From: Acetobacter ghanensis
Lineage (GTDB): Bacteria > Pseudomonadota > Alphaproteobacteria > Acetobacterales > Acetobacteraceae
Length of the DNA stretch: 64,000 bases
Direction of reading: 5' to 3'
Assembly (NCBI RefSeq): GCF_001499675.1
Contig: NZ_LN609303.1
Span: 97,208 to 161,207, forward strand
Part shown: positions 1-64,000 of the stretch, piece by piece
Position numbering within the stretch: position 1 is the first letter of the stretch
Layout of the letters: each line of letters opens with the position of its first letter
Notes under the pieces: generated by a model
Seen by the model: the letters and a program-made list of their open reading frames with translations, nothing else
The model's database searches: none
What the model was told of the DNA's origin: nothing
Program-made: the position numbers and the translations under genes

Positions 1-153
1 CGTCATGATGGCCTGGGTGCCTTCGCCCTGCTCGGTCAGCAGAATGATCCGCGCCCGCCACACGTGCTTCTGCGGTGAGCCTCGCGCCGCAACAATCGCC
101 TCAAGCCGCTTTCTGTCCCCCGTCGTGACCTCAATCTGGATACCTGTTCGCAT
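1..153 (-). CDS. IS630-family transposase, N-terminal part (runs off window)
   Basis: On the minus strand an ATG at 153 opens a frame beginning MRTGIQIEV, followed by a helix-turn-helix stretch (ERKHVWRAR-like, then IILLTEQGEGT). This is the usual N-terminus of IS630-type DDE transposases, which cut and paste into TA sites. Only about 50 residues lie in the window, so the catalytic triad is not visible. It marks the left edge of the catabolic island as IS-bounded. The start could lie a few codons further upstream, because the frame is open to about 202. Confidence 0.6.
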   Translation of the reverse strand, partial: MRTGIQIEVTTGDRKRLEAIVAARGSPQKHVWRARIILLTEQGEGTQAIMT

Positions 154-638
154 GCCGCATTCTGGTATGCCGGAGATCGCAGGGGAATCCTTCAACCGGA
201 CTCATTCGTTCCGATCAATCCACTAGTGACACGCAGTTGCAAAGCACTGCTTGGGCTATTGCGGCCTGACTTGTCCATCGTCCAGGCGACGGGACTTCGC
301 TCAAGTGGGTTGATGGCTCATCCGCCCGAAGCCTGTGTTGCTATCTCCTTGTCATGCGGCACGTGCACGTGCCGCATGGTGGTGAATAAAGGTTGTGCCG
401 TGTTTCAACATATGGTGAAGCACGACAGCCAGCTTTCTGGCGAGCGCCACCCATGCCTTGCGAGGCCCCCATACCAACCCAGGTCAACTCTCAGCGCAAC
501 TCAAGAATCAAAAAACAGACCATCGAACATCGAAGCTTGCAGCACCGCAAACTCGCCGCCTAAAAGTCAACCCCAGACGAGGCCATCTTTTCGTTACGTC
601 GCCATCAATTTTGTGCCAAATGTTTCGACGACGGGCAC
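154..638. other. Intergenic, no recognisable gene
   Basis: Open frames on both strands here have no recognisable protein signature and look like chance frames. The stretch separates the IS630-like transposase from the LysR gene and may contain the IS630 end and older debris. No convincing promoter or repeat was found by eye. Confidence 0.5.
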
Positions 639-1553
639 TCAAATGATCGGAACTCCATGGTTCTCCATCGCTTGGCCGAGATGCTGCAACATCAGCAAGG
701 CTGGAACGGACAGGTTGCGGCCCGACGCGCTGACAACCGAGAGCGTGGATAGTTCGATCTTGTCGTCTTTTTGCAACGGGATGAAAATTAGCGTTCCCGC
801 TTCTATTTCGTTCATAGCGTCAAAAGCAGTCATCCAACCTGCTCCAACCGACTGCATCGACAAAGTTTTCATCAGGCCGATGCTGCTAACCTCTGCGACG
901 GCTCGAAGGGTTCCTCCGACGTGGCGGGCCCACGCATTGTCCAAAACTCGACGTAATGAAATGCTCTCATCCGGTATGATCATCGGATAGGAGGCGCATT
1001 CCGAGAAAGAGATCTCGGTCCGATCTGCCAATGGATGTTCAGGACAAACCACCAAGCCGAGGCGGTAGATCATCGTCCGCTCGAGTCTTATCGTAGGATT
1101 ATTGGGCGGATTGAACGTGACACCGACATCTATGTCACCAGACAAGACTTGGTCGATGACACCTTGCGCGCCGTAAACCTGCATACGGAATTCGATCGCC
1201 GGATAACGCTTTCGGAATTCGACGATGACAGCGCTGACAAATTCTGTCGCCCCCTCGACGATACCGATTGCGACCTTGCCACGTCGCAATCCCACCAGAT
1301 TGTCGATTTCCGAACGAATGCGCTGGAGGTCCCGGCGCCAACGGCGCACCCCGTCGATCAGAATCTCGCTTGCGGCGGTCATACGCATGCCACTGGGCGT
1401 TCGTTCGAACAATTTGGCTCCAAGTTCCTCTTCAAGCTGGATGATCTGACGATCGACAGCCGAAGGCGCTATATGCAGCACGTCGGCTGCGCGGCGTAGT
1501 GAGCCACGCCTGACGACTTCATCGAAATAAATGGCGGCACGACCTAGCAACAT
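639..1553 (-). CDS. LysR-family transcriptional regulator
   Basis: A 304-residue protein of normal LysR length. Residues about 5-62 form the winged helix-turn-helix (GSLRRAADVLHIAPSAV, then LEEELGAKLFER), and the rest is a type-2 periplasmic-binding-like effector domain. It is transcribed divergently from the catabolic genes starting at 1718, the classic LysR arrangement, so it probably senses the pathway substrate or an intermediate and controls the 165-bp divergent region. LysR boxes (T-N11-A) were not resolved by eye. The family call is secure; the effector is unknown. Confidence 0.9.
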   Translation of the reverse strand: MLLGRAAIYFDEVVRRGSLRRAADVLHIAPSAVDRQIIQLEEELGAKLFERTPSGMRMTAASEILIDGVRRWRRDLQRIRSEIDNLVGLRRGKVAIGIVEGATEFVSAVIVEFRKRYPAIEFRMQVYGAQGVIDQVLSGDIDVGVTFNPPNNPTIRLERTMIYRLGLVVCPEHPLADRTEISFSECASYPMIIPDESISLRRVLDNAWARHVGGTLRAVAEVSSIGLMKTLSMQSVGAGWMTAFDAMNEIEAGTLIFIPLQKDDKIELSTLSVVSASGRNLSVPALLMLQHLGQAMENHGVPII

Positions 1554-1717
1554 GAGTCCTTCCTGTGCTCACATTATGCGAACGCGAGTATCTGTAATCT
1601 GCGATAGATCAGCTCGCCTGGCAATGATAAATGATGCTCCATCGTCAGATTTAACGAGAGACCAAACGCTGCAGCCTGCTGTGGTGATTGGATATTCTCG
1701 ACCCAGGGGGAATCACA

Positions 1718-2638
1718 GTGAGTGCAGTAAACCTTCGGAAAACCTCGTTGTCTGGTCTGGCGCTGTCCGCGTTGGTCGCGATGGGTTCTGCTGCCCATGC
1801 GGGCAACAATGCCGCATCCTCAGCGAGCGCATCTCCTGCAGCACTTGCGCCGTCAGAAACGCCGCCCCCCGGCGACATCGTTGTGACAGCAGAAAAGAAG
1901 GAGACCACCCTTCAGAAGGCCCCGCTTGCGATCACTGCGCTGACTTCAGACACCTTATCGCGCTCGAACATCACCCAGTTGATTGACATGAACGGTTTCG
2001 TTCCCGGATTGACGGTCGCCAATAGCGGTAGCTTTGTACGCGTCGTATCTATCCGCGGTATTGGTTACGAAGCCTCGGACAATCTGAGCGCTGAGCCTGG
2101 CACCTCTTTCCACATTGACGGTGTCTACGTCGTCAGTCCTTATGCATTACAGCAAGATTTCCTCGATCTTCAGCGGGTCGAGGTGCTGCGCGGCCCCCAA
2201 GGCACTGTTTTCGGGCAAAGCGCGACTGGTGGTATTGTGAATGCTATCACGGAGCGGCCCGACACAAAGGGTGTTCATGGTTCAGCGCAGGTCGAATACG
2301 GCAATTATAATCTGGTCCGTGCTACCGGCATGTTCGGTATGGTTGCTGCGACTGGCATTCGCTCACTCGCAACGGCCGGGATCGACGGCTCCCGTAAAAA
2401 CCTTCTGCTTGTAGCCGTTAGTCTCGGTGCTGGTTTGGTTCCGACGCTTTCGGATTTTTTTGCGGCGGCGCCTCCGGCGCTTGCTCCCTTCACGCTCAGT
2501 GGCGTCCTACTAGAGATCGTGACCGCGATCATTCTCAACCTCTTCCTGCGAGGCAAAGTCCGTCTTCGTCCTCAGCAGGCAGAACCTATTACAGTGTCGG
2601 CAGTAGCGCTCGCCGACGACGACAGGAGGCTAGCATGA
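1718..2638 (+). pseudogene. Chimera: TonB-dependent receptor N-terminus fused in frame to NCS2 xanthine/uracil permease C-terminus
   Basis: Chosen start is a GTG at 1718 behind a GGGGGAA ribosome site. It opens with a signal peptide (LSGLALSALVAMGSAAHA), a TonB-box-like stretch and a plug domain (IRGIGYEA; VEVLRGPQGTVFGQSATGG). After about residue 205 the outer-membrane barrel stops abruptly and the sequence becomes FGMVAATGIRSLA...NLLLVAVSLGAGLVPT, the C-terminal end of NCS2 nucleobase permeases with their last membrane helices. The join lies near 2330-2340. Neither half can work alone: the receptor has no barrel and the permease lacks most helices. A single in-frame deletion between two adjacent genes explains it. 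The stop overlaps the next start (ATGA), so the downstream operon is kept. Confidence 0.8.
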
Positions 2639-3663
2639 AATTCGACGGTAGTTTGGTTCCCATCATCGACCTGACCCCAGCCCTAACCGGTGACGAAGCG
2701 GCCATGCAAGCTGTTGCCGAGCAGGTTGGCGCAGCGGCGCGCAGCATCGGTTTTCTGGTCGTGGCGGGACATGGCGTCCCTGCCGACGTGATCGATCGTG
2801 CTTGGGAAGCAAGCCGCAAGGTGTTCGACATGTCGCCCGTGCAAAAGTCGCGCTATCGCTCAACCGACAAGAATATTTATCGAGGCTATTTCGGCATCGA
2901 AACCGGCAACCTGGCCAGCACGATCGGCGAGGAGGAAGCCAAGCCCGATCACCGCGAATATTTTAACATCGGCCGCTTCGATCTCGACCTGGACGACCCT
3001 TATTTCACGAGCGCTACCGCCAAGCGGCTCTTTCATCCCAACATCTGGCCCGATGCCGATGTTCCGGAGTTTAAGCCGGCTATGACGGCCTATTATCATG
3101 AGCTCGAAAAGCTTGCCGCGTTGCTGATGGAACTGTGCGCACGCGCTCTTCATCTGCCCGCCAACTGGTTTGCTGACAAGATCGACAAGCACATCACCAA
3201 TATGGTGGTCAGCAATTATCCCGACCAGCCAGAGGAACTGGAATGGGGCCAACTGCGTGCAGGCGCCCACACTGATTACGGCGGCCTTACGATCCTGAAG
3301 ACCGAGGACAAGCCAGGCGGGCTCGAGGTTCAGACCGCGGACGGTCGCTGGGAGCCTGTGCCGATTGTTCCCGGCGCCTTCATCATCAATCTGGGTGATC
3401 TTATGGCCCAATGGACGAATGATGAGTGGGTTTCGACCATGCACCGTGTGGTAAATCCGCCCCGCGATCAGGGAGTCGGCAGCCGCCGCCAGTCGCTCGT
3501 CTTCTTCCATCAGCCCAACTACGACGCCGTGATCGAATGCATTCCGACCTGCGCGGAGCGCGTTGCCCCCAAATATGCCAAAACGACGTCACTGGAACAT
3601 CTTGAAATGAAGATGAACCAGATGAACGACACGCCCAAATTTAACGAAGCCGAGGCCCTCTAA
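2635..3663 (+). CDS. 2-oxoglutarate/Fe(II) oxygenase, isopenicillin-N-synthase-like
   Basis: 342 residues. The facial triad is visible as His212-x-Asp214 (in GAHTDYGG) and His270 (in STMHRVVN). The 2-oxoglutarate carboxylate-binding RxS motif is Arg285/Ser287. An N-terminal DIOX_N-type domain precedes the jelly-roll. Such enzymes hydroxylate, demethylate or cyclise small molecules in the cytoplasm using O2 and 2-oxoglutarate. Its ATG overlaps the stop of the upstream chimera, so it is translationally coupled in the catabolic operon. The substrate is not readable from sequence. An oxidative demethylation or ring hydroxylation step is inferred from the neighbouring Rieske and formaldehyde genes. 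Confidence 0.88.
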   Translation: MKFDGSLVPIIDLTPALTGDEAAMQAVAEQVGAAARSIGFLVVAGHGVPADVIDRAWEASRKVFDMSPVQKSRYRSTDKNIYRGYFGIETGNLASTIGEEEAKPDHREYFNIGRFDLDLDDPYFTSATAKRLFHPNIWPDADVPEFKPAMTAYYHELEKLAALLMELCARALHLPANWFADKIDKHITNMVVSNYPDQPEELEWGQLRAGAHTDYGGLTILKTEDKPGGLEVQTADGRWEPVPIVPGAFIINLGDLMAQWTNDEWVSTMHRVVNPPRDQGVGSRRQSLVFFHQPNYDAVIECIPTCAERVAPKYAKTTSLEHLEMKMNQMNDTPKFNEAEAL

Positions 3664-3686
3664 GGGCTACGGTTAGGAGACTGACC

Positions 3687-4670
3687 ATGATCATCTACAC
3701 CCCCCCGAAGCCGGCAGATAGCATACCCGTTATCGATCTGGCACCTAGCTTTAGCGGCGATCTAGCCGACCGGCGAGCCGTAGCCTGGGAAATCCACAAG
3801 ACCGCCCGCGATACAGGATTCTTCTACATCAAGAACCATGGCGTGCCACAAGAGATGGTTGATGCGCAGTTGGACCTTGCCCGGAAGTTCTTCGCGCTCC
3901 CGATGGAAGACAAGTTGGCTGTGGACGCCAGTCTGTCGACCTGCAATCGTGGCTATGAGGCAATGGGTCTGCAGACCCTGGACGACGGCTCGCCACCGGA
4001 TCTCAAAGAAGGCTTCGTTATTGGGTGTGATCTCGACGAGAACCACCCCTATGTGCGCGATGGCGTACCCAACTGCGGTGCCAATCTCTGGCCTTCCAAG
4101 CCCGATGGGTTTCGTTCGACCTTTGAAGCCTATATCGACGAGATGTTTCGGGTCGGACGGCATCTGATGGGGCTCCTCGCGCTTTCGCTCGACCTGCCGG
4201 AGGACTATTTCGCAGAGGGCCTGAACGAACCACTCTTTAACAGCAGGCTGCTTCGCTATGCGCCGCAGCCTGAGGATGCTGCCTTCAATCAGATCGGTGC
4301 GGGCGCACACACCGACTGGGGTATGATCACGATCTTACTGCAAGACGACATCGGCGGTCTCGAGGTTGAAAACGCAGCCGGAGAATGGCTTTCGGCGCCG
4401 CCGATTCCGGGCACGTTTGTCATCAATCTTGGTGAGATGGTCCGCGTCCTGACCAACGGGATGTATCACGCCAATCTGCACCGTGTGCTAAACAATCATA
4501 GCGGGAAGGACCGGTTTTCTGTGCCGACCTTCTTTGACCCCAACTATTTCTATGAGGTTAAATGCGCCAGCACCTGTCTGCCCAAAGAAGGTCGGCCGGA
4601 TTACGCAGCGACGACCGTCGGCGAGCATATCGCTGAGATGTACCGCAAAACATACGGCCTAGCTGCCTGA
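3687..4670 (+). CDS. Second 2-oxoglutarate/Fe(II) oxygenase, isopenicillin-N-synthase-like
   Basis: 327 residues and a paralogue of the preceding gene. The iron ligands are His208-x-Asp210 (GAHTDWGM) and His265 (NLHRVLNN), and RxS is Arg276/Ser278. It shares the C-terminal signature FDPNYFYEVKCASTC with the first copy (HQPNYDAVIECIPTC). It starts 23 bp downstream of the first gene after a TAGGAGA ribosome site. Two tandem, diverged oxygenases suggest sequential or position-specific oxidations of one substrate, as in methylxanthine demethylation by paired enzymes; that comparison is only an analogy. All catalytic residues are intact. Confidence 0.88.
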   Translation: MIIYTPPKPADSIPVIDLAPSFSGDLADRRAVAWEIHKTARDTGFFYIKNHGVPQEMVDAQLDLARKFFALPMEDKLAVDASLSTCNRGYEAMGLQTLDDGSPPDLKEGFVIGCDLDENHPYVRDGVPNCGANLWPSKPDGFRSTFEAYIDEMFRVGRHLMGLLALSLDLPEDYFAEGLNEPLFNSRLLRYAPQPEDAAFNQIGAGAHTDWGMITILLQDDIGGLEVENAAGEWLSAPPIPGTFVINLGEMVRVLTNGMYHANLHRVLNNHSGKDRFSVPTFFDPNYFYEVKCASTCLPKEGRPDYAATTVGEHIAEMYRKTYGLAA

Positions 4671-4681
4671 AGGATCTCACG

Positions 4682-5074
4682 ATGATCGCCCTCGCCTACA
4701 CCAACATTTTCACTGCGGACATCAATCGGCTCGCCGATTTTTACAGCGAGCTTTTTGGACTCGAAGAGCTTCTCGAGAGCCGCTCACCTCTGTTCCGTGG
4801 TTTCACAGCCGGCGGCAGCGCCATAGGCTTCAGCGCTCCCGAAGCCTATGATCTCTTGGGCCTTAAGCCTCAGGAAGGGTCAGGCGACCGTGTTCTTCAA
4901 ACCTTTGATGCTCCTGATGCTGACACGGTCTCTGCATTGACTGATAAGGCTGTCTTGCTTGGTGCAACGCTTGTGAAAGAGCCGTTCAAAACATACTATG
5001 GTTGGTTCCAGTCGGTGCTGCGCGATCCTGATGGCAATGCATTCCGCATCAATTTCCGGGGACAATTTGCATGA
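4682..5074 (+). CDS. VOC (glyoxalase/extradiol-type) superfamily protein
   Basis: 130 residues with one vicinal-oxygen-chelate module pair: YTNIFTADINRLADFYSELFG at the N-terminus and the closing LRDPDGNAFRINF typical of this fold. It lies 11 bp after the second oxygenase, and its stop overlaps the start of the Rieske gene (ATGA), so it is co-translated. VOC proteins may be metal-dependent isomerases, ring-cleaving dioxygenases or binding proteins. This one could process an aldehyde or ring intermediate, but metal ligands cannot be assigned with confidence. Confidence 0.8.
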   Translation: MIALAYTNIFTADINRLADFYSELFGLEELLESRSPLFRGFTAGGSAIGFSAPEAYDLLGLKPQEGSGDRVLQTFDAPDADTVSALTDKAVLLGATLVKEPFKTYYGWFQSVLRDPDGNAFRINFRGQFA

Positions 5075-6157
5075 GCCACGCAGCTCTCGGCGAAACTCGG
5101 GCTGTGACGCTGGCAACCTGTCAATCCGACGCTGTCACCCATTCCCGCATGACGCGTCCTCGTGTCTGCACGTATCCTCACGGCAATTGGGAAATTCTGG
5201 CAAAAAAATGGTTCCCGGTCGCGCGAGCGATCGATATCGAGGACAAGCCGGTTGCGACTAAGCTCCTTGACGTTAAGCTGGTCGTCTATCGGACCGCTCA
5301 GGGCATCCACGTTGCGCGGGACCTGTGTCCCCACCGCGGCGTACCGCTAAGCAAGGGCTGGGTGGAAGGTGACGAAATTATCTGTGTCTACCATGGTCTA
5401 CGATATGGAACAGACGGTCGATGCAACCGCATTCCGGCCCAGCCTAGCGTGGTACCCGGAGAACGCTTTCGCGCCACCACCTTCCCGGTTGTGGAGCAGT
5501 ATGGCCTTGTTTGGACTTGCCTCGATTCCGACGACGGGCGTGCCGATATTCCCGCCTTTCCGCAATGGACAAACGAAAGCTTCCAGCCCATTCTTTGCCC
5601 CCCCCGTTTCAATGGCTGCGGCGCCTGGACGACAGATTGAAGGTTTCATCGATGTTGCTCATTTTGCCTGGGTCCATCACGAGGCCTTCGCCGACCGTGA
5701 AAACAGTGCTGTACCGCTCTACAAGACACGGATGACCGATTACGGAATACAGAGCGAATATATTAGCAGCGTCAGTAATTTACCCAAATCGTTACGACAC
5801 CTGGAACCCGAGGGATTCGTTTGGCGGCGTGTCTTTGACATCCACCCGCCCTTCGTAGCTTTCCTGACTGTCGATTTTCCCAATGACGGTATGCTCAAGA
5901 TCATGAACATCGCCAGCCCCGTCTCGGCTCGTGAGACCACTCTCTACGTGCCGCTCGTCCGTAATTTCGATCAGACCGGGTCTCTTGAAGATGTCTATGC
6001 TTTCAATGCTCAGATATTTGCGGAGGATCAGGAGATTGTCGAGTCACAGTGTCCTGAAGATCTGCCGCTTGGAACCGACGATGAAGCGCATTTTGCCGCC
6101 GATCGATCGTCGGTCGCGTACCGCAAGGCTCTGCGCGATATGGGGTTATCGAACTGA
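5071..6157 (+). pseudogene. Rieske non-heme iron oxygenase, alpha subunit, broken by a +1 frameshift
   Basis: The first frame (5071-5640) holds the [2Fe-2S] Rieske site: Cys86-x-His88 (CPHRG) and Cys105-xx-His108 (CVYHG). It runs out at a TGA at 5638. The second frame, open to 6157, carries the catalytic-domain motif IDVAHFAWVHHEAF with the mononuclear-iron Asp/His/His. The switch falls in a run of eight C at 5598-5605. Removing one C joins LCPP to VSMAAAPGRQIEGF and gives a normal ~361-residue protein. Such oxygenases do N- or O-demethylation or ring dihydroxylation and need a reductase, which is absent here. A sequencing error in the C-run is possible. Confidence 0.82.
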
Positions 6158-6355
6158 TTAAAATACACCAAGTGCGCTATCTGGCGTCACCTTCAACCTC
6201 CAAGCAATGGGCAGGGTTGAGATGCCCCCAGATACAGAAGCTTTTTGTTCAACATGGGGTGCGGAGGGCGTTACGTTACCCGCGCCGACAGTGGCGGTTG
6301 AGGCCAAGTCTGCCAGACGCTCACCCCATTCCCCAGCTTCCCTCGGAGATAAACC

Positions 6356-7468
6356 TTGAAGACTCGCGCCGCTGTTGCTTTTGCACCCAAAACGCCTTTG
6401 GAGATCGTGGAGATCGATCTGGAGGGCCCTAAGGCTGGCGAAGTGCTGGTGGAAATCATGGCGACGGGCATCTGCCATACCGATGCCTACACGCTGGACG
6501 GTTTCGATTCGGAAGGGATCTTCCCTTCGATCCTGGGCCATGAAGGCGCGGGCATCGTGCGCGAGGTGGGCCCCGGCGTGACCTATGTGAAGCCGGGCGA
6601 CCATGTGATCCCGCTCTACACGCCCGAATGCCGCCAGTGCAAATCGTGCCTCAGCGGCAAGACCAACCTGTGCACCGCCATCCGCGCCACGCAGGGCAAG
6701 GGGCTGATGCCCGATGGCACCACCCGTTTCAGCTACAAGGGGCAGCCAATTTTCCATTATATGGGCTGCTCGACCTTCAGCAATTTCACCGTAATGCCCG
6801 AAATCGCCGTGGCCAAAATTCGCGAAGACGCGCCGTTTCAGTCGAGCTGCTACATCGGCTGCGGCGTTACCACGGGTGTTGGCGCGGTGGTCAACACAGC
6901 CAAAGTGCAGGTGGGCGACAATGTCGTCATCTTCGGTCTGGGCGGCATTGGCCTCAACGTCATCCAGGGCGCGCGTCTGGCCGGTGCGAACAAAATCATC
7001 GGCGTCGACATCAACCCGGACCGTGAAGAATGGGGCCGCCGTTTCGGTATGACCGACTTCCTCAACACGAAGGGCATGAGCCGTGAGGAGATCGTGGCGG
7101 CCATCGTGCTGATGACCGATGGCGGCGCGGATTACACCTTCGATGCGACGGGCAACACCGAGGTGATGCGCACCGCGCTGGAAGCCTGCCACCGCGGCTG
7201 GGGCACCAGCATCATCATCGGCGTGGCCGAAGCCGGCAAGACCATCGAAACCCGTCCCTTCCAGCTGGTGACGGGTCGCAACTGGCGCGGCACGGCCTTT
7301 GGCGGAGCGAAGGGGCGGACTGACGTGCCCAAAATCGTCGATATGTACATGACAGGCAAGATCGAGATCGACCCGATGATCACCCATGTCATGGGCCTGG
7401 AGGAGATTAACGAAGCATTCACCCTCATGCATGAAGGCAAATCCATCCGCAGCGTAGTCGTATTCTAA
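6356..7468 (+). CDS. frmA: S-(hydroxymethyl)glutathione dehydrogenase, class III ADH (copy 1)
   Basis: 370 residues. It oxidises S-hydroxymethylglutathione, the spontaneous formaldehyde-glutathione adduct, to S-formylglutathione with NAD+. Visible features are the catalytic zinc site in [12 protein letters not shown] and GHEGAG, four structural-zinc cysteines in [17 protein letters not shown], and the Rossmann motif GLGGIGL. The best start is a TTG at 6356, preceded by CTCGGAGATAAACC. It opens a frmA-VOC-fghA set in the orientation of the oxygenase genes, so formaldehyde made by the demethylases would be removed at source. Unlike copy 2 (48637-49746) it has no adjacent frmR. Confidence 0.93.
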
Positions 7469-7498
7469 TATTTTTGCACCAAATAAAAAGGAATATTT

Positions 7499-7897
7499 AT
7501 GGCCGCAATTTCCGGCGATAGCGTGTTTTCGCATATTTGCCTTGGCGCCAACGATCTGGACGCTTCGACCACCTTCTACGACGCGGTTCTTGCACCACTT
7601 GACATCAAGAATCTTGGGCCATTCGGTGATAGCATCGTCCTTTACGGCAAAGACAAGCCGGCACTTCTGGTCCTTAAGCCCAGCAACGGTGAGGCCCCTT
7701 CAGGCAACGGCGTGACTATCGGCTTCGCCGCATCCAGCCAAGCAGGCGTTGATGCCTTCCACGCTGCCGGGCTTGCTGTCGGGGGCACGTGCGAAGGTAA
7801 GCCCGGACCGCGCAACCATCTGCCTGATGCCTATGCCGCCTATCTGCGCGATCCTGCTGGCAGCAAGGTCTGCGCCTACACCTTTGCTAGTGCCTGA
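7499..7897 (+). CDS. VOC-family protein of the formaldehyde operon (copy 1)
   Basis: 132 residues, beginning MAAISGDSVFSHICLGANDL and ending with LRDPAGSKVCAYTF. It closely resembles the protein at 48176-48577, with the same start motif MA(A/V)ISGD. It sits between frmA and fghA in both operons of this window, so the three genes form a conserved unit. It may act on glutathione or aldehyde conjugates like other VOC enzymes, but the reaction is not known. It is preceded by AAAAGGAAT, a good ribosome site. Confidence 0.85.
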   Translation: MAAISGDSVFSHICLGANDLDASTTFYDAVLAPLDIKNLGPFGDSIVLYGKDKPALLVLKPSNGEAPSGNGVTIGFAASSQAGVDAFHAAGLAVGGTCEGKPGPRNHLPDAYAAYLRDPAGSKVCAYTFASA

Positions 7898-7906
7898 AGC
7901 TGAAAG

Positions 7907-8761
7907 TTGATGATGATGACCTTGGAAACCCTATCGACCAGCAAGGCCTATGGCGGCGTTCAGGGTGTCTATAAACATCAGTCGGTTGTGACGGGGACGG
8001 AGATGACCTTCTCCGTCTTCGTTCCCGATCACCCAGAGGGCACCAGACTGCCAGTTGTCTGGTATCTCTCCGGCCTGACCTGTACACATGCCAATGTGAC
8101 GGAGAAAGGAGAATTCCGAGCAGTCTGCGCCCGATTGGGCCTGATCTTCGTTGCCCCTGACACATCACCGCGGGGCGAAGGTGTCGCCGACGATAAGGAG
8201 AGCGCCTATGATTTCGGGTTGGGCGCAGGCTTCTACGTAGATGCAATACAAGAGCCTTTTGCAAAAAACTACCGCATGTGGTCCTATGTCACAGAGGAAT
8301 TGCCAGCGGTGATCGCGCGTTCCTTTCCCGCCGATGCAGATCGACAATCAATCTTCGGCCATTCGATGGGCGGGCATGGTGCGCTGACCATTGGCCTCAC
8401 CTACCCCGAGCGGTATAGGTCTGTCTCGGCTTTCGCTCCGATCGTTGCGCCCTCGCAAGTACCGTGGGGGCGAAAGGCGCTCGCAGGATATCTGGGCGAC
8501 GACAGTGAGGCATGGGAAAGGCACGACGCTGTCGCCCTGATTAAGAATGGTGCGCGCGTGCCCGCCCTCTTCATTGATCAAGGCGAATCCGACGTCTTCC
8601 TTGCGCAACAGCTTCGTCCAGAGCTTCTGGCGCAGGTTTGCGCGGACGCTGGAATCGCCTGCACGCTCAGGATGCAGCCCGGTTATGACCACAGCTATTA
8701 TTTCATATCGACCTTCATGGCTGACCATCTCGAGTGGCACGCAGAGCGTCTACGAGATTGA
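7907..8761 (+). CDS. fghA: S-formylglutathione hydrolase (copy 1)
   Basis: Esterase-D-type alpha/beta hydrolase that splits S-formylglutathione to formate and glutathione, the last step of formaldehyde detoxification. The nucleophile Ser lies in GHSMGGHGAL, and the catalytic His is in GYDHSYYF near the C-terminus. Length 284 is normal. The 5' end has a TTG at 7907 followed by tandem ATG codons, so the exact start is uncertain by up to three residues. It is 9 bp downstream of the VOC gene. Full length, unlike copy 2, whose end is cut by IS21. Confidence 0.93.
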   Translation: MMMMTLETLSTSKAYGGVQGVYKHQSVVTGTEMTFSVFVPDHPEGTRLPVVWYLSGLTCTHANVTEKGEFRAVCARLGLIFVAPDTSPRGEGVADDKESAYDFGLGAGFYVDAIQEPFAKNYRMWSYVTEELPAVIARSFPADADRQSIFGHSMGGHGALTIGLTYPERYRSVSAFAPIVAPSQVPWGRKALAGYLGDDSEAWERHDAVALIKNGARVPALFIDQGESDVFLAQQLRPELLAQVCADAGIACTLRMQPGYDHSYYFISTFMADHLEWHAERLRD

Positions 8762-8882
8762 CCCGCGAGATAAAACCTCTTCGCGACACGGGTGCTACGA
8801 CATCAGATCATCGCGATAGACACAACCACCCGTCGGAGCGAAAACTGTTCATTCTGGCATCAAGAGCAGGTTTTCGCGTACA

Positions 8883-9083
8883 ATGACAGATTGGGCTGCG
8901 GATCCGCTGACAGCTACCGCCGCCGACCAAATAGCTACTGGCTATCCAACCCCTTCGCCAGAACCTTGGGTGTCGGAGCCATGGCAAGGCCGATTGGTTC
9001 TGATCGGCAGCGAAGCTAGCCCCATTGAACCGGGTTATCTGGAAGGCTCTATCATAGCCGCCGAGCGGGTAGCTGCCCCATAG
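8883..9083 (+). pseudogene. C-terminal remnant of a flavin-dependent amine oxidase
   Basis: The last ~65 residues (DWAADPLTATAADQ, then GRLVLIGSEASPIEPGYLEG and IIAAERVAA) match the C-terminal FAD-contact region of flavin monoamine oxidases, where the G-S-E-(T/A)-S and GYLEGA-type motif binds the flavin. The N-terminal ~85% is missing, with no Rossmann GxGxxG upstream. It is a decayed gene left where the catabolic island was truncated. The lost enzyme may have handled an amine product of the same pathway, which is inference. Confidence 0.6.
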
Positions 9084-9170
9084 ATTTATTTGCGATCTCC
9101 GCTTCAATGCCATAAATTTATTAAAATAATAATCGGTATCATATAAATGGAAATAAAAGATATTGTTTAT

Positions 9171-9190
9171 GTTGATTTTCACTGAGAACT
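9171..9190. repeat. Solo IS21-type terminal repeat
   Basis: GTTGATTTTCACTGAGAACT matches the terminus of the intact IS21-family element at 44833-47324 but has no istA/istB behind it. It abuts the ISL3 end directly. With the inverted copy at 12332-12352 it brackets ISL3 plus IS1111, suggesting an IS21 copy whose interior was lost. Confidence 0.8.
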
Positions 9191-10932
9191 GGGTTCTTCC
9201 GCACTTTTCGTGATGATGTTTTTGATTATGCGGGCTGAAGGACACGCGCCCTGAGGAGTTCGAAGCCTGCTCTTCCGAACATGGTTCGCTTGATCATTTT
9301 CAGTCGGCTGATCTGTCCTTCAACCGGGCTGGTTGTCCAAGGTGTGACAAGAGACGCTTCAATGGCAGCCGCATCCCGTTCAAGCGCGGGAATCAGACGT
9401 GACAGCAGCGTCGTCTTTCCTTCTTCCAGCAGAGCCTTCAGATCGCCTCCCGTGCAGGTGTCACCCCTTTTACAGAGCAGGGTCTGCATTTTCCTGAGCC
9501 AGCAGAGTGTGACGGCAAGGTGCGGTTCAGCTTCCAGAAGGGCAGGAACCAGCAGTCCCTCCTGTCCGGCAGATAACGGATCCTCTGCGAGGAGAAGCCG
9601 CGCAAGTCTGCGTCCCCGAGGTGCAACGACATGCGCGGAAGGAACGGGTTTCGCGGAACATCCCTGTCGCGTCGCCACCCATTTCCAGACGGTGCCATAT
9701 TGTCCTGCAAAGCCCTGCTCCAGGAGTTCCCGCCATAGCTGACGACTATTGCGACATCCTTCGGACCATCTCTTTTCCAGGTAGGCTGTGTAAGGCACGA
9801 GTATGCTGCGTGACGGAACCGTTCTTTTCCATGGTGGTGCATGGCCCCGCTGAAACCAGCGCCGCACGGTTTTTCTCTCTACCCCGATCGTTGTGGCGAT
9901 AGCCTGAATGCTGTGTCCCGCTGCTTTCAGGGCAAGAGCTTCCTTGAAAAGAATGTCACGCCGTTCCCCAGAGGCTGACCTGACGACCGCCTGCGCCTCT
10001 TCTGGATGCGCTCTGATTGTTTCAGATATTTTGCTTACGACCGTTGATACGTTCATCTGTCGTGTCAGGGTCCTGACAGTCGTCGTAAAACGGTCCAGAA
10101 TGCTGACAAAAGCGTCTGACAGGTTCTTCAGCAGATGCCAGCGGTCTGTCACCTGAAGAGCGGATGGTGCGCCTCTGCGGCATCCGTCTGCATAAGTACC
10201 GGCACGGTCTCTGGCAATGATTTCAATACCGGGGTGGACCTGCAGCCATTGGGTCAGGGTCTCAGCCCGCCGATCTGGCAGGAGGTCAATGACATCGTTT
10301 TTCTCAAGATCGACCACAATCGTTCCATAGTGATGTCCCCGCCGCCATGCCCAGTCATCCACCCCCACCACACGTGTAAGGGCCGTGCCTTTTGTGGTGT
10401 TCTGCACACGTGAGAGAAGACGGCGGACAAGAGTATCCGCGCTGATGGGGCAACACAGGCGCACGGTCATTCGTGCTCCAGCGGAACCGCCCAGGGTGTG
10501 GGCGATATAATAATGAAGATCGGCAAGACGTGTGGTCTGTCTGCCATGACGCACGGTTATCCCCTCAAGGGGCATGACAAACGTCCGACGTGGACAAAGC
10601 ATCGTCTGGCAGAAAAAGCGCGGCACAGAAACGATCAGCGTGGCTGGACGGCCCTGCCATGGAAGATCCGCGAGTTTTCTCTGATAGAAACTGTGAATGC
10701 GTTGTGTCGGGCACTGACAGTCCGGACACACTGCACTCCGTTTTCGCAGACCGACTTCGATCTCCACTCTGTTATCCAGTGCAACAACACGACGAACGAC
10801 GAGGGAACGGGGAAGATCAAGAGACCGAAGGCGTGACACTGGGGAATATCCATGAAAGTGAACGACTTTCTGGATTTCCCAGTTCCGGAACCTCAGTACA
10901 AGATACCCATCACGAAAAGTGCGGAAGAACCC
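9191..10932 (-). mobile_element. ISL3-family insertion sequence
   Basis: Perfect inverted ends: GGGTTCTTCCGCACTTTTCG at 9191 and its complement ending at 10932 (CGAAAAGTGCGGAAGAACCC). About 1.74 kb with a single transposase on the minus strand. The 8-bp flanks (9183-9190 and 10933-10940) are not alike, so no target duplication survives, probably because the right side was later rearranged by IS1111. Confidence 0.9.
9226..10839 (-). CDS. ISL3-family transposase
   Basis: A 537-residue protein if started at the GTG at 10839 (MSRLRSLDLPRSLVV). The open frame extends further upstream, but only beyond the IS end. It shows an N-terminal zinc-binding region (CPDCQCP), a helix-turn-helix and the ISL3 catalytic domain with VVGVDDWAWRRGHHYGTIVVD and VTDRWHLLKNL. 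Near the end is PVEGQISRLKMIKRTMFGRAGFELLRAR, the conserved ISL3 C-terminus with the catalytic Glu. It appears intact and possibly active. Confidence 0.9.
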   Translation of the reverse strand: MSRLRSLDLPRSLVVRRVVALDNRVEIEVGLRKRSAVCPDCQCPTQRIHSFYQRKLADLPWQGRPATLIVSVPRFFCQTMLCPRRTFVMPLEGITVRHGRQTTRLADLHYYIAHTLGGSAGARMTVRLCCPISADTLVRRLLSRVQNTTKGTALTRVVGVDDWAWRRGHHYGTIVVDLEKNDVIDLLPDRRAETLTQWLQVHPGIEIIARDRAGTYADGCRRGAPSALQVTDRWHLLKNLSDAFVSILDRFTTTVRTLTRQMNVSTVVSKISETIRAHPEEAQAVVRSASGERRDILFKEALALKAAGHSIQAIATTIGVERKTVRRWFQRGHAPPWKRTVPSRSILVPYTAYLEKRWSEGCRNSRQLWRELLEQGFAGQYGTVWKWVATRQGCSAKPVPSAHVVAPRGRRLARLLLAEDPLSAGQEGLLVPALLEAEPHLAVTLCWLRKMQTLLCKRGDTCTGGDLKALLEEGKTTLLSRLIPALERDAAAIEASLVTPWTTSPVEGQISRLKMIKRTMFGRAGFELLRARVLQPA

Positions 10933-10947
10933 ATATGTGGACGGCTC

Positions 10948-11208
10948 TGTCTTGCAAGGGGGAAAATAGCGGTGTGACCGTGTCGTTTGCACCCATATGT
11001 CCGGCCTGTTTTTGCAGTGTTCAGACTGCTGGCCAAGATGGTTTCTGCGATGGAAGTTCCATTCAGTTCTGCGGTTTTTGAAAACCACGGGCTCTTGCGG
11101 AGTGTCTTCCATTCAGATCGAACGATCTCCCCATCTCCTCTTTGCAGGACTGCGGTATCGGCTCACACGATCACGTTCTTTTTCCGTGCATCGTGTTGGC
11201 CAATCTCG
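10948..11208 (-). ncRNA. Candidate bridge RNA region of the IS1111-group element
   Basis: IS110-family recombinases are guided by a bridge RNA. In the IS1111 group it is encoded at the right end, downstream of the recombinase. This is the only long noncoding stretch of the element and lies in that place. No ORF with a recognisable signature is seen. The fold was not computed; the call rests on position. Confidence 0.4.
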
Positions 11209-12261
11209 TCAGCAGGCGGCTGCCGCTGCCAGCGCAACAGCATCCATCGGTTTGCGATATGTTTCGCCGCTGGTCATCAGCTTCCATGCAATGCGTGCCA
11301 TCCTGTTGGCCAGAGCCACAGCAGCGGGTTTCGGCTTCTTTCTGCTCAGAAGACTGAGAAGCCACGGCGTGGCGAGACGGCTCTGTCCGTTCTGCCTGAC
11401 ATGCCGGAGCACGGTGGTCGCGCCAACCACCAGCGTGCTTCTCAGGCGGCTGTCTCCAGCCCTGGTGATCCCGCCATGCCTGACCTTGCCACCTGAGGAA
11501 TGATCACGAGGAGTGAGGCCTATCCACGCCGCGAAATCCCGCCCTGAGCGGAACAGATGCGGATCCGGCGCCTTCATGAGCAGAAGAGCAGCAGCCAGAG
11601 GACCGATGCCCGGAATTCCGGACAACCTGCGGCTCACCTCCTGACTTCGATGCCATGTGGCCAGATTTTTATCGAGATCCCTGATCTGTTCCATCAGACC
11701 TTCATACTCTTCTGCCATCTGCGCAAACAGATCACGTGCTAGAGGTGGCAGCGTTTCTTCAGACGCAATCTGCTGAAGGAACGGGGCCACACGGGAGAGA
11801 CCCACAGGGGCGGTCACTCCAAATTCTGCGGCATAGCCCCGAATGGAATTGGCCAGCTGGGTCCGCCTGCCAATGAGCCGCTCCCGCATGCCGACAAGCA
11901 TGAGGGCTGCCTGCTGCCCAACGGTTTTGACAGGTACAAAACGCATGGTCGGCCGGCTCATCGCCTCACAGAGGGCCTCGGCATCTGCCGCATCATTCTT
12001 GCTGCGTCTGACGTAGGGTTTGACAAGCTGTGGCGCCATCAGCCGCACCTCGTGGCCAAGTGCACCAAGGGTTCTGGCCCAGTGATGGGACGCTCCACAG
12101 GCTTCAATGCCAATTACTGTGGGCGGAAGGTTCGCGAAAAACCGGATCATCTGATGTCGGCTCAGTTTCCGGCTCAGAACAACCCGCTCATCGGCATCCA
12201 CGCCATGAAGCTGGAACACTTTTTTCGACGTATCCATGCCAATACGGATCAACTGGGACAT
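11209..12261 (-). CDS. IS110-family (IS1111 group) DEDD recombinase
   Basis: 350 residues from the ATG at 12261, placed 9 bp after GGAGG. N-terminal RuvC-like DEDD domain (IRIGMDTSKKVFQLHG; IGIEACGASHHWART; RRSKNDAADAEALCEA) and C-terminal Tnp_20 domain (LSGIPGIGPLAAALLL; GRDFAAWIGLTPRDHSSGG) containing the serine used for strand joining. It looks complete. The alanine-rich tail (ALAAAAAC) is normal for this group. Confidence 0.92.
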   Translation of the reverse strand: MSQLIRIGMDTSKKVFQLHGVDADERVVLSRKLSRHQMIRFFANLPPTVIGIEACGASHHWARTLGALGHEVRLMAPQLVKPYVRRSKNDAADAEALCEAMSRPTMRFVPVKTVGQQAALMLVGMRERLIGRRTQLANSIRGYAAEFGVTAPVGLSRVAPFLQQIASEETLPPLARDLFAQMAEEYEGLMEQIRDLDKNLATWHRSQEVSRRLSGIPGIGPLAAALLLMKAPDPHLFRSGRDFAAWIGLTPRDHSSGGKVRHGGITRAGDSRLRSTLVVGATTVLRHVRQNGQSRLATPWLLSLLSRKKPKPAAVALANRMARIAWKLMTSGETYRKPMDAVALAAAAAC

Positions 12262-12331
12262 GATGGTTTCCTCCACTGGACACTCAGCTCTTCAGTATCC
12301 TCTCAGGACCGCTGCGAGCCGTCCACACCAT

Positions 12332-12352
12332 CAGTTCTCAGTGAAAATCAAC
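12332..12352. repeat. Solo IS21-type terminal repeat (inverted)
   Basis: Complement of the IS21 end seen at 9171 and 44833. It directly follows the IS1111 left end. The sequence beyond it (12353 onward) has no IS21 genes. Confidence 0.8.
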
Positions 12353-12564
12353 AGGGAAAGATTTTCTGCGGCCGGAAATCTCGATATCTCCTTCCGGAAG
12401 CCCTGTGATCGACCCCCTGAAGTGCGACAAACATATCACTTTTCCGTCGCAAACGAGACAAGCGGTCTTTTATGGATAGACACAATTGAAACAAATGCAT
12501 GAATTTGGACGTAAGGCGTCAAGTGAACTAGAGGCCAGCCCAAAAGTGAGAATGTGACCAGCCC

Positions 12565-13881
12565 ATGACCATCGCACCCGAACCAGTCTCTTCCCCGTCA
12601 ACCTCTGCGGACCACCAGCGAACACAGTCCCCTGTTCGGGCCATCATTCAGGTCACCAGCGGAAACATGCTGGAAATGTACGATTTTATGGTGTTCGGTT
12701 ACTATGCGGCGGCCATTGGTGCAGCTTTCTTTCCTTCCAAAGATCCTTCAGCCCAGCTTTTGCAGTCATTTGCGACATTTGGTGCCGGGTTTCTGATGCG
12801 CCCACTGGGAGCCATCATTCTGGGTGCCTACGTGGACCGGATCGGCCGGAGAAAAGGACTGCTTCTCACGCTCGCGCTCATGTCAGTGGGAACACTCTCC
12901 CTCACCCTGACTCCGGGCTATGCGACAATCGGGTTTATCGCACCGTTTCTTATTCTATGCGGGCGGCTGTTACAGGGTTTCTCCGCTGGCGTCGAACTGG
13001 GATCGACTTCGGTCTATCTTTCTGAAATTGCGACAGAGAAGACTCGAGGCTTTGTCGTCGCCTTTCAGTCCGCCTCACAACAGGTGGCCGTAATGGCCGC
13101 CGCTGCTATTGGCGTGACTCTGACGGCTTTCATTGAGCCAGGCCAGATGGCCTCATGGGGCTGGCGCATTCCCCTTCTGATCGGCTGCCTCATTGTTCCT
13201 GTTCTCTTTTTTCTACGACGCAACCTGAAAGAAACGGAATCTTTTGAGCAGATTCATCATCACCCCACATTTGGTGAAACACTTTCGGCCCTGTTGAAAG
13301 ACTGGCGCGTCTGCCTGACCGGAATCATGATGGTGCTGATGACCACCACATCATTTTACGTCATTACAGCTTACACACCGGCTTTCGGGCATGCCGTCCT
13401 GCATCTGTCATCGCGTGACGCTCTTGTTGTAACACTCTGCGTCGGCATAATGAATTTTGTCGCACTACCTGTGTTTGGAGCGTTGTCCGACCGTATTGGA
13501 CGCAAGCCCCTACTGATTGGCTCAACCATTCTTGCAATCGCAACAGCGTGGCCAGCCATGAAATGGCTGACTGCCGACCCATCCTTCATTCATCTGATGG
13601 TTGTCGAATTATGGCTTGCACTGATTTACAGCGCCTATAATGGCGGAGCCGTTCCGTTCCTGACGGAGATCGTGCCTCCCCGCATACGTACAACAGGATT
13701 TTCTCTGGCCTATAGTCTGGCAACCTGCATTGGCGGCTTTACTCCAGCCATCTGCACCTGGTTGATCGGAGCGACACATGATCGTTCCATGCCCGGCCTA
13801 TGGCTTTCCCTTGCCGCAGTTTGCGGGCTGATCGCTACGCTGATTGCACGCCCTTACGACAGGAAACGTTCCGTTTCCTGA
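12565..13881 (+). CDS. MFS transporter, metabolite:H+ symporter type (citrate/tricarballylate-like)
   Basis: 438 residues with 12 predicted membrane segments and the MHS-family signatures: GNMLEMYDFMVFGYYA at the first helix, DRIGRRKGLLLTL between helices 2 and 3, GRLLQGFSAGVELGSTSVYLSE in helix 4, and the repeat-half copy DRIGRKPLLIG. This matches citrate/tricarballylate proton symporters of the inner membrane; the precise acid is inferred. About 210 bp of noncoding DNA lies upstream, starting at the IS21 scar, so its promoter may be partly IS-derived. A porin gene follows closely, suggesting a joint uptake pair. Confidence 0.85.
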   Translation: MTIAPEPVSSPSTSADHQRTQSPVRAIIQVTSGNMLEMYDFMVFGYYAAAIGAAFFPSKDPSAQLLQSFATFGAGFLMRPLGAIILGAYVDRIGRRKGLLLTLALMSVGTLSLTLTPGYATIGFIAPFLILCGRLLQGFSAGVELGSTSVYLSEIATEKTRGFVVAFQSASQQVAVMAAAAIGVTLTAFIEPGQMASWGWRIPLLIGCLIVPVLFFLRRNLKETESFEQIHHHPTFGETLSALLKDWRVCLTGIMMVLMTTTSFYVITAYTPAFGHAVLHLSSRDALVVTLCVGIMNFVALPVFGALSDRIGRKPLLIGSTILAIATAWPAMKWLTADPSFIHLMVVELWLALIYSAYNGGAVPFLTEIVPPRIRTTGFSLAYSLATCIGGFTPAICTWLIGATHDRSMPGLWLSLAAVCGLIATLIARPYDRKRSVS

Positions 13882-13930
13882 CACGGCTTCAATGATCAAC
13901 CGATACCTCGATCCACAAGAATTGCGTCCG

Positions 13931-15628
13931 ATGCACATCCAGAAAAAATCCCTGCGTAATCTGCTTCTGTCTGGCGGTACTGTCTCCCTGCTCTGGTCGG
14001 CTCAGGCCATGGCGGCGGATACTGGCGGCGTGGATGTGCGTGCCCTTGCGGAACTGGTAAAATCACAAGCCAGACAGATTCAGGCCCTGCAAAGTCGTCT
14101 GGATGCCATCGAGCATGTCCCGGCTCATAAAGCGCCGGCATCGGTGTCGCACCATCATAGCGTCGCTGAAGTGAACCAGCCGCACGTCGGGATGCCCATT
14201 CATGGAAATACGCAGACAGCGTCTGTCGTGAATGAACCAAAGTCGGCCACCTCACCGGACGTCACGCCCGTTTTCAACGGTGCGGTCGTTCCTCATACGA
14301 CATCCACTGCATTCTCTGATCCCGGCCTGTCCGCCTATCCCCTCAAAGCTGCAGCGCCCGGAACCTCCGGCGCGGTTTCAGCCATGCCTTCAGGTTCAGC
14401 ACCAGTCTATGGTGTTGAATCGTCCATTCCCTACTCTTCTCACACGACGACAGTGGGGGGACTCGTACTGAAATGGGGACGGGGCCTCCCCGCGATCACC
14501 ACACCTGACGGTCAGTATTCCATTCGTATTCGTGGCCGTATTCTGGCGGATTACGGCGCGTCGTTCGGCTCGGATTATCATGAGCAGAACGTCTCCCGTA
14601 CCCGGCTTCGCGCGGCACGCCTCGGTGTGGAAGGACGTGCCAAGCAGCTGTCATGGGTGTTTGAAAGTGACTTTGCCGACAACAGCCCTTCCATCATGAG
14701 CGCCTTTGCGACATGGAGCACGAAGTTCGGCAGCCATCTGACCGAATTCAGTCTGGGCAACAAATTTAACGAACGTGGTTTTGACGGATCCACAGGATCG
14801 GATGCGACCGTCTTTCTGGATCGTGATCTGGTCGCCAACGCCATCCTGCCGGTCAAAGGATGGTATGGTCTCGGCGGCGCCTTCAAGATTTTTGGCGAAA
14901 ACTGGCATTTCGCCGCCCAGATTTCGGGCGACGACGTCAATTCGGTCAACAGCGCGAATAACCTCCGTGATGACCTGACCTACGAGGCCCGCGCGCACTG
15001 GATCCCCTACCGTTCGAAAGAGTCCCTGATCCATCTCGGCGCATGGGGGTTTTATGAAGACGTCAAGCCGACCGCCCAGTTCACCCAGAACATCAGACTG
15101 CTCGCCCGCACGGATGATGCTTTCTCCGCACGCATCAACACGGTGCCACTCGCAAACTCCCTTGCCGGTGGACTGGAGTTTTTCGCAATATGGAAATCAG
15201 CGTGGCTTCTGGGAGAATATGGAGTGCGGCACATGCAGTTCCGCAACAGCTATAACGGAGTGGATCTGGGCGGCCATACCGGGACCATGCAAGCCGCCAG
15301 CCTTCAGGCAGGCCTGTTCCTTACAGGAGAAACCCCCAACTACTTTGCCCATACCGGCCAATGGGCTGCGCCCCGCGTGCTTTCCCCTGTTCTGGATGGC
15401 GGCCCCGGAGCATGGGAAGTGGCTCTGCGGGGAGACTGGCTGGATGCAAACGATATCCCATCTGGAGGCAATGCCTGGACCACGACTGCGGGAGTCAACT
15501 GGTACCTTGTGAACTATGCACGCCTGATGCTGAATTACACCTATGCACGTGTGAATAACCGCACCAGCCAGTATCCGGGCGTGACGGGTGGCAATATCGT
15601 GGGCATGAGGGCGGGCATTACTTTCTGA
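13931..15628 (+). CDS. Outer-membrane porin, OprP/DcaP-like
   Basis: 565 residues from the ATG at 13931, which gives a clean signal peptide (KKSLRNLLLSGG...WSAQAMAA). The frame is open earlier, into the end of the MFS gene, but that would bury the signal. Next comes a short coiled coil (ALAELVKSQARQIQALQSRLDAIE) typical of DcaP/OprP trimer stems. A Ser/Thr/Pro-rich linker follows, then a beta-barrel (YSIRIRGRILADYGASFG) ending NIVGMRAGITF with a C-terminal Phe. Probably passes carboxylates or phosphate across the outer membrane for the adjacent MFS symporter. Confidence 0.85.
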   Translation: MHIQKKSLRNLLLSGGTVSLLWSAQAMAADTGGVDVRALAELVKSQARQIQALQSRLDAIEHVPAHKAPASVSHHHSVAEVNQPHVGMPIHGNTQTASVVNEPKSATSPDVTPVFNGAVVPHTTSTAFSDPGLSAYPLKAAAPGTSGAVSAMPSGSAPVYGVESSIPYSSHTTTVGGLVLKWGRGLPAITTPDGQYSIRIRGRILADYGASFGSDYHEQNVSRTRLRAARLGVEGRAKQLSWVFESDFADNSPSIMSAFATWSTKFGSHLTEFSLGNKFNERGFDGSTGSDATVFLDRDLVANAILPVKGWYGLGGAFKIFGENWHFAAQISGDDVNSVNSANNLRDDLTYEARAHWIPYRSKESLIHLGAWGFYEDVKPTAQFTQNIRLLARTDDAFSARINTVPLANSLAGGLEFFAIWKSAWLLGEYGVRHMQFRNSYNGVDLGGHTGTMQAASLQAGLFLTGETPNYFAHTGQWAAPRVLSPVLDGGPGAWEVALRGDWLDANDIPSGGNAWTTTAGVNWYLVNYARLMLNYTYARVNNRTSQYPGVTGGNIVGMRAGITF

Positions 15629-15813
15629 GCTCCTCCACCCACCGTGTCCTTCGTAAAAAATTACGTTTCCTGAGGCTAGTTGAAAAATGGCTTCTCTATT
15701 TATCGACGGGCTGTTGCCGACCACCGACAACGCGGGAAAGCGGGTGCTGTCACGATAAGTGGGATGGGATGTGAGTAGAGCCACTGACGTGATTTTCAAG
15801 CGGTGAGAGAGGT

Positions 15814-16756
15814 GGAGGGATCGAAGAACCCTTGATTGATGTGCTTGGCCGGTAATTTCTGGGTTTTGGCGATTTGATTGACGGTTTTTGCGATGGCGTC
15901 CAGTCTGCGTTTTGAGCAGATTGGGAGTTGTCTCTCGCTGGATGGCTATGCGCTCGCGTTCAATCTTTCGAGGAAGAGGAGGCGGCGCATATTGTAGACG
16001 ATATTGGCGAGCCCGATCCTCATGGTGGCTCGACTGATACCGACAGTCCGGACAAACAGCCCCGTCTGTGACTTCTGATCAGCAAAGACATGCTCGACAC
16101 GCGAGCGGATGACCGACTTTCCAGCATTTGATTTCTGGATATGCCGGGGCATAGGCTTGAGATGCGGCTTTTTGCGATGAACCTTGGAGACAAAGCCCTG
16201 CTTTTCCATGAAGTCTTCGTTGGCTTTTGAGCGATAGGCCGTGGCGGCCCAGACACTTGAGGCCGTATTGGTTTTATCCAGAAGCCCCTCTCTCAATCGC
16301 GCGCCATCACTGGCAGCGGCATGCGTTGTTTTCCATTTGCGGATGAACCGGTATTTCCGATCGATGGAAACATGCGATTTATAGCCAAAGAACGGGATGG
16401 CGAGATCGCTGGATGGCATGGTTCCATCATCCTGCCGCTTCGCCTTCGTGAACTTCAGTGTCCAGCGCGCATGACGATCCTTGTGCGACAGCTTTGCGGG
16501 TTTGTCCTGCCAGTCTTCAGGAATACGTCCTTCCCGAAGATCGGCTTTCTCTGCATTGGTGTTCCGCTGCTTCGGAGCCGCTACCAGCGTGGCATCCAGG
16601 ATCTGGCCTGACATCGGCAAATACTCGGCGTTACGCAGGGTCGCATCAAAGCGGTTGAACAGCCCATCGATCGCACCCGCCTGGGTCAGACGCTCGCGAA
16701 ACAGCCAGACCGTTTTGGCATCCGGCACCCGATCTGAAAGTCCCAGCCCAAGGAAA
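15814..16756 (-). mobile_element. IS5-like element, truncated by IS66
   Basis: Left end GGAGGGATCGAAGAACC at 15814-15830 matches the end of the full copy at 28748-30036. The other end was lost where IS66 begins at 16757. Confidence 0.85.
15946..16756 (-). pseudogene. IS5-family transposase, N-terminus missing
   Basis: Closely related to the intact transposase at 28825-29904 over its C-terminal ~270 residues (LGLGLSDRVPDAKTVWLFRERL onward), with the catalytic Asp in ILDATLV and Glu in RVEHVFADQ. The first ~90 residues are gone because IS66 starts at 16757. The second catalytic Asp context is altered (VWAATAYRSK versus VWADTAYLSK), so this copy also carries a catalytic-residue change. A remnant. 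Confidence 0.88.
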
Positions 16757-16787
16757 GTAAGCATCCGGCGAGGACCACGGGCCTGAA

Positions 16788-17473
16788 TCAGGCGACCTGT
16801 GTATGATTGGCGTGACGGGTATTTTTCCAGTTCCAGGGAAGGAGTTCGTGCAGGCGTGAGACGGGCTGGTCGTTGATCCGGGCGAGGACGTCGGCGAGCC
16901 AGGCCTGGGGATCGACGTCGTTGAGCTTTGCGGTGACGATGAGGGAATACATGTCGGCCGCGCGCTGGCCGCCCCGATCGGAACCGGCGAACAGCCAGGC
17001 TTTCCTGCCCAGGGCGATGCCGCGCAGTGCGCGTTCAGCGGCATTGTTGGTCAGGCAGATCCGTCCGTCGGAAAGGAACCGGGTAAAACTCTCCGGTCTG
17101 CGCAGGATATAGGCCATGGCTGCGGCAACGGGGGTCTTCTTCGACAGGCGGGCGCAACTTTCGCGCATCCAGGCCAGCAGGCCATCGACCATGGGAGCGA
17201 TGCTTTCCTGTCGCACGGCTCGACGCTGCGCCGGCGTTGCGCCATTGATGGCGCGCTCGGCCTCAAAGATTGCGTCGATCCTGCGCACGGCCTCCACGGC
17301 AAGAGGTGCGCGGCCGAGTTCGGCCAGCCTGAACAGGCCGCGTCGGGCATGCGCCCAGCAGCCCGCCGACATGACGGGTGCCGGTTTACGGTCGGTGTCG
17401 AACAGCCGGTTGTAGCCGCCATAGGCGTCGGATTGCAGGATGCCGCTCCAGCCGGCGAGATGCTCCGTGGGAT
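16788..17473 (-). pseudogene. tnpC: IS66 TnpC transposase, C-terminal part
   Basis: The C-terminal half of the DDE transposase: LQSDAYGGYNRLFD with catalytic Asp, GCWAHARRGLFRLAE, then the IS66 signature NNAAERALRGIALGRKAWLFAGSDRGGQRAA with the catalytic Glu. Joining it to 20162-21062 with one copy of the 3-bp duplication GTT restores a 528-residue frame exactly (DRKGE followed by HPTEHLAGW). The break is therefore purely the IS3 insertion. Confidence 0.92.
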
Positions 17474-17516
17474 GTTTGAATTGCCCCGGGTTTTGTGGAG
17501 ACGTTTTTTATCTGAT

Positions 17517-17823
17517 TTAAGCGGCTAATGCATGTGATTTTTGTTGCGCATAAAAACGTGCTTCAGCTTCTGCTGGGGGGATGTTTCCAATGGAGGACAG
17601 GATCCGTCGATGATTGAACCAGTCGACCCATTTAAGTGTTGCCAGTTCAACCGCTTCCCTGTTTTTCCATGGTCCCTGTCGATAGATGAGTTCGGTTTTG
17701 TAGAGACCATTTATGGTCTCAGCCAGAGCGTTATCATAGGAATCTCCAACACTGCCGACAGAAGCAACAAGGCCCGCTTCAGCCAGTCTTTGCGTGTAGA
17801 GAATGGACACATATTGACAGCCG
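17517..17823 (-). pseudogene. IS3 OrfB transposase, C-terminal part
   Basis: Begins RGCQYVS and runs through GSVGDSYDNALAETINGLYKTE, containing the last Asp-to-Glu part of the DDE triad, to WFNHRRILSSIGNIPPAEAEARFYAQQ. It continues the fragment at 19197-19787, which ends at THHSD. The gap between them is the IS110 element. Confidence 0.9.
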
Positions 17824-17841
17824 CGGACGCCCTTCTGTTTG

Positions 17842-18921
17842 TCAAGTAGCAAAACGTGTGGCGTTGATGTCCCGATGTCGGCGTATGATGATCCCGTAGA
17901 CCTCACGGGCGATATAGCGCTTGAGGATACGGATAACCTCAAGTTTGGAATGTCCTTCTGCCACACGTCTGGCAACATAGGCGCGTGTTTTTTCATCTGT
18001 TCGCAGGCGTCCAATCGCGATGATATGCAGGGCGCTGTTAGCCGCCCGATCACCACCTCGGTTCAGACGATGACGAATTGTTTTTCCAGAGGACGCCGGA
18101 ACAGGCGTGACACCGCAAAGGGCAGCGAAGCTGGCCTCTGATTTCAGGCGGTCTGGATTGTCGCCGGCCGTCAGAAGAAGTTGCGCTGCTCCATTATAGC
18201 CTATGGAATTTCTGGCAATGAGGTCAGGTGCCAGTTCCTCAACAATAGCCTTGATCATCAGATCCAGTTCACCAATTTCGTCATGCAGTTCAAGGTAGCG
18301 ACGCGCAAGAGATTTCAGGCTGATCCGATAAGCTGCCTCGATATCGCGATAAGCCGTGAGATCCGGTCGGGAGGCAGCAAGAGTGCGGATCAACTGCATG
18401 CGGGTCATGGAGCGAAGATGCTCACGCAGGGTATCTGGGGCCGCAATGATGGTGTTCTGGATCATCTGCAGGGAAATCCGTCGTGCACTTACGGCAGTTT
18501 TGCGGCACGCTCTCAAGACCCGGAGTGCTTCCACCATGCCGTCCCTGCGTCGTGGTGTAACGGTGCGTTGGCCTGCAAAGGCGGCGTGCGCTGCGTTCTG
18601 GGCGTCCAGATCATCATTCTTTCCACGCCGACGCCGATCATGTCGATCCGGCGCCGTGACTTCCAGAACTTCAACCTCAGCAGCCTGAAGATAACGCAAC
18701 AGGCCAGCACCATAGCTGCCGGTTGATTCAACACCCACACGCACGAGATCACCTGCGGCTCGCATCCAGGCCAGCATCTGCCGATACCCCTGTCTTGTCG
18801 TGGGGAAACTCTGTGTGCCGATCACATGGTCCTGCTCGTCAACAACGGCTGCAACATGCAGATCCTTGTGGGTGTCGACACCGCCAACAACCTGACGCAG
18901 TCTTTCTTCGTTTTTGTCCAT
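17842..18921 (-). CDS. IS110-family (IS110 group) DEDD recombinase
   Basis: 359 residues: RuvC-like DEDD domain (VVGGVDTHKDLHVAAVVD; VRVGVESTGSYGAGLLRYL; RGKNDDLDAQNAAHAA) and C-terminal domain (GDNPDRLKSEASFAALCGVTPVPASSGKT) with the conserved Ser. Intact, so it may still be mobile. Clearly diverged from the IS1111-group enzyme at 11209-12261. Confidence 0.92.
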   Translation of the reverse strand: MDKNEERLRQVVGGVDTHKDLHVAAVVDEQDHVIGTQSFPTTRQGYRQMLAWMRAAGDLVRVGVESTGSYGAGLLRYLQAAEVEVLEVTAPDRHDRRRRGKNDDLDAQNAAHAAFAGQRTVTPRRRDGMVEALRVLRACRKTAVSARRISLQMIQNTIIAAPDTLREHLRSMTRMQLIRTLAASRPDLTAYRDIEAAYRISLKSLARRYLELHDEIGELDLMIKAIVEELAPDLIARNSIGYNGAAQLLLTAGDNPDRLKSEASFAALCGVTPVPASSGKTIRHRLNRGGDRAANSALHIIAIGRLRTDEKTRAYVARRVAEGHSKLEVIRILKRYIAREVYGIIIRRHRDINATRFAT

Positions 18922-19196
18922 GACGGTTCCTCGCGCTTCTCTGTCGTGATGGCTAGGCCAAGGTCCGCTGCATGGACAGGACAGTCATGAGACCTCATCA
19001 GGTCAGGCCCTTCTCGGGTCACAGGCAATGGCCAAGGCATAGCCTTTCCGCGAGGTGCTTCCGGACAGTCGACAGGTCCGTGGAAAGACACAACGGTCGA
19101 TCGGAATACGGGTCAAACCGTTCCGGGCACCTCACAGTGCCAGTCTACCGTGGTCGATCGGAGTGTGAGACAAACCGTCCGGAAGCTAGCGACCAT
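18922..19196 (-). ncRNA. Candidate bridge RNA region of the IS110-group element
   Basis: In IS110-group elements the bridge RNA that pairs with target and donor DNA comes from the left end, upstream of the recombinase. This 275-bp stretch is the only space for it. The fold and guide loops were not computed. One loop should match the IS3 orfB sequence around the junction (near 17816-17823 and 19197-19205). Confidence 0.4.
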
Positions 19197-19787
19197 CTTC
19201 TGACTGTCGGAATGGTGGGTCACTTTTCCCTCAGGTCGCCTCTGGCACAGAGCCTGCTCGAGGGCATCCAGCACGAAGTCGGTATGGGCCGTTGAGGAGA
19301 CACGCCAGCCCACAATAACCCGTGCGAATACATCAATGATGAAGGCCACATAAACAAAGCCCTGCCAGGTGGAAACGTAAGTAAAATCCGAAACCCAGAG
19401 TTTGTTGGGGGCTGGTGCATGAAACTGTCGCTGCACCAGATCCTGTGGACAGGGCCGTGCCGGATCGGGCCGTGTGGTTCTGACCCCCTTGCCACGAATG
19501 ACACCTTTCAGTCCCATCCGGCGCATCAGCCGCTCTACCGTACAGCGGGCGACATCCAGACCTTCACGTCTGAGCTGATGCCAGACCTTGCGCACTCCAT
19601 AGACGCAGAAATTATTGTTCCAGACCCTGCGGATTTCATGACATAGCTCGTTGTCTTTCTGGCTGCGCACACAGGGATTTTTCTGTCTCGCCCGATAAGC
19701 ATAATAGGCAGATGGTGCAATCGACAGAACCCTGCAGATTGACCCGACACCATATGTCTGCCGATGCTCCTCAATGAAGCGTGTCAT
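19197..19787 (-). pseudogene. IS3 OrfB transposase, N-terminal part
   Basis: Starts MTRFIEEHRQTYGVGSIC, with HTH_21 region (YGVRKVWHQLRREG) and the first catalytic Asp in KLWVSDFTYVSTWQGF. It runs to THHSD, where IS110 entered. The start overlaps the orfA stop (ATGA), so here the two frames overlap rather than needing an obvious slippery fusion. Confidence 0.9.
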
Positions 19788-20107
19788 GGTCTGAAGATGC
19801 GGTCGAGCTCCGCCTGGGCAAAATATGCTGACGCCTTGCGCAGGATTTCGTTAGCCTGCCGCAATTCGCGGTTCTCTCGCTCCAGTTGCCTGATCTTCTC
19901 CCGATCAGGAAGATCACTTACCGCAGATGCATTGGCCCGCTCATGCACACGGGTCCATTTTGACAGCGTGTCAGGATGAATATCCAGCTTTGGCGCGATC
20001 ATCATCACTGCGGACCAGCGTGATGGATGGTTCTTCTCTTCCTCCAGAACCATGCAGGCTGCACGTTCACGAAATTCAGGCGGAAAACGCTTCGATTTGT
20101 TGCTCAT
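19784..20107 (-). CDS. IS3-family OrfA
   Basis: 107 residues: MSNKSKRFPPEFRERA, an HTH_Tnp_1 domain (LDIHPDTLSKWTRVHE) and a leucine-zipper-like C-terminus (IRQLERENRELRQANEILRKASAYFAQAE). It binds the element ends and partners OrfB. Intact, but its OrfB is broken by IS110, so this copy cannot transpose by itself. Confidence 0.9.
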   Translation of the reverse strand: MSNKSKRFPPEFRERAACMVLEEEKNHPSRWSAVMMIAPKLDIHPDTLSKWTRVHERANASAVSDLPDREKIRQLERENRELRQANEILRKASAYFAQAELDRIFRP

Positions 20108-20161
20108 GAATCCTTCTTACCTCTCGGGTCGTTCTGTCTCCACAAAACCCGGGGCAATTCA

Positions 20162-21062
20162 GTTCGCCCTTGCGGTCACGGGAGTAGCGGAACCAGGCCG
20201 CGGGCGGTGCGGGGCCGCCGAATGGCCGGTCATCGCGCACATAGGTCCACAATCGCCCGGTCACGGTGCGGCTTTTCGCCAGCACTGGTACGGTAGTGTC
20301 GTCGCCATGCAGCCGTTGTGCCGCCAGCACATGGGCACGGACCTGCGCGATCAGCGGCGCCAGGGTGGCGGTGCTGGCACCCACCCAGTCAGCCAGCGTG
20401 GAGGTGTCGAGATCGATCCCTTCGCGGGCAAAGGCCGCGCTCTGGCGGTTCAGCGGCAGGTGATCGGCAAACTTGCCGGTCAGGATCGTCGACAGCAGCC
20501 ATGGCCCGGCGCGGCCCCGGGCGATCGGATGGAAGGGTGCTGGTGGCTGCGTGATGCTCTCGCAGTCCCTGCAGGAGAATTTCTCCCGCACCGTCTGGAT
20601 CACCCTGAATTGTCTGGGGACGACTTCCAGCGTCTCGGTCATGCTCTCGCCCAGTTTTGCCAGACGGGATGAACCACAGCATGGGCACTGCACGGGGGCC
20701 GGGATAACGACCCGTTCGCGCGGCAGAGCCGCAGGGAACGGTCGGCGCGCCGGGCGCTGCCGCCCAACATCCGTTTCCGATGCCCTGGCCACGGTCCCTG
20801 GCACGTTGGCGGGATCGTCTTCGGCGATCGCCGTTTCCAGATCCTCAAGTTCGAGTTCCAACTGCTCAAGCAGGCGTCGGCCGCGCTCAGAAGACGCACC
20901 GAAGCGATCCTGCCGCATCTTTGCGATCAGCAATTTCAGATGCGCGACCATCGCCTCGGCACCCGTTGCGCGCCGTTCAGCCTCCTGACGGGCCACCTCG
21001 GACGCTGCCAGGGCCACCCGCAGGTGATCGATCTCCGATATCGCGGTCTCCATACTGCCCAT
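20162..21062 (-). pseudogene. tnpC: IS66 TnpC transposase, N-terminal part
   Basis: Starts at the ATG at 21062 (MGSMETAISEIDHL). It has a coiled coil (ALAASEVARQEAERRA), the KMRQDRFGASSERG motif, a zinc finger (CPCCGSS and CRDCES) and the first catalytic Asp in RLHGDDTTVPVLAKS. It ends at DRKGE, where the IS3 element interrupts it. The remainder is at 16788-17473. Confidence 0.92.
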
Positions 21063-21102
21063 GACAGCATGGATCGGCCCTGCTGTGTACCGAAAAATGC
21101 GT

Positions 21103-21450
21103 TCAGCCTGCCAGTTCCGGCCGCCATGTGCGTTGCGGGTGCCGCCAGTCGATGCCTTCAAGCAGGTAACCCAGCTGCGCGGGTGATAGCGCAACAACGC
21201 CCTCTGCGGGCGATGGCCAGATGAAGCGGCCTTTCTCCAGCCGTTTGGCGTAGAGCGACATGCCCAGCCCGTCGTGCCAGAGCACTTTCAGCAGATCTCC
21301 ACGTCGCCCCCGAAAGGCAAACAGGTCCCCCGCATGGGGATTGCGTCCCAGGGCCTCCTGAACCTTCAGGGCCAGACCCGGCATGCCGAGCCGCATGTCT
21401 GTCGCACCCGTTGCCAGCCAGACCTGGACACCGGAAGGAACCGGGATCAT
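21103..21450 (-). CDS. tnpB: IS66 Orf2 (TnpB)
   Basis: 115 residues with the TnpB hallmark VWLATGATDMRLGMPGLALKVQ and FAFRGRRGDLLKVLWHDGLGMSLYAKRLEKGRF. Required with TnpA and TnpC for IS66 transposition; its biochemical role is not settled. Its ATG overlaps the tnpA stop. Confidence 0.93.
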   Translation of the reverse strand: MIPVPSGVQVWLATGATDMRLGMPGLALKVQEALGRNPHAGDLFAFRGRRGDLLKVLWHDGLGMSLYAKRLEKGRFIWPSPAEGVVALSPAQLGYLLEGIDWRHPQRTWRPELAG

Positions 21451-21863
21451 GGACGCAGCAGCATGATCAGGCGTTCGACCCTCTCGGGTGGAACATCGTG
21501 ACCAAAACGCAGGATGCTGCCATCGCGGAATGTAATTTCCATCTGGCCTGGCGCCTGGCCTTCCTGCGCAACGGGTTCTGCCAGTCTGACAGGCACAAGG
21601 TATCCCTCTTCAGGCCGTCTGCTGCGCCGACGGCACTCCTGCCGCCAGCGGTAGAGAAGACTGACATGGATCCCATGCTGGCGGGCCACTTCACGAACGG
21701 GAAGGCCGCTTTCGAAAGAGGCTTCTACAACCTTGGAGCGAAAAGCGGACGTATAGGCCCGTCGGCGTTCTCCCACAATCTCGATTGCCGCATGGTTTCT
21801 CCGGGCAGTCGCTGCGACACTCGCTGCGACCGTCTCGTGTTCATTCTCGATAAAATCGTCCAT
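21447..21863 (-). CDS. tnpA: IS66 Orf1 (TnpA)
   Basis: 138 residues with a helix-turn-helix (AFRSKVVEASFESGLPVREVARQHGIHVSLLYRWRQE) typical of IS66 TnpA, the DNA-binding accessory protein. First gene of the IS66 operon and overlapping tnpB by four bases. Confidence 0.93.
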   Translation of the reverse strand: MDDFIENEHETVAASVAATARRNHAAIEIVGERRRAYTSAFRSKVVEASFESGLPVREVARQHGIHVSLLYRWRQECRRRSRRPEEGYLVPVRLAEPVAQEGQAPGQMEITFRDGSILRFGHDVPPERVERLIMLLRP

Positions 21864-21927
21864 GCATAGAAGAAAATATCCGACCCTGTCGGTCTACAAG
21901 GTGGCTCCTACCGGATGCTTACGGTAA

Positions 21928-21957
21928 ACCCGGGTCAGTTCTCAGTGAAAATCAACA
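21928..21957. repeat. Solo IS21-type terminal repeat (third scar)
   Basis: ACCCGGGTCAGTTCTCAGTG followed by AAAATCAAC equals the IS21-family end at 47295-47323. No istAB is present nearby. It abuts the IS66 right end, so the IS66 right flank is ancient IS21 DNA. Confidence 0.8.
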
Positions 21958-22003
21958 CCTCTTGTGATATCTCCGCGTCGAGCATAGTATCTCTTAATGC
22001 TAT

Positions 22004-22027
22004 AAAGCCACTAACATTCGTGGCTTT
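22004..22027. terminator. Hairpin ahead of the glycan cluster
   Basis: AAAGCCAC at 22004-22011 and GTGGCTTT at 22020-22027 form a perfect 8-bp stem with an 8-nt loop, 14 bp before the HAD gene start. It could be an old terminator stopping IS read-through or a 5'-UTR structure. Confidence 0.45.
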
Positions 22028-22041
22028 CTGGAATTTTACTT

Positions 22042-24156
22042 ATGGATCAATTATTTATGCCACACACCAAGCAAGCTACTGATACAGAATATGAGTTTGC
22101 TTGTTTGCCGGGGCCCAACACGCTAACCGTAGCGGGGCGTTCCGAGCTGAATGCAAAAAAACAGTCTGCCAATCTGGACAAAGCATTTCCGCCCGATACC
22201 GATAGGCTCCGCCCGCTGATTGAGCAGGCAGATATCATTTCTTTTGATGTGTTCGACACTCTATTGATCCGCCCCTTTGTTAACCCCACGGATGTTTTTT
22301 TGATAATAGAACGGCGCACCGGAATCATCGGGTTTCATGATGCGCGCGTCCAAGCTGAAATAGCCGCAAGAGAAAAGTATTACGCCCGCAGCGGGACTGC
22401 CGAAGTCACGCTAGAGCATATCTACACAGAACTCAATCTTCCCGACACCGGCATTGCGTGCATGAGTATACCTGATTTGCTGCAGTTGGAGATCGATACT
22501 GAGAAGGCGTTGCTGACACGCTCGCCCACTGTTAGCGAGATCTATGATCTTGCATGCGCCATGGGCAAGACGGTGATCGCCATTTCTGACATGTATCTGC
22601 CAGAGCAGGTAATTCTGAGTATACTAGAAGACAACAATCTCCCTGTTTCACGGGCATTCGTTTCGTGCAGCTACAAGGCCGCTAAGCATGAAGGCAAGTT
22701 GTATAGTCTAGTCGCCAAGACCATGGGTGTAGAACCGTCACGAATTCTACATTTTGGTGACAATTTCAAGTCGGACTGCTTTGCGGCGTTGGAAGCCGGA
22801 GTGGCCGGATATTACCTGCCCTCACTCTACGATCGAGTCTATCATGACACCCGCTACAATCAGAGGGCTATTTCGCAGCTTTGCCAGCGCAGTTCCGCCA
22901 ACAAAGGAGCTAAGAAAAACCTATTTGCCTCAGCAGTTGTTGCATATATGGCGCGCTTCAAGGCCGCGCATTCTCAGGCTTCGATGGCAGAACAGTTCGG
23001 TGCCATGTACGGCGGGCCGCTGGTGGCTGGGTTTGCCACCTGGATGAACGCGGTGATGCAAGCCGACAAGGTCAAACATCTCCGACTGGCCACACGCGAC
23101 GGCTATATTACTAAGGAGATATGGGGCAGGCTCGGTTTTTCAGGCATTGCCTCGATCATGCAGAGCTCGCGACGCCTGACGCTAATGCCAGCGCTCTACA
23201 GTGCATTTGAAAAGGAGATCGGCTCGCTCCTCAATACCAGCACGGCCTGCACACTACGTGAATGCTTTGCTAGGCTTACCCTCGGCAAAGAAGAGCAGGA
23301 ATTGCTCGAGGTGCTAGGCAAACTCATTCCGCTTGACCGCGTAATCGATAGCCCAGCGAAAGCCTCTGCAGCCCTAAAGGCGCTCAAGGATTGCGAGAGC
23401 ATTATCAAACGCATCGCCGCAGCAGAGATGGAGGCTTACAAGGCATATCTTGCGGCTGAAGGCTTCGATCCACAGCATGACGCCATGGCCGATTGCGGCT
23501 GGGCCTTGTCCTCCCAACGCCGGACTGAATATATGTTCGGCGAGGAGTTCCGGGGCTATTATATCGGCACGCTCGAACATGCCCATATGCACGACAAAAT
23601 ACGCTCCTTCCTTTTCCATAAAGGAGAGAACAAAGCATGGGTCGAGATTGCTGAGCGGGGCGTCGAATTGCTCGAATTGCCCTTTGCTTCCCTAGAGCCG
23701 CAGGTTTGCCGGTTTGAAAAAACCGGAGACAGCGTCAAGCCTGTATTGCTAGCGAATGAACCACAATATGATTTCGTGCGCACGGTCTTTATCCAGCAAA
23801 TGCAGGAACAGATCAGAAGTTTCGCTGATTTTATTAATCCGCTGGTAAGTATGCTGACGCTTGATGAATTGCGCGAAGGGCTATTTATACTATTCGAGGC
23901 ACTTGTGAAATACCCAACACCGTATGAATATCATGGGCTCGCGACATTGCCGCATAGCCGTGAACTTGGTGCTTCAGAATTCGCCACCATCGGCACATTC
24001 TGGGTTGTTGAAGACACCCAAGGCACAAACCAGATACATAATTCCGGGTGGCGTGATTATATTCGGCTGGGCTGGATGTCACTTAAGCAGGCAGGGCCTG
24101 CCATCACCTGGATGAAAATAAAGCGCGTACTGCGGCGGAAGCTGAAGTACGCTTAA
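22042..24156 (+). CDS. Large HAD-superfamily protein of a surface-glycan cluster
   Basis: 704 residues. The HAD core is seen at about 68-75 (ISFDVFDTLL, the DxD nucleophile loop), with SDMYLP (motif II) near residue 185, a Lys in KHEGKLY (motif III) and HFGDNFKSD (motif IV). This is the predicted-hydrolase type (COG5610-like) commonly found beside capsule glycosyltransferases. The C-terminal ~400 residues (LRLATRDGYI; DCGWALSSQ) resemble the accessory domain of the same proteins and the N-terminal region of the gene at 25683. Real substrate unknown; polysaccharide assembly or modification is inferred from neighbours. Confidence 0.75.
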   Translation: MDQLFMPHTKQATDTEYEFACLPGPNTLTVAGRSELNAKKQSANLDKAFPPDTDRLRPLIEQADIISFDVFDTLLIRPFVNPTDVFLIIERRTGIIGFHDARVQAEIAAREKYYARSGTAEVTLEHIYTELNLPDTGIACMSIPDLLQLEIDTEKALLTRSPTVSEIYDLACAMGKTVIAISDMYLPEQVILSILEDNNLPVSRAFVSCSYKAAKHEGKLYSLVAKTMGVEPSRILHFGDNFKSDCFAALEAGVAGYYLPSLYDRVYHDTRYNQRAISQLCQRSSANKGAKKNLFASAVVAYMARFKAAHSQASMAEQFGAMYGGPLVAGFATWMNAVMQADKVKHLRLATRDGYITKEIWGRLGFSGIASIMQSSRRLTLMPALYSAFEKEIGSLLNTSTACTLRECFARLTLGKEEQELLEVLGKLIPLDRVIDSPAKASAALKALKDCESIIKRIAAAEMEAYKAYLAAEGFDPQHDAMADCGWALSSQRRTEYMFGEEFRGYYIGTLEHAHMHDKIRSFLFHKGENKAWVEIAERGVELLELPFASLEPQVCRFEKTGDSVKPVLLANEPQYDFVRTVFIQQMQEQIRSFADFINPLVSMLTLDELREGLFILFEALVKYPTPYEYHGLATLPHSRELGASEFATIGTFWVVEDTQGTNQIHNSGWRDYIRLGWMSLKQAGPAITWMKIKRVLRRKLKYA

Positions 24157-24417
24157 ACCAAGCTCCTGCCAGAAAAGCTACCAGAGTAGCAGTTAGCACC
24201 AAACCGAGGCAGCACAAGTCGATCGCCGCTCCAAAACGCCTGTACCCGCCCATCATGGAGTGTCCCAACATGGCGATGGCTGGTCAGTTCAAAACCAAGC
24301 CAAACCACTCGGCACGAGCGACATCACGCTGAGTATAACGTGGCCATCGGATAAAGTATCGGCTCAGGTCAAGACTTGCTCTATAGGTCCATTATAATGT
24401 AAAATCTAAGAATATTA

Positions 24418-25686
24418 TTGTTTTGTAACCTTGTGTTGTCTGGGCGGCTGAAGTTGGAAAACGAAATATCTCGTTTGCAAAGAGAGTTAAATTCAGTATA
24501 TAATTCAAAGAGTTGGATGCTAACAAGCCCAGTCAGAGCATTGTCGAAATCCATTTTTGGGGACTGGAATAGCACACGCCGTAAAATAATCAGACGAATT
24601 CTGCAGCGGAGGAACAATGCTACGATAAATGCGATACCGCTCCGTTTGCATTCTGCACCGGCCATCGAGGCCATTGTATCGCAGCGATTTGGCACGACAA
24701 AATTCACGGTCGTGGATGAGAGGCACAATTTTAGCGCGCCCAGCTTCTGTAGGGAGATGCTTTTTCTTAAGTCCGAGATAGGCCAGAACACTGCTGGTCA
24801 TGATATTGAGCCCATCACTACCATTTTTTCATCTTATCCCGCGCCGATTTCTGGCGATATAACCCGCATCGAATGGTTGACCCAGAATTACGATCTGGCA
24901 GTGGACTGGTTTATGCGTGCCCTCTCAGGTATGGAGGTCATGTCGTGCGATGTATTTGATACGGTCATGCTGCGGCATAACGAATCTGAGGCAGAACGAA
25001 ATTTTCATATATGTGAATATATTGTTCAGACACTGCGTGATACTGCCATTGGCGCGCCATTGAAGCATGTTGACGCTGAAGCGCTTTTGCTTATGCGAGC
25101 GTCAGCCATGAATCTTACTTATGGAGCCCGTCCGGCTGTGCAAGGCTGCCGTGAAGGCTCAATCAAAGATGTCGTGACCAATATCGCCCTAACCATTGGA
25201 GGGGGGAGCGAGCTGGCCTCCAGAATGCTGGAATGCGAGTTGGATTATGAGGCGACTCACTGCCTTTTCTCCAATGCGCCGCTCATTGAAGCCATGTGCC
25301 GGTTTAAGAGGCTGGGCGGCAAGGTGCTGTTGGTCAGCGATATGTATTTACACCAGGAGCATATCAGGGTGCTGTTGTCCAAGGTCGCACCTAATTCGTT
25401 GCCACATATCGACAATATCTACAGCTCAGCCGACACTGTAATTTCAAAGCGCAGCGGTTTGCTCTTTCCGCGTCTGGCGCAGATGGGAGCCTTCCCCCCC
25501 TGCGCGACCCTGCATATTGGCGACTCATTCTCCTCCGACATTCAGAAAGCCCGCGAAGCCGGCATGAACGCCCTGTATCTTCCAATTTTTCGCCATGAAC
25601 TGCGGATGCGCCAAGCGTCACTGGCACGGATGATCCAGACATTCGACAGAGTAGGAGTGGATATTCGCACTTGGGCTAAGGTATGA
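24418..25686 (+). CDS. HAD-superfamily protein with glycosyltransferase-tail motif at its N-terminus
   Basis: Up to 422 residues. The start is unclear: the first usable codon in frame is a TTG at 24418, with no strong ribosome site. Residues ~15-45 (ISRLQRELNSVYNSKSWMLT, then PVRAL) are the linker usually found at the END of glycosyltransferase or methyltransferase modules, so the gene may be the 3' part of a longer fusion. The HAD core follows: CDVFDTVML, then LLVSDMYLHQEH, KRSGLLFPRLA and LHIGDSFSSD, all four motifs present. The stop overlaps the next start (ATGA). The 261 bp upstream of 24418 hold no recognisable gene. Confidence 0.65.
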   Translation: MFCNLVLSGRLKLENEISRLQRELNSVYNSKSWMLTSPVRALSKSIFGDWNSTRRKIIRRILQRRNNATINAIPLRLHSAPAIEAIVSQRFGTTKFTVVDERHNFSAPSFCREMLFLKSEIGQNTAGHDIEPITTIFSSYPAPISGDITRIEWLTQNYDLAVDWFMRALSGMEVMSCDVFDTVMLRHNESEAERNFHICEYIVQTLRDTAIGAPLKHVDAEALLLMRASAMNLTYGARPAVQGCREGSIKDVVTNIALTIGGGSELASRMLECELDYEATHCLFSNAPLIEAMCRFKRLGGKVLLVSDMYLHQEHIRVLLSKVAPNSLPHIDNIYSSADTVISKRSGLLFPRLAQMGAFPPCATLHIGDSFSSDIQKAREAGMNALYLPIFRHELRMRQASLARMIQTFDRVGVDIRTWAKV

Positions 25687-27710
25687 CAATGACCAGCAAC
25701 ATGATTAACACTAAAGACACGGCGAAATACCGGTTTGGTAAGGAGGTTTTGGGGCCCGTCATCGCCCAATACCTACAGGATCTTTATCAATCTTGCCTGT
25801 ATTATGAGCGCGAGCATCGCGCCAAGATCTTATTCATGACCCGTGCTGGGCTGAGGATCCATCAGGCGCTTGGTGTTTATCTATCCCGCATCGGCCTGAG
25901 TATTCCTGAGGATTGGGAATTCCTGTGGGCTTCCCGCATGATGATCGCCAAGGGGATCTGGTCGCGCAATCCTCGCTTGTCGTGCGACTTGTTCAACGAC
26001 GCGTTCAGCTACACGAAGCTCGAGACGGCCCGCCAATGTCTTCTAGGGATATTTGAACCTACTAAGGAGACCCACGCGGCCACATTCGACGCCGCTGATT
26101 GGCATTGGACTGCGGAGCGCCTCCATCTCGGAGATATGATTTATAATCATGCTCCCAACACGAAGGATATGACGGAGTACCTCAAAAAGCAATCGCAGCT
26201 ATTCCAGGAGAAGCTTGAGGGACTGCTGACAGGACGCAAAAACGCGGTTTTGGTTGATACCGGATGGGTCGGCACCAGCCAGCGAATGCTGCACAAGGCC
26301 ATACCCGAGATTACTTGGTGGGGGCTCTATTTTGGTCTCTCAGGTAGTGATGGCGATGACCGCAGTCATTGGCCATGGGCGAAAGGCTTGGTATTTCAGG
26401 CTGACAAGGTGGACCCGGAAAAGCCTGAAACAAGCGTGATTAGCCATCGTCATTTAATCGAGGATCTGTTCGAAACCTTGGCACCAAGTGTGGAGTCCTA
26501 TACACGCAAATCCGATGGCACGATTTCTGCAGATGTGGAAGCGCAGAATCTCCGAGCCTTGGAGGATGATAGTCGCTCCCCTCTTTATTCCGGCGTGTTA
26601 GCTTATTTAGAGGCCGCTCCGGCAAATCCCTTCGCCGTGACAATGGCAGCCAAGGCAGCCTGGAAGCGTTTGAGTCAGTTCCTGCTTATGCCCACCCGGC
26701 AGGATGCCGAGATGTTGCTGGATCAGCGGCGCTCCGCCGATCTGGGCCGACGCTTCACGGTGTCGGTGCTGATTCCGCCTGACAATGGCGAAACATACAA
26801 GGAGCGACTGAACAAAGCCATTTGGCAAGCCGGTCAGGTCGCCTTGGAATATGATGAAGATATCGCCGCTTCCGTCCAGCGTAAGCTGTTCGACCTGCCT
26901 TATACGGTGCCCAAGCCCAAAGTTTTGCCTGGGCTCTACTCCTCCCCCATACCTACCGTTGCCGTGATCACCCGGACGATGGACCGACCGCTGTTCCTAC
27001 GCCGTGCTCTTCAAAGTGTGTCATGCCAGTCTTTTAAGGACTATATTCATGTCGTGGTGTGTGATGGCGGCGACATTGAGTTTGTGAAGAAGACTATTGC
27101 TGACGCAAATATTGACCACAGCAAGATCAAGCTGGTGGACTGCATCGAGAATCGAGGTATGGAGGCCGCATCTAACCTTGGCATTGCAAATTCCGAATCG
27201 GAGTTCGTTATCATACATGACGACGACGATACATGGGAGCCGGACTTCTTGACTGAGACCGTTGTTTTCCTTAACTCAAAGGCCGGACAGCAATATGGCG
27301 GTGTTATCACGCAGGCGCTTCATGTGTCCGAGAGTGTGCATCCGGACGGCATCCATATCCACGGAGCCCGGCTGTACCGCGATGATTTTTTCGCACCTAC
27401 CCTTGACGATATGACAAAGAGCAACACTTTTGCGCCAATTTCCTTCCTTTTCAGACGCACAGCCTATGATAAAGTAGGGGGATTTAACGAGAAATTTCCG
27501 GTTCTTGGAGATTGGGACTTTAATCTCAAATTTCTTTCGTCATTCGATATCGGCTATATAAAGAAGCCGCTTGCAAACTATCATCACCGGGATGTTCAGG
27601 ACGTCGAGTTATTCGGAAACACCGTCGTCGCAGGCATTGATAAACATGTTGAATACACGCCTATCTTACGAAATAAAATAGCACGAAGAAGCAGAGGTCG
27701 GAATGTCTAA
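25683..27710 (+). CDS. Two-domain protein: HAD-associated N-terminus plus GT2 glycosyltransferase
   Basis: 675 residues. The N-terminal ~380 (FMTRAGLRIHQALGVYL; AVLVDTGWVGTSQRMLH) resemble the C-terminal domain of the 22042-24156 protein. From about 425 a GT-A fold begins (TVAVITRTMDRPLFLRRALQSV), with the nucleotide-sugar and metal motif in VIIHDDDDTWEPDFL and an acceptor-side stretch FNEKFPVLGDWDFNLKF. It is an inverting-type family 2 transferase acting at the inner membrane or cytoplasm. Overlaps both neighbours by 4-8 bases, so the genes form one translational unit. Confidence 0.8.
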   Translation: MTMTSNMINTKDTAKYRFGKEVLGPVIAQYLQDLYQSCLYYEREHRAKILFMTRAGLRIHQALGVYLSRIGLSIPEDWEFLWASRMMIAKGIWSRNPRLSCDLFNDAFSYTKLETARQCLLGIFEPTKETHAATFDAADWHWTAERLHLGDMIYNHAPNTKDMTEYLKKQSQLFQEKLEGLLTGRKNAVLVDTGWVGTSQRMLHKAIPEITWWGLYFGLSGSDGDDRSHWPWAKGLVFQADKVDPEKPETSVISHRHLIEDLFETLAPSVESYTRKSDGTISADVEAQNLRALEDDSRSPLYSGVLAYLEAAPANPFAVTMAAKAAWKRLSQFLLMPTRQDAEMLLDQRRSADLGRRFTVSVLIPPDNGETYKERLNKAIWQAGQVALEYDEDIAASVQRKLFDLPYTVPKPKVLPGLYSSPIPTVAVITRTMDRPLFLRRALQSVSCQSFKDYIHVVVCDGGDIEFVKKTIADANIDHSKIKLVDCIENRGMEAASNLGIANSESEFVIIHDDDDTWEPDFLTETVVFLNSKAGQQYGGVITQALHVSESVHPDGIHIHGARLYRDDFFAPTLDDMTKSNTFAPISFLFRRTAYDKVGGFNEKFPVLGDWDFNLKFLSSFDIGYIKKPLANYHHRDVQDVELFGNTVVAGIDKHVEYTPILRNKIARRSRGRNV

Positions 27711-28485
27711 TACTGAACACACAGCGCCGACGATCTTATCCAATAATTACAGACTTCCATTTCTCCAAGGAGGTTTCCCAACTTACGGAGTAATGCCGGA
27801 AGTTCTCGACCAAATGGTGCATATCGATGCTAGTCGAAATATTCTATATTTCGAAGTACCAAAGGCAGGATGCTCGGGGATCAAGAAATATATGATTAGC
27901 ATGGCAGGGGGGAACAGTGAATTTGGAACGTCTCCTCAGCTTGTCCATGATCGCAGAATATCGCCTCTACGCAGCCCGTCACAATATCCGATTGATCAAT
28001 GGTTTAGGCTCATGCATGGCGAGGGAAAGAGATTCACCTTCGTTCGCAACCCGTACGCACGTATTATCAGCGCATATTTAGATAAATTTTTTGGTGAAGA
28101 AGCAACTTATCATAATCAGCTGCTTGGATTTCCCCCTGACCATAAGATGACCCTAAAACAGTTACTATATTCACTCATGCAAATTGCGGATCACCATCGG
28201 GATATTCACTTCATGAGTCAAGACTATCTGACTGGATCTGGATCAATTAAATTCGATTTAATTGGTCAACTTGAAAACTTTAATTTATATTTCAGATTAA
28301 TATCTCGTAAATTTTATTTTGATTCTACGCCAGATATGAAAAATTTGATAGAGTTTGGAAGACACCACTCGACAAAATCAAGCGAGTATATTCTAGATCA
28401 AGAGGAAATCGATCTAATTTCCTGCATATATGCTAACGATTTTAAACGATTTGGATATTTTTTATTGGGGCCTGTTAGCAACTAA
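27703..28485 (+). CDS. Carbohydrate sulfotransferase-like protein
   Basis: 260 residues. The PAPS 5'-phosphosulfate-binding loop is EVPKAGCSGIKKYM (residues ~50-63) and the 3'-phosphate-binding motif is FVRNPYARIISAYLDKF (~111-127), the two signatures of family-2 sulfotransferases. It would sulfate the glycan made by the preceding transferase using PAPS. The gene is visibly more AT-rich than its neighbours (long A/T runs from 28260 onward), a sign of separate transfer. Overlaps the upstream gene by 8 bases. PAPS-making enzymes are not in the window. Confidence 0.75.
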   Translation: MSNTEHTAPTILSNNYRLPFLQGGFPTYGVMPEVLDQMVHIDASRNILYFEVPKAGCSGIKKYMISMAGGNSEFGTSPQLVHDRRISPLRSPSQYPIDQWFRLMHGEGKRFTFVRNPYARIISAYLDKFFGEEATYHNQLLGFPPDHKMTLKQLLYSLMQIADHHRDIHFMSQDYLTGSGSIKFDLIGQLENFNLYFRLISRKFYFDSTPDMKNLIEFGRHHSTKSSEYILDQEEIDLISCIYANDFKRFGYFLLGPVSN

Positions 28486-28546
28486 ATTTCTTCCCGTCAC
28501 TTACTACGGCGTGTCGTCAGTTAAGCAGGATGATGATTGAGGCGAA

Positions 28547-28744
28547 CTATACGGCTGCGAGGAAGGTCGATTTCAGTTTATCGTAGCGGGTTGCGATAGC
28601 GCGAAACTGCTTGAGTTTATTGAAGAACCTCTCAATAAGGTTCCGTTCGTGGTAGAGAGAAAAATCGGTTTTCCTTCGTGTTGTTCTGTTGCATTTTGGC
28701 GGGATGACCGGGGTAGTCCCACGCTGTTTCAGCCGATCGATCAA
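28547..28744 (-). pseudogene. C-terminal fragment of another IS5-family transposase
   Basis: 65 residues: RGTTPVIPPKCNRTTRRKTD, then ERNLIERFFNKLKQFRAIATRYDKL and STFLAAV, the conserved C-terminus of IS5-family OrfB with the catalytic Glu (LIERFF). The rest would lie to the right but is replaced by the IS5-like element starting at 28748, and no continuation was found beyond 30036. Confidence 0.8.
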
Positions 28745-28747
28745 CCT

Positions 28748-30036
28748 GGAGGGTTCGAAAAACCCTCTGGTATTGAGGTCTGCTCTGTGATTCCATTTTC
28801 CTTGCGTTGATTGGAGTATGGATCATGAAGCAGACGGGATTTTTTGACGTTGAAGAGCGGCTTGCCCGGTTGAGCGGGCTTGGTGATCAGCTCGAAGCAT
28901 TTTCCCGGACTGTGGATTTTGAAGTCTTCCGTTCTGATCTGAACAAGGCTCTGGCCTATTCAGACGGCAGCAAAGGCGGTCGTCCTCCGTTTGATCCGGT
29001 GCTGATGTTCAAAATTCTGGTCATCCAGACGCTGAACAATTTGTCCGACGAACGGACGGAATACCTGATCAACGACCGCCTGTCCTTCATGCGCTTCCTT
29101 GGTCTAGGGCTGTCTGACCGCGTGCCTGATGCCAGGACCGTCTGGCTGTTCCGGGAACGTCTGACACAGGCGGGAGCAATTGATGTTTTGTTCAACCGCT
29201 TTGATGCGACCCTGCGGAATGCCGGTTATCTCCCCATGTCAGGCCAGATCCTGGACGCGACACTGGTAGCGGCCCCGAAGCAGCGCAATACCAATGAGGA
29301 GAAGGCCGATCTGCGGGAAGGACGGATCCCACAGGATTGGCAGGACAAGCCGTCAAAGCTGTCCCATAAAGATCGTCATGCGCGATGGACGCTGAAGTTC
29401 ACCAAAGCAAAGCGTCAGGATGACGGGACGATCCCGTCTACGGATCTCGCCATCCCTTTCTTTGGCTATAAATCGCATATTTCCATCGACCGGAAATTTC
29501 GGCTGATCCGCAAATGGAAAACGACGGATGCCGCTGCCAGCGATGGTGCCAGACTACGTGAGGGGCTTCTTGATCGCAGCAATACGGCGTCTGATGTCTG
29601 GGCAGATACAGCCTACCTCTCAAAAGCCAATGAGGACTTCATGGAAAAGCATGGCTTTGTCTCGAAGGTTCACAGGAAAAAGCCTCATCTCAAGCCCATG
29701 CCACGACATATCCAGAAATCGAATGCAGGAAAATCCGTTATCCGGTCGCGTGTCGAGCATGTCTTTGCCGATCAGAAATCGCAGACAGGACTGTTCATAC
29801 GAACTGTTGGCATAACGCGAGCCACCATGAGGATCGGGCTGGCCAATATCGTCTATAATATGCGTCGCTTTCTCCTCCTGGAGCGGATTAACGCGATCGC
29901 GTAGCAATCCAGGGCATGAGACCCTCACTCTGCTCAATACACAGAGTGAAAATCAGGTCCACGAACCAGCAATCAACTCGCTAAAAACCTGAAATCAGGC
30001 AAAAGGGAAATCAATCAACGGTTCTTCGAACCCTCC
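28748..30036 (+). mobile_element. IS5-like element, full copy
   Basis: Ends GGAGGGTTCGAAAAACC (28748-28764) and GGTTCTTCGAACCCTCC (30020-30036), 16 of 17 bases paired, enclosing one intact transposase; 1289 bp. No obvious target duplication. The same family as the remnant at 15814-16756. Confidence 0.9.
28825..29904 (+). CDS. IS5-family transposase
   Basis: 359 residues from the ATG at 28825. DUF772-type N-terminal domain (GGRPPFDPVLMFKILVIQTLNNLSDERTEYLI; FLGLGLSDRVPDARTVWLFRERL) and DDE domain: Asp in QILDATLVAAP, Asp in VWADTAYLSK and Glu in SRVEHVFADQKSQ. All three catalytic residues are present, so it is probably functional. Confidence 0.93.
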   Translation: MKQTGFFDVEERLARLSGLGDQLEAFSRTVDFEVFRSDLNKALAYSDGSKGGRPPFDPVLMFKILVIQTLNNLSDERTEYLINDRLSFMRFLGLGLSDRVPDARTVWLFRERLTQAGAIDVLFNRFDATLRNAGYLPMSGQILDATLVAAPKQRNTNEEKADLREGRIPQDWQDKPSKLSHKDRHARWTLKFTKAKRQDDGTIPSTDLAIPFFGYKSHISIDRKFRLIRKWKTTDAAASDGARLREGLLDRSNTASDVWADTAYLSKANEDFMEKHGFVSKVHRKKPHLKPMPRHIQKSNAGKSVIRSRVEHVFADQKSQTGLFIRTVGITRATMRIGLANIVYNMRRFLLLERINAIA

Positions 30037-30119
30037 AATTGGATCCTCAAATGGACTGACAACGAAGTAGCGCGTCAGTCGTGCTTGATGTCATTGAGGG
30101 GGAGAGCGGCAAACTTATC

Positions 30120-30899
30120 TCACGCCCGGTGACCGGACGGACCAGAAACTATCTGCTTTACCTGCGCTGGGAGTTGCTGCCGGGAAAAGATAAGCCTGAT
30201 CGACAGGTCGGTGTTGTCACCAAGTTGAAGATCAACAGTTTCTGCATGATCGGGAGACAATATCACCGTACGGCGTACTTCACGACCGACCGTTATTGGA
30301 CATTGTGCGTCATTGCAGTCTGGCATATCGACCAATTTGACGTCCGATACCATGACATCAATTTTCACGCCATCGTTGGGAAGGCGTGTGGCAGTGCTGG
30401 TGCCAAGGATACCTGTCTCGATCGTGCCAGGCACGAGGTCAATATGGGTAAGCCCCGTTTTCTTGTCTTTCGTGCGAATCACTTTGGAAAGGTAGGTAAT
30501 GTTTTCCCCTTTATGCAGGAAAACTACTTTCTCGCCGTCTATTTTCACATAACCATGAAACTCTAAAACCTGAGAGCGGGGAAGCACTATGGATGCTCCA
30601 TCCACCTCTTTATTTGTTAGACCCAGAAGCTGCATCCCCTGCGCCGTCATGGTGATCACGTCTTTGCCGTTCAGGGGCCGTTCTGAAATATGACCGTCCG
30701 TAGACCGGACATTACTGGTGTCTGTCGCACGAGCGATGCGCTGATAAGAGTGGATATTTTCCGCGCAAACCGTCGAACTGAGAAAGCAGGCCAGCAGACC
30801 AAGAGCCGGCATCGTCCTGCGCCCCCATAACCGCACGTTCAACGCCCGGATATTTCGACCATCAGGTGCCATATATGTGCCTGCGGGTTTGCGAACCAT
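30120..30899 (-). CDS. Secreted/periplasmic hypothetical protein, transfer-region edge
   Basis: 259 residues from the ATG at 30899, which has AAAGGAT in front. A membrane/signal segment (MPALGLLACFLSSTVCA) at about 36-52 is followed by a soluble domain with beta-rich repeats (VLEFHGYVKIDGEKVVFLHKGENITYLSKVI) and two cysteines in MPDCNDAQCP. Not recognised as a known family. It is the last backbone gene before the IS5-like element and lies downstream of the replication gene on the same strand, so it may be part of the transfer or plasmid-maintenance set. A copy of the plasmid motif GTTGTGACGC is at 30961-30970. Confidence 0.6.
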   Translation of the reverse strand: MVRKPAGTYMAPDGRNIRALNVRLWGRRTMPALGLLACFLSSTVCAENIHSYQRIARATDTSNVRSTDGHISERPLNGKDVITMTAQGMQLLGLTNKEVDGASIVLPRSQVLEFHGYVKIDGEKVVFLHKGENITYLSKVIRTKDKKTGLTHIDLVPGTIETGILGTSTATRLPNDGVKIDVMVSDVKLVDMPDCNDAQCPITVGREVRRTVILSPDHAETVDLQLGDNTDLSIRLIFSRQQLPAQVKQIVSGPSGHRA

Positions 30900-30943
30900 G
30901 AGGTAAATCCTTTCTGTTGAGCCGAACCATCCGGCTCTTTCCC

Positions 30944-32272
30944 TCATTGTATCCGCACCGGTTGTGACGCTGTTTTCACCCGGCCTGTCGCACGTTCTGG
31001 GATTTGCGACACATCCTGTGCCAGTATGTCCTTCAGGGCGTAAAGGCTGCGGTCGAGGTGAAGTGTTCCCCGCACCCCACGTTCGACCAGGGCCCGGAAA
31101 TACGCATCGGGGTGACGGATCTGTTCGCCCTGGTCCTTACGTGTCGCCATGACGATGACCGCTACAGCAGCTTCAAACCGCCCCAGAGCGATGCAGCCGG
31201 TTTTCCACGAGTGGTAGCCAATGCCGATCTGGCCGGAAAGCAGTTCAGCGGCGTCGGTCAGCTGGGCACGGTCGGGCGAGGCTGAGCCACACAGATCCCG
31301 CAAGGCAGGACACACCGTCAGAAAGAACGTGCTGGTGCCCGGGAAGCCCCGCAGAATGGTTGCTTCCAGCCCCTCGGATGGTTCACGTTGAGACACCTGC
31401 CCTTCACGCCGCATTGTCTCAATGCGATTGCGCCGCTCGGGCGCTACTACAACAACCTCTTTAGGTTTTTTGTTATTTCTTTCTGTATAGTGGGTGCCAG
31501 ATTGAGCATCCATGGGTGCCATTTCAGGGGTACACCAGACAGAATCTGGCGACCTGTCGACACGGTTTTCCGCAGGCTTTTCCACAGGTTTCACACGCGC
31601 CCAGAGCGCTTTCATGATGTCGTGATAGCTGGCCAGCGTATCAATCAGGTCCGTGCCGCGACGGAGCCGCATGATCCGTGCGGCTTCCATGGCGGTTGCC
31701 TCATCGTTCCGCAGCTCGGCCGCCACGCGCACCTGCTCATTCAGATCAGCAATGGCTTCACGCAGAAATGCCACTTCCGCGCGTTGTCGCCTACCAATCT
31801 CGAGTTGGGCCTGCAGGTCCGGCCACCGATAGCGCAGGGACGCCAGACTGAATCCAACCTGCGACATGCCTTCCTGCCCCTGCCAGCGCCGCCCTCGCTG
31901 TCCGTTCCGGCCGTCACAGGGCACGATCATCCCGGCCTCAGCCAACTCTCTGACCGCCCGCCTCAAAGTCGTAAGCGACAACCCCGTCCAGGACATCAGT
32001 GTCGCGTTATGGGCGTAGATAAAAGGGGTCGATAGCGTTTCCCAGCTCTCCGGCCGGGTTTTCTCGATCATCCGTTCCAGCAAACCCCGTGCGCTGCGCG
32101 TCAATGGAAAGGTGCGGGGCAAAGCCCTGATCGTATTCAGGACGGCGTATTTATCCGGATAGTCCGGGGGGACGCCGAGCAGTTCATCACGCGCCTTGAG
32201 CATGGCGGGTGTGAGGGTGCGTTTTCCCCGTCTGCGGATCGGGCAGAGGTCATCAGTGTGTGTCTGGGGCAC
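30944..32272 (-). CDS. repC: RepC-like plasmid replication initiator
   Basis: 442 residues. N-terminal replication-protein-C domain with winged helix-turn-helix (LSTPFIYAHNATLMSWTGLSLTTLRRAVRELAEAGMI, then DGRNGQRGRR). A variable middle follows (VVVVAPERRNRIE), and a C-terminal RepC region (GYHSWKTGCIALGRFEAAVAVIVMATRK, then IRHPDAYFRALVERGV). In repABC plasmids RepC binds an origin inside its own gene. No repA or repB is adjacent here, so it may be a repC-only replicon or the partners lie elsewhere. The AT-poor upstream segment has inverted repeats that may be operators. Confidence 0.72.
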   Translation of the reverse strand: MPQTHTDDLCPIRRRGKRTLTPAMLKARDELLGVPPDYPDKYAVLNTIRALPRTFPLTRSARGLLERMIEKTRPESWETLSTPFIYAHNATLMSWTGLSLTTLRRAVRELAEAGMIVPCDGRNGQRGRRWQGQEGMSQVGFSLASLRYRWPDLQAQLEIGRRQRAEVAFLREAIADLNEQVRVAAELRNDEATAMEAARIMRLRRGTDLIDTLASYHDIMKALWARVKPVEKPAENRVDRSPDSVWCTPEMAPMDAQSGTHYTERNNKKPKEVVVVAPERRNRIETMRREGQVSQREPSEGLEATILRGFPGTSTFFLTVCPALRDLCGSASPDRAQLTDAAELLSGQIGIGYHSWKTGCIALGRFEAAVAVIVMATRKDQGEQIRHPDAYFRALVERGVRGTLHLDRSLYALKDILAQDVSQIPERATGRVKTASQPVRIQ

Positions 32273-32590
32273 AGCTCAAAAGTTCCAGTGCTATGGGTCA
32301 TGACAGATCTCTCGGCACAGGCATCTGGACAAACCTTCCCCGTTCGCAATTTGCTTGCGTTTCGAGCGGAAGCTGGCTATAGGGAAAGGGCAATTACTTT
32401 TCCCCTATAGCTTATGGTTCGTTACAGGTGCCCTGGCTTTTCCGGTTTGCCGACCGGGAGAGGCAGGGTTTTCCTTTTTGTGGCTACGTCATTGGTGGGC
32501 CTCGAATGGGGTGGCACGGACTCGCAATCAGCCGCGTGTCCGGTCTGCCGCTCAACCTGCCCGTGTACATGTTTCCAGACAAGATCAAAA
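32273..32590. promoter_or_regulatory. Upstream region of repC with inverted repeats
   Basis: No gene. Two dyads are visible: CGCAA-TTTGC-TTGCG (32345-32359) and GCTATAGGG at 32376-32384 with CCCTATAGC at 32403-32411. Either could be a binding site for autoregulation of the initiator or part of the origin. Their function is inferred only from position. Confidence 0.4.
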
Positions 32591-32627
32591 AGTGAAAAAA
32601 CCACGTGTAAGACACTGTTTTTTCACT
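32591..32627 (-). terminator. Rho-independent terminator after the transglycosylase gene
   Basis: Perfect 11-bp stem AGTGAAAAAAC / GTTTTTTCACT with a 15-nt loop. On the minus strand it is followed by TTTTTGATC. It lies 42 bp past the stop at 32669. Confidence 0.65.
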
Positions 32628-32668
32628 GATTTTGTGTCCAAAATTGCGCAACTTTTCCGCTTTTGTTC

Positions 32669-33406
32669 TCATCCCGTGACCGTTTCGGATGCACCGCTGC
32701 CCATGCGGGTCGAGACGGTTGAGAGGTATTGTCCCACTGTCCAGCCGCTCATGTTGTTGGCAGCCAGCGAGGAACGCGACACGAGACTGCTCAGAGGTGT
32801 GCTGCTGGTCGCTGCCGCGATCTTTGAACCGGCCGACGGTCCGAACATATAGGCGGCGTAGACCTGCGCCGAGGTTGCGGGTGTTCCGGTGGATTTGGAA
32901 ACAGCGCTGGCATAGGAACTGATGATGGCACTGGCGACTTTCGCCTGCGCCGTCGGATCATTCCGGTCAGCACTACTCAGCCCAAGCTTGGATGCGTAGT
33001 CATTCCATGTGCCATTGGTGATCTGCCAGACCCCCGTGGCCGATGAAGAACTGTTGCCGGTATTCTGGAAATGACTTTCGATCTGAGCGTAAGCTGCGAG
33101 CGTATCGGGATTGATCCCGGCAGCTTTGGCTGCAGCAACAGCATCGGCGCCATAGGATTGCGACAGCAGTTTGGACATCGCATCACTGCTGCCCCACGCA
33201 CCCGAGTAACGCGCCGCGCTCCCCGATGCGCCTGACCCTGATGAGGAAGACGTCTGCGCACCTGGAAAGACGAAGGTCGGTGCACCAGTCTCCTCGATGC
33301 TCGGCACGATCTGGGTGGCCACCTGCGCAATACTCGGCCGCGCGACGATACATACAGCCAGCATGCCTAGCCCGCTCCAGCGGGCCAGAGAGAGGGGGCG
33401 CGTCAT
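32669..33406 (-). CDS. Conjugation-associated lytic transglycosylase
   Basis: 245 residues: signal peptide (MLAVCIVARPSIAQ), Ser/Gly-rich linker, then an SLT domain with catalytic Glu110 in AYAQIESHF and the motif SSATGVWQITNGTWNDYA. It opens peptidoglycan for assembly of the type IV secretion channel. Its ATG overlaps the stop of the upstream SH3-like gene, and a terminator follows, so the two form a transcription unit. Confidence 0.85.
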   Translation of the reverse strand: MTRPLSLARWSGLGMLAVCIVARPSIAQVATQIVPSIEETGAPTFVFPGAQTSSSSGSGASGSAARYSGAWGSSDAMSKLLSQSYGADAVAAAKAAGINPDTLAAYAQIESHFQNTGNSSSSATGVWQITNGTWNDYASKLGLSSADRNDPTAQAKVASAIISSYASAVSKSTGTPATSAQVYAAYMFGPSAGSKIAAATSSTPLSSLVSRSSLAANNMSGWTVGQYLSTVSTRMGSGASETVTG

Positions 33407-33876
33407 GCGCCAGGATATGAGAAGAGAATCATGCCGTCAGATGGTCTCATCCCGGCCACGATGCAGTGTGTGCCCGCAGAGGCTGTCGTGGATGTCCAGG
33501 GCTGTAGATCCTCGGTCGGTATCCATGCGGCCTTCCCATACGCGCGCAGGATGCGGGTCCAACCGCCTGAAGTCGTCGTGGTAACCGCAAGCTGGGGTGG
33601 GGCGACACCAACCTGTCTCGTATTGCTCCCAGGTCCGGCATAGACCGGTTCAAACGCCATACGGGGCGACATGCACGTCACGTGCCCGCCAAGCGGCATC
33701 AGCTGCGCCTCAGGTGCGGCGTCGACAGGCGGTCCCCAGTCGCGCGGGCCGATGGCTTCCTGCCGTTCAGCAGCCAGTCGGTCGAGTTCGGCAGGCGACA
33801 CATCCTGAGCGTAGGCTGGCCCTGCCAGCAGGCCACCTGCCAGCAGGGTGAGGGTAAGCGTAGATCTGAGCGACAC
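33403..33876 (-). CDS. Secreted SH3-like domain protein (paralogue 1)
   Basis: 157 residues from the GTG at 33876, chosen because AAAGGAG lies 8 bp upstream and because the length then equals that of paralogue 2 (36269-36742). The frame is open further upstream. Signal peptide LTLLAGGLLAGPAYAQ, then SPAELDRLAAERQEAIGPRDWG, and an SH3b-like part (VYAGPGSNTRQVGVAPPQLAV, GGWTRILRAYGKAAWIPTEDLQPW) ending FSYPGA. Likely periplasmic and able to bind cell wall. Coupled to the transglycosylase, so a cell-wall-targeting partner is a reasonable inference. Confidence 0.75.
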   Translation of the reverse strand: MSLRSTLTLTLLAGGLLAGPAYAQDVSPAELDRLAAERQEAIGPRDWGPPVDAAPEAQLMPLGGHVTCMSPRMAFEPVYAGPGSNTRQVGVAPPQLAVTTTTSGGWTRILRAYGKAAWIPTEDLQPWTSTTASAGTHCIVAGMRPSDGMILFSYPGA

Positions 33877-33923
33877 GGGGCGGCTCCTTTGCCTTGTTGG
33901 TCTTCCCCCAGTATGTCGCAGAC

Positions 33924-33971
33924 CGTTGTGACGCTCTGCGTTCGTCTTTTGTTCCAAAGAGCGTCACAACG
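33924..33971. promoter_or_regulatory. 14-bp perfect inverted repeat in divergent promoter region
   Basis: CGTTGTGACGCTCT (33924-33937) and AGAGCGTCACAACG (33958-33971) face each other across 20 bp, between the divergent genes starting at 33876 and 34006. Each arm contains the plasmid-wide 10-mer GTTGTGACGC. A shared operator for both promoters is likely. Confidence 0.6.
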
Positions 33972-34005
33972 CTCTGGCGCATCATGGGGAGAGAAGGAGA
34001 CCCCA

Positions 34006-34983
34006 ATGCGACATTCCCGAAACGCTCTTCTGGCGGCTACAACCCTTGTGGTCCTTTCAACACTGGCGCAGGCGCAGCAATGCCCAACCCTGCCCCCTGT
34101 GGAAGTGACACCCCCGTTGCCTGTCCCATCAGGCACCCCTGACGCTGGCCCTGTCCTGCGCCCCACGCCGACCGTGCCTACGCCACGGCTCATCCCGGCC
34201 GAAGAAATTGCAGCAAGCCCTGCACTCCGACGCATCACCAGTACAGGTGCGAAAGTCTATGAGATCGGTAACCACGTCATGAATCATGGCCTTCAGGGTG
34301 TGTATGCCGTCAATGGCGACATCTTCCGGGTCTTCTACCTGACCCCGGATGGGCAGGCGCTGATTGGCGGTGTCCTGTGGGAGCAGGACGGGCACAACGT
34401 CACGCGTGATACCATTGCCCCGATCAAGGGAGCGATCCCTACCGTGACCATCACCGCGGCAAAAACGGCGGCCGGGCAGAACGGTACATCGGTCGATGGG
34501 AGAATATTATCTCCCGAGCAGGTGAAGCACGTCGCTCAGGCCAATATCGGGCTGGAAGGACGGGACGGGCTACCGCGCCTGACTATGGTGATCGACCCGC
34601 TCTGCCCCTGGTCAATCCGCGCACTCAATACGCTGGAACCTTTTGTCGCACGTGGCCAGATCCAGCTGGCTCTGCTGCCGATCGCGATCAATGATCACGA
34701 AAACGGCAATGCCAGCACCCCGGCCGCCACAGCGCTGTTGTCAGCAGTGCCATACGAGATGCAGGCGACATGGCAGAAGATCGTCGACCTGCATCACGTC
34801 GCAGACGACATGCCCCGCACAGACGAGGCCGCTCTTCATTTGCAGCAGAATATGGCCGTCGCCAATGCCATCGGTGTTCGCGGGACACCGACATTCATCT
34901 GGCGCGACAAGACGGGTGCCTCGCATGTGACTGAGGGATTGCCACGGGATGTTGAACAACTGATACGGGAACTGGGACGGTGA
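34006..34983 (+). CDS. DsbC/DsbG-like periplasmic thioredoxin-fold protein with atypical active site
   Basis: 325 residues from the ATG at 34006 (AGAAGGAGA ribosome site). Signal peptide LLAATTLVVLSTLAQAQ, a proline-rich segment, then a DsbC-type dimerisation and thioredoxin fold: LTMVIDPLCPWSIRALNTL, closing with GVRGTPTFIWRDKTGA (cis-Pro loop). The usual CxxC is CPWS, so the second active-site Cys is a Ser, pointing to a chaperone or a mixed-disulfide-trapping role rather than an oxidoreductase. Probably assists folding of cysteine-containing transfer proteins. Its stop overlaps the following gene (GTGA). Confidence 0.78.
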   Translation: MRHSRNALLAATTLVVLSTLAQAQQCPTLPPVEVTPPLPVPSGTPDAGPVLRPTPTVPTPRLIPAEEIAASPALRRITSTGAKVYEIGNHVMNHGLQGVYAVNGDIFRVFYLTPDGQALIGGVLWEQDGHNVTRDTIAPIKGAIPTVTITAAKTAAGQNGTSVDGRILSPEQVKHVAQANIGLEGRDGLPRLTMVIDPLCPWSIRALNTLEPFVARGQIQLALLPIAINDHENGNASTPAATALLSAVPYEMQATWQKIVDLHHVADDMPRTDEAALHLQQNMAVANAIGVRGTPTFIWRDKTGASHVTEGLPRDVEQLIRELGR

Positions 34984-35423
34984 GGAGATCCACACGCCCC
35001 ATTCTAAGAGTGGGGAAGTGGCTGATCTTTCCGCTTTACCTGCCATTCGTGAGGGCCGTGCGCACCTTTAACCTGTCGCGACAGTATCTGCGCGACCGGA
35101 AAGCCTTCATCGAAGCGTCAGCCATCGACACGGCTCTTGCTCCCGTTATGGACCCGGCGACTATCAGGGCGCTGGTGTCCACACGGCGCAACGGGCGGTT
35201 CTGCCTGCTCCTGTTTGTGGGCACTCTGTGCGTGTGGATCTGGTCGTGTGTTCACCAGGGGACAAGGCTGGTCAGTGTCACCAGTCTGCAATTCGGGGTT
35301 ATCCTGCTGGTGCTGCTGGCCGAGTTTATCAGACTCAGCTTCTCGAACTGGATGCTCCGAACCGGAGGCATCGGGCGGTTCGGAACGTTCATCGCACGGG
35401 GAAGCAATCTCTGGCCCCGTTAG
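34980..35423 (+). CDS. Membrane protein of the transfer region, unknown function
   Basis: 147 residues from a GTG that overlaps the stop of the Dsb-like gene. Basic N-terminus (MRRSTRPILRVGKW), then two hydrophobic helices (FCLLLFVGTLCVWIWSCV and FGVILLVLLAEFIRLSF), and a short tail ending GRFGTFIARGSNLWPR. Not recognised beyond being an integral inner-membrane protein. Co-translation with the periplasmic thiol protein suggests a role in channel assembly. Confidence 0.65.
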   Translation: MRRSTRPILRVGKWLIFPLYLPFVRAVRTFNLSRQYLRDRKAFIEASAIDTALAPVMDPATIRALVSTRRNGRFCLLLFVGTLCVWIWSCVHQGTRLVSVTSLQFGVILLVLLAEFIRLSFSNWMLRTGGIGRFGTFIARGSNLWPR

Positions 35424-35447
35424 GGAGCACTGCGTCGCGCTGGAGCC

Positions 35448-35879
35448 TCAGACTTGTCGCGCTCTGGCGCGAGGCCGTGCTTCCAGCCAGTTTTCAACCT
35501 TCAGCCCCCTGATGCGACAGAACTCACGGGTGTTATCCGTGACCAAAGTGAGGTTGAGGGTATAGGCGTGGGCAGCAATCAGTAGATCGTTCAGGCCGAT
35601 TGGTTGCCCTGCCGCTTCCAGCTCGGCCCGGATGCCTCCATATTCGCCATCAGCAGGTACATCCAGCGCCAGGACCGGGATAATGCTCAGAACGCTCTCG
35701 ACCCGTTCCAGCAGTCTCGCAGACCCTTTCTTTGCGCAGCCATAACGTAGTTCAGCTGCGACAATTACGCTGGTGAAGAGCGTCTTCGGGTTTTCTTTTG
35801 CAATGCGACACGAGGCAAGTCCGGCAGGATTGCGGATCAGATCGCTGATGATATTCGTATCCAGAAGATATCCGTTCAA
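35448..35879 (-). CDS. vapC: VapC-type PIN-domain RNase toxin
   Basis: 143 residues. PIN-domain acidic residues: Asp7 in YLLDTNIISDLI, Glu in AAELRYGCAKKG, Asp in LNDLLIAAHAY and Asp in LVTDNTREF. Such toxins cleave tRNA or rRNA when free of antitoxin. Its start overlaps the vapB stop, giving the usual antitoxin-first order. It stabilises the plasmid by killing or arresting cells that lose it. Confidence 0.9.
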   Translation of the reverse strand: MNGYLLDTNIISDLIRNPAGLASCRIAKENPKTLFTSVIVAAELRYGCAKKGSARLLERVESVLSIIPVLALDVPADGEYGGIRAELEAAGQPIGLNDLLIAAHAYTLNLTLVTDNTREFCRIRGLKVENWLEARPRARARQV

Positions 35880-36151
35880 AAGATATCCTCCGGGCTTGCC
35901 GTCTGGTCTTCGACAGCAGGGAACTGGTCATCCGGTCCCAGTGGTTCTTCGGATTTCCATAGAGCCAGAAGCCCGGCCATCGTTGTCGGTCGTTCGGTCG
36001 GCTCGATAATGAGCCGGTTGCCTTCGCGCCGGATCAGTGCCCGGTCTCCTGGTAGCTCGAACTCAACAGGAATTCGCACCGCCTGACTGCGGTTGTTACG
36101 GAATAACCGGACTTCCCTTGGGCGGGATGTAGAAGGGGATGGCATTGTCAT
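35876..36151 (-). CDS. vapB: VapB-type AbrB-fold antitoxin
   Basis: 91 residues. N-terminal swapped-hairpin AbrB/SpoVT domain (REVRLFRNNRSQAVRIPVEFELPGDRALIRREGNRLIIEP) that binds its own promoter. The acidic C-terminal tail (EEPLGPDDQFPAVEDQ) should occupy the toxin active site. Start is the ATG at 36151 or the second at 36145. Confidence 0.88.
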   Translation of the reverse strand: MTMPSPSTSRPREVRLFRNNRSQAVRIPVEFELPGDRALIRREGNRLIIEPTERPTTMAGLLALWKSEEPLGPDDQFPAVEDQTASPEDIF

Positions 36152-36268
36152 GGAGGAGTCTCCTTGTATATGCCATACTGTATATGTACCGGATCAAAGT
36201 TTCCAGAACAAATTGGAACGGCCCTATCTCCGGCCTGAACGCCGGAGCCTGCGGGCCTGAAAAACGGG

Positions 36269-36742
36269 TCAAGCTCCCGGATAAGAAAACACGACAACAC
36301 CGTCTGCCGGGCGGATGCCTGCGACAGTGCAGTGTGTGCCTGCGGTGGCGGTTGTCGAATGCCATGGCAGAACGTCCGCCGTCGGGATCCATGCGTAACG
36401 GCCCTGTCCGCGAATAATCCGCGTCCACTCGCCCGATGTGGTCGTCGTTACGGCCAGCTGGGGCAACGCGACACCGATTTTTTTCGCATGTTTGCTCGGC
36501 CCGGCATAGAGGGTTTCGAACTCAGTCCGGGGCGACATGCAGGTGGCGGGATCCTTCAGGGGTACGGGCGGCGCTTCGGGAGCTGCTGCCACAGGCGCGC
36601 CCCAGTCGCGTGAACCGATTTCGGCCTGCCGTTGGGCTGAAAGCCGATCCAGTTCGGCAGGCGACATCGTCTGGGCCTGTGCGGCCGACACAAGCAGGCC
36701 GGTGGAAAGCAGGACAACAGCCAGTTTCGGCATAATCGACAC
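36269..36742 (-). CDS. Secreted SH3-like domain protein (paralogue 2)
   Basis: 157 residues, a close paralogue of 33403-33876: signal peptide LAVVLLSTGLLVSAAQAQ, then SPAELDRLSAQRQAEIGSRDWG, SH3b-like core (LYAGPSKHAKKIGVALPQLAV; GEWTRIIRGQGRYAWIPTADVLPW) and the same ending FSYPGA. It has no transglycosylase behind it; VapBC lies downstream instead. Duplication of this protein within one transfer region suggests two partners or two stages of pilus-channel assembly. Confidence 0.75.
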   Translation of the reverse strand: MSIMPKLAVVLLSTGLLVSAAQAQTMSPAELDRLSAQRQAEIGSRDWGAPVAAAPEAPPVPLKDPATCMSPRTEFETLYAGPSKHAKKIGVALPQLAVTTTTSGEWTRIIRGQGRYAWIPTADVLPWHSTTATAGTHCTVAGIRPADGVVVFSYPGA

Positions 36743-36990
36743 GAGAAAACCCCTCTAAGTGGTTGAACTCGCCGATTAGCATACCGCTTGTCTGGAAAGA
36801 AGATTCCAATGCGCAAATCAGACTACTCGTCCGGGGCATGATGTGGGAAAGTCTGAGCCGCACGGCGGGTTAGATGCTCTGCCAGCAGATCGGCTAGCGT
36901 AGTTTGCAATAGGGGCTGTCGCGCTTCGGGCGTTTGGTCCGGTCGTTCAGCAATTTTGGACACACCAGGATCCACGGTTTCACCACACAT

Positions 36991-37047
36991 AAAAAAACTC
37001 CATACTGGCCAGGACAGGCGATTGCCTCTTTCCCGATCAGTATGGAG
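36991..37047 (-). terminator. Rho-independent terminator of the transfer operon
   Basis: Stem CTCCATACTG (36998-37007) / CAGTATGGAG (37038-37047) followed on the minus strand by seven T. It lies 19 bp beyond the stop of the lipoprotein gene at 37066 and ends the 43854-37066 operon. Confidence 0.8.
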
Positions 37048-37065
37048 CTTTCAGTTGTGACGCGG

Positions 37066-37356
37066 TCAGAAAGTCCCGGCGCGTCCTGTTGCCTGTGATA
37101 CTGCCCATTTGGCGTGCTCATAATCCGGGCGGTCGGCCTGATCGACCGGGTCTGTCGGGCGGATGATCGTGCCATCGCGGGACGCGACTGAGGGCGACCA
37201 GTGTGCCGGCGATGAGCCGTAAGACGCATAAGGGTCGTATTGTGCCTGACGCACCGGCGGTGGCTTGAGCGGCCTGTCATTCGCCGAGCGTAGATTGCCG
37301 TGCGCACACCCGGAAAGCGCCAGCATGCAGCCGAGTAGCGGAAGAGGCAGCCTCAT
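37066..37356 (-). CDS. Small outer-membrane lipoprotein of the transfer operon
   Basis: 96 residues. Lipoprotein signal MRLPLPLLGCMLALSGCAHG with lipobox LSGC; the mature part is Pro/Tyr/Asp-rich and unstructured-looking. By position it may serve the secretion core like DotD or VirB7-type lipoproteins, but no sequence match is claimed. Overlaps the upstream coiled-coil gene by 4 bases and is followed by the operon terminator. Confidence 0.7.
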   Translation of the reverse strand: MRLPLPLLGCMLALSGCAHGNLRSANDRPLKPPPVRQAQYDPYASYGSSPAHWSPSVASRDGTIIRPTDPVDQADRPDYEHAKWAVSQATGRAGTF

Positions 37357-37802
37357 GCCTGCTGCGCATTCAGTTCTGCCTCAAGAGCGGTGATGAGCGC
37401 AATAGCGTTAGCCGGCTGAACTTTGACAGTGTTTACGCACTCGACCAGCTTATTACATTTTCTCACCAGTTTGTTGTACTTCTCGACACGCTCATTGAAT
37501 TCATCATCCCGCAATTTTTTCTCAACCCGCAGGGCCTCCTGCGCCTGAACGAGCTGCTGACGCAGATCGGCGGTGACCTGCTCTTCTTTTTTCCAGCCTT
37601 CTAGGCAGCTAACACCCCAAGCTTTCCAGTCAGCCACTTCTTTCTGGAGCTTGAAAGCCGTAACCTGCCAGTGGTTGGCGACCTGCACCTGCTGGGCCAA
37701 AGATGACACCGTGCGGTTCTGCTGCTCCAGATCGCTGGCAACCCGCCGGAGTGATCCGCGAATACCGCCTAACGCACCAGCTGTTACAAAATCACTGCAC
37801 AT
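37353..37802 (-). CDS. Coiled-coil protein of the transfer operon
   Basis: 149 residues, mostly heptad-like: VASDLEQQNRTVSSLAQQVQ, VTADLRQQLVQAQEALRVEKKL, VEKYNKLVRKCNKLVE. It contains several cysteines and no signal peptide. Not recognised. It sits 11 bp after dotA and overlaps the lipoprotein gene, so it is firmly in the operon. Confidence 0.65.
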   Translation of the reverse strand: MCSDFVTAGALGGIRGSLRRVASDLEQQNRTVSSLAQQVQVANHWQVTAFKLQKEVADWKAWGVSCLEGWKKEEQVTADLRQQLVQAQEALRVEKKLRDDEFNERVEKYNKLVRKCNKLVECVNTVKVQPANAIALITALEAELNAQQA

Positions 37803-37813
37803 GGGTCACGCCC

Positions 37814-40108
37814 TCAAACATCGGTCTGTGTAATGGGCCGCACCTGAGCGGCCGTTGTCGTATCCATTGCAGGAACTGTACCACCAGAACCACCACTGCC
37901 ACCACTTTTTTTTGCCTCGTCTTTCAATCCTTCGAGATATTGTGTGGCAACCTGACGACCAGTATCTGCTCCCTGCTCGACCGGCCGGCTGGAGGATTTT
38001 TCGAATTCTTCCGCATCCACACGGCTGGCCGCACCAAATCCGACCATGGAGGCCATGTGATGGGGCAATGTGGTGATCAGGCGGAAGGACAATGTCGCAG
38101 TCGTCATCTCCATGGCGGAATACATGATGATCATGGCGATAAGGCCGACCCAGTTATCGGTGAGATAGCCATGATCCAGCGTAAAGGTCGAGGCGACCAG
38201 AAAGCTTTTCATCAGCAGCCAGGAAAACGCAGAAAATATTGTATAGCTGAACACCATACCGATCACCATCATCGCCGGCCGGAAGAGAATGGTGAAAAGA
38301 ATCTCGTAACCCCGCACCCCTTTGCCGTGTATGCCATCTCCCGCGAACGTCATATGGGCAAGGAACCATAACGGCGCATAAGCGACGGCCTCGACTACCA
38401 GCAGAAACCATCCCGTAACGCCGGCAATCCAGTACAGATAGGGCATCATCGGCAGGACATAGGCCAATGTGACCCCTGCCGAGAGCAGAAAAAGGCAGGC
38501 CGTAAAAATTACCGGGAGCAGGCGGGTAATCGTTCCGCTCAAAAAGGTCGCCGCAGCAGCAGTAGCCGTGGCGCCCCATTGTCCCGTGAAGAAGGACGCA
38601 ACGCCAGCACTAATATCGAGAGACAGACTGCCTGCGGCCACAGACAACGCAATGGCACTCAGGGCCAGATGGATGAGCAGATGCCCCATGCCAATCATGG
38701 CTCCAAGGGGATCAACCCAATCCGTGCCAGAGCTGCCCATCACCAGATGGTTCATGATGAGTTCAAGCGTGCCTGGTCCGAAGTTCAGGTAAGTCAGCAC
38801 CTTTGTCCAGATCGCAGTGCTATCTGAAGAGACACGGGCATTGGCATATAGCCGAGGTGATGTGCTGTTTGGAGCTGGTTCGTCGGCTGTCTGAAGTGTC
38901 GCATCCATCTTGCCGAGATAACTGGATACACTCTGGAAGAACGGCATCAGGTCTTGGCCTAGATACGGGCCTGTGCCAGCCCATGATGGCGCCACGACAG
39001 CGGGCGTGATCGAGGACACTGAAATGACTTCTGCGTTCAGACGAGAAATTTCGAGATAATAGGCCCCAAGTCCCGTCCATCCGAGGGAACGGAGTTCTGC
39101 GGTCGCTGAATTGTCGCTCGCTGTTGACCCGGCGGAATTTCTAACAGCCGAGACCACGCTGGAGGCGATGCCTGTCAACTGCCCGTTGAGGTAGTTCGAC
39201 TGCGCGACGAAGATCGTGTCGAGCGTTCCCAGTGTTGCGACATCACGTGTTTTCCAGAGTGAGGTTATGGTGTTCTGCAAACTGGAACGGATATTTGTCG
39301 CCAGCGTTTTTAAGGACTGGATTTGCTGGCTGCTGACACTGCTGAAATCAATGCTCTGGTATTCGGTCGTGGTCGCAGTTTTTACAGGCGTGCTGATGGA
39401 AACCAACCCGCAGGTCGGCATGGCCGTGCCGTTACCATTGGCCATATTGTAAGAGAGGGACACCGTGCCATTGCCATCGTCAGTGATAGTGGGCTCAGGA
39501 ACAAGAACGGGGTTGTTGGAAGCCGTGTTGATCAGGGCCCGACAGATCTCGCTTTCCATGACACCAAGCACGACCTGACGCGAGCCCGGGATCATGGGCG
39601 TTGCCAGAGGGAGTGCCTGTGGTCCCACGGCGTTCATCACCACTTTTTCTTCGATTGTGGCCATACCGATAGAAGCCTTGGCAAAATTCACAATCAGGTT
39701 TTGACCGAGCGAAAATCCGTTGAGGACTGGCAGCATCATAATGACGCTGCCGACCGCACGCACTGGCACCCAGCCGCCAAAACTGGCGGAGAACACCTTC
39801 CCGGTTTCAGCCGTTTTCTGAATCTGCGCCAGGATGGAATACATGATCCAGAAGCACGCCATAATTGAGACAAAGGTGGTAAACCATTGCAGCAGGGTGC
39901 CGGTGGCCGTATCCGCGGTGCCGTCCATCGGGAACAGGCTATCGAGAACTCGCGAAGACCAGTCATCACCAGCGACAAGGTCGGCCCAGCTTACATTCTC
40001 GAACCCGTTCGTGGCGTGGGCTGGCCCTGCGTGAAGCAGAACCAACCCTCCAAGTAAGGCTGCCACCAGTGGCGGCGAAAGCCGCGCCATTTTGGACACA
40101 CCGCGCAT
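37814..40108 (-). CDS. dotA: DotA/TraY-family protein of an I-type (IVB) conjugation system
   Basis: About 764 residues. Signal peptide (PPLVAALLGGLVLLHAGPAHA), then widely spaced hydrophobic segments (TFVSIMACFWIMYSIL; LLIHLALSAIALSVAAGSL; LLPVIFTACLFLLSAG; YLYWIAGVTGWFLLVVEAV; RPAMMVIGMVFSYTIFS) and the FGGWVPVRAVGSVIMMLPVLNG region characteristic of DotA/TraY. It ends with a Gly/Ser/Thr-rich tail. An inner-membrane or secreted channel component essential for IVB transfer. ATG at 40108 or 40090; the latter gives the cleaner signal peptide. Confidence 0.85.
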   Translation of the reverse strand: MRGVSKMARLSPPLVAALLGGLVLLHAGPAHATNGFENVSWADLVAGDDWSSRVLDSLFPMDGTADTATGTLLQWFTTFVSIMACFWIMYSILAQIQKTAETGKVFSASFGGWVPVRAVGSVIMMLPVLNGFSLGQNLIVNFAKASIGMATIEEKVVMNAVGPQALPLATPMIPGSRQVVLGVMESEICRALINTASNNPVLVPEPTITDDGNGTVSLSYNMANGNGTAMPTCGLVSISTPVKTATTTEYQSIDFSSVSSQQIQSLKTLATNIRSSLQNTITSLWKTRDVATLGTLDTIFVAQSNYLNGQLTGIASSVVSAVRNSAGSTASDNSATAELRSLGWTGLGAYYLEISRLNAEVISVSSITPAVVAPSWAGTGPYLGQDLMPFFQSVSSYLGKMDATLQTADEPAPNSTSPRLYANARVSSDSTAIWTKVLTYLNFGPGTLELIMNHLVMGSSGTDWVDPLGAMIGMGHLLIHLALSAIALSVAAGSLSLDISAGVASFFTGQWGATATAAAATFLSGTITRLLPVIFTACLFLLSAGVTLAYVLPMMPYLYWIAGVTGWFLLVVEAVAYAPLWFLAHMTFAGDGIHGKGVRGYEILFTILFRPAMMVIGMVFSYTIFSAFSWLLMKSFLVASTFTLDHGYLTDNWVGLIAMIIMYSAMEMTTATLSFRLITTLPHHMASMVGFGAASRVDAEEFEKSSSRPVEQGADTGRQVATQYLEGLKDEAKKSGGSGGSGGTVPAMDTTTAAQVRPITQTDV

Positions 40109-40111
40109 GGC

Positions 40112-41947
40112 TCAGGCTCCCATGGACGGGCTGTTATCGCGCCCCTGCTCACGTCCCTGGGTGAGAGCCAAAAAACGCGCCTTCACCTTCTCCATGATGC
40201 GTTCGAGTGCGCCCCCGATGTTCTTGATCAGACTCTCGCCGGGATTGCGACCGGGCACGTCCTCCATCTCCATGGCTTTCTGGCCGGCCCTCTCTTCGAC
40301 CTCGACAACGGACTGGGCGTTGGTCGCACCGCGTTCAGCGGCCTCACTCTGCAGAGAGCCAAGGTTGAGACGCATATTCTGCAGTGTGTGGCCCAGGTTA
40401 CTGTAAGCCTTGCCTACCCGTTCATCGGACAGGCGAAGCTTCTCGAACTCCTGCCACAGGCCATGATGCTTGCCGCCCTCACCCATGCTGGCAATCAGCG
40501 CAGCAGGTTTAACGCCTTCCTGTCTGGCTGTTTCTTCCATTTTTTTAAAAAAGGGCGCAGCGGTCTGCTTGAGATCCTGATAGTTCGTGTCGGCTGTACG
40601 GATGTCACTGTCTACCGTTGCGACCAGACTATCGATCCGGCGCTGGTCAGATGCGAGGGCCTGATTTGCTAACCACGATTTGGCAATATTGGCCACCTTG
40701 GACACAGCATGCCCTGCCAGACTACCTACAGGAGCCTGTGCCGGTTGGGCTTGCGTGGGTTGCGCTTGAGCCGTGGTCTGAGCCTGATCTACAGAGGTGG
40801 CTTTAGCCCCTAATTGCTCGAGTTCCATCTCTTTATTCTGGGTCTGACTTTGGGTGCCTTGTTGCTCCTTTTGCCCGTTGGTCTGCTTCGCCTGCTTCTG
40901 CTGAGTCCCTTGCCGCTGCTCAGGGGGATTAGCTTGGGCTTGTTTATTAAGTTCGGCATCGCGCCGCCGAGCTTCGTCTTCTTGCTCTTTCGTCACTCCG
41001 GGTTGAACGGTCTGTTCACCAGCAGTCCGGCCGGAATCCTGTACGGTTTGCGCCTTCGGTTCTCCTCCCGACGCTTCTACTGCTTCGCCAGCACGGGACA
41101 CTGAGTTACCGTTTTCGTCACCAAACGGAATATTCATGGAAGCATGGCCGTGTGAGGGATCATCCTGGTCCACGTCTGGCTCGCTGGCAGGTCGCACGGT
41201 CTCACCCACCTCCTGTCGCGGATCAACTGTCGCCTCATGAGACGCCGCCTGCGTGGTGCTTTCGGCGACAACGCTCGCCGCAACCGCAGACACCGGCTCC
41301 ACAACGCCGGGCTCGGACTGAGCGACAGCTGGGCCTGTCTGTGCAACATTTTCTGAAACAACTTCAGGGACTGCAACGGACGCTTCTGGCGCTACGACCG
41401 GCGCAGGCTGAGGAGCCGGAGCGGGTTGCGCAACAGGGACCGGCTGCGGTGCGGGTGCGACACCAGCCAGTGCGGCTCTGGCCTCAAGGGCGTTTACCCC
41501 GGCCGTAATCAGAAAAGAGGTCTGCTGTTCCGCCGGCAAGGAGCCCAGCTCCACGCTGGCGTTACGAATATCCGCGACAAGCTGGCGGTCATTCATGGAA
41601 GCAGTCTGCTGAAGCATGGAAGCCATCTGCGGATTGCTCATGCCGGGATACTGACCCGCCATTGAGGTCAGTCCTGCCTGCAGAAGCGGGGACACCTGCA
41701 CCCCCTGCCCCGTGCCACTGAATTTCGGCCAGTCCTGCATCAGCCAGGCGACATGAGTGGCGAATTTCGGGTCGTTCTCCAATGAAGGATCGTTTTCGAG
41801 CTGCTCCTGCAACTCTTTCAGCCGGTCCGCCAGCCCACGCTGGTCTTCAGGCACGGACTGCTGCTGTTGCGCCATCGCCTGCAGCACGCCACTCATGGTT
41901 GAGGAAGGGGTCGCTGTGGGCTGCACGGCCGAGAGTGTTTCGGACAT
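40112..41947 (-). CDS. Large low-complexity transfer-operon protein
   Basis: 611 residues, no signal peptide. N-terminal helical region (residues 1-160), a Pro/Ala/Val-rich stretch (APAPQPVPVAQPAPAPQPAP), and a Gln/Glu-rich region (TQQKQAKQTNGQKEQQGTQS). Then comes a coiled C-terminal domain (IDSLVATVDSDIRTADTNYQDLKQ ... SLIKNIGGALERIMEKVKARFL). Not recognised. The length and composition fit a cytoplasmic scaffold; I assign no activity. It lies between the secreted 390-residue protein and dotA, with 16-bp and 3-bp gaps. Confidence 0.6.
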   Translation of the reverse strand: MSETLSAVQPTATPSSTMSGVLQAMAQQQQSVPEDQRGLADRLKELQEQLENDPSLENDPKFATHVAWLMQDWPKFSGTGQGVQVSPLLQAGLTSMAGQYPGMSNPQMASMLQQTASMNDRQLVADIRNASVELGSLPAEQQTSFLITAGVNALEARAALAGVAPAPQPVPVAQPAPAPQPAPVVAPEASVAVPEVVSENVAQTGPAVAQSEPGVVEPVSAVAASVVAESTTQAASHEATVDPRQEVGETVRPASEPDVDQDDPSHGHASMNIPFGDENGNSVSRAGEAVEASGGEPKAQTVQDSGRTAGEQTVQPGVTKEQEDEARRRDAELNKQAQANPPEQRQGTQQKQAKQTNGQKEQQGTQSQTQNKEMELEQLGAKATSVDQAQTTAQAQPTQAQPAQAPVGSLAGHAVSKVANIAKSWLANQALASDQRRIDSLVATVDSDIRTADTNYQDLKQTAAPFFKKMEETARQEGVKPAALIASMGEGGKHHGLWQEFEKLRLSDERVGKAYSNLGHTLQNMRLNLGSLQSEAAERGATNAQSVVEVEERAGQKAMEMEDVPGRNPGESLIKNIGGALERIMEKVKARFLALTQGREQGRDNSPSMGA

Positions 41948-41963
41948 GGTGTTTCCTTATGTC

Positions 41964-43136
41964 TTAGGGAGAAGGAACCGGCAGAGTGCCGGCTGAATGA
42001 CGGCTGAGTGCTTCGTCAGCCGCGATCGCAAGGCGTTTGGCCTCCGCCACTGCGGTCATTTCATGGAGTTTGTAAGTGTTCCACAGGAGCCAGTTACGCT
42101 GGGCATCCAGAAGGGCAATCTGGATCAGAACGGACTTTACGGATGACATTGCCTGCAAATCGGCCTGCCAGTCCGTGCCGGAATACTTCCTGTTGATTTC
42201 AAGCTCTGTTGCCTGCCACGATGATCCTTTGTCGGACACTGCGAGGCCCTCACGCTGAGCTTCTGCTTTCTGGGCGGCCGTCAGAGTGATGGTCTCAGCG
42301 CGTTGACTGAGGACATGGTCAACAATCATGTGCGCCAGATGCATCGCCGCGTTATAGGAGCGACGAAAGGGCATAAGCTGCTGTCCCTGTGTGGAGGTGA
42401 TGGCGCTACCGCGCTGCGCCGCCGGGGCGACCGGTTCGATCAGGGTGACGGCATAGGCATTTGCCCGATCAATAGCGTCCTGACCGGTATAAACAGAGGG
42501 CGTAAACATGCTGGTCGCCGCCTCATCCGCCCCTTTCATCGTGGTGTCGGCAAGTTTGCACAGCCCTGCGTCAGCTTCCGCATCATCGCAGTATTTGCCA
42601 AAATGGGCATTGTTGTTGGCTTGCGCCCCCTGCCCGCCGCCAGCCCACGACGGCGTACCTTTTTCCGCACGTGTGCGCGCTCCCTTGGCGACGTCGAGCG
42701 CTAACGCGACATCACTGGATTGACGGGCTGCGACAATCTGAGCCTGTCCTCCTTCGAGGTTCAAACAGTCCTGACGATTTACCGCATGCAGATCCTGAAT
42801 TTCCGCATGGCGAACTTCCTTGGCAAGTTGCGCCTGCACCATATTGTTGGCGTCAGCGATTTGCTGCTGGGCGCCAATTTGGCCCTTCAGGTAGTTGGTG
42901 ATCTGGTTGAACCCCATCCCCAGCTTGTCGTTGAGCAGCCCCAGTGATCCGTTAAGAACTTTCTGAGCGGTTGATGTGACTGTGGTAATGGCACTTTGAG
43001 CGGCGCTGATCGCACCCACGATAGGGGCAATATCAAACCCGAAAGCCTGCGCCGGGCGGGGCATGGCCATCTGGCCCAGAAACAAACCACCCGCGAGGAT
43101 CAAAACCAGCCCTAATCGGGAAGACGGTCGTGACAT
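41964..43136 (-). CDS. Secreted transfer-operon protein, unknown family
   Basis: 390 residues with signal peptide LILAGGLFLGQMAMPRPAQA. The mature protein is helical, with Gln-rich coiled parts (QQQIADANNMVQAQLAKEVRHAEIQDL), two cysteine pairs (RQDCLNLEG; KYCDDAEADAGLCKL) and a long C-terminal helix (LEINRKYSGTDWQADLQAM). Possibly a periplasmic pilus or channel component stabilised by disulfides, which would make it a client of the DsbC-like protein at 34006. No known homologue was recognised. Confidence 0.65.
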   Translation of the reverse strand: MSRPSSRLGLVLILAGGLFLGQMAMPRPAQAFGFDIAPIVGAISAAQSAITTVTSTAQKVLNGSLGLLNDKLGMGFNQITNYLKGQIGAQQQIADANNMVQAQLAKEVRHAEIQDLHAVNRQDCLNLEGGQAQIVAARQSSDVALALDVAKGARTRAEKGTPSWAGGGQGAQANNNAHFGKYCDDAEADAGLCKLADTTMKGADEAATSMFTPSVYTGQDAIDRANAYAVTLIEPVAPAAQRGSAITSTQGQQLMPFRRSYNAAMHLAHMIVDHVLSQRAETITLTAAQKAEAQREGLAVSDKGSSWQATELEINRKYSGTDWQADLQAMSSVKSVLIQIALLDAQRNWLLWNTYKLHEMTAVAEAKRLAIAADEALSRHSAGTLPVPSP

Positions 43137-43138
43137 GC

Positions 43139-43693
43139 TCAGTCACCCCCCGAAAGGCCGAAAGCCTTGGCTGCATCGCCCAGCTTGTAGCCGTCAGGCA
43201 ACTGCATGGAGCCGTCCACATCCCAATGGTTCGTGCCTGATCCATTGGTTCCACTGTTGATCAGCGTGTCGCCTCCACCACCGAAGTTCACGGTTGGACA
43301 GACGGTTCCAGAACCAAGGCCAAGGTCAAAGTTTGTATCCGGCCCAGTGAGGGTCAGACCACATTCGGCAGAACCTTCCATACTGCTCCAGGCGGAGCTT
43401 ACCTGACTGCAGATTTTCCCCATCGCGCTTTGAGCGATGGATGCCACATTGAGACCACTGCTCAGTGTGTCCAGTCCAACACCGTTAAAGAAGTTGTCGA
43501 GACACGTAAATTTCGTCACTGATTCCGGCATCTGGATCAAAGCGTCATCAGCCTTCATCTGGGCTGCGGCACCTGTTGCCGCAGCCTGAACCAGCGCCTG
43601 ACAGCCTTCAGACGCGGCTGAGGCAATGCCAGCCGAGACAACCAGCCATCCCGAAGCACCAAGGACCAGTCGCGATACAGGCCCCCATTTCAT
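43139..43693 (-). CDS. Secreted cysteine-containing transfer-operon protein
   Basis: 184 residues with signal peptide LVLGASGWLVVSAGIASA. The mature part has cysteines at CQALVQ, FTCLDNFF, KICSQV, AECGLTL and TVCPTV, and a Gly-rich C-terminal half (NFGGGGDTLINSGTNGSG). An odd number of Cys suggests disulfide partners. Not recognised. Its ATG overlaps the stop of the preceding 54-residue gene, and it lies 2 bp from the next. Confidence 0.65.
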   Translation of the reverse strand: MKWGPVSRLVLGASGWLVVSAGIASAASEGCQALVQAAATGAAAQMKADDALIQMPESVTKFTCLDNFFNGVGLDTLSSGLNVASIAQSAMGKICSQVSSAWSSMEGSAECGLTLTGPDTNFDLGLGSGTVCPTVNFGGGGDTLINSGTNGSGTNHWDVDGSMQLPDGYKLGDAAKAFGLSGGD

Positions 43694-43854
43694 GATGTCG
43701 TCTCCTTTTTCTGTGCCTGCTCAGGAGACGAAACTGCAATGGGAGCTGCATCACCCGGGAAGGTGATGGCGTCGAGAATACGCTGGGCATACCCAGAGGT
43801 AAGCCACTCGGGCGTGGGGGAAGCCTTTTTGGCTACGGATTGAGTATCGGGCAT
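43690..43854 (-). CDS. 54-residue first gene of the transfer operon
   Basis: ATG at 43854 behind AAGGACAGACC, reading MPDTQSVAKKASPTPEWLTS, then GYAQRILDAITFPGDA, to a TGA at 43690 that overlaps the next start (ATGA). Translational coupling and a good ribosome site support a real gene. No signal peptide or membrane helix. Function unknown. Confidence 0.6.
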   Translation of the reverse strand: MPDTQSVAKKASPTPEWLTSGYAQRILDAITFPGDAAPIAVSSPEQAQKKETTS

Positions 43855-43980
43855 GGTCTGTCCTTGTGAGGTTTCACAAAGTCAGTATGCGCTCGGCCGT
43901 TGTGACGGCGGACGTGTGCTCAGGAAGGGCTACAACATGCCGTCACTCTTGTGATATAGTGAACAAGAGGAGACCGGATC

Positions 43981-44271
43981 ATGCGCCCATCAGAAGTGCT
44001 TGCACTGCATCGTGACGCCATTGTGAAGCTAACGGCACGCTGGAATCTTACAAACCCTCGGGTGTTCGGCTCTGCTCTGAAACACCATGACAATGATCAG
44101 AGTGATCTGGATATTCTTGTCGATGCACCAAATGGTGCAACATTGTTGGCGCTAGGTGGCCTACAGAACGATCTCGAAGAACTCCTTGGAGTGCGTGTTG
44201 ATTTACTGACGCCTACCGAATTGCCATTGGGATTTCGTGATAAAGTTCTGGCTGAAGCCCGCCCTGTATGA
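43981..44271 (+). CDS. mntA: MntA-type nucleotidyltransferase antitoxin
   Basis: 96 residues with the exact minimal nucleotidyltransferase motif G-S-x10-D-x-D (GSALKHHDNDQSDLD). MntA AMPylates a tyrosine of its partner HepT to neutralise it (type VII toxin-antitoxin). A strong ribosome site GAGGAG precedes it, and it overlaps hepT by four bases. Confidence 0.9.
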   Translation: MRPSEVLALHRDAIVKLTARWNLTNPRVFGSALKHHDNDQSDLDILVDAPNGATLLALGGLQNDLEELLGVRVDLLTPTELPLGFRDKVLAEARPV

Positions 44272-44630
44272 GAGGCGCCTTCCGTTTTCAGGACTATTTG
44301 ATTCACATGCGCGACGCACAGGCTGATGCGGTCAGCTTCATAGGTACCATGTCGCGTGAGGAATTTCTTCAGGATCGGCGAACCCAACAGGCTGTTGTGA
44401 TGAGTCTGATCATTATAGGCGAAGCGGCGTCAAAAATTATCAATGCATGGCCGGAGATCAAGCATACCTACCCAGACATTCCATGGGGCGCGATGCGCGG
44501 CATGCGCAATCGTATCGCGCACGGTTACTTTGCTGTTGATTATGGCATGGTGTGGGACACGGTGAGGGACGCTCTTCCTGCCTTGGGACAGCAACTGGAT
44601 TTATTACTGAAAGAAATTCAGAGGCCTTAA
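44268..44630 (+). CDS. hepT: HepT-type HEPN RNase toxin
   Basis: 120 residues, all helical. It contains the HEPN motif R-x4-H-x-Y as RNRIAHGY (in GAMRGMRNRIAHGYFAVDY). The His is catalytic and the Tyr is the AMPylation site. With mntA it forms a complete plasmid-stabilisation module. The ~200 bp that follow up to the IS21 end contain no gene. Confidence 0.9.
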   Translation: MRGAFRFQDYLIHMRDAQADAVSFIGTMSREEFLQDRRTQQAVVMSLIIIGEAASKIINAWPEIKHTYPDIPWGAMRGMRNRIAHGYFAVDYGMVWDTVRDALPALGQQLDLLLKEIQRP

Positions 44631-44918
44631 TTCTGGAAGATATATTCTATTAACCACTCCACTGGCGGCAAAAAATAAGAGTGGTGATACGTGTAATTTT
44701 TGGACACGGATGGGCTGCACCAGCTATGCGCCAAGTACAAGACAGCCCCGCCAAAATGTGAACCGAGGCAGAAAACGGGAATATATCTACAGAATATAAA
44801 ACTCCGTTACGGCTTGCTGCCTGTTCAAAACATGTTGATTTTCACTGAGAACTGACCCGGGTTTTTCATCAGGAATTGACCCAGCCAGATGCTATTTCAG
44901 GCACAGTCGGGCGGGCGG

Positions 44919-45698
44919 TCAAGAAGAGGATCTGTCCTTTCTGTTTTTTGACGCGGCGGTGCTGGCGCGGAACCTGTAGCTGTCATTTCCTGTCTCGAGG
45001 ATATGACAGTGATGGGTCAGCCGATCGAGGAGCGCCGTTGTCATCTTCGGGTCACCAAAGACGTCTCCCCATTCACTGAAGCTCAGATTGGTTGTGATGA
45101 TGACACTGGTGCGCTCGTAGAGGCGGCTGAGCAGATGGAACAGCAGGGCGCCCCCAGACGCACTGAAGGGGAGATAACCGAGTTCATCAAGGATCACGAG
45201 ATCCAGGCGGAGCAGCCTGTCGGCAATCTGCCCGGCCCGGTTGGCGGTCTTTTCCTGTTCGAGCGCATTGACCAGGTCGACCGTTGACCAGAAGCGCGCC
45301 TTCTTGCGGTGATGGGTGATCGCCTGGATGGCCAGCGCGGTCGCCAGGTGGGTTTTCCCGGTTCCCGGACCGCCGATCAGCACGACATTTTCAGCACGCT
45401 CGATGAAGTCCCCGCTATGGAGCTGGCGGATCATGGGCTCGTTGACCTGCGTATCGGCAAAGGAGAACCCGGACAGGTCCTTGTAGGCGGGGAACCGGGC
45501 GGTCTTTGTCTGGTAGGCGATGGAGCGCACTTCGCGTTCGGCCAGTTCCGCCTTCAGGAGTTGTGAGAGGATGGGGATGGCCGCCTCGAAGGCAGGTGCC
45601 CCCTGCTCGATGAGGTCGGCCGTGGCCTGGGACATGCCATACATCCGCAATCCACGGAGCATGACCACAAGTGAAGCAGCCGCAGGATCATGACGCAT
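44919..45698 (-). CDS. istB: IS21 helper ATPase IstB
   Basis: 259 residues from the ATG at 45698 ([12 protein letters not shown]). AAA+ DnaC-like: Walker [12 protein letters not shown], Walker [13 protein letters not shown], sensor TTNLSFSEW. It assembles on target DNA and activates IstA. Overlaps the istA stop by about 10 bases. Confidence 0.94.
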
Positions 45699-47211
45699 GG
45701 CGGCTGTCCCTTCGCAGGATGTCATACCGCCCTGTATCGGCGCACGGTTCGTGTTCGAGCACCAGGGCCTGTGGGGCATCGAGCCGGGGAACCACGGTTC
45801 TCTTGGCATCGATCAGGCGATGAAGCGTATTGAGAACATGGGTCTTGGTCGCCACGCCGTCTTCAAGTGCCAGTTCAACCGCGCAGAGGACAGCCTGCTC
45901 ATCATGCTGCAGCACAAGGGCCAGGATTTCAGCCATTTCCCGGTCGCCTCCAGGGCGCCTGAGCAGTTGATCCTGCAGGGTCCGGAAGGCGGCTGGCAAT
46001 TCGGTAAACGGCGCGCCATTGCGTAGGGCGCCCGGTTTGCGCTGGATGACCGCCAGATAATGCCGCCAGTCATACACCGTGCGGCCTGGCACACCATGCG
46101 AACGCGTGATGATCCGGTCATGCACGCACAGAACTTGCCCTTCGGCGATAATGCGCAGCTTGTCAGGATAAACCCGCAGGCTGACCGGACGATTGGCAAA
46201 GGAGGCCGGCACGCTGTAGCGGTTGCCTTCGAACTGGATCAGGCAGGTTGGTGAGACGCGCTTGGTCTGTTCGACAAACCCGTCAAAGGGACGCCCCGGC
46301 ACCATGAGGTGGGGACGTTCGCTTGCATGGACCTCGGAGACGCTACACGGCAATCCAGCATGCCGCAGCCGTTCCCAACGGTCCAGGCAGCGGGCTTCCA
46401 GCCAGGCATTCAGCGCCCCCAGATCGGGAAAGACGGGCAAATCCTGCCAGATCTGGCGCCGGGCATCCTGCACGGTCTTCTCGATCTGCCCTTTCTCCCA
46501 TCCGGCTGCCGGATTGCAGAAGGTCGGCTCGAACAGGTAATGGCTGGCCAGGGCCATGAAGCGCAGGTTGACCTGACGCGCCTTGCCCGACCCAATCCGG
46601 TCCACGGCCGTCTTCATGTTATCAAAAATACCCCGCCGCGGCACGCCACCGAGCACGCGGAAGGCCTCGGTAAGCGCATCAAAAAGCATCTCGTGGGTCT
46701 GTAGGGGATAGGCCCTGAGTATGAAGGCCCGGCTGAAGGACAGTTTGGTGTGGGCAACCTGCAGCTTGACGCGACGGTCGGCAATGACCGCCCAGTCCTC
46801 GCCCCAGTCGAACTGGAACGCTTCCCCGGGCTGGAAGCACAGGGGCACAAAAACACCCCGACCCGTTGTCTGGCGTGCCTGGTGCTGTTCGTGTTTCCAC
46901 TGCCGGATGAAAGCGGCCACCCGTCCGTAGGATCCATCATAACCCAGTGCCACAAGGTCTTCATGCAGTCGTCGCGCCGTGCGCCGATTCTTGCGGGGGC
47001 GAGCGGCTTCCAGGACCAGCCATCCCCTCAGCCTGTCAGCAAACGGGTCCAGTCGGCTGGGACGTTCGGGGACCTGGAACCGCGGTTCAATACTCTGTGC
47101 CCGGAGATATTTCCGGATCGTATTGCGTGACAGTCCCGTCCGGCGTTCGATCTCGCGGATCGGAAGATGATCCCGGCAGTGCCACCGGCGGATCACACTC
47201 AGAAGCTCCAT
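45688..47211 (-). CDS. istA: IS21 transposase IstA
   Basis: 507 residues from the ATG at 47211 ([11 protein letters not shown]). The frame is open to 47271, but the extra N-terminus is not IstA-like. Helix-turn-helix ([21 protein letters not shown]), then rve-type DDE core: [12 protein letters not shown] (Asp), [12 protein letters not shown] (Asp) and the later Glu near [15 protein letters not shown]. Complete. Confidence 0.94.
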
Positions 47212-47308
47212 GTCAATCACTCCAAAACCCCCCCAGCAGATGATGCCGGGGAGTGTGAAGGCATGGGTCAAATCTCGATGAAAATTTCCGCCCTACCCGG
47301 GTCAGTTC

Positions 47309-48151
47309 TCAGTGAAAATCAACACATCGTAGTTTACTCACGAAATGTCTGAGATGATCTGCAATGAAACTGGCTATAAAATAATAACTGTGATCGTAAT
47401 CAGGACGAAGATTCAGAATGAGTTCCTGCCCTGCGTTCTGTGCGGCTGCCTGGAACAGTTGTGGCCTGAGTTGTTCTTTCAGAAATTGATCTGCCAAACC
47501 CTGATCTATCAGGACAGGCAGTCTTTCCGTCGCTGTCCGCACAAGTTCAAGCGGATCATAGGCCGCCCAACTGGCACGATCCGGACCAAGATAAGCGCTG
47601 AACGCTTTTTCACCCCATGGCACCTGCGTTGGCGCCACAATGGGTGAAAAGGCTGATACAGAACGATAGCGACCAGGATTACGCAGCGCGATCATGATGG
47701 CGCCAAACCCACCCATCGAATGTCCCGCAATCCCTCGCTGCTGCGTAACCGGAAAATGCGCCTCAATCAGCGCAGGAAGTTCCGTGACGACGTAATCATA
47801 CATCCGATAATGCGCAGCCCACGGCTCCTGCGTCGCATTGATGTAAAATCCAGCGCCCTGACCAAGATCGTAAGCATCGTCATCAGCCACCTCCACGCCC
47901 CGTGGACTGGTATCTGGCGCGACAATAGCGATACCCAGTTCCGCAGCCACGCGTTGCGCACCAGCCTTGCCAATGAAATTCTGCTCTGTGCATGTCAGAC
48001 CGGAGAGCCAGTAAAGAACCGGAACCTTTTCAGTTTTTGCCTGTGGCGGCAGGTAAATCGCGAAGTTTGCTTTCACACCCAATGACACGGACTTGTGTCG
48101 CCAGACTTCCTGCACGCCCCCGAAAGAGGCGTGCGTTTCCTTGCGTTCCAT
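47309..48151 (-). CDS. fghA: S-formylglutathione hydrolase (copy 2), C-terminus rewritten by IS21
   Basis: Starts at the ATG at 48151 (MERKETHASFGGVQEVWRHKS). Catalytic Ser in GHSMGGFGAIM and His in DYDHSYYFIASFIADH are retained. IS21 entered a few codons before the original stop, so the end now reads FVSKLRCVDFH from IS DNA. As the catalytic residues are upstream, activity may survive. Last gene of the frmR-frmA-VOC-fghA operon. Confidence 0.9.
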   Translation of the reverse strand: MERKETHASFGGVQEVWRHKSVSLGVKANFAIYLPPQAKTEKVPVLYWLSGLTCTEQNFIGKAGAQRVAAELGIAIVAPDTSPRGVEVADDDAYDLGQGAGFYINATQEPWAAHYRMYDYVVTELPALIEAHFPVTQQRGIAGHSMGGFGAIMIALRNPGRYRSVSAFSPIVAPTQVPWGEKAFSAYLGPDRASWAAYDPLELVRTATERLPVLIDQGLADQFLKEQLRPQLFQAAAQNAGQELILNLRPDYDHSYYFIASFIADHLRHFVSKLRCVDFH

Positions 48152-48175
48152 GGCTCTCACTGCCTTTTGCGCACG

Positions 48176-48577
48176 TCAGTTACCGTCCGTGAAGGTATAA
48201 CTACAGATCTTGTTTCCTGCCGGATCGCGGAGATAGGCGGCATAAGCACCTGGTAGATGGCTTCGCGGGCCGGGTGCGCCTTCATCGGTTCCTCCATTGG
48301 CAAGACCTGCGGCATGAAAAGCATCCACTTCGGCGGGTGTCGCTGCTGCAAAACCGATGGTGACACCGTTGCTTGAGGGCGCCTCACCGTTGCCAGGACG
48401 CGCAATGATGAACGCTGGTTTCTCGCGGCCATACAGAATCCACCCATGCCCGAACGGCCCCAGGTTTTTTATACCCAGAGCCGCAAGCGCAGCATCATAG
48501 AATTTCGCGGATACCGCGGTATCCACCGCCCCGAGAAAAACGTGAGAGAAAACACCGTCACCGGAAATAACTGCCAT
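48176..48577 (-). CDS. VOC-family protein of the formaldehyde operon (copy 2)
   Basis: 133 residues, start motif MAVISGDGVFSHVFLGAVD, ending LRDPAGNKICSYTF. Homologous to 7499-7897, with the same position between frmA and fghA. The second half carries GPRSHLPGAYAAYLRD, shared with copy 1. Role in formaldehyde handling is inferred only from conserved neighbourhood. Confidence 0.87.
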   Translation of the reverse strand: MAVISGDGVFSHVFLGAVDTAVSAKFYDAALAALGIKNLGPFGHGWILYGREKPAFIIARPGNGEAPSSNGVTIGFAAATPAEVDAFHAAGLANGGTDEGAPGPRSHLPGAYAAYLRDPAGNKICSYTFTDGN

Positions 48578-48636
48578 GATCGTTCTCCTGTAATTTCCAA
48601 CCGTTGGAAAAGATATTGAGTCGTGAAATCCCGCTC

Positions 48637-50063
<1,427 letters not shown>

Positions 50064-50081
50064 GAAACGCTTACTCCAAAT

Positions 50082-50121
50082 ATACTGCCCTTGAGTATAC
50101 TTTCATACTATGGGGCAGTAT
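50082..50121 (-). promoter_or_regulatory. Tandem FrmR operator candidates
   Basis: Two 17-bp dyads of identical design, ATACT-N7-AGTAT, at 50082-50098 (core GCCCTTG) and 50105-50121 (core ATGGGGC), 6 bp apart and 19 bp before frmR. A/T-rich arms around a G/C tract are the usual CsoR-family operator form. A promoter for the operon must overlap them. Confidence 0.75.
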
Positions 50122-50424
50122 AAAAGCATATAAGGACGTGTTTATCATACGATCCGATCAAAATTCCGTAACGCTGAAATTTTCACCGTAACGTCCATTG
50201 GGGGACTGCCTGTGTCTTGGAATCATTCAATAGGTGTAATCAGTGAAATCCAGACAAGCTCTACAACGAGGCTTTGAAGCGCTGATGTCCGCTATTTGAC
50301 AAATAATCTTGTGGTCCAAACGACCGAGATGAGGGCGATTGCAGCCTGTCCGCAATGTTTCCACTGAGCGGACAGGCAGGTTAAGGTGGCCAGTCGGAAA
50401 ACAATCCCCGGCCTACGGGGGCGT
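50122..50424. other. Intergenic between frmR promoter and mobilisation genes
   Basis: No gene, repeat or clear terminator was found. It separates the formaldehyde operon from the relaxase operon, whose last gene ends at 50425. Confidence 0.5.
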
Positions 50425-50739
50425 TTATCCAGCCCAGCCATGTAACCCTTTCCACGCCTCGTTCAACAGGCGCCCGGCAACAGCCCGATCTGACGCGGAG
50501 CCTTCCAGTGCCGGGTGTCGCAGAACAGCATAGTAGATCTCGCGCATGTCCTCTATGGTCGCATCATCGCGCATCCATCCGCAGGCGCGTAACTGATTGA
50601 TGACCTGCCGGTTCAACTCGGCATGCCTAGCCCGGAACGCCTCATAAGCCTCCTGAGTGTCCAGCTGCTCCGCCTCCCGTTCGACATGAATAAGGGGCAA
50701 CGCCCGCGCTACGATTTCTTCCACCAGCGGGTTACTCAT
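50425..50739 (-). CDS. Small helical protein downstream of the relaxase
   Basis: 104 residues, helical and charged (VEREAEQLDTQEAYEAFRARHAELNRQVINQL; DDATIEDMREIYYAVLRHPAL), no signal peptide. Its ATG overlaps the relaxase stop, so it is co-translated. A relaxosome or coupling accessory role is inferred from position. Family not recognised. Confidence 0.65.
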   Translation of the reverse strand: MSNPLVEEIVARALPLIHVEREAEQLDTQEAYEAFRARHAELNRQVINQLRACGWMRDDATIEDMREIYYAVLRHPALEGSASDRAVAGRLLNEAWKGLHGWAG

Positions 50740-53700
50740 GAATCCACTCCCATATCCGTTGAAGGCCGCACCACACGGCCCTTAGAGCTGTTCGGTGCTG
50801 GCGTTTGTGTCCTGTCCTGAAACATATCTTTTTCAGTACCCCGCGCAGCAAGTCTGTTAGCCCGTTCCGCCGCATCCTGCGCGATCAACGCCTGACGCCT
50901 GAGATTGCGGCCCAGATCGTCCCACCGCTCAGCGGGAACTTTGCGCAACGACACAGATGCAGCCCGGCTCCGTGCGCGTTCCCCGGGCTGCTGCTCAGTT
51001 TCTTCAATCTCTTCCCGTCCCCTCTCACGACGGATCCACTCGATTTGTCCCTGCCTGACCTTCATTTCCTCGCCCGTCAGATCAATTGCGACGGACTTGT
51101 AAGGGTGCTTGCCCATGTCACCCGCTACACGGTTCAGCAGATCCTCATACGTTACCGGGGTCTTATCACCCAGAGGCCTCGAAAACGTCTCAGCCTCCCT
51201 CACAGACGCTTCGCCAACCATTGTCCATGACGCATGGACATGCCGGCTTTCCGCGACATAGGCCGTAAACCCCGTCATCGACGAACTACCCCGTGGCAGC
51301 GCATTAATATGCTCGTCCGATGTCGCCCCCTGTGCCGCATCAATCGTCATCGCATGACCAAAACCGAGGGAAATACGCCCGGTCTCCCGATCGGCTAAGG
51401 AATCCCATGGGACGAACCCCTCAGTGCCCGCGCGGTTCTTGAGAATAAGGCCGTGATCCGTCCATCCCATAACATCAACAAAATCACCATTTGAACCCAG
51501 TTCCAACCACCGCGACCCATAGGCTCGTTGGGCACGACAGCGCACCTTGCTGAAAAGCCGCAACCGGTCACCAACAGCAATCGGGAGATCATAACTCTCG
51601 CCCCGTTGGTCAATCGCGGCCCGAACGATTTCTTCCTTCCCGACCTCTCCGCGTTCACGCAGGCGCTCACGCACTGCCATGCTGAGCGCCATGACGTCCT
51701 CATTCGTGGGAGCGGACATCGTAATCCCGCGCTTACTCCCGGCAGCGCGAAGCATGTCCCGGCGCTTGAGGTAGAACTCCGCAATATGTGCGACAACCTG
51801 CGCGTGATCACCGCCGACCAGGCTGAACGTCCCATCCGCCCGCTTAAGGTCTATCGCCTTGCGGGCGCGCTGCGCATCCTCGGCGTTCTGCTCCTCCTCA
51901 GACTTCGTCATGTCGCGCCCCGTGCCACGAAACAGACCCGCGATCATCCGGCCGCGCTCGGTTTTCTGGCGGATGGTACTCACCAGCTCAAACCGGACAC
52001 CCGCGGGAACCGAACGCATCATCAGCTCCACGCTGTCACCCGCTTCAATAGCCTGCGCCTGCTCACGGTCCGCGATGATCCGCATGGAAAAGCCCACCTC
52101 TTTCTGCAGCCGCAGGAGCTTGAGCATCTGGATTGGGGCGATCTGGCTGCCCTCGTCTATGATGAGAACCGAGTTGGGTGCAATCGCCACCCGGCCCGCC
52201 TCGATCTCACGCAAAAGCGGAGACAGTGCGACCGTGCGCTCCACCCCCGCATCCTTGAGCGCATCCGCCTGTCGCCAGGCCATGGCAGTGCCGATGACCT
52301 GTCGCCCTTCCTCCTTCCAAGCTGTGACCAATGGTGACAGAAGCGCCGTCTTTCCCGCCCCCGCTGCCCCAGTCAGAAAGCCAAGCCGCCCCGAAAACCC
52401 CAAGCCATAAATGGCCGCCAGCTGGGCGCGGCCATGATCCGGCTCACGGTCAAAATCCAGGCCGGACGCCTCAATCGCCTTTTGCAGAGCCTCCCGCGAC
52501 AACGCCCCGTCCGTATCGCGCGCCGCCAGCGCCACCAGCTCAGAGAACTCTTTCTCCACGCTAATCTGGAACTTGGAGGTAACACGCTTACGCCCGTGTA
52601 TCGTTTCCACAACAAGATCCGTCTGCTCCCCTTCCAGCACGATGCCCCGTTGCAAAATCATGTCGCGGACATGGTCCATGTCGCCAGCCTCATGGATGCC
52701 CGCCGCAATCAGGCCGTGCGCCGCGTGCATCCTCAAAACGTCCAGATCGAGAACCGCACTGCTCTTGAAGTCTTCCGCGGCCAGCCGCGCCGCAATCGCG
52801 TAGGCTTCCTCAAACCGTTCAGCATCGGTCTTCGTCGCATACACGGCATCCGTCAGCGAGGTTGTGTGCTTCCAGCCCAGCTCGTCTGCCTGCTCTCGCC
52901 AGATCTCGCGGTCGTTGCTCCCGGTATATTTCTTCGCCCGGTAAGCCAGATTGGCCTGATGCAGAACCTTGAATTTCTGGTCGGCCGACATCGTCTTCCA
53001 GTCACCACCCTGTCGCGCGACAAAGGCCTTCGCCTGCTTTTCGGCCTGCTTGCTCCGTTTAGAGAACGCCTCGCAGACCTCTTTGGGGATGTCGTCAATA
53101 ACGATCGCCCGGCCTCGAGCATCAATGCTGACCTTGATCCCCAGTTCGCGGAGCAGCTGAGCGAGCTGTGCCTGAAAGTAGGCCCCGAAAATATGGGGCA
53201 TCGTTTTCGTGATCCGGGCGGAATCCAGAGAGCCGACGTGTCCGTCCGCCGTGGCCACCATGTTCAACAGGATGTTATGAATATGGGCCTGCGGATCACC
53301 GGGCACTGGAATTTCGACCGAAGCCGTGGGGCCAGACGCACCATCCTGTATCTGCATGGCTGGGCGGGCCGCGTAGTGTCGGAAGGACACCCAACCAACC
53401 TCGCCCTGCTCGTCGATCTGCACGCCGTTCACCATCCGTCGTGCCCAACCCAGCTCCGCCGCTATCAGCCTGAGTGCCCGATCATTCGCCGTATGGATGG
53501 CGTGCCAGATCAGCGCCTGCTCGGCTTTCGTAGACGCAAACTCAGCGGCAAGCGTGACGGACTTGTCGGGCGAAGCCGTAAAATCAAACCCAGAGATCGT
53601 GCGTTTGCGGCCACCCGCTTTCCGGCCCGCCTGTTTGGTCGTCTTGTCACCCTCAATGTCGTGCCATTCCTCGCCAGTATCGGCACGCTTGGCTTCGAAC

Positions 53701-53957
53701 AGGTTGCAGAGTGCTTCGTCCGAGGGCGGAGCCGTTAGATCAATGCCGAGTGCGCGGGCTGCAAGCGGGCCAATGTCAGGCCCCCAGTCGCCACGCCCTT
53801 CCCGGCCAGTATAGTAGTTGTTGAGACGGCCGCCCTTTTCCTGACCGCTGCCCGGCGACGCTTCAGCCCCGGGCACCGCATCCATCTGATGCTCGCGCAA
53901 GTAGGCCATGATAAGCTTCCCCGCCCCATCGGCCGAGAGCTTACGGAACGTCATCAT
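50736..53957 (-). CDS. MobF-family conjugative relaxase/helicase (TrwC/TraI-like)
   Basis: 1073 residues. N-terminal relaxase domain with tandem Tyr48-Tyr49 (LNNYYTGREG), SGFDFTASPDKSVTLAAEFA, and the metal-binding motif HIHN around residues 225-228 (DPQAHIHNILLNM). C-terminal SF1 helicase: Walker A GAAGAGKTALL near 535, Walker B VLIIDEGSQ, and the late motif MTIDAAQGATSDEHI. It nicks oriT, stays linked to the 5' end and unwinds the transferred strand. First residues MMTFRKLSADG fit the TrwC N-terminus. Overlaps both neighbours by four bases. Confidence 0.95.
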   Translation of the reverse strand: MMTFRKLSADGAGKLIMAYLREHQMDAVPGAEASPGSGQEKGGRLNNYYTGREGRGDWGPDIGPLAARALGIDLTAPPSDEALCNLFEAKRADTGEEWHDIEGDKTTKQAGRKAGGRKRTISGFDFTASPDKSVTLAAEFASTKAEQALIWHAIHTANDRALRLIAAELGWARRMVNGVQIDEQGEVGWVSFRHYAARPAMQIQDGASGPTASVEIPVPGDPQAHIHNILLNMVATADGHVGSLDSARITKTMPHIFGAYFQAQLAQLLRELGIKVSIDARGRAIVIDDIPKEVCEAFSKRSKQAEKQAKAFVARQGGDWKTMSADQKFKVLHQANLAYRAKKYTGSNDREIWREQADELGWKHTTSLTDAVYATKTDAERFEEAYAIAARLAAEDFKSSAVLDLDVLRMHAAHGLIAAGIHEAGDMDHVRDMILQRGIVLEGEQTDLVVETIHGRKRVTSKFQISVEKEFSELVALAARDTDGALSREALQKAIEASGLDFDREPDHGRAQLAAIYGLGFSGRLGFLTGAAGAGKTALLSPLVTAWKEEGRQVIGTAMAWRQADALKDAGVERTVALSPLLREIEAGRVAIAPNSVLIIDEGSQIAPIQMLKLLRLQKEVGFSMRIIADREQAQAIEAGDSVELMMRSVPAGVRFELVSTIRQKTERGRMIAGLFRGTGRDMTKSEEEQNAEDAQRARKAIDLKRADGTFSLVGGDHAQVVAHIAEFYLKRRDMLRAAGSKRGITMSAPTNEDVMALSMAVRERLRERGEVGKEEIVRAAIDQRGESYDLPIAVGDRLRLFSKVRCRAQRAYGSRWLELGSNGDFVDVMGWTDHGLILKNRAGTEGFVPWDSLADRETGRISLGFGHAMTIDAAQGATSDEHINALPRGSSSMTGFTAYVAESRHVHASWTMVGEASVREAETFSRPLGDKTPVTYEDLLNRVAGDMGKHPYKSVAIDLTGEEMKVRQGQIEWIRRERGREEIEETEQQPGERARSRAASVSLRKVPAERWDDLGRNLRRQALIAQDAAERANRLAARGTEKDMFQDRTQTPAPNSSKGRVVRPSTDMGVDS

Positions 53958-54214
53958 GACGTGACCCCCATTTTGGAGACCAGCGTCTGGACTGCAGACT
54001 GCATCTGAACAGTGGCCTGTGTCTGGGCCGCGACACTCTCCGCCAGAGCTTCCAGCGCTTTGGCAAGGCGGTTGCCCTCATCGTCATCAGGGGGCGTCAG
54101 CAGCCCGATAATCGTAGTGATACCTTTTGTCGTCTGCTCCGCCTGGGTCTGCAGAAGCATCAGAGTCTTTGTGTGTGCCTGCAGCGTGTCGCGCAGCTGC
54201 GCTATCTCGGACAT
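53954..54214 (-). CDS. Small coiled-coil protein upstream of the relaxase
   Basis: 86 residues: MSEIAQLRDTLQAHTKTLML, LLTPPDDDEGNRL, AKALEALAESVAAQTQATVQMQ. Alternating helical and coiled-coil character without DNA-binding motif. Stop overlaps the relaxase ATG. Probably an oriT/relaxosome accessory protein, which is inferred. A GTTGTGACGC copy lies upstream at 54260-54269. Confidence 0.65.
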   Translation of the reverse strand: MSEIAQLRDTLQAHTKTLMLLQTQAEQTTKGITTIIGLLTPPDDDEGNRLAKALEALAESVAAQTQATVQMQSAVQTLVSKMGVTS

Positions 54215-54295
54215 CAGTCTGTTCTCCGTTGTAAAGCGGAGAACAGAATCACACAGATGGTTGTGACGCCTGTTCGCGAAACCTGATTGGCCGCA

Positions 54296-54661
54296 CTACT
54301 GCCCGGGCGGGCAGCCGTCGCGCAATGACGACGACAACACCGCCACAACCTGCATGACCGCTTCCCGATGCTCTGCGGGCAGAGTACCGATCCGCTGGGC
54401 ATCGGCCGCTTCAATCGTCGCGATCTTCGCCGTGCGTACCATGGACGGGGCAGGAAGACCGGCAGCCCTGAAATCGTCGATGTCGATATCGTCCGCCCAC
54501 CGCCTGTGAGAGGACGACGTAACCATCAGCACCCAGAGCAGATCAGGCGCACCGGCAGACTGCACCACCCGCACAACAAGTGCCGGGCGATGCTGCCGGA
54601 CGGGACGATTTGTATAGGGAAACGGAACCTTGAGCAGGTCCCAGACCTCAAAGCCCGGCAT
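54296..54661 (-). CDS. mazF: MazF/PemK-family RNase toxin
   Basis: 121 residues: FEVWDLLKVPFPYTNRPVRQHRPALVVRVV matches the MazF core (entry strand, PFP, then RPALVV), and VRTAKIATIEAADAQRIGTL matches the later conserved part. mRNA-cleaving toxin, overlapping the mazE stop by 14 bases. Provides post-segregational stability next to the mobilisation genes. Confidence 0.82.
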   Translation of the reverse strand: MPGFEVWDLLKVPFPYTNRPVRQHRPALVVRVVQSAGAPDLLWVLMVTSSSHRRWADDIDIDDFRAAGLPAPSMVRTAKIATIEAADAQRIGTLPAEHREAVMQVVAVLSSSLRDGCPPGQ

Positions 54662-54866
54662 AGGCGTGTTGATCGGCTACAGAATTCCACTCGCTGAATG
54701 TCGCGAAGGGATCATCCTGCTCTGCCGCTGCGGATACCCGGGTCAGGATGACCTGCCCGTTCTCCACGACGTAACCTATCTCGTCACCAGGCTGCAGGCC
54801 CAGTGTCGCACGGACAGCCTGCGGAATGGTCGTCTGGGACTTACTTGTGAGGCGGCTTCTGATCAT
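54648..54866 (-). CDS. mazE: MazE-type AbrB antitoxin
   Basis: 72 residues from the ATG at 54866 (MIRSRLTSKSQTTIPQAVR). The frame is open upstream, but the AbrB domain begins exactly here. AbrB fold ALGLQPGDEIGYVVENGQVILTR-like, then an acidic Trp/Phe tail (DDPFATFSEWNS) that would block MazF. Confidence 0.85.
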   Translation of the reverse strand: MIRSRLTSKSQTTIPQAVRATLGLQPGDEIGYVVENGQVILTRVSAAAEQDDPFATFSEWNSVADQHAYAGL

Positions 54867-55020
54867 GTCACCAAGGTAAGGAATTTCCTTGCCAACCGCA
54901 AGTGTTCTGTCGCCAGCACGACACCCACCGGCCCGAATAGCCCCACCATGATGCAAGGCGGCGGGGACCAGCAACACGCCATCAGCACGATTAGCGATTG
55001 CTCTTTAACCGAATGGCTGA

Positions 55021-55052
55021 CGCGCCATAGGCGCGGCAAACGGAACGTTTGC
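55021..55052. promoter_or_regulatory. Adjacent perfect palindromes, candidate oriT or Stb operator
   Basis: CGCGCC-ATA-GGCGCG (55021-55035) is directly followed by GCAAACG-GAA-CGTTTGC (55036-55052). They lie in the gene-free 54867-55208 stretch between the mobF-side genes and the divergent Stb-like operon, the place of oriT in R388-type plasmids. Further right, 55151-55160 reads GTGTTATAGG, loosely like a MobF nick region (T/ATAG), but that match is weak. Confidence 0.45.
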
Positions 55053-55208
55053 ATTTGTATATGGAGAAATCTTTTTGGTGATGTTGAAGTGAAGTAGTCG
55101 TGAGGTAGAGCGCGAGCAAAGCTGATGCTTTATTGATGCGAAAGTGATGGCGTGTTATAGGGTGCGTGCGCGGTCACAGTTGAGCGCAGAGGACAGGGAA
55201 CGAGTAAA

Positions 55209-56066
55209 ATGTCGGCAACAGGCATCGGGATAGAAGGGGCACTGGAGGCGCTTGACGGCGCTGCTGGCGTCGCATCTGTACGGGCATGGATGGAGCGCCA
55301 TCGCGAGGCGTTGCTGGCACACCAAGACGGGCGCCGGATCAACTGGCGGGCGCTGTGCGATTGGTTCGCCTCGGTCGGATTGCTGAACGGCAAGGGTCAG
55401 ACGCCGAGCGTCCGCTGCGCCCAGCTGACTTGGTACCGGGTTGGGAAATGGCTTGAGCGACGGAATGAGCGCGCTGCGGAACGCGCTGCAGAAACCCTGC
55501 GCCTCGAAGCGGAACGCGAGAGCGAAAAAGCGGCTATTCAGGCGGAAATCCGCCAGCGCCGCGAGGCGGAAGCCGCCGAAAAGGCCGCCCTACGCGACAA
55601 GATGGAAAAGACAGAAAGGGCGGCGGCATGGCGGCGCCAGGAAGCCGCCCACGTGGCGGAACACAACCAGCGCATGGCGGCAGAAGCCGAAGCACGAAAG
55701 GCGCGGGCGGCCACTGTTGCCAATCCGCAGTCAACAGCAGGACACAATGCTGCCGCGCTGACTGGCGACACGCCACTCGTCACCCTTGATCTGCCTAAAA
55801 TCGTAGGGGTATCGTATCGCGCATATGAGCCGTTCGACCCCTCCCTACCGCCAGTTCGCAAAGGGGAAATCAACCCCCTGAGTGGGAACGCCTGGGAATT
55901 TGGCGACGATCTACCGGGCTATCCCAGCAAGCGGGGTTACGAATTCGAAGATGACTGGCTGAGAGATGTGGGGAGACTGCTGCGCGCTAGGCACAACACA
56001 ACCAGTTCCATGACCGAGGACGAAAAATTCGCCTTTCGTATCGCTCGTGGGAGAGGAAGACTCTGA
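55209..56066 (+). CDS. Coiled-coil protein opening the Stb-like operon
   Basis: 285 residues. N-terminal small folded region (RINWRALCDWFASVGLLNGKGQTPSVRCAQLTWYRVGKWLERR) that looks like a helix-turn-helix/DNA-binding unit. A ~100-residue charged coiled coil follows (EAERESEKAAIQAEIRQRREAEAAEKAAL), then a C-terminal domain (IVGVSYRAYEPFDPSLPPVRKGEINPL). It occupies the stbA position relative to relaxase and ATPase genes. Assigning it as a StbA analogue is inference; sequence identity was not recognised. Confidence 0.55.
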   Translation: MSATGIGIEGALEALDGAAGVASVRAWMERHREALLAHQDGRRINWRALCDWFASVGLLNGKGQTPSVRCAQLTWYRVGKWLERRNERAAERAAETLRLEAERESEKAAIQAEIRQRREAEAAEKAALRDKMEKTERAAAWRRQEAAHVAEHNQRMAAEAEARKARAATVANPQSTAGHNAAALTGDTPLVTLDLPKIVGVSYRAYEPFDPSLPPVRKGEINPLSGNAWEFGDDLPGYPSKRGYEFEDDWLRDVGRLLRARHNTTSSMTEDEKFAFRIARGRGRL

Positions 56067-56157
56067 ACCTTAAGCCTCTGCACAGCGTCACAACAGAATA
56101 AGCGACAATGGTGAGAGGCAGGCATTGTGCCCGTCTCTCATCAGAAGGTCTCATTCT

Positions 56158-56943
56158 ATGGCTGATGCCAGTAAAGCACCCCCAACTCCCACTCGCTCCC
56201 CCCGCGCCCTGTGGCGCATAGGTCGCGGCCGCAGCGGCGGAAGTCTAGGCTGTGCCGTCATCGCACGACATGCCATCGGGCTGGGTCACAAGGTGCTTGT
56301 CGCTGATGGCGACATCAATAACCCGATGCTGTCGCGTCTTTATCCACCTGAGGGAGCACATGGCGTTGGCCGCCCAAAAAACGCGACACTTGAAACCTGT
56401 AAGGTCTGGCTGGCCGATACATTGGCGAAGGCGTTGGAACAGCACGCCTCGGTAGTCATCGACATGGGCGGCGGCGACAGGATTAGCGAGGAACTTGCGG
56501 CGGAATCTGATCTTGGGCACTTTCTCGCTGCATCAAACCTGATCCCGACCTACGCCTATTTTACCGGGCCAGAACGGGATGACTTCGAGCACATGCACCG
56601 GATCTGGGCTAGCGGCGCATTTCAGGGTGGCACCAGCGTGCTCTTCCTGAACGCTGGCCTACAGCGTAACGCCAGCCGTGCAGTGGATCCGTTTGCATGG
56701 TTGCGAGAAGATCCGCGGTTACTCGCCATGTTGAAAGCGGGGGTCATTCCCATCGACATGCCCGCACTCACGTCGATGAAGTATATAGAAGAGGAAGGAC
56801 TGAGCGTATTTGACGCCATCGACAACAAAGCAGGCCGGTCGGGTCGGCACCTTAATCCACTGTGGGTCCATATGGCTCAGAAATGGCTGAAGGACTTCAC
56901 CCATAATCTGGATGAGGAGGGAGCCGCCGAATGGATGCCATAA
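56158..56943 (+). CDS. StbB/ParA-like P-loop ATPase with altered Walker A
   Basis: 261 residues from the ATG at 56158. ParA/MinD-type fold: WRIGRGRSGGSLGCAVIARHAIGLGHKVLVADGDINNP, then VVIDMGGGDRISEELA (Walker B region), and VLFLNAGLQRNASRAVDPFAWLR. The canonical KGGxGKT loop reads GRGRSGGSLG, so the usual P-loop Lys is not where expected. It may act as a structural NTPase or use Arg. R388 StbB controls plasmid positioning and conjugation, and the same role is inferred from its place beside mobF. Overlaps the next gene by 13 bases. Confidence 0.65.
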   Translation: MADASKAPPTPTRSPRALWRIGRGRSGGSLGCAVIARHAIGLGHKVLVADGDINNPMLSRLYPPEGAHGVGRPKNATLETCKVWLADTLAKALEQHASVVIDMGGGDRISEELAAESDLGHFLAASNLIPTYAYFTGPERDDFEHMHRIWASGAFQGGTSVLFLNAGLQRNASRAVDPFAWLREDPRLLAMLKAGVIPIDMPALTSMKYIEEEGLSVFDAIDNKAGRSGRHLNPLWVHMAQKWLKDFTHNLDEEGAAEWMP

Positions 56944-57560
56944 GTCATTCCATTAGCAGAACGCCGGAAGAGGAAGCGCGACAGCGCTTCCTTGCCAGCC
57001 TCCACGATGCGGGCATCGATTTGAATAGCCCGCTGGGGTTCCTGCTAGCCCGCTTGGGCGATGCGACAGCAGAAACCTGCCTGAGCCTGAACACGGCTGC
57101 CGCACGGATAGCAGCCGCTGAAAACACGGCACAGACCAGTCTGGCGCAGCTCCGTGCAGACCTGGCGAACGGACTGGAAGCTGTGCGGGCGATCAGCTCG
57201 GCAGGCGAACACCGAATCAAGATGGAAGAGGAGCGCCTTAAACAGCATCAACAGGTGACTATCGACAAGATGATCGCCTCAATCATGGGAGGACTGAAAA
57301 CGGAGCTGTATGACCGGCTGAAACAGCAGATGCCGCACCATGAGCAGGGGTTCTATCTTGCGACACGCTGGAAGGCGATTTCACGTCTGGCCCTAGCCGG
57401 GGCGCTGCTTTTCTGTGGCGGTCTGCTAGCACATTATGCGGTGGTTTCGCATACGCTGGAACGGGCGCGCTACTGTGAGGGCCATAGCTACGTTACGGAA
57501 AGCGGACAGGCTTGGTGTGATCTCACACCCTTGCGCATCCCGGCCCAGAACCAGAACTAA
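56931..57560 (+). CDS. Tail-anchored coiled-coil membrane protein of the Stb-like operon
   Basis: 209 residues. Long helical N-terminal part (LNTAAARIAAAENTAQTSLAQLRADLANGLEAVRAI; RIKMEEERLKQHQQ), then one membrane helix at ~160-178 (LALAGALLFCGGLLAHYAVV) and a short Cys-containing C-terminal end (YCEGHSYVTESGQAWCDL). Resembles mobilisation accessory proteins of the MobB/StbC position. Its start lies inside the ATPase gene, so the two are coupled. Confidence 0.6.
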   Translation: MDAISHSISRTPEEEARQRFLASLHDAGIDLNSPLGFLLARLGDATAETCLSLNTAAARIAAAENTAQTSLAQLRADLANGLEAVRAISSAGEHRIKMEEERLKQHQQVTIDKMIASIMGGLKTELYDRLKQQMPHHEQGFYLATRWKAISRLALAGALLFCGGLLAHYAVVSHTLERARYCEGHSYVTESGQAWCDLTPLRIPAQNQN

Positions 57561-57575
57561 TCTTTTGTGTCCAAA

Positions 57576-57600
57576 ATGGCGCGCATTAACCGCGCGCCAT
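57576..57600. terminator. Hairpin between convergent Stb-like operon and ssb
   Basis: Perfect 9-bp stem ATGGCGCGC / GCGCGCCAT with a 7-nt loop, 15 bp after the Stb-like operon and 11 bp after the ssb stop. No long T run on either side. Probably a bidirectional terminator or insulator. Confidence 0.55.
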
Positions 57601-57610
57601 GTCCACCAAT

Positions 57611-58066
57611 TCAGAACGGGATTTCGTCTACCGGACCGGCGTTGCCGTAGGCAGGAACCGCCTGCCTGCGTTCGGGGGCTTTGCCGTAATGCCCGCCCGC
57701 TTCGTCGCTGTCCGGGCGGCTGTCCAGCAGAACCAGCTCGCCACGGAAGCGGTCCACAACCACCTCGGTCGTGTAGCGTTCCTGCCCGCTCTGGTCGGTC
57801 CATTTGCGGGTCTGCAACGCGCCTTCAAGGTACACCTTGCGGCCTTTGCGCAGGAAGCGTTCGGCAACGTCGGCCAGCCGGTCGTTAAAAATGACAACAC
57901 GGTGCCATTCGGTCCGCTCGCGCTTTTCGCCCGTTGCGCGGTCGTTCCACGTGTCGCCAGTGGCAAGCGAGAAAGAGACGATCTTCGCGCCACTCTGCCC
58001 ATGACGCACCTCGGGGTCTTTGCCCAGATTACCCACCAGAATGACTTTGTTGACGCTGCCAGACAT
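57611..58066 (-). CDS. ssb: Plasmid single-stranded DNA-binding protein
   Basis: 151 residues: OB fold (SVNKVILVGNLGKDPEVRHGQSGAKIVSFSLAT; TEWHRVVIFNDRLADVAERFLRKGRKVYLEGALQTRKW) and the acidic C-terminal tip DEIPF that recruits repair and replication partners. It coats incoming single strands. Lies 53 bp after the 58120-58509 gene on the same strand and points toward the putative oriT, as leading-region ssb genes do. Confidence 0.95.
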   Translation of the reverse strand: MSGSVNKVILVGNLGKDPEVRHGQSGAKIVSFSLATGDTWNDRATGEKRERTEWHRVVIFNDRLADVAERFLRKGRKVYLEGALQTRKWTDQSGQERYTTEVVVDRFRGELVLLDSRPDSDEAGGHYGKAPERRQAVPAYGNAGPVDEIPF

Positions 58067-58119
58067 TTGCTTGTTCCACTAAAAATATTGATAAGAATAT
58101 CACTGATCTGAAGGACGAT

Positions 58120-58509
58120 TTAAGCGGCTTTCAGCTTGGTCCGTTCCATCTGGACGTACTGTTCCGCCCATTTGTTGACCTGAGCAGCAATCTCTGCAGG
58201 GGTTCCTTCCCGGCCGTCCCAGTCTTTGAGCAGGTCAAACCCATAATGCAGGGCGATATACCGACGGCTTTCCGGGTCTTTGGAGTAATTGGCTCCAAGA
58301 TACCGCGCGCCATTGGGCACCAGATCTCCATCGGGACCCAGCCCGGCAAACAGACGCTCCACACCGCTCGCGGGCCGGTTCGGGTTATGATAGTGCCAGC
58401 CATGATGTTCCACCAAAGCAGCGAGAGTGAGATCTGAGTAATGCGGCCCCTCCTCGCCACCTTGCGATGATGCAGGAAAATTGCTTACAGTGTTCTTTAC
58501 GTCGGACAT
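58120..58509 (-). CDS. Leading-region protein, unknown (MSDVKNTVS start)
   Basis: 129 residues beginning MSDVKNTVSNFPASSQGGEEG. A globular C-terminal part follows, rich in aromatic residues (HHGWHYHNPNRPASGVERLFAG; SKDPESRRYIALHYGFDLLKDWDG). No membrane helix. Its first nine residues and ribosome site are shared with the gene at 61264-61941 because both belong to the repeated leader. Directly upstream of ssb and probably co-expressed with it. Function unknown; an anti-defence or establishment role is inferred from position. Confidence 0.6.
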   Translation of the reverse strand: MSDVKNTVSNFPASSQGGEEGPHYSDLTLAALVEHHGWHYHNPNRPASGVERLFAGLGPDGDLVPNGARYLGANYSKDPESRRYIALHYGFDLLKDWDGREGTPAEIAAQVNKWAEQYVQMERTKLKAA

Positions 58510-58536
58510 GAAAATACCCTTTCTGTTCTGGCTAGT

Positions 58537-58567
58537 CCCGGCCTGGTGCTCGCAACACCGACCGGGG
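58537..58567 (-). promoter_or_regulatory. Leader hairpin before the 58120-58509 gene
   Basis: CCCGG-CCT-GGTG / CACC-GA-CCGGG around loop CTCGCAA, ending 28 bp before the start codon and next to the AAAGGG ribosome site. The stem arms are kept in the other two copies. Confidence 0.55.
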
Positions 58568-59010
58568 CGTTTTGTTGTTCGGGCCCATTCCCTCTCAACA
58601 AGTAAAGATTAGTACATCCCGACAAACAGAACAAGAGAAAAAGCGCGGAAAACTGCGATAAAAGCGTGTTTTTTCGGTCTTTTTCCCACAAATGAATGAA
58701 ACAATATTTCGCGTTAGATTTCTGTGTTTATGGTAACGTCTTTCCAACAAGAACAAATTGTTCCGGTCCATTTCGTTATTGTATTTCTGGTCGTTCTATA
58801 CATCACGTCCCCTTGCGCCCACAACGCAGAACGGTGGGCAAGAGGCATGGCCGCCCCACCCCGCTCCTTGCCTCCTGAGCAAAAAGGCCACCTCCCCGGC
58901 ACAAGGGACTGGCTGCACCAGAGGGCGCGTGTGACGCGCCAGCCGTAGGCCGCCGAAGGCGTCTGGTGAAACCGCCGGCCTTGCGCACTGGTGCAGGCAC
59001 AAGGTCATGA

Positions 59011-59112
59011 CTGTCCACAAATCCATAGGAGGGACCCAAGGGCCGGGCGACATGACCACCAAGAGTCTGGTGGCGCACGGCCCTTGGGAGGTAACTGTGG
59101 AGTTGTGGGCAG
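59011..59112. promoter_or_regulatory. Large hairpin A (Frpo/ssi-like candidate)
   Basis: Outer arms CTGTCCACAA / TTGTGGGCAG, middle arms CCCAAGGGCCG / CGGCCCTTGGG, inner arms CCACCA / TGGTGG with loop AGAGTC, separated by short internal loops. It sits 502 bp upstream of the 58509 start. Confidence 0.75.
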
Positions 59113-59254
59113 CACACGGGGGGACAACGATACGGCTCTTTTTGGGCGGCTGAAACAAAACAGAATGAGAAATGAAGACTCAAACGCATTGCGGCGGGCT
59201 ATGCCCGCCGTCCACATCGCCACCGCAGAAGACTGCATCAAGTAATAACAAGTC

Positions 59255-59668
59255 CTATAGTTCGGCCATAAGTTCAGCGTAAAGTTCTGGGTGTGTCTCT
59301 AAGGTAATTTCTTCCGGCTCCAACGGTTCGTCACCGTAGTCTTCTTCGCACCCAGCGGGACAGAACCCCCAATCAATCCCATGCTCACAGCACCCAAGCT
59401 GGAGTTCCCTTTGCTCCAACTCGCTGATATATTCGCCTGTTTCCTGAGCAAGTTCAACGAGCGCAGGCCCGACATCGTTAGGCAGTTGTGCAGATTTTCT
59501 ATCAATAGCCCGAGAAAACTTCATGCTGTAGCACTCATAAGAGGAACCGCTACCACTCATTGCTTCCTGCCTGATGCCTTCCACAACCCCGGCAAGATCA
59601 CCAAACACAGACGGAGCGAACTTGCCAGGGGAAACGAGCTTTTCTGCAATAGCAATACCGTCGGACAT
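59255..59668 (-). CDS. Leading-region protein, unknown (Cys-rich, acidic)
   Basis: 137 residues: MSDGIAIAEKLVSPGKFAPS, a helical middle (LVELAQETGEYISELEQRELQL), then a cysteine cluster CCEHGIDWGFCPAGCEEDYG suited to zinc binding, and a strongly acidic tail (EPLEPEEITLETHPELYAELMAEL). Strong negative charge with a zinc-like knuckle is compatible with a DNA mimic or inhibitor, but that is speculation. Preceded by repeat copy B. Confidence 0.6.
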   Translation of the reverse strand: MSDGIAIAEKLVSPGKFAPSVFGDLAGVVEGIRQEAMSGSGSSYECYSMKFSRAIDRKSAQLPNDVGPALVELAQETGEYISELEQRELQLGCCEHGIDWGFCPAGCEEDYGDEPLEPEEITLETHPELYAELMAEL

Positions 59669-59695
59669 GAAAATACCCTTTCTGTTCTGGCTAGT

Positions 59696-59726
59696 CCCGG
59701 CCTGGTGCTCGCAACACCGACCGGGG
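59696..59726 (-). promoter_or_regulatory. Leader hairpin before the 59255-59668 gene
   Basis: Same stem and loop as copy A (CCCGG...CCGGG, loop CTCGCAA), 28 bp before the start codon. Confidence 0.55.
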
Positions 59727-60169
59727 CGTTTTGTTGTTCGGGCCCATTCCCTCTCAACAAGTAAAGATTAGTACATCCCGACAAACAGAACAAGAGAAAA
59801 AGCGCGGAAAACTGCGATAAAAGCGTGTTTTTTCAGTCTTTTTTACACAAATAAATGAAACAATATTGCGCGTTATATTTCTGTATTTGTGGCCGCACCT
59901 TTCCAACAAGAAAAAATTGGTAAAGGTGGTTCCGTTATTACATTTCTTGTCCTTCCATACATCACGCCCCCTTGCGCCCACAACGCAGAACGGTGGGCAA
60001 GAGGCATGGCCGCCCCACCTCGCTCCTTGCCTCCTGAGCAAAAAGGCCACCTCCCCGGCACAAGGGACTGGCTGCACCAGAGGGCGCGTGTGACGCGCCA
60101 GCCGTAGGCCGCCGAAGGCGTCTGGTGAAACCGCCGGCCCTGCTCACTGGTGCAGGCACAAGGTCATGA

Positions 60170-60271
60170 CTGTCCACAAATCCATAGGAGGGACCCGAGG
60201 GCCGTGCGACACGACCGCCAAGAGTCTGGTGGCGCACGGCCCTTGGGAGGTCCCTGTGGAGTTGTGGGCAG
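60170..60271. promoter_or_regulatory. Large hairpin B
   Basis: Same layout as hairpin A. Middle arms GGGCCGTGCG / CGCACGGCCC are better paired than in A. The outer CTGTCCACAA / TTGTGGGCAG pair is unchanged. It lies 502 bp upstream of the 59668 start. Confidence 0.75.
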
Positions 60272-60414
60272 CACGCGGGGACGAATAGCGGCAATCCGGT
60301 TTTGTCGAGTAGCCGTTATTTCGGGAGAAGCGGTGATGTCGCCATCCAGGTATTAAGACCATTCGGGCATATGGCAGTGCAAACCCGCCACCATAGGTCC
60401 CGGCGCAAAGTCGT

Positions 60415-60520
60415 GGCTATCCACAAATCCATAGGAGGGACCCGAGGGCCGCGCGACACGACCGCCAAGAGTCTGGTGGCGCGCGGCCCTCGGGAGGTGC
60501 CTGTGGAGTTGTGGATAGCC
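60415..60520. promoter_or_regulatory. Large hairpin D, stand-alone and best paired
   Basis: Outer arms GGCTATCCACAA (60415-60426) / TTGTGGATAGCC (60509-60520), second arms CCATAGG / CCTGTGG with one G-T, middle arms CCCGAGGGCCGCGCG / CGCGCGGCCCTCGGG, all perfect otherwise. The rest of the 0.6 kb repeat is absent. It lies between copy B and the small membrane-protein genes. Confidence 0.75.
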
Positions 60521-60622
60521 CGCCGGGACAACGATACGGCCTTTTTTTACCGCCCGGGAAAAACAGAAACAGGAATGAAGGCTAAAACGCATCACGGCGG
60601 GCTGATGCCCGCCAGTCTCGGT

Positions 60623-60754
60623 TTAGTTGCGCTCCAATGACTCCCGCCATTTGGCAAGGCGTGTTGCAATTGGCCCTAGAGAGAGGCCAATGATTGCAGT
60701 GCCTAGACAGAAAGGCACGGCATAGATCAGAATGGCGCGTGTGGTCTCGTCCAT
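60623..60754 (-). CDS. 43-residue single-pass membrane protein
   Basis: ATG at 60754 with GGAGG 9 bp upstream. MDETTRAILIYAVPFCLGTA, then IIGLSLGPIATRLAKWRESLERN, to a TAA at 60623. One hydrophobic helix and a basic tail. It starts 3 bp after the stop of the next membrane-protein gene, so both are likely a pair. Function unknown. Confidence 0.6.
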   Translation of the reverse strand: MDETTRAILIYAVPFCLGTAIIGLSLGPIATRLAKWRESLERN

Positions 60755-60757
60755 AGT

Positions 60758-61084
60758 TCAGCCCTCCTCTTTTGAAGTATATGGGATATAAAGCAGGAAA
60801 AGCAAAGACAGTGTTTCGATACCAAGAGCAACCACCAGAGCCAAGGCAGCTGTATGCGGCACGAGACGTGCCGCGGGAGAAAACAAGGGCGTAATAAGCC
60901 CGACACCCACGACGGCCAGTGCGATTGTCTGCAAGGCGGATGCAATCGCTTTTAACCTGTCCTCTCGGTGTTTGGGTGTTTGGACTGGCGGCAATAATGC
61001 CCGCAAAATGGGATGTGGCTTTGTATTGTCCAATGGCTCTATTCCGACAATGGGGGAAAAGTTACGGCCTCGCACATGACCCAT
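60758..61084 (-). CDS. Two-helix membrane protein, leading region
   Basis: Up to 108 residues. The hydrophilic N-terminus (start uncertain; the ATG at 61084 overlaps the upstream small ORF) is followed by two membrane helices (LQTIALAVVGVGLITPLFS and AALALVVALGIETLSLLFLLYIPY) and ends TSKEEG. Not recognised. Coupled to the 43-residue gene. Membrane proteins in leading regions can be entry-exclusion or establishment factors; no evidence decides. Confidence 0.55.
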   Translation of the reverse strand: MGHVRGRNFSPIVGIEPLDNTKPHPILRALLPPVQTPKHREDRLKAIASALQTIALAVVGVGLITPLFSPAARLVPHTAALALVVALGIETLSLLFLLYIPYTSKEEG

Positions 61085-61206
61085 TCAGGTGGTCGTATGA
61101 CACACCCACCAGACCATTTTTCAGAGATCAATTCATACACTATCCCGGCGCGGGATACAGCAAACCACACGCCTTCTTCACGCCAAACAGATTTAAAGTC
61201 GTCCAT
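61039..61206 (-). CDS. 55-residue soluble small protein
   Basis: MDDFKSVWREEGVWFAVSRA, GIVYELISEKWSGGCVIRPP, EWVMCEAVTFPPLSE. It reads like a compact folded domain with many aromatic residues. Overlaps the start of the membrane-protein gene by 46 bases. A second in-frame ATG six bases upstream (61212) is possible. Ribosome site is weak. Confidence 0.4.
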   Translation of the reverse strand: MDDFKSVWREEGVWFAVSRAGIVYELISEKWSGGCVIRPPEWVMCEAVTFPPLSE

Positions 61207-61233
61207 TTTCATCTCGGTCGCTGGTGTTGGTGC

Positions 61234-61253
61234 GCCGGGCCTTTTGGCCCGGC
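61234..61253 (-). terminator. GC-rich hairpin after the 61264-61941 gene
   Basis: Perfect GCCGGGCC-TTTT-GGCCCGGC, 10 bp past the stop at 61264. There is no T tract downstream on the minus strand, so it may only weaken transcription into the small genes that follow. Confidence 0.55.
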
Positions 61254-61263
61254 TGGTTGTTGT

Positions 61264-61941
61264 TCAGATACCAAGCGCCTCGTCTAGAGCGGCGGCGGCT
61301 TCCTGTGACACTGTGCGGTTATTCGCACGGGACTGGTAGGGCTGCCATTCTTCGCCCATGACTTCGGCATAAGCCGTGCAGGCTCCGCTGGCGATATGGT
61401 ACAGAGCGTATGCCTTCACTGCATGTTCGGCTGCGGCCCGGCGCAAGCGGCCTGTGTAGTTATCCTGTCCGTCGATGCCCATGCGGTCGTCGTCGCGGTG
61501 TTCGTTCGCCCATTTATCCTTTGCGTCTTTTGCAAGCTGGCGGCGGGTTTCGTAGTAATTCGCCGCACCATGAGCCGAGCGCACAAGCGCATCTACGATA
61601 CGGTCAAGATGTATCTTGATCGCCTTAAAATCATCTTCGCCGTTAAAAGACATGACCAGAACGGGCCGTAACGCGTCATACTGATCTCGAACGGTGCTCA
61701 GGCCGAGGCCGATCATTTCGTCAACGTCTGCAACGTCCAGACCGAAACGTGCGCTGATAAGAGCAATCTGGTCGTCTGAGGGAGCCAGAAGCTCCACATT
61801 AGCCAGAGAAGGAGACCGCTGCGCTTTCATGCGCTGTTCCGTTTCGTGGAACTGGCGGGCGCGGGCGGGAGAGACGGAACCGGCGGCATCGCCCTTGCGG
61901 GGGGAGTTAGCCTTGCTTACAGTGTTCTTTACGTCGGACAT
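61264..61941 (-). CDS. Leading-region protein, unknown (225 residues)
   Basis: Starts MSDVKNTVSKANSPRKGDAA at 61941. After a basic linker comes a helical domain (IALISARFGLDVADVDEMIGLGLSTVRDQYDALRPVLVM; KAIKIHLDRIVDALVRSAHGAANYYETRRQLAKDAKDKWA) and a C-terminal helical part (AAAEHAVKAYALYHIASGACTAYAEVMG). No membrane segment or catalytic motif recognised. Preceded by repeat copy C. The shared leader and start with 58120-58509 suggest common control during plasmid entry. Confidence 0.65.
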   Translation of the reverse strand: MSDVKNTVSKANSPRKGDAAGSVSPARARQFHETEQRMKAQRSPSLANVELLAPSDDQIALISARFGLDVADVDEMIGLGLSTVRDQYDALRPVLVMSFNGEDDFKAIKIHLDRIVDALVRSAHGAANYYETRRQLAKDAKDKWANEHRDDDRMGIDGQDNYTGRLRRAAAEHAVKAYALYHIASGACTAYAEVMGEEWQPYQSRANNRTVSQEAAAALDEALGI

Positions 61942-61969
61942 GAAAATCTCGCTTTCTGTTCTGGCTAGT

Positions 61970-62000
61970 CCCGGTTTGGTGTTGGTAGCACCGACCGGGG
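61970..62000 (-). promoter_or_regulatory. Leader hairpin before the 61264-61941 gene
   Basis: Arms CCCGG...GGTG / CACC...CCGGG are as in copies A and B, but the loop is TTGGTAG instead of CTCGCAA. Conservation of stem with a free loop supports a real structure. Confidence 0.55.
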
Positions 62001-62443
62001 CGTTTTGTTGTTCGGGCCTATTCCCTCTCAACAAGTAAAGATTAGTACATCCTGACAAACAGAGCAAGAAAAAAAGCGCGGAAAACTGCGGGAAAAGCAT
62101 GTTTTTTCGGTCTTTTTTGCACGAATAAACGTAACAATATTTCGCATTAGATTTCTGTGTTTATGGTAACGTCTTTACAACAAGAACAAATTGTTCCGGT
62201 CCATTTCGTTATTGTATTTCTGGTCGTTCTATACATCACGCCCCCTTGCGCCCACAACGCAGAACGGTGGGCAAGAGGCATGGCCGCCCCACCTCGCTCC
62301 TTGCCTCCTGAGCAAAAAGGCCACCTCCCCGGCAAAAGGGACTGGCAGCACCAGAGGGCGCGTGTGACGCGCCAGCCGTAGGCCGCCGAAGGCGTCTGGT
62401 GAAACCGCCAACCTTGCGCACTGGTGCAGGCACAAGGTCATGA

Positions 62444-62545
62444 CTGTCCACAAATCCATAGGAGGGACCCAAGGGCCGGGCGACACGACCACCAAGAGTC
62501 TGGTGGCGCACGGCCCTTGGGAGGTAACTGTGGAGTTGTGGGCAG
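62444..62545. promoter_or_regulatory. Large hairpin C
   Basis: Same arms as hairpin A (CTGTCCACAA / TTGTGGGCAG; CCCAAGGGCCG / CGGCCCTTGGG), 503 bp upstream of the 61941 start. Confidence 0.75.
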
Positions 62546-62666
62546 CACACGGGAGGACACGGTGCTCCATACCCGGACAGAGCCCGACCGACAGGCGTCA
62601 CAACCGGTTGCGTCATACTGCAAAGAGCGAGCGGAACTGCGCTCGCGCAAACAGAAAGCAGAAAAC

Positions 62667-63089
62667 ATGACGCCAACACCCGAAACCATTCCCACGTCTC
62701 AGGAAAACCCTCATCAGCCTGACCGGTCGGCCTGCATGCAGTCCGCTCTTTCTTCTTTGTTCGATATCCTCGGCAACCTGATTGCAGAGGCATTATTTTC
62801 TTTTATAGGACTCCTCTATGTAACCCTGAACGTAGCTTCCATCTTTCTGTTCTTGAATTTCTGCGCCTTATCCATCTTCTTCATGGGCGACTACATTTTC
62901 TGTAATAGCGCGCACGCAGAGCGTTTCGCCACAATCGCCCATATTGTTACATCCAACATTACACCGTTGGGTATTATTTGCTTTATTATTTTCTACTGGA
63001 CTGTGTCAGTTCTTAAAAGAGACCGAGCTTCTTTCGATTCAGTCGTCAGGATGACGGTGAGAAAAACCCGACCCCACACCGCGAACTGA
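62667..63089 (+). CDS. Multi-pass membrane protein, unknown
   Basis: 140 residues from the ATG at 62667 (MTPTPETIPTSQENPHQPD). Three hydrophobic segments: LIAEALFSFIGLLYVTLNVASIFLFL, FCALSIFFMGDYIF and PLGIICFIIFYWTVSVL, and a basic tail. The frame is open further upstream, but without membrane logic. A GCGTCACAAC motif copy is 63 bp upstream. Opposite strand to the leading-region genes, so probably a separate unit. AT-rich. Confidence 0.55.
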   Translation: MTPTPETIPTSQENPHQPDRSACMQSALSSLFDILGNLIAEALFSFIGLLYVTLNVASIFLFLNFCALSIFFMGDYIFCNSAHAERFATIAHIVTSNITPLGIICFIIFYWTVSVLKRDRASFDSVVRMTVRKTRPHTAN

Positions 63090-63162
63090 CCCCAGCCGTT
63101 GCCGGTGTCCTCTGACCAACCGGCAACCCGCCCCCGACCTTTCCCAAACACAGGAGCCAGAC

Positions 63163-63495
63163 ATGGCACGACAGGGCGACCTGTTCGGATGGAAGCGGCC
63201 ACGCAGTGCGCCGCGCATCCTCGCGCACCTGACCGATTGCGGCGATCACGGCTGTGTTTACCAGCCGGGTATGCGCATGGTCGCACTTTTCACCTGCCCG
63301 CGCTGCGAGTGGGAAAGCGGCTGGATCGAAATGCCCAGCGTTACGGCCTGCCGCAAAGGCATCGCCTGTGAGCCGTGCAATGCTGAACGGGGCAAAGCCC
63401 GTAACAGCGTTGCCCGGCCTCACACAGCCCGGCTGAGGCCATCTCACAGCGCACCAGCGCGTCAGAACAGAATTGCGTCCCAGTCCGGGCCATAA
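63163..63495 (+). CDS. Small putative zinc-ribbon protein
   Basis: 110 residues: MARQGDLFGWKRPRSAPRIL, then LTDCGDHGCVYQPGMRMVAL, FTCPRCEWESGW, and TACRKGIACEPCNAERG. Four Cys pairs suggest zinc ribbons, as in phage or plasmid regulatory proteins. The C-terminal 15 residues overlap the converging gene at 63462, so the true end may be a non-essential tail. Function unknown. Confidence 0.5.
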   Translation: MARQGDLFGWKRPRSAPRILAHLTDCGDHGCVYQPGMRMVALFTCPRCEWESGWIEMPSVTACRKGIACEPCNAERGKARNSVARPHTARLRPSHSAPARQNRIASQSGP

Positions 63496-63989
63496 AGCAC
63501 TTTCATGCGGCGCGCGTAGCGATCGTAACGCGCGGCCGCTTCACGCGCCTGGGCTTCAGCATCCGCCTTATAGGCCCGCCATTTCTCGCACCAACCAGCC
63601 AGTTCCGGAAAACGCCAAGACAGCTGATCCACATCGAGCCACTCCTTCGCTCCGATCCGGCCATACGCGGTCATGTCGCTCATGACCGTCACATACGTCG
63701 AGACGGTATGAAGCACGATATTGCGGGCAGGATCGTACAGAGTGTTTGGTCGCTCCGGCACCCACGCCTCCAGAACACGCCACGGGCCAATGTCATGCGA
63801 ACCGGCCAGGATGCCGCGAAATCCCGCACCCACCCGGGCAAAGGGCCGTATATCAGCGATGCTGGTATCCGCTTCAAACAGGATGACACGGGTTGTCCTG
63901 CGCCCCGGCCGGTTCCGTCTCACCCCCAACAGAGCTGCAAACGACCCGCTCCTGCACACCCGGCCCGCCTGCCAGATCTCAAGACCCAT
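63462..63989 (-). CDS. Hypothetical protein at the window edge
   Basis: 175 residues from the ATG at 63989. Middle region SHDIGPWRVLEAWVPERPNTLYDPARNIVLHTVSTYVTV and a charged helical C-terminus (WCEKWRAYKADAEAQAREAAARYDRYARRMK) ending GPDWDAILF. Not recognised. The true start could be further downstream, because the first 35 residues are Arg-rich and unlike a folded N-terminus. Opposes the zinc-ribbon gene by a 34-bp overlap. Confidence 0.5.
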   Translation of the reverse strand: MGLEIWQAGRVCRSGSFAALLGVRRNRPGRRTTRVILFEADTSIADIRPFARVGAGFRGILAGSHDIGPWRVLEAWVPERPNTLYDPARNIVLHTVSTYVTVMSDMTAYGRIGAKEWLDVDQLSWRFPELAGWCEKWRAYKADAEAQAREAAARYDRYARRMKVLYGPDWDAILF

Positions 63990-64000
63990 TTTAGCATAGC

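Follow-up and report, generated by a model that had tools for sequence, protein, structure and literature searches.

Covarying hairpins repeated ahead of plasmid leading genes in Acetobacter ghanensis are candidate folded T-strand elements

The window, which is the whole 64,000-nt stretch of DNA analysed, carries on its minus strand a TrwC-type (MobF) relaxase with a helicase domain (50736-53957), ssb (57611-58066) and three leading genes encoding proteins of 129 aa (58120-58509), 137 aa (59255-59668) and 225 aa (61264-61941). None of the three leading genes matched a Pfam family, and the 225-aa gene was also found in the sister plasmids. An R388-like oriT core made up of an inverted repeat and ATTTGTATATGG is predicted on the plus strand at 55036-55064, with nic predicted at 55060/55061. 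This prediction would make the plus strand the transferred strand, so that the leading genes would enter the recipient first and point to oriT, in agreement with the earlier note, which had the leading genes and ssb pointing to the putative oriT. R388 shares this polarity (relaxase on minus, nic on plus, three plus-strand genes, and ssb and ardC on minus), and in a fold scan its leading region showed structured stretches only.

Four hairpins had been proposed in the leading region, and all four were recovered on the plus strand by sequence and DNA folding, at 59011-59112, 60170-60271, 60415-60520 and 62444-62545. Their DNA-fold z-scores were -7.9, -7.2, -10.0 and -8.3 respectively, and for each of the four 0 of 200 shuffles matched its stability. 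Searched as DNA at E 0.001, the host genome returned these four places only. The hairpins matched no Rfam family at gathering score, the whole window showing only ALIL at 19713-19829; when three loci were compared with Rfam at E up to 1, the L054 hairpin gave a sub-threshold mir-2568 match of 26.6 bits against a gathering score of 90. The proposal that the arms change together held for CCCAAGG/CCTTGGG in the hairpins at 59011 and 62444 and CCCGAGG/CCTCGGG at 60415. It did not hold for every copy, as the hairpin at 60170 has CCCGAGG/CCTTGGG with a G.T pair and the CTGTCCACAA/TTGTGGGCAG arm pair contains a T.G wobble. Three of the four hairpins form the far end of direct repeats of about 630 nt that start at leading-gene starts. 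Unit 1 (58481-59123) runs from the gene start through a promoter motif, an AT-rich part and a structured part to the hairpin, and sequence comparison placed units 2 and 3 at 59640-60282 and 61913-62556. A second inverted repeat lies on the plus strand of unit 1 at 58910-58999 and has counterparts in units 2 and 3. The fourth hairpin, at 60415, stands alone in tandem with the copy at 60170.

Since the three repeat-ending hairpins are duplicates, covariation within the window alone is weak evidence, and pair-preserving change was evaluated in homologues. Among 27 Acetobacter hairpins both sides of a pair had changed in 26 cells compared to 7.1 in shuffles (0/500), and six slid versions of the pairing gave 0 such cells each. 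Among 34 diverse hairpins there were 79 such cells compared to 29.2 (0/500). By this measure the earlier claim of pair-preserving change extends to the homologues, while the other measures were weak: double-change pairs numbered 5 vs 3.0 (21/500 shuffles) and pair types 17 vs 16.7 (304/500) in the Acetobacter set, and 7 vs 6.6 (333/500) and 22 vs 19.5 (46/500) in the diverse set. Mispairs read on the plus strand were G.T in 77 cells vs A.C in 5 for the 27 hairpins, and G.T in 29 vs A.C in 1 for the 34. This excess of G.T over A.C identifies the plus strand as the strand whose fold is selected. As a simple test from sequence alone, such a bias can pick out elements that function as a folded single strand.

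The selected strand is also the predicted T-strand. In seven contigs with the same oriT motif all 17 hairpins sit on the predicted oriT strand, and in contigs without oriT 10 of 10 hairpins lie opposite the leading genes. The sister plasmids L008 and L009 are without this hairpin and carry unrelated repeats at matching places before their leading genes. Folding was better on the T-strand than on its complement in 17 of the 18 stretches tested, four of which were F Frpo and ColIb-P9 ssi controls. One L009 repeat showed no fold asymmetry (24/40), and in one L005 copy the other strand folds better. Model R1 gave no match on L162-L165 at E 1e-10. By computation, the hairpins are conserved and covarying and their plus-strand fold is selected; on the predicted T-strand they precede genes directed toward oriT.

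In addition to the hairpin, an ordinary sigma70-like promoter motif was found on the minus strand before each leading gene: TTGTTC-N17-TAATCT at 58606-58634 (129-aa gene) and 59765-59793 (137-aa gene), and TTGCTC-N17-TAATCT at 62039-62067 (225-aa gene). A conserved leader hairpin lies between the promoter motif and the start codon, at 58537-58567 on the minus strand of unit 1. The motif is about 377 nt closer to the gene than the T-strand hairpin and stands 94-98 nt ahead of the gene in 18 of 19 leaders. The motif search included L162-L165, and it picked up no leader of L164, L157, L158, L159 or L161. When the T-strand fold was searched for a paired -35/-10, the best candidates, where there were any, reached 6-8 of 12 positions, with shuffled best means of 5.8-8.4; the F-plasmid controls gave 7 and 8 vs 7.9 and 8.0. 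Neither set exceeded the shuffles, which in both cases were unfiltered for pairing. That the folded T-strand rebuilds the ordinary promoter as a general rule was rejected, as mean pairing was 0.53-0.58 in four of five units and 0.87 in one.

Single-stranded promoters have been described for F, ColIb-P9 and their sequence relatives. Like Frpo and ssi, the hairpins lie in a leading region with genes pointing to oriT (predicted here), and are stem-loops of a T-strand that folds better than its complement, although this asymmetry is weak in the window copies, where it was reached by 4 to 12 of 60 shuffles. In F, too, long direct repeats (559 nt, 89%) precede ssb and other early genes. Unlike Frpo and ssi, the hairpins are accompanied by an ordinary promoter motif conserved closer to the gene. 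The earlier note had proposed a counterpart unrelated in sequence, which is borne out, as a search with model R1 detected neither the core nor sequence kinship to the Frpo or ssi repeats in F 45000-68500 and ColIb-P9 30000-75000. The search of F and ColIb-P9 returned 41 low-scoring matches, the best with E 0.0048 at L097:20253-20315.

We propose, at about an even chance of being right, that repeated leading-region modules have the hairpins as their structured part, and that the hairpins function as folded stretches of the T-strand on its entry. They would be T-strand-specific initiation elements (primer or promoter) through which the leading genes are expressed early, Frpo/ssi-like in function without sequence kinship. 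The different repeats at matching places in the sister plasmids, mostly folding better on the T-strand, argue for such a role. The folded T-strand would recruit host machinery in the recipient, and this machinery would start RNA or primer synthesis toward oriT. The leading genes could then be transcribed directly from that start, or early conversion of the stretch to double-stranded DNA could allow the conserved ordinary promoter ahead of each gene to fire, and we lean slightly toward the latter. Within this proposal, a doubtful share goes to the hairpin itself being a complete single-stranded promoter, with the ordinary promoter serving later expression. Its place, repetition and polarity agree with this, and according to PMC9849209 early expression in F needs Frpo1/2; however, the ordinary motif in nearly all leaders argues against it, as does the presence of the core at insertion sequence ends and beside a replication gene described below, and the best -35/-10 candidate of the lone hairpin scored 6/12 in a search that failed to recover the F controls as well. 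Should the T-strand proposal hold, plasmids of acetic acid bacteria meet the same problem of early expression with unrelated folds that differ even between sisters.

The same core, TCCATAGG-AGGGA-CC ... GG-AGGTN-CCTGTGGA (partly fixed by the search pattern), with a covarying middle stem and the same folding strand, was also found in insertion sequences. A hairpin found here at the ends of IS21-type elements in Alphaproteobacteria shares TCCATAGG, the 5x5 internal loop AGGGA/AGGTN, CCTGTGGA and the covarying middle stem. The outer stem differs, being mostly TAGTCC/GGACCCA in the IS21-type hairpin and AAATCC/GGAGTT in the plasmid hairpin, and the IS21-type hairpin lies near the element end whereas the plasmid copies are flanked by leading-region genes. 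Contexts were counted for the 61 pattern matches only, the genome tallies keeping weak matches (E above ~1e-7). Of these 61, 34 adjoin istB and 3 precede istA, and in all 37 the folding strand reads into the element genes; 3 more precede an IS110 transposase; in L010/L011 the hairpin lies within the IS boundaries. No T-strand is expected at IS21-type ends, which argues against the T-strand explanation, and a hairpin taken from or common to IS21-type elements, with a role outside conjugation such as shielding the element from inward transcription and merely kept in the leading region, would account for these contexts. We consider this unlikely: the plasmid copies were duplicated along with leading-gene starts, their orientation on the predicted T-strand is constant, folded repeats of other kinds stand at corresponding positions in the sister plasmids, and the Acetobacter outer stems are closer to betaproteobacterial than to IS21 ones. 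The window has its own IS21 pair at 44919-47271, and the plasmid hairpins are not near an IS21-type end.

The core also adjoins a Rep_trans gene in L045, located downstream on the strand of the fold. This arrangement would suit a structured RNA made in the plus sense, either antisense to the leading genes or diverging from them, and the G.T bias and covariation fit RNA and single-stranded DNA equally well. Such an RNA is less likely still, as the plasmid genes lie on the opposite strand, the Rfam search of the window was negative at gathering score, and promoter-like (1 vs 2.5) and terminator-like (6 vs 7.0) sites in 57500-62700 were not above shuffles. A function in double-stranded DNA (protein site or cruciform), or repeats persisting merely by recombination, would be in keeping with the long direct repeats, but neither predicts compensatory change or the G.T excess, making this very improbable. 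A further reading is a hairpin of the ABC-primosome type, in which a DnaA box serves to load the replicative helicase. Judged by eye, CTATCCACA at 60415 and stems resembling TTATCCAC in L136 and L139 speak for it; also by eye, the box is not conserved among the 34 hairpins, and we give such a role hardly any chance.

Two patterns searched in viral contigs gave 0 matches. The near-invariant internal loop, with its two GGAGGKNCC arms, may be a structure-specific single-stranded DNA signal for a host factor, common across Proteobacteria to conjugative leading regions, IS21, IS110 and one Rep_trans replicon. A single start signal on single strands would then serve mobile elements that are otherwise unrelated; this is a speculative suggestion, well short of probable. 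The occurrence of one core in both plasmids and insertion sequences points to a putative reader.

All four hairpins that the earlier note had placed in the window (59011-59112, 60170-60271, 60415-60520 and 62444-62545) were found there and folded. With DNA parameters their + strand fold energies were -37.5, -40.3, -49.1 and -37.5 kcal/mol (z -7.9, -7.2, -10.0 and -8.3), with 0/200 shuffles equally stable in each case, and the - strand was weaker in all four (-30.8, -31.5, -44.8 and -30.8 kcal/mol). At the DNA level the host genome gave matches at these four places only, and Rfam at the gathering score gave no family for the hairpin in the window. Three of the four form the far end of ~630-nt direct repeats that each start at a gene start, and the hairpin at 60415 is a lone copy in tandem to the one at 60170. 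The repeats extend into coding parts, as 58481-58515 and 61913-61947 are the identical 35-nt start of the 129-aa and 225-aa genes. Elsewhere in the window an ALIL pseudoknot (Rfam RF01497, E 5.2e-26) was detected at 19713-19829 on the - strand.

Covariation was assessed in 27 Acetobacter hairpins, whose alignment had been fitted to the model, and in 34 diverse hairpins. The claim of pair-preserving change was supported in these homologues. Among the Acetobacter sequences, which are kin, pairing cells reached 98.6% versus 96.9 in shuffles, and double-change cells (26 versus 7.1, 0/500 shuffles; 0 in six slid versions) and the covariation score (0.153 versus 0.113, 0/500) exceeded shuffles, but double-change pairs (5 versus 3.0, 21/500) and pair types (17 versus 16.7, 304/500) were near them. 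The diverse set, also kin, likewise gave an excess of double-change cells (79 versus 29.2, 0/500) and score (0.357 versus 0.123, 0/500), but not of double-change pairs (7 versus 6.6, 333/500) or, to any great extent, pair types (22 versus 19.5, 46/500). Mispairs in these related sequences were biased: the Acetobacter cells comprised 935 Watson-Crick, 77 G.T (11 positions), 5 A.C (3 positions) and 9 other, with p 0.057 when positions alone are compared (11 versus 3), and the diverse middle stem held 371 Watson-Crick, 29 G.T (13 from one column), 1 A.C and 39 other. Because G.T on one strand is A.C on the other, the + strand is the one folding. The same bias of G.T over A.C would look identical were the folded strand RNA.

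The folding + strand is also the predicted T-strand. The window closes a contig of 161,207 bases. It carries a RepC-like gene (30944-32272) that scores 133 bits, short of the curated cut-off (150), together with a DotA/TraY gene (37814-40108); its TrwC-type relaxase (50736-53957) and its ssb (57611-58066) are both on the - strand. In all six plasmids compared (the window and L005-L009), a conserved inverted repeat precedes ATTTGT(A/G)TATGG; this oriT-like motif separates the relaxase operon from the + genes and sits at 55036-55064 in the window. Its R388 counterpart is GCGCACCGAAAGGTGCGTATTGTCT/ATAGCC (PMC4814116), at 16166 of the record on the + strand, with the relaxase on the -, the next three genes on the + and ssb and ardC on the - strand. 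As R388 and this plasmid agree in the polarity of relaxase, oriT motif, ssb and ardC, the + strand is predicted from sequence to be transferred, with the leading region running from 55.1 kb onward. If the contig is circular this region would go on with two - strand genes, one for ArdC (PF08401, E 1.4e-40) and one for a UvrD-type helicase; R388 ArdC is needed in recipients (PMC7213743). Beside the predicted oriT lies a PemK/MazF-like toxin gene (54296-54661), and L005 and L006 have an annotated death-on-curing toxin pair in a similar place.

Of 49 genomes from the genus, 8 matched hairpin search model R1. Hairpins lay on the oriT strand in 17/17 cases (seven contigs carrying the oriT motif; one partial match, L153:11113-11184, included) and opposite the leading genes in 10/10 (five contigs without the motif), with L161 excluded for having no marker. 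The leading genes point toward the predicted oriT, as the earlier note proposed. The hairpin is real and under selection, and goes with the predicted T-strand.

Two sister plasmids, L008 (Gluconobacter) and L009 (Komagataeibacter), have the relaxase, oriT motif, ssb and 225-aa gene in common, in a somewhat different gene order, and gave no match to R1 at E 1e-10. They carry direct repeats of their own (572 nt at 95% and 749 nt at 94%; ~67% alike between the two), which precede the 225-aa gene and ssb in L008 and the 225-aa gene and the g129/ssb pair in L009. Strand asymmetry was measured as the difference in fold energy between the two strands, scored against dinucleotide shuffles. In stretches picked after a preceding scan, z was -6.1 and -5.2 (L008) and -3.1, -3.0 and +0.1 (L009); known promoters gave -3.0 and -5.2 (ColIb-P9 ssi) and -1.2 and -0.4 (F Frpo), their T-strands being assigned from gene direction and transfer-gene position. 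Values were -2.4, -2.1 and -0.6 in L005, -1.1 in L006, -1.7 in L007 and -0.9 to -1.4 in the window. Of 18 plasmid stretches, 17 folded better as the T-strand, the exception being the fourth L005 copy (+4.3), and at most two shuffles reached the value in 8 of the 18, none of them the window's own.

In 9 of 10 aligned leaders an ordinary promoter motif, TTGNNN-N17-TANNNT, sits 95-98 nt ahead of the start codon; the tenth had been truncated on the 5' side. A further 9/9 leaders, chosen by their conserved end, have it at a distance of 94-97 nt (total 18/19); 120 of 2000 shuffled leaders had it anywhere. Between motif and start codon is a small conserved hairpin (58537-58567; units 2 and 3 have matching leaders). 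This leader, which may be a translational control element, is common to Acetobacter, Gluconobacter and Komagataeibacter plasmids. Since the big hairpin lies ~377 nt further upstream than this promoter, it may act via early double-strandedness, turning the promoter stretch double-stranded early. In the F model, single- to double-strand conversion turns Frpo off and licenses ordinary promoters; Frpo1/2 deletions are reported to abolish early expression (Couturier et al. 2023, PMC9849209).

By place, polarity and folding, the hairpin resembles Frpo and ssi. No sequence kinship with them was found, in line with the earlier note, and any promoter boxes and single-stranded activity are putative, so we regard it as Frpo/ssi-like and do not file it as a member. 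Samuel et al. 2024 (PMC11541004) screened leading regions from 21,907 elements, first using five known Frpo/ssi sequences and afterwards candidates; Acetobacter and Alphaproteobacteria have 0 occurrences in the main text. A literature text search for the 14-letter core gave 0 occurrences, and no title among the papers listed in further searches concerned the element.

The core also occurs outside leading regions. A pattern search of genome contigs with ATAGGAGGGAC-N26-56-GAGGTNNCTGTGG, which itself partly sets core invariance, gave 61 matches on 60 stretches (chance arithmetic ~1), with a single element (Sphingobium sp. 15-1, MAG L_MB362) accounting for many of them. Contexts were assigned in tblastn searches that used IS proteins of three loci as queries: beside IS21-type istB (34), before IS21-type istA (3), before an IS110 transposase (3; PF02371, PF01548), Acetobacter (6) and others (15, nine of them <=400 nt from the right end of the stretch). 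The L010 copy falls within the boundaries of the IS (7917-10484). Host-genome searches placed none at the plasmid's own IS21 pair (istA, istB; 44919-47271). This IS21 link is the main fact left unexplained. Some IS110 elements carry structured RNA; one Rhodobacteraceae hairpin has an IS110 transposase ~426 nt downstream in L038, L053 and L060, and lacks that neighbour in L087 and L096. In L045 (Gallionellaceae, 1014-2799) the hairpin is upstream of a rolling-circle type Rep_trans gene (PF02486, E 6.6e-31), which is encoded on the folding strand. A second search model, R2, matched at E 1e-4 in 19/385 genomes of the class and 21/299 of the family, some matches being weak. Larger hairpin relatives were observed in two genomes of the family (L139, 1501-1643; L140, 1501-1642), and the middle stem of the former contains TTATCCACAGG, which is DnaA-box-like by eye.
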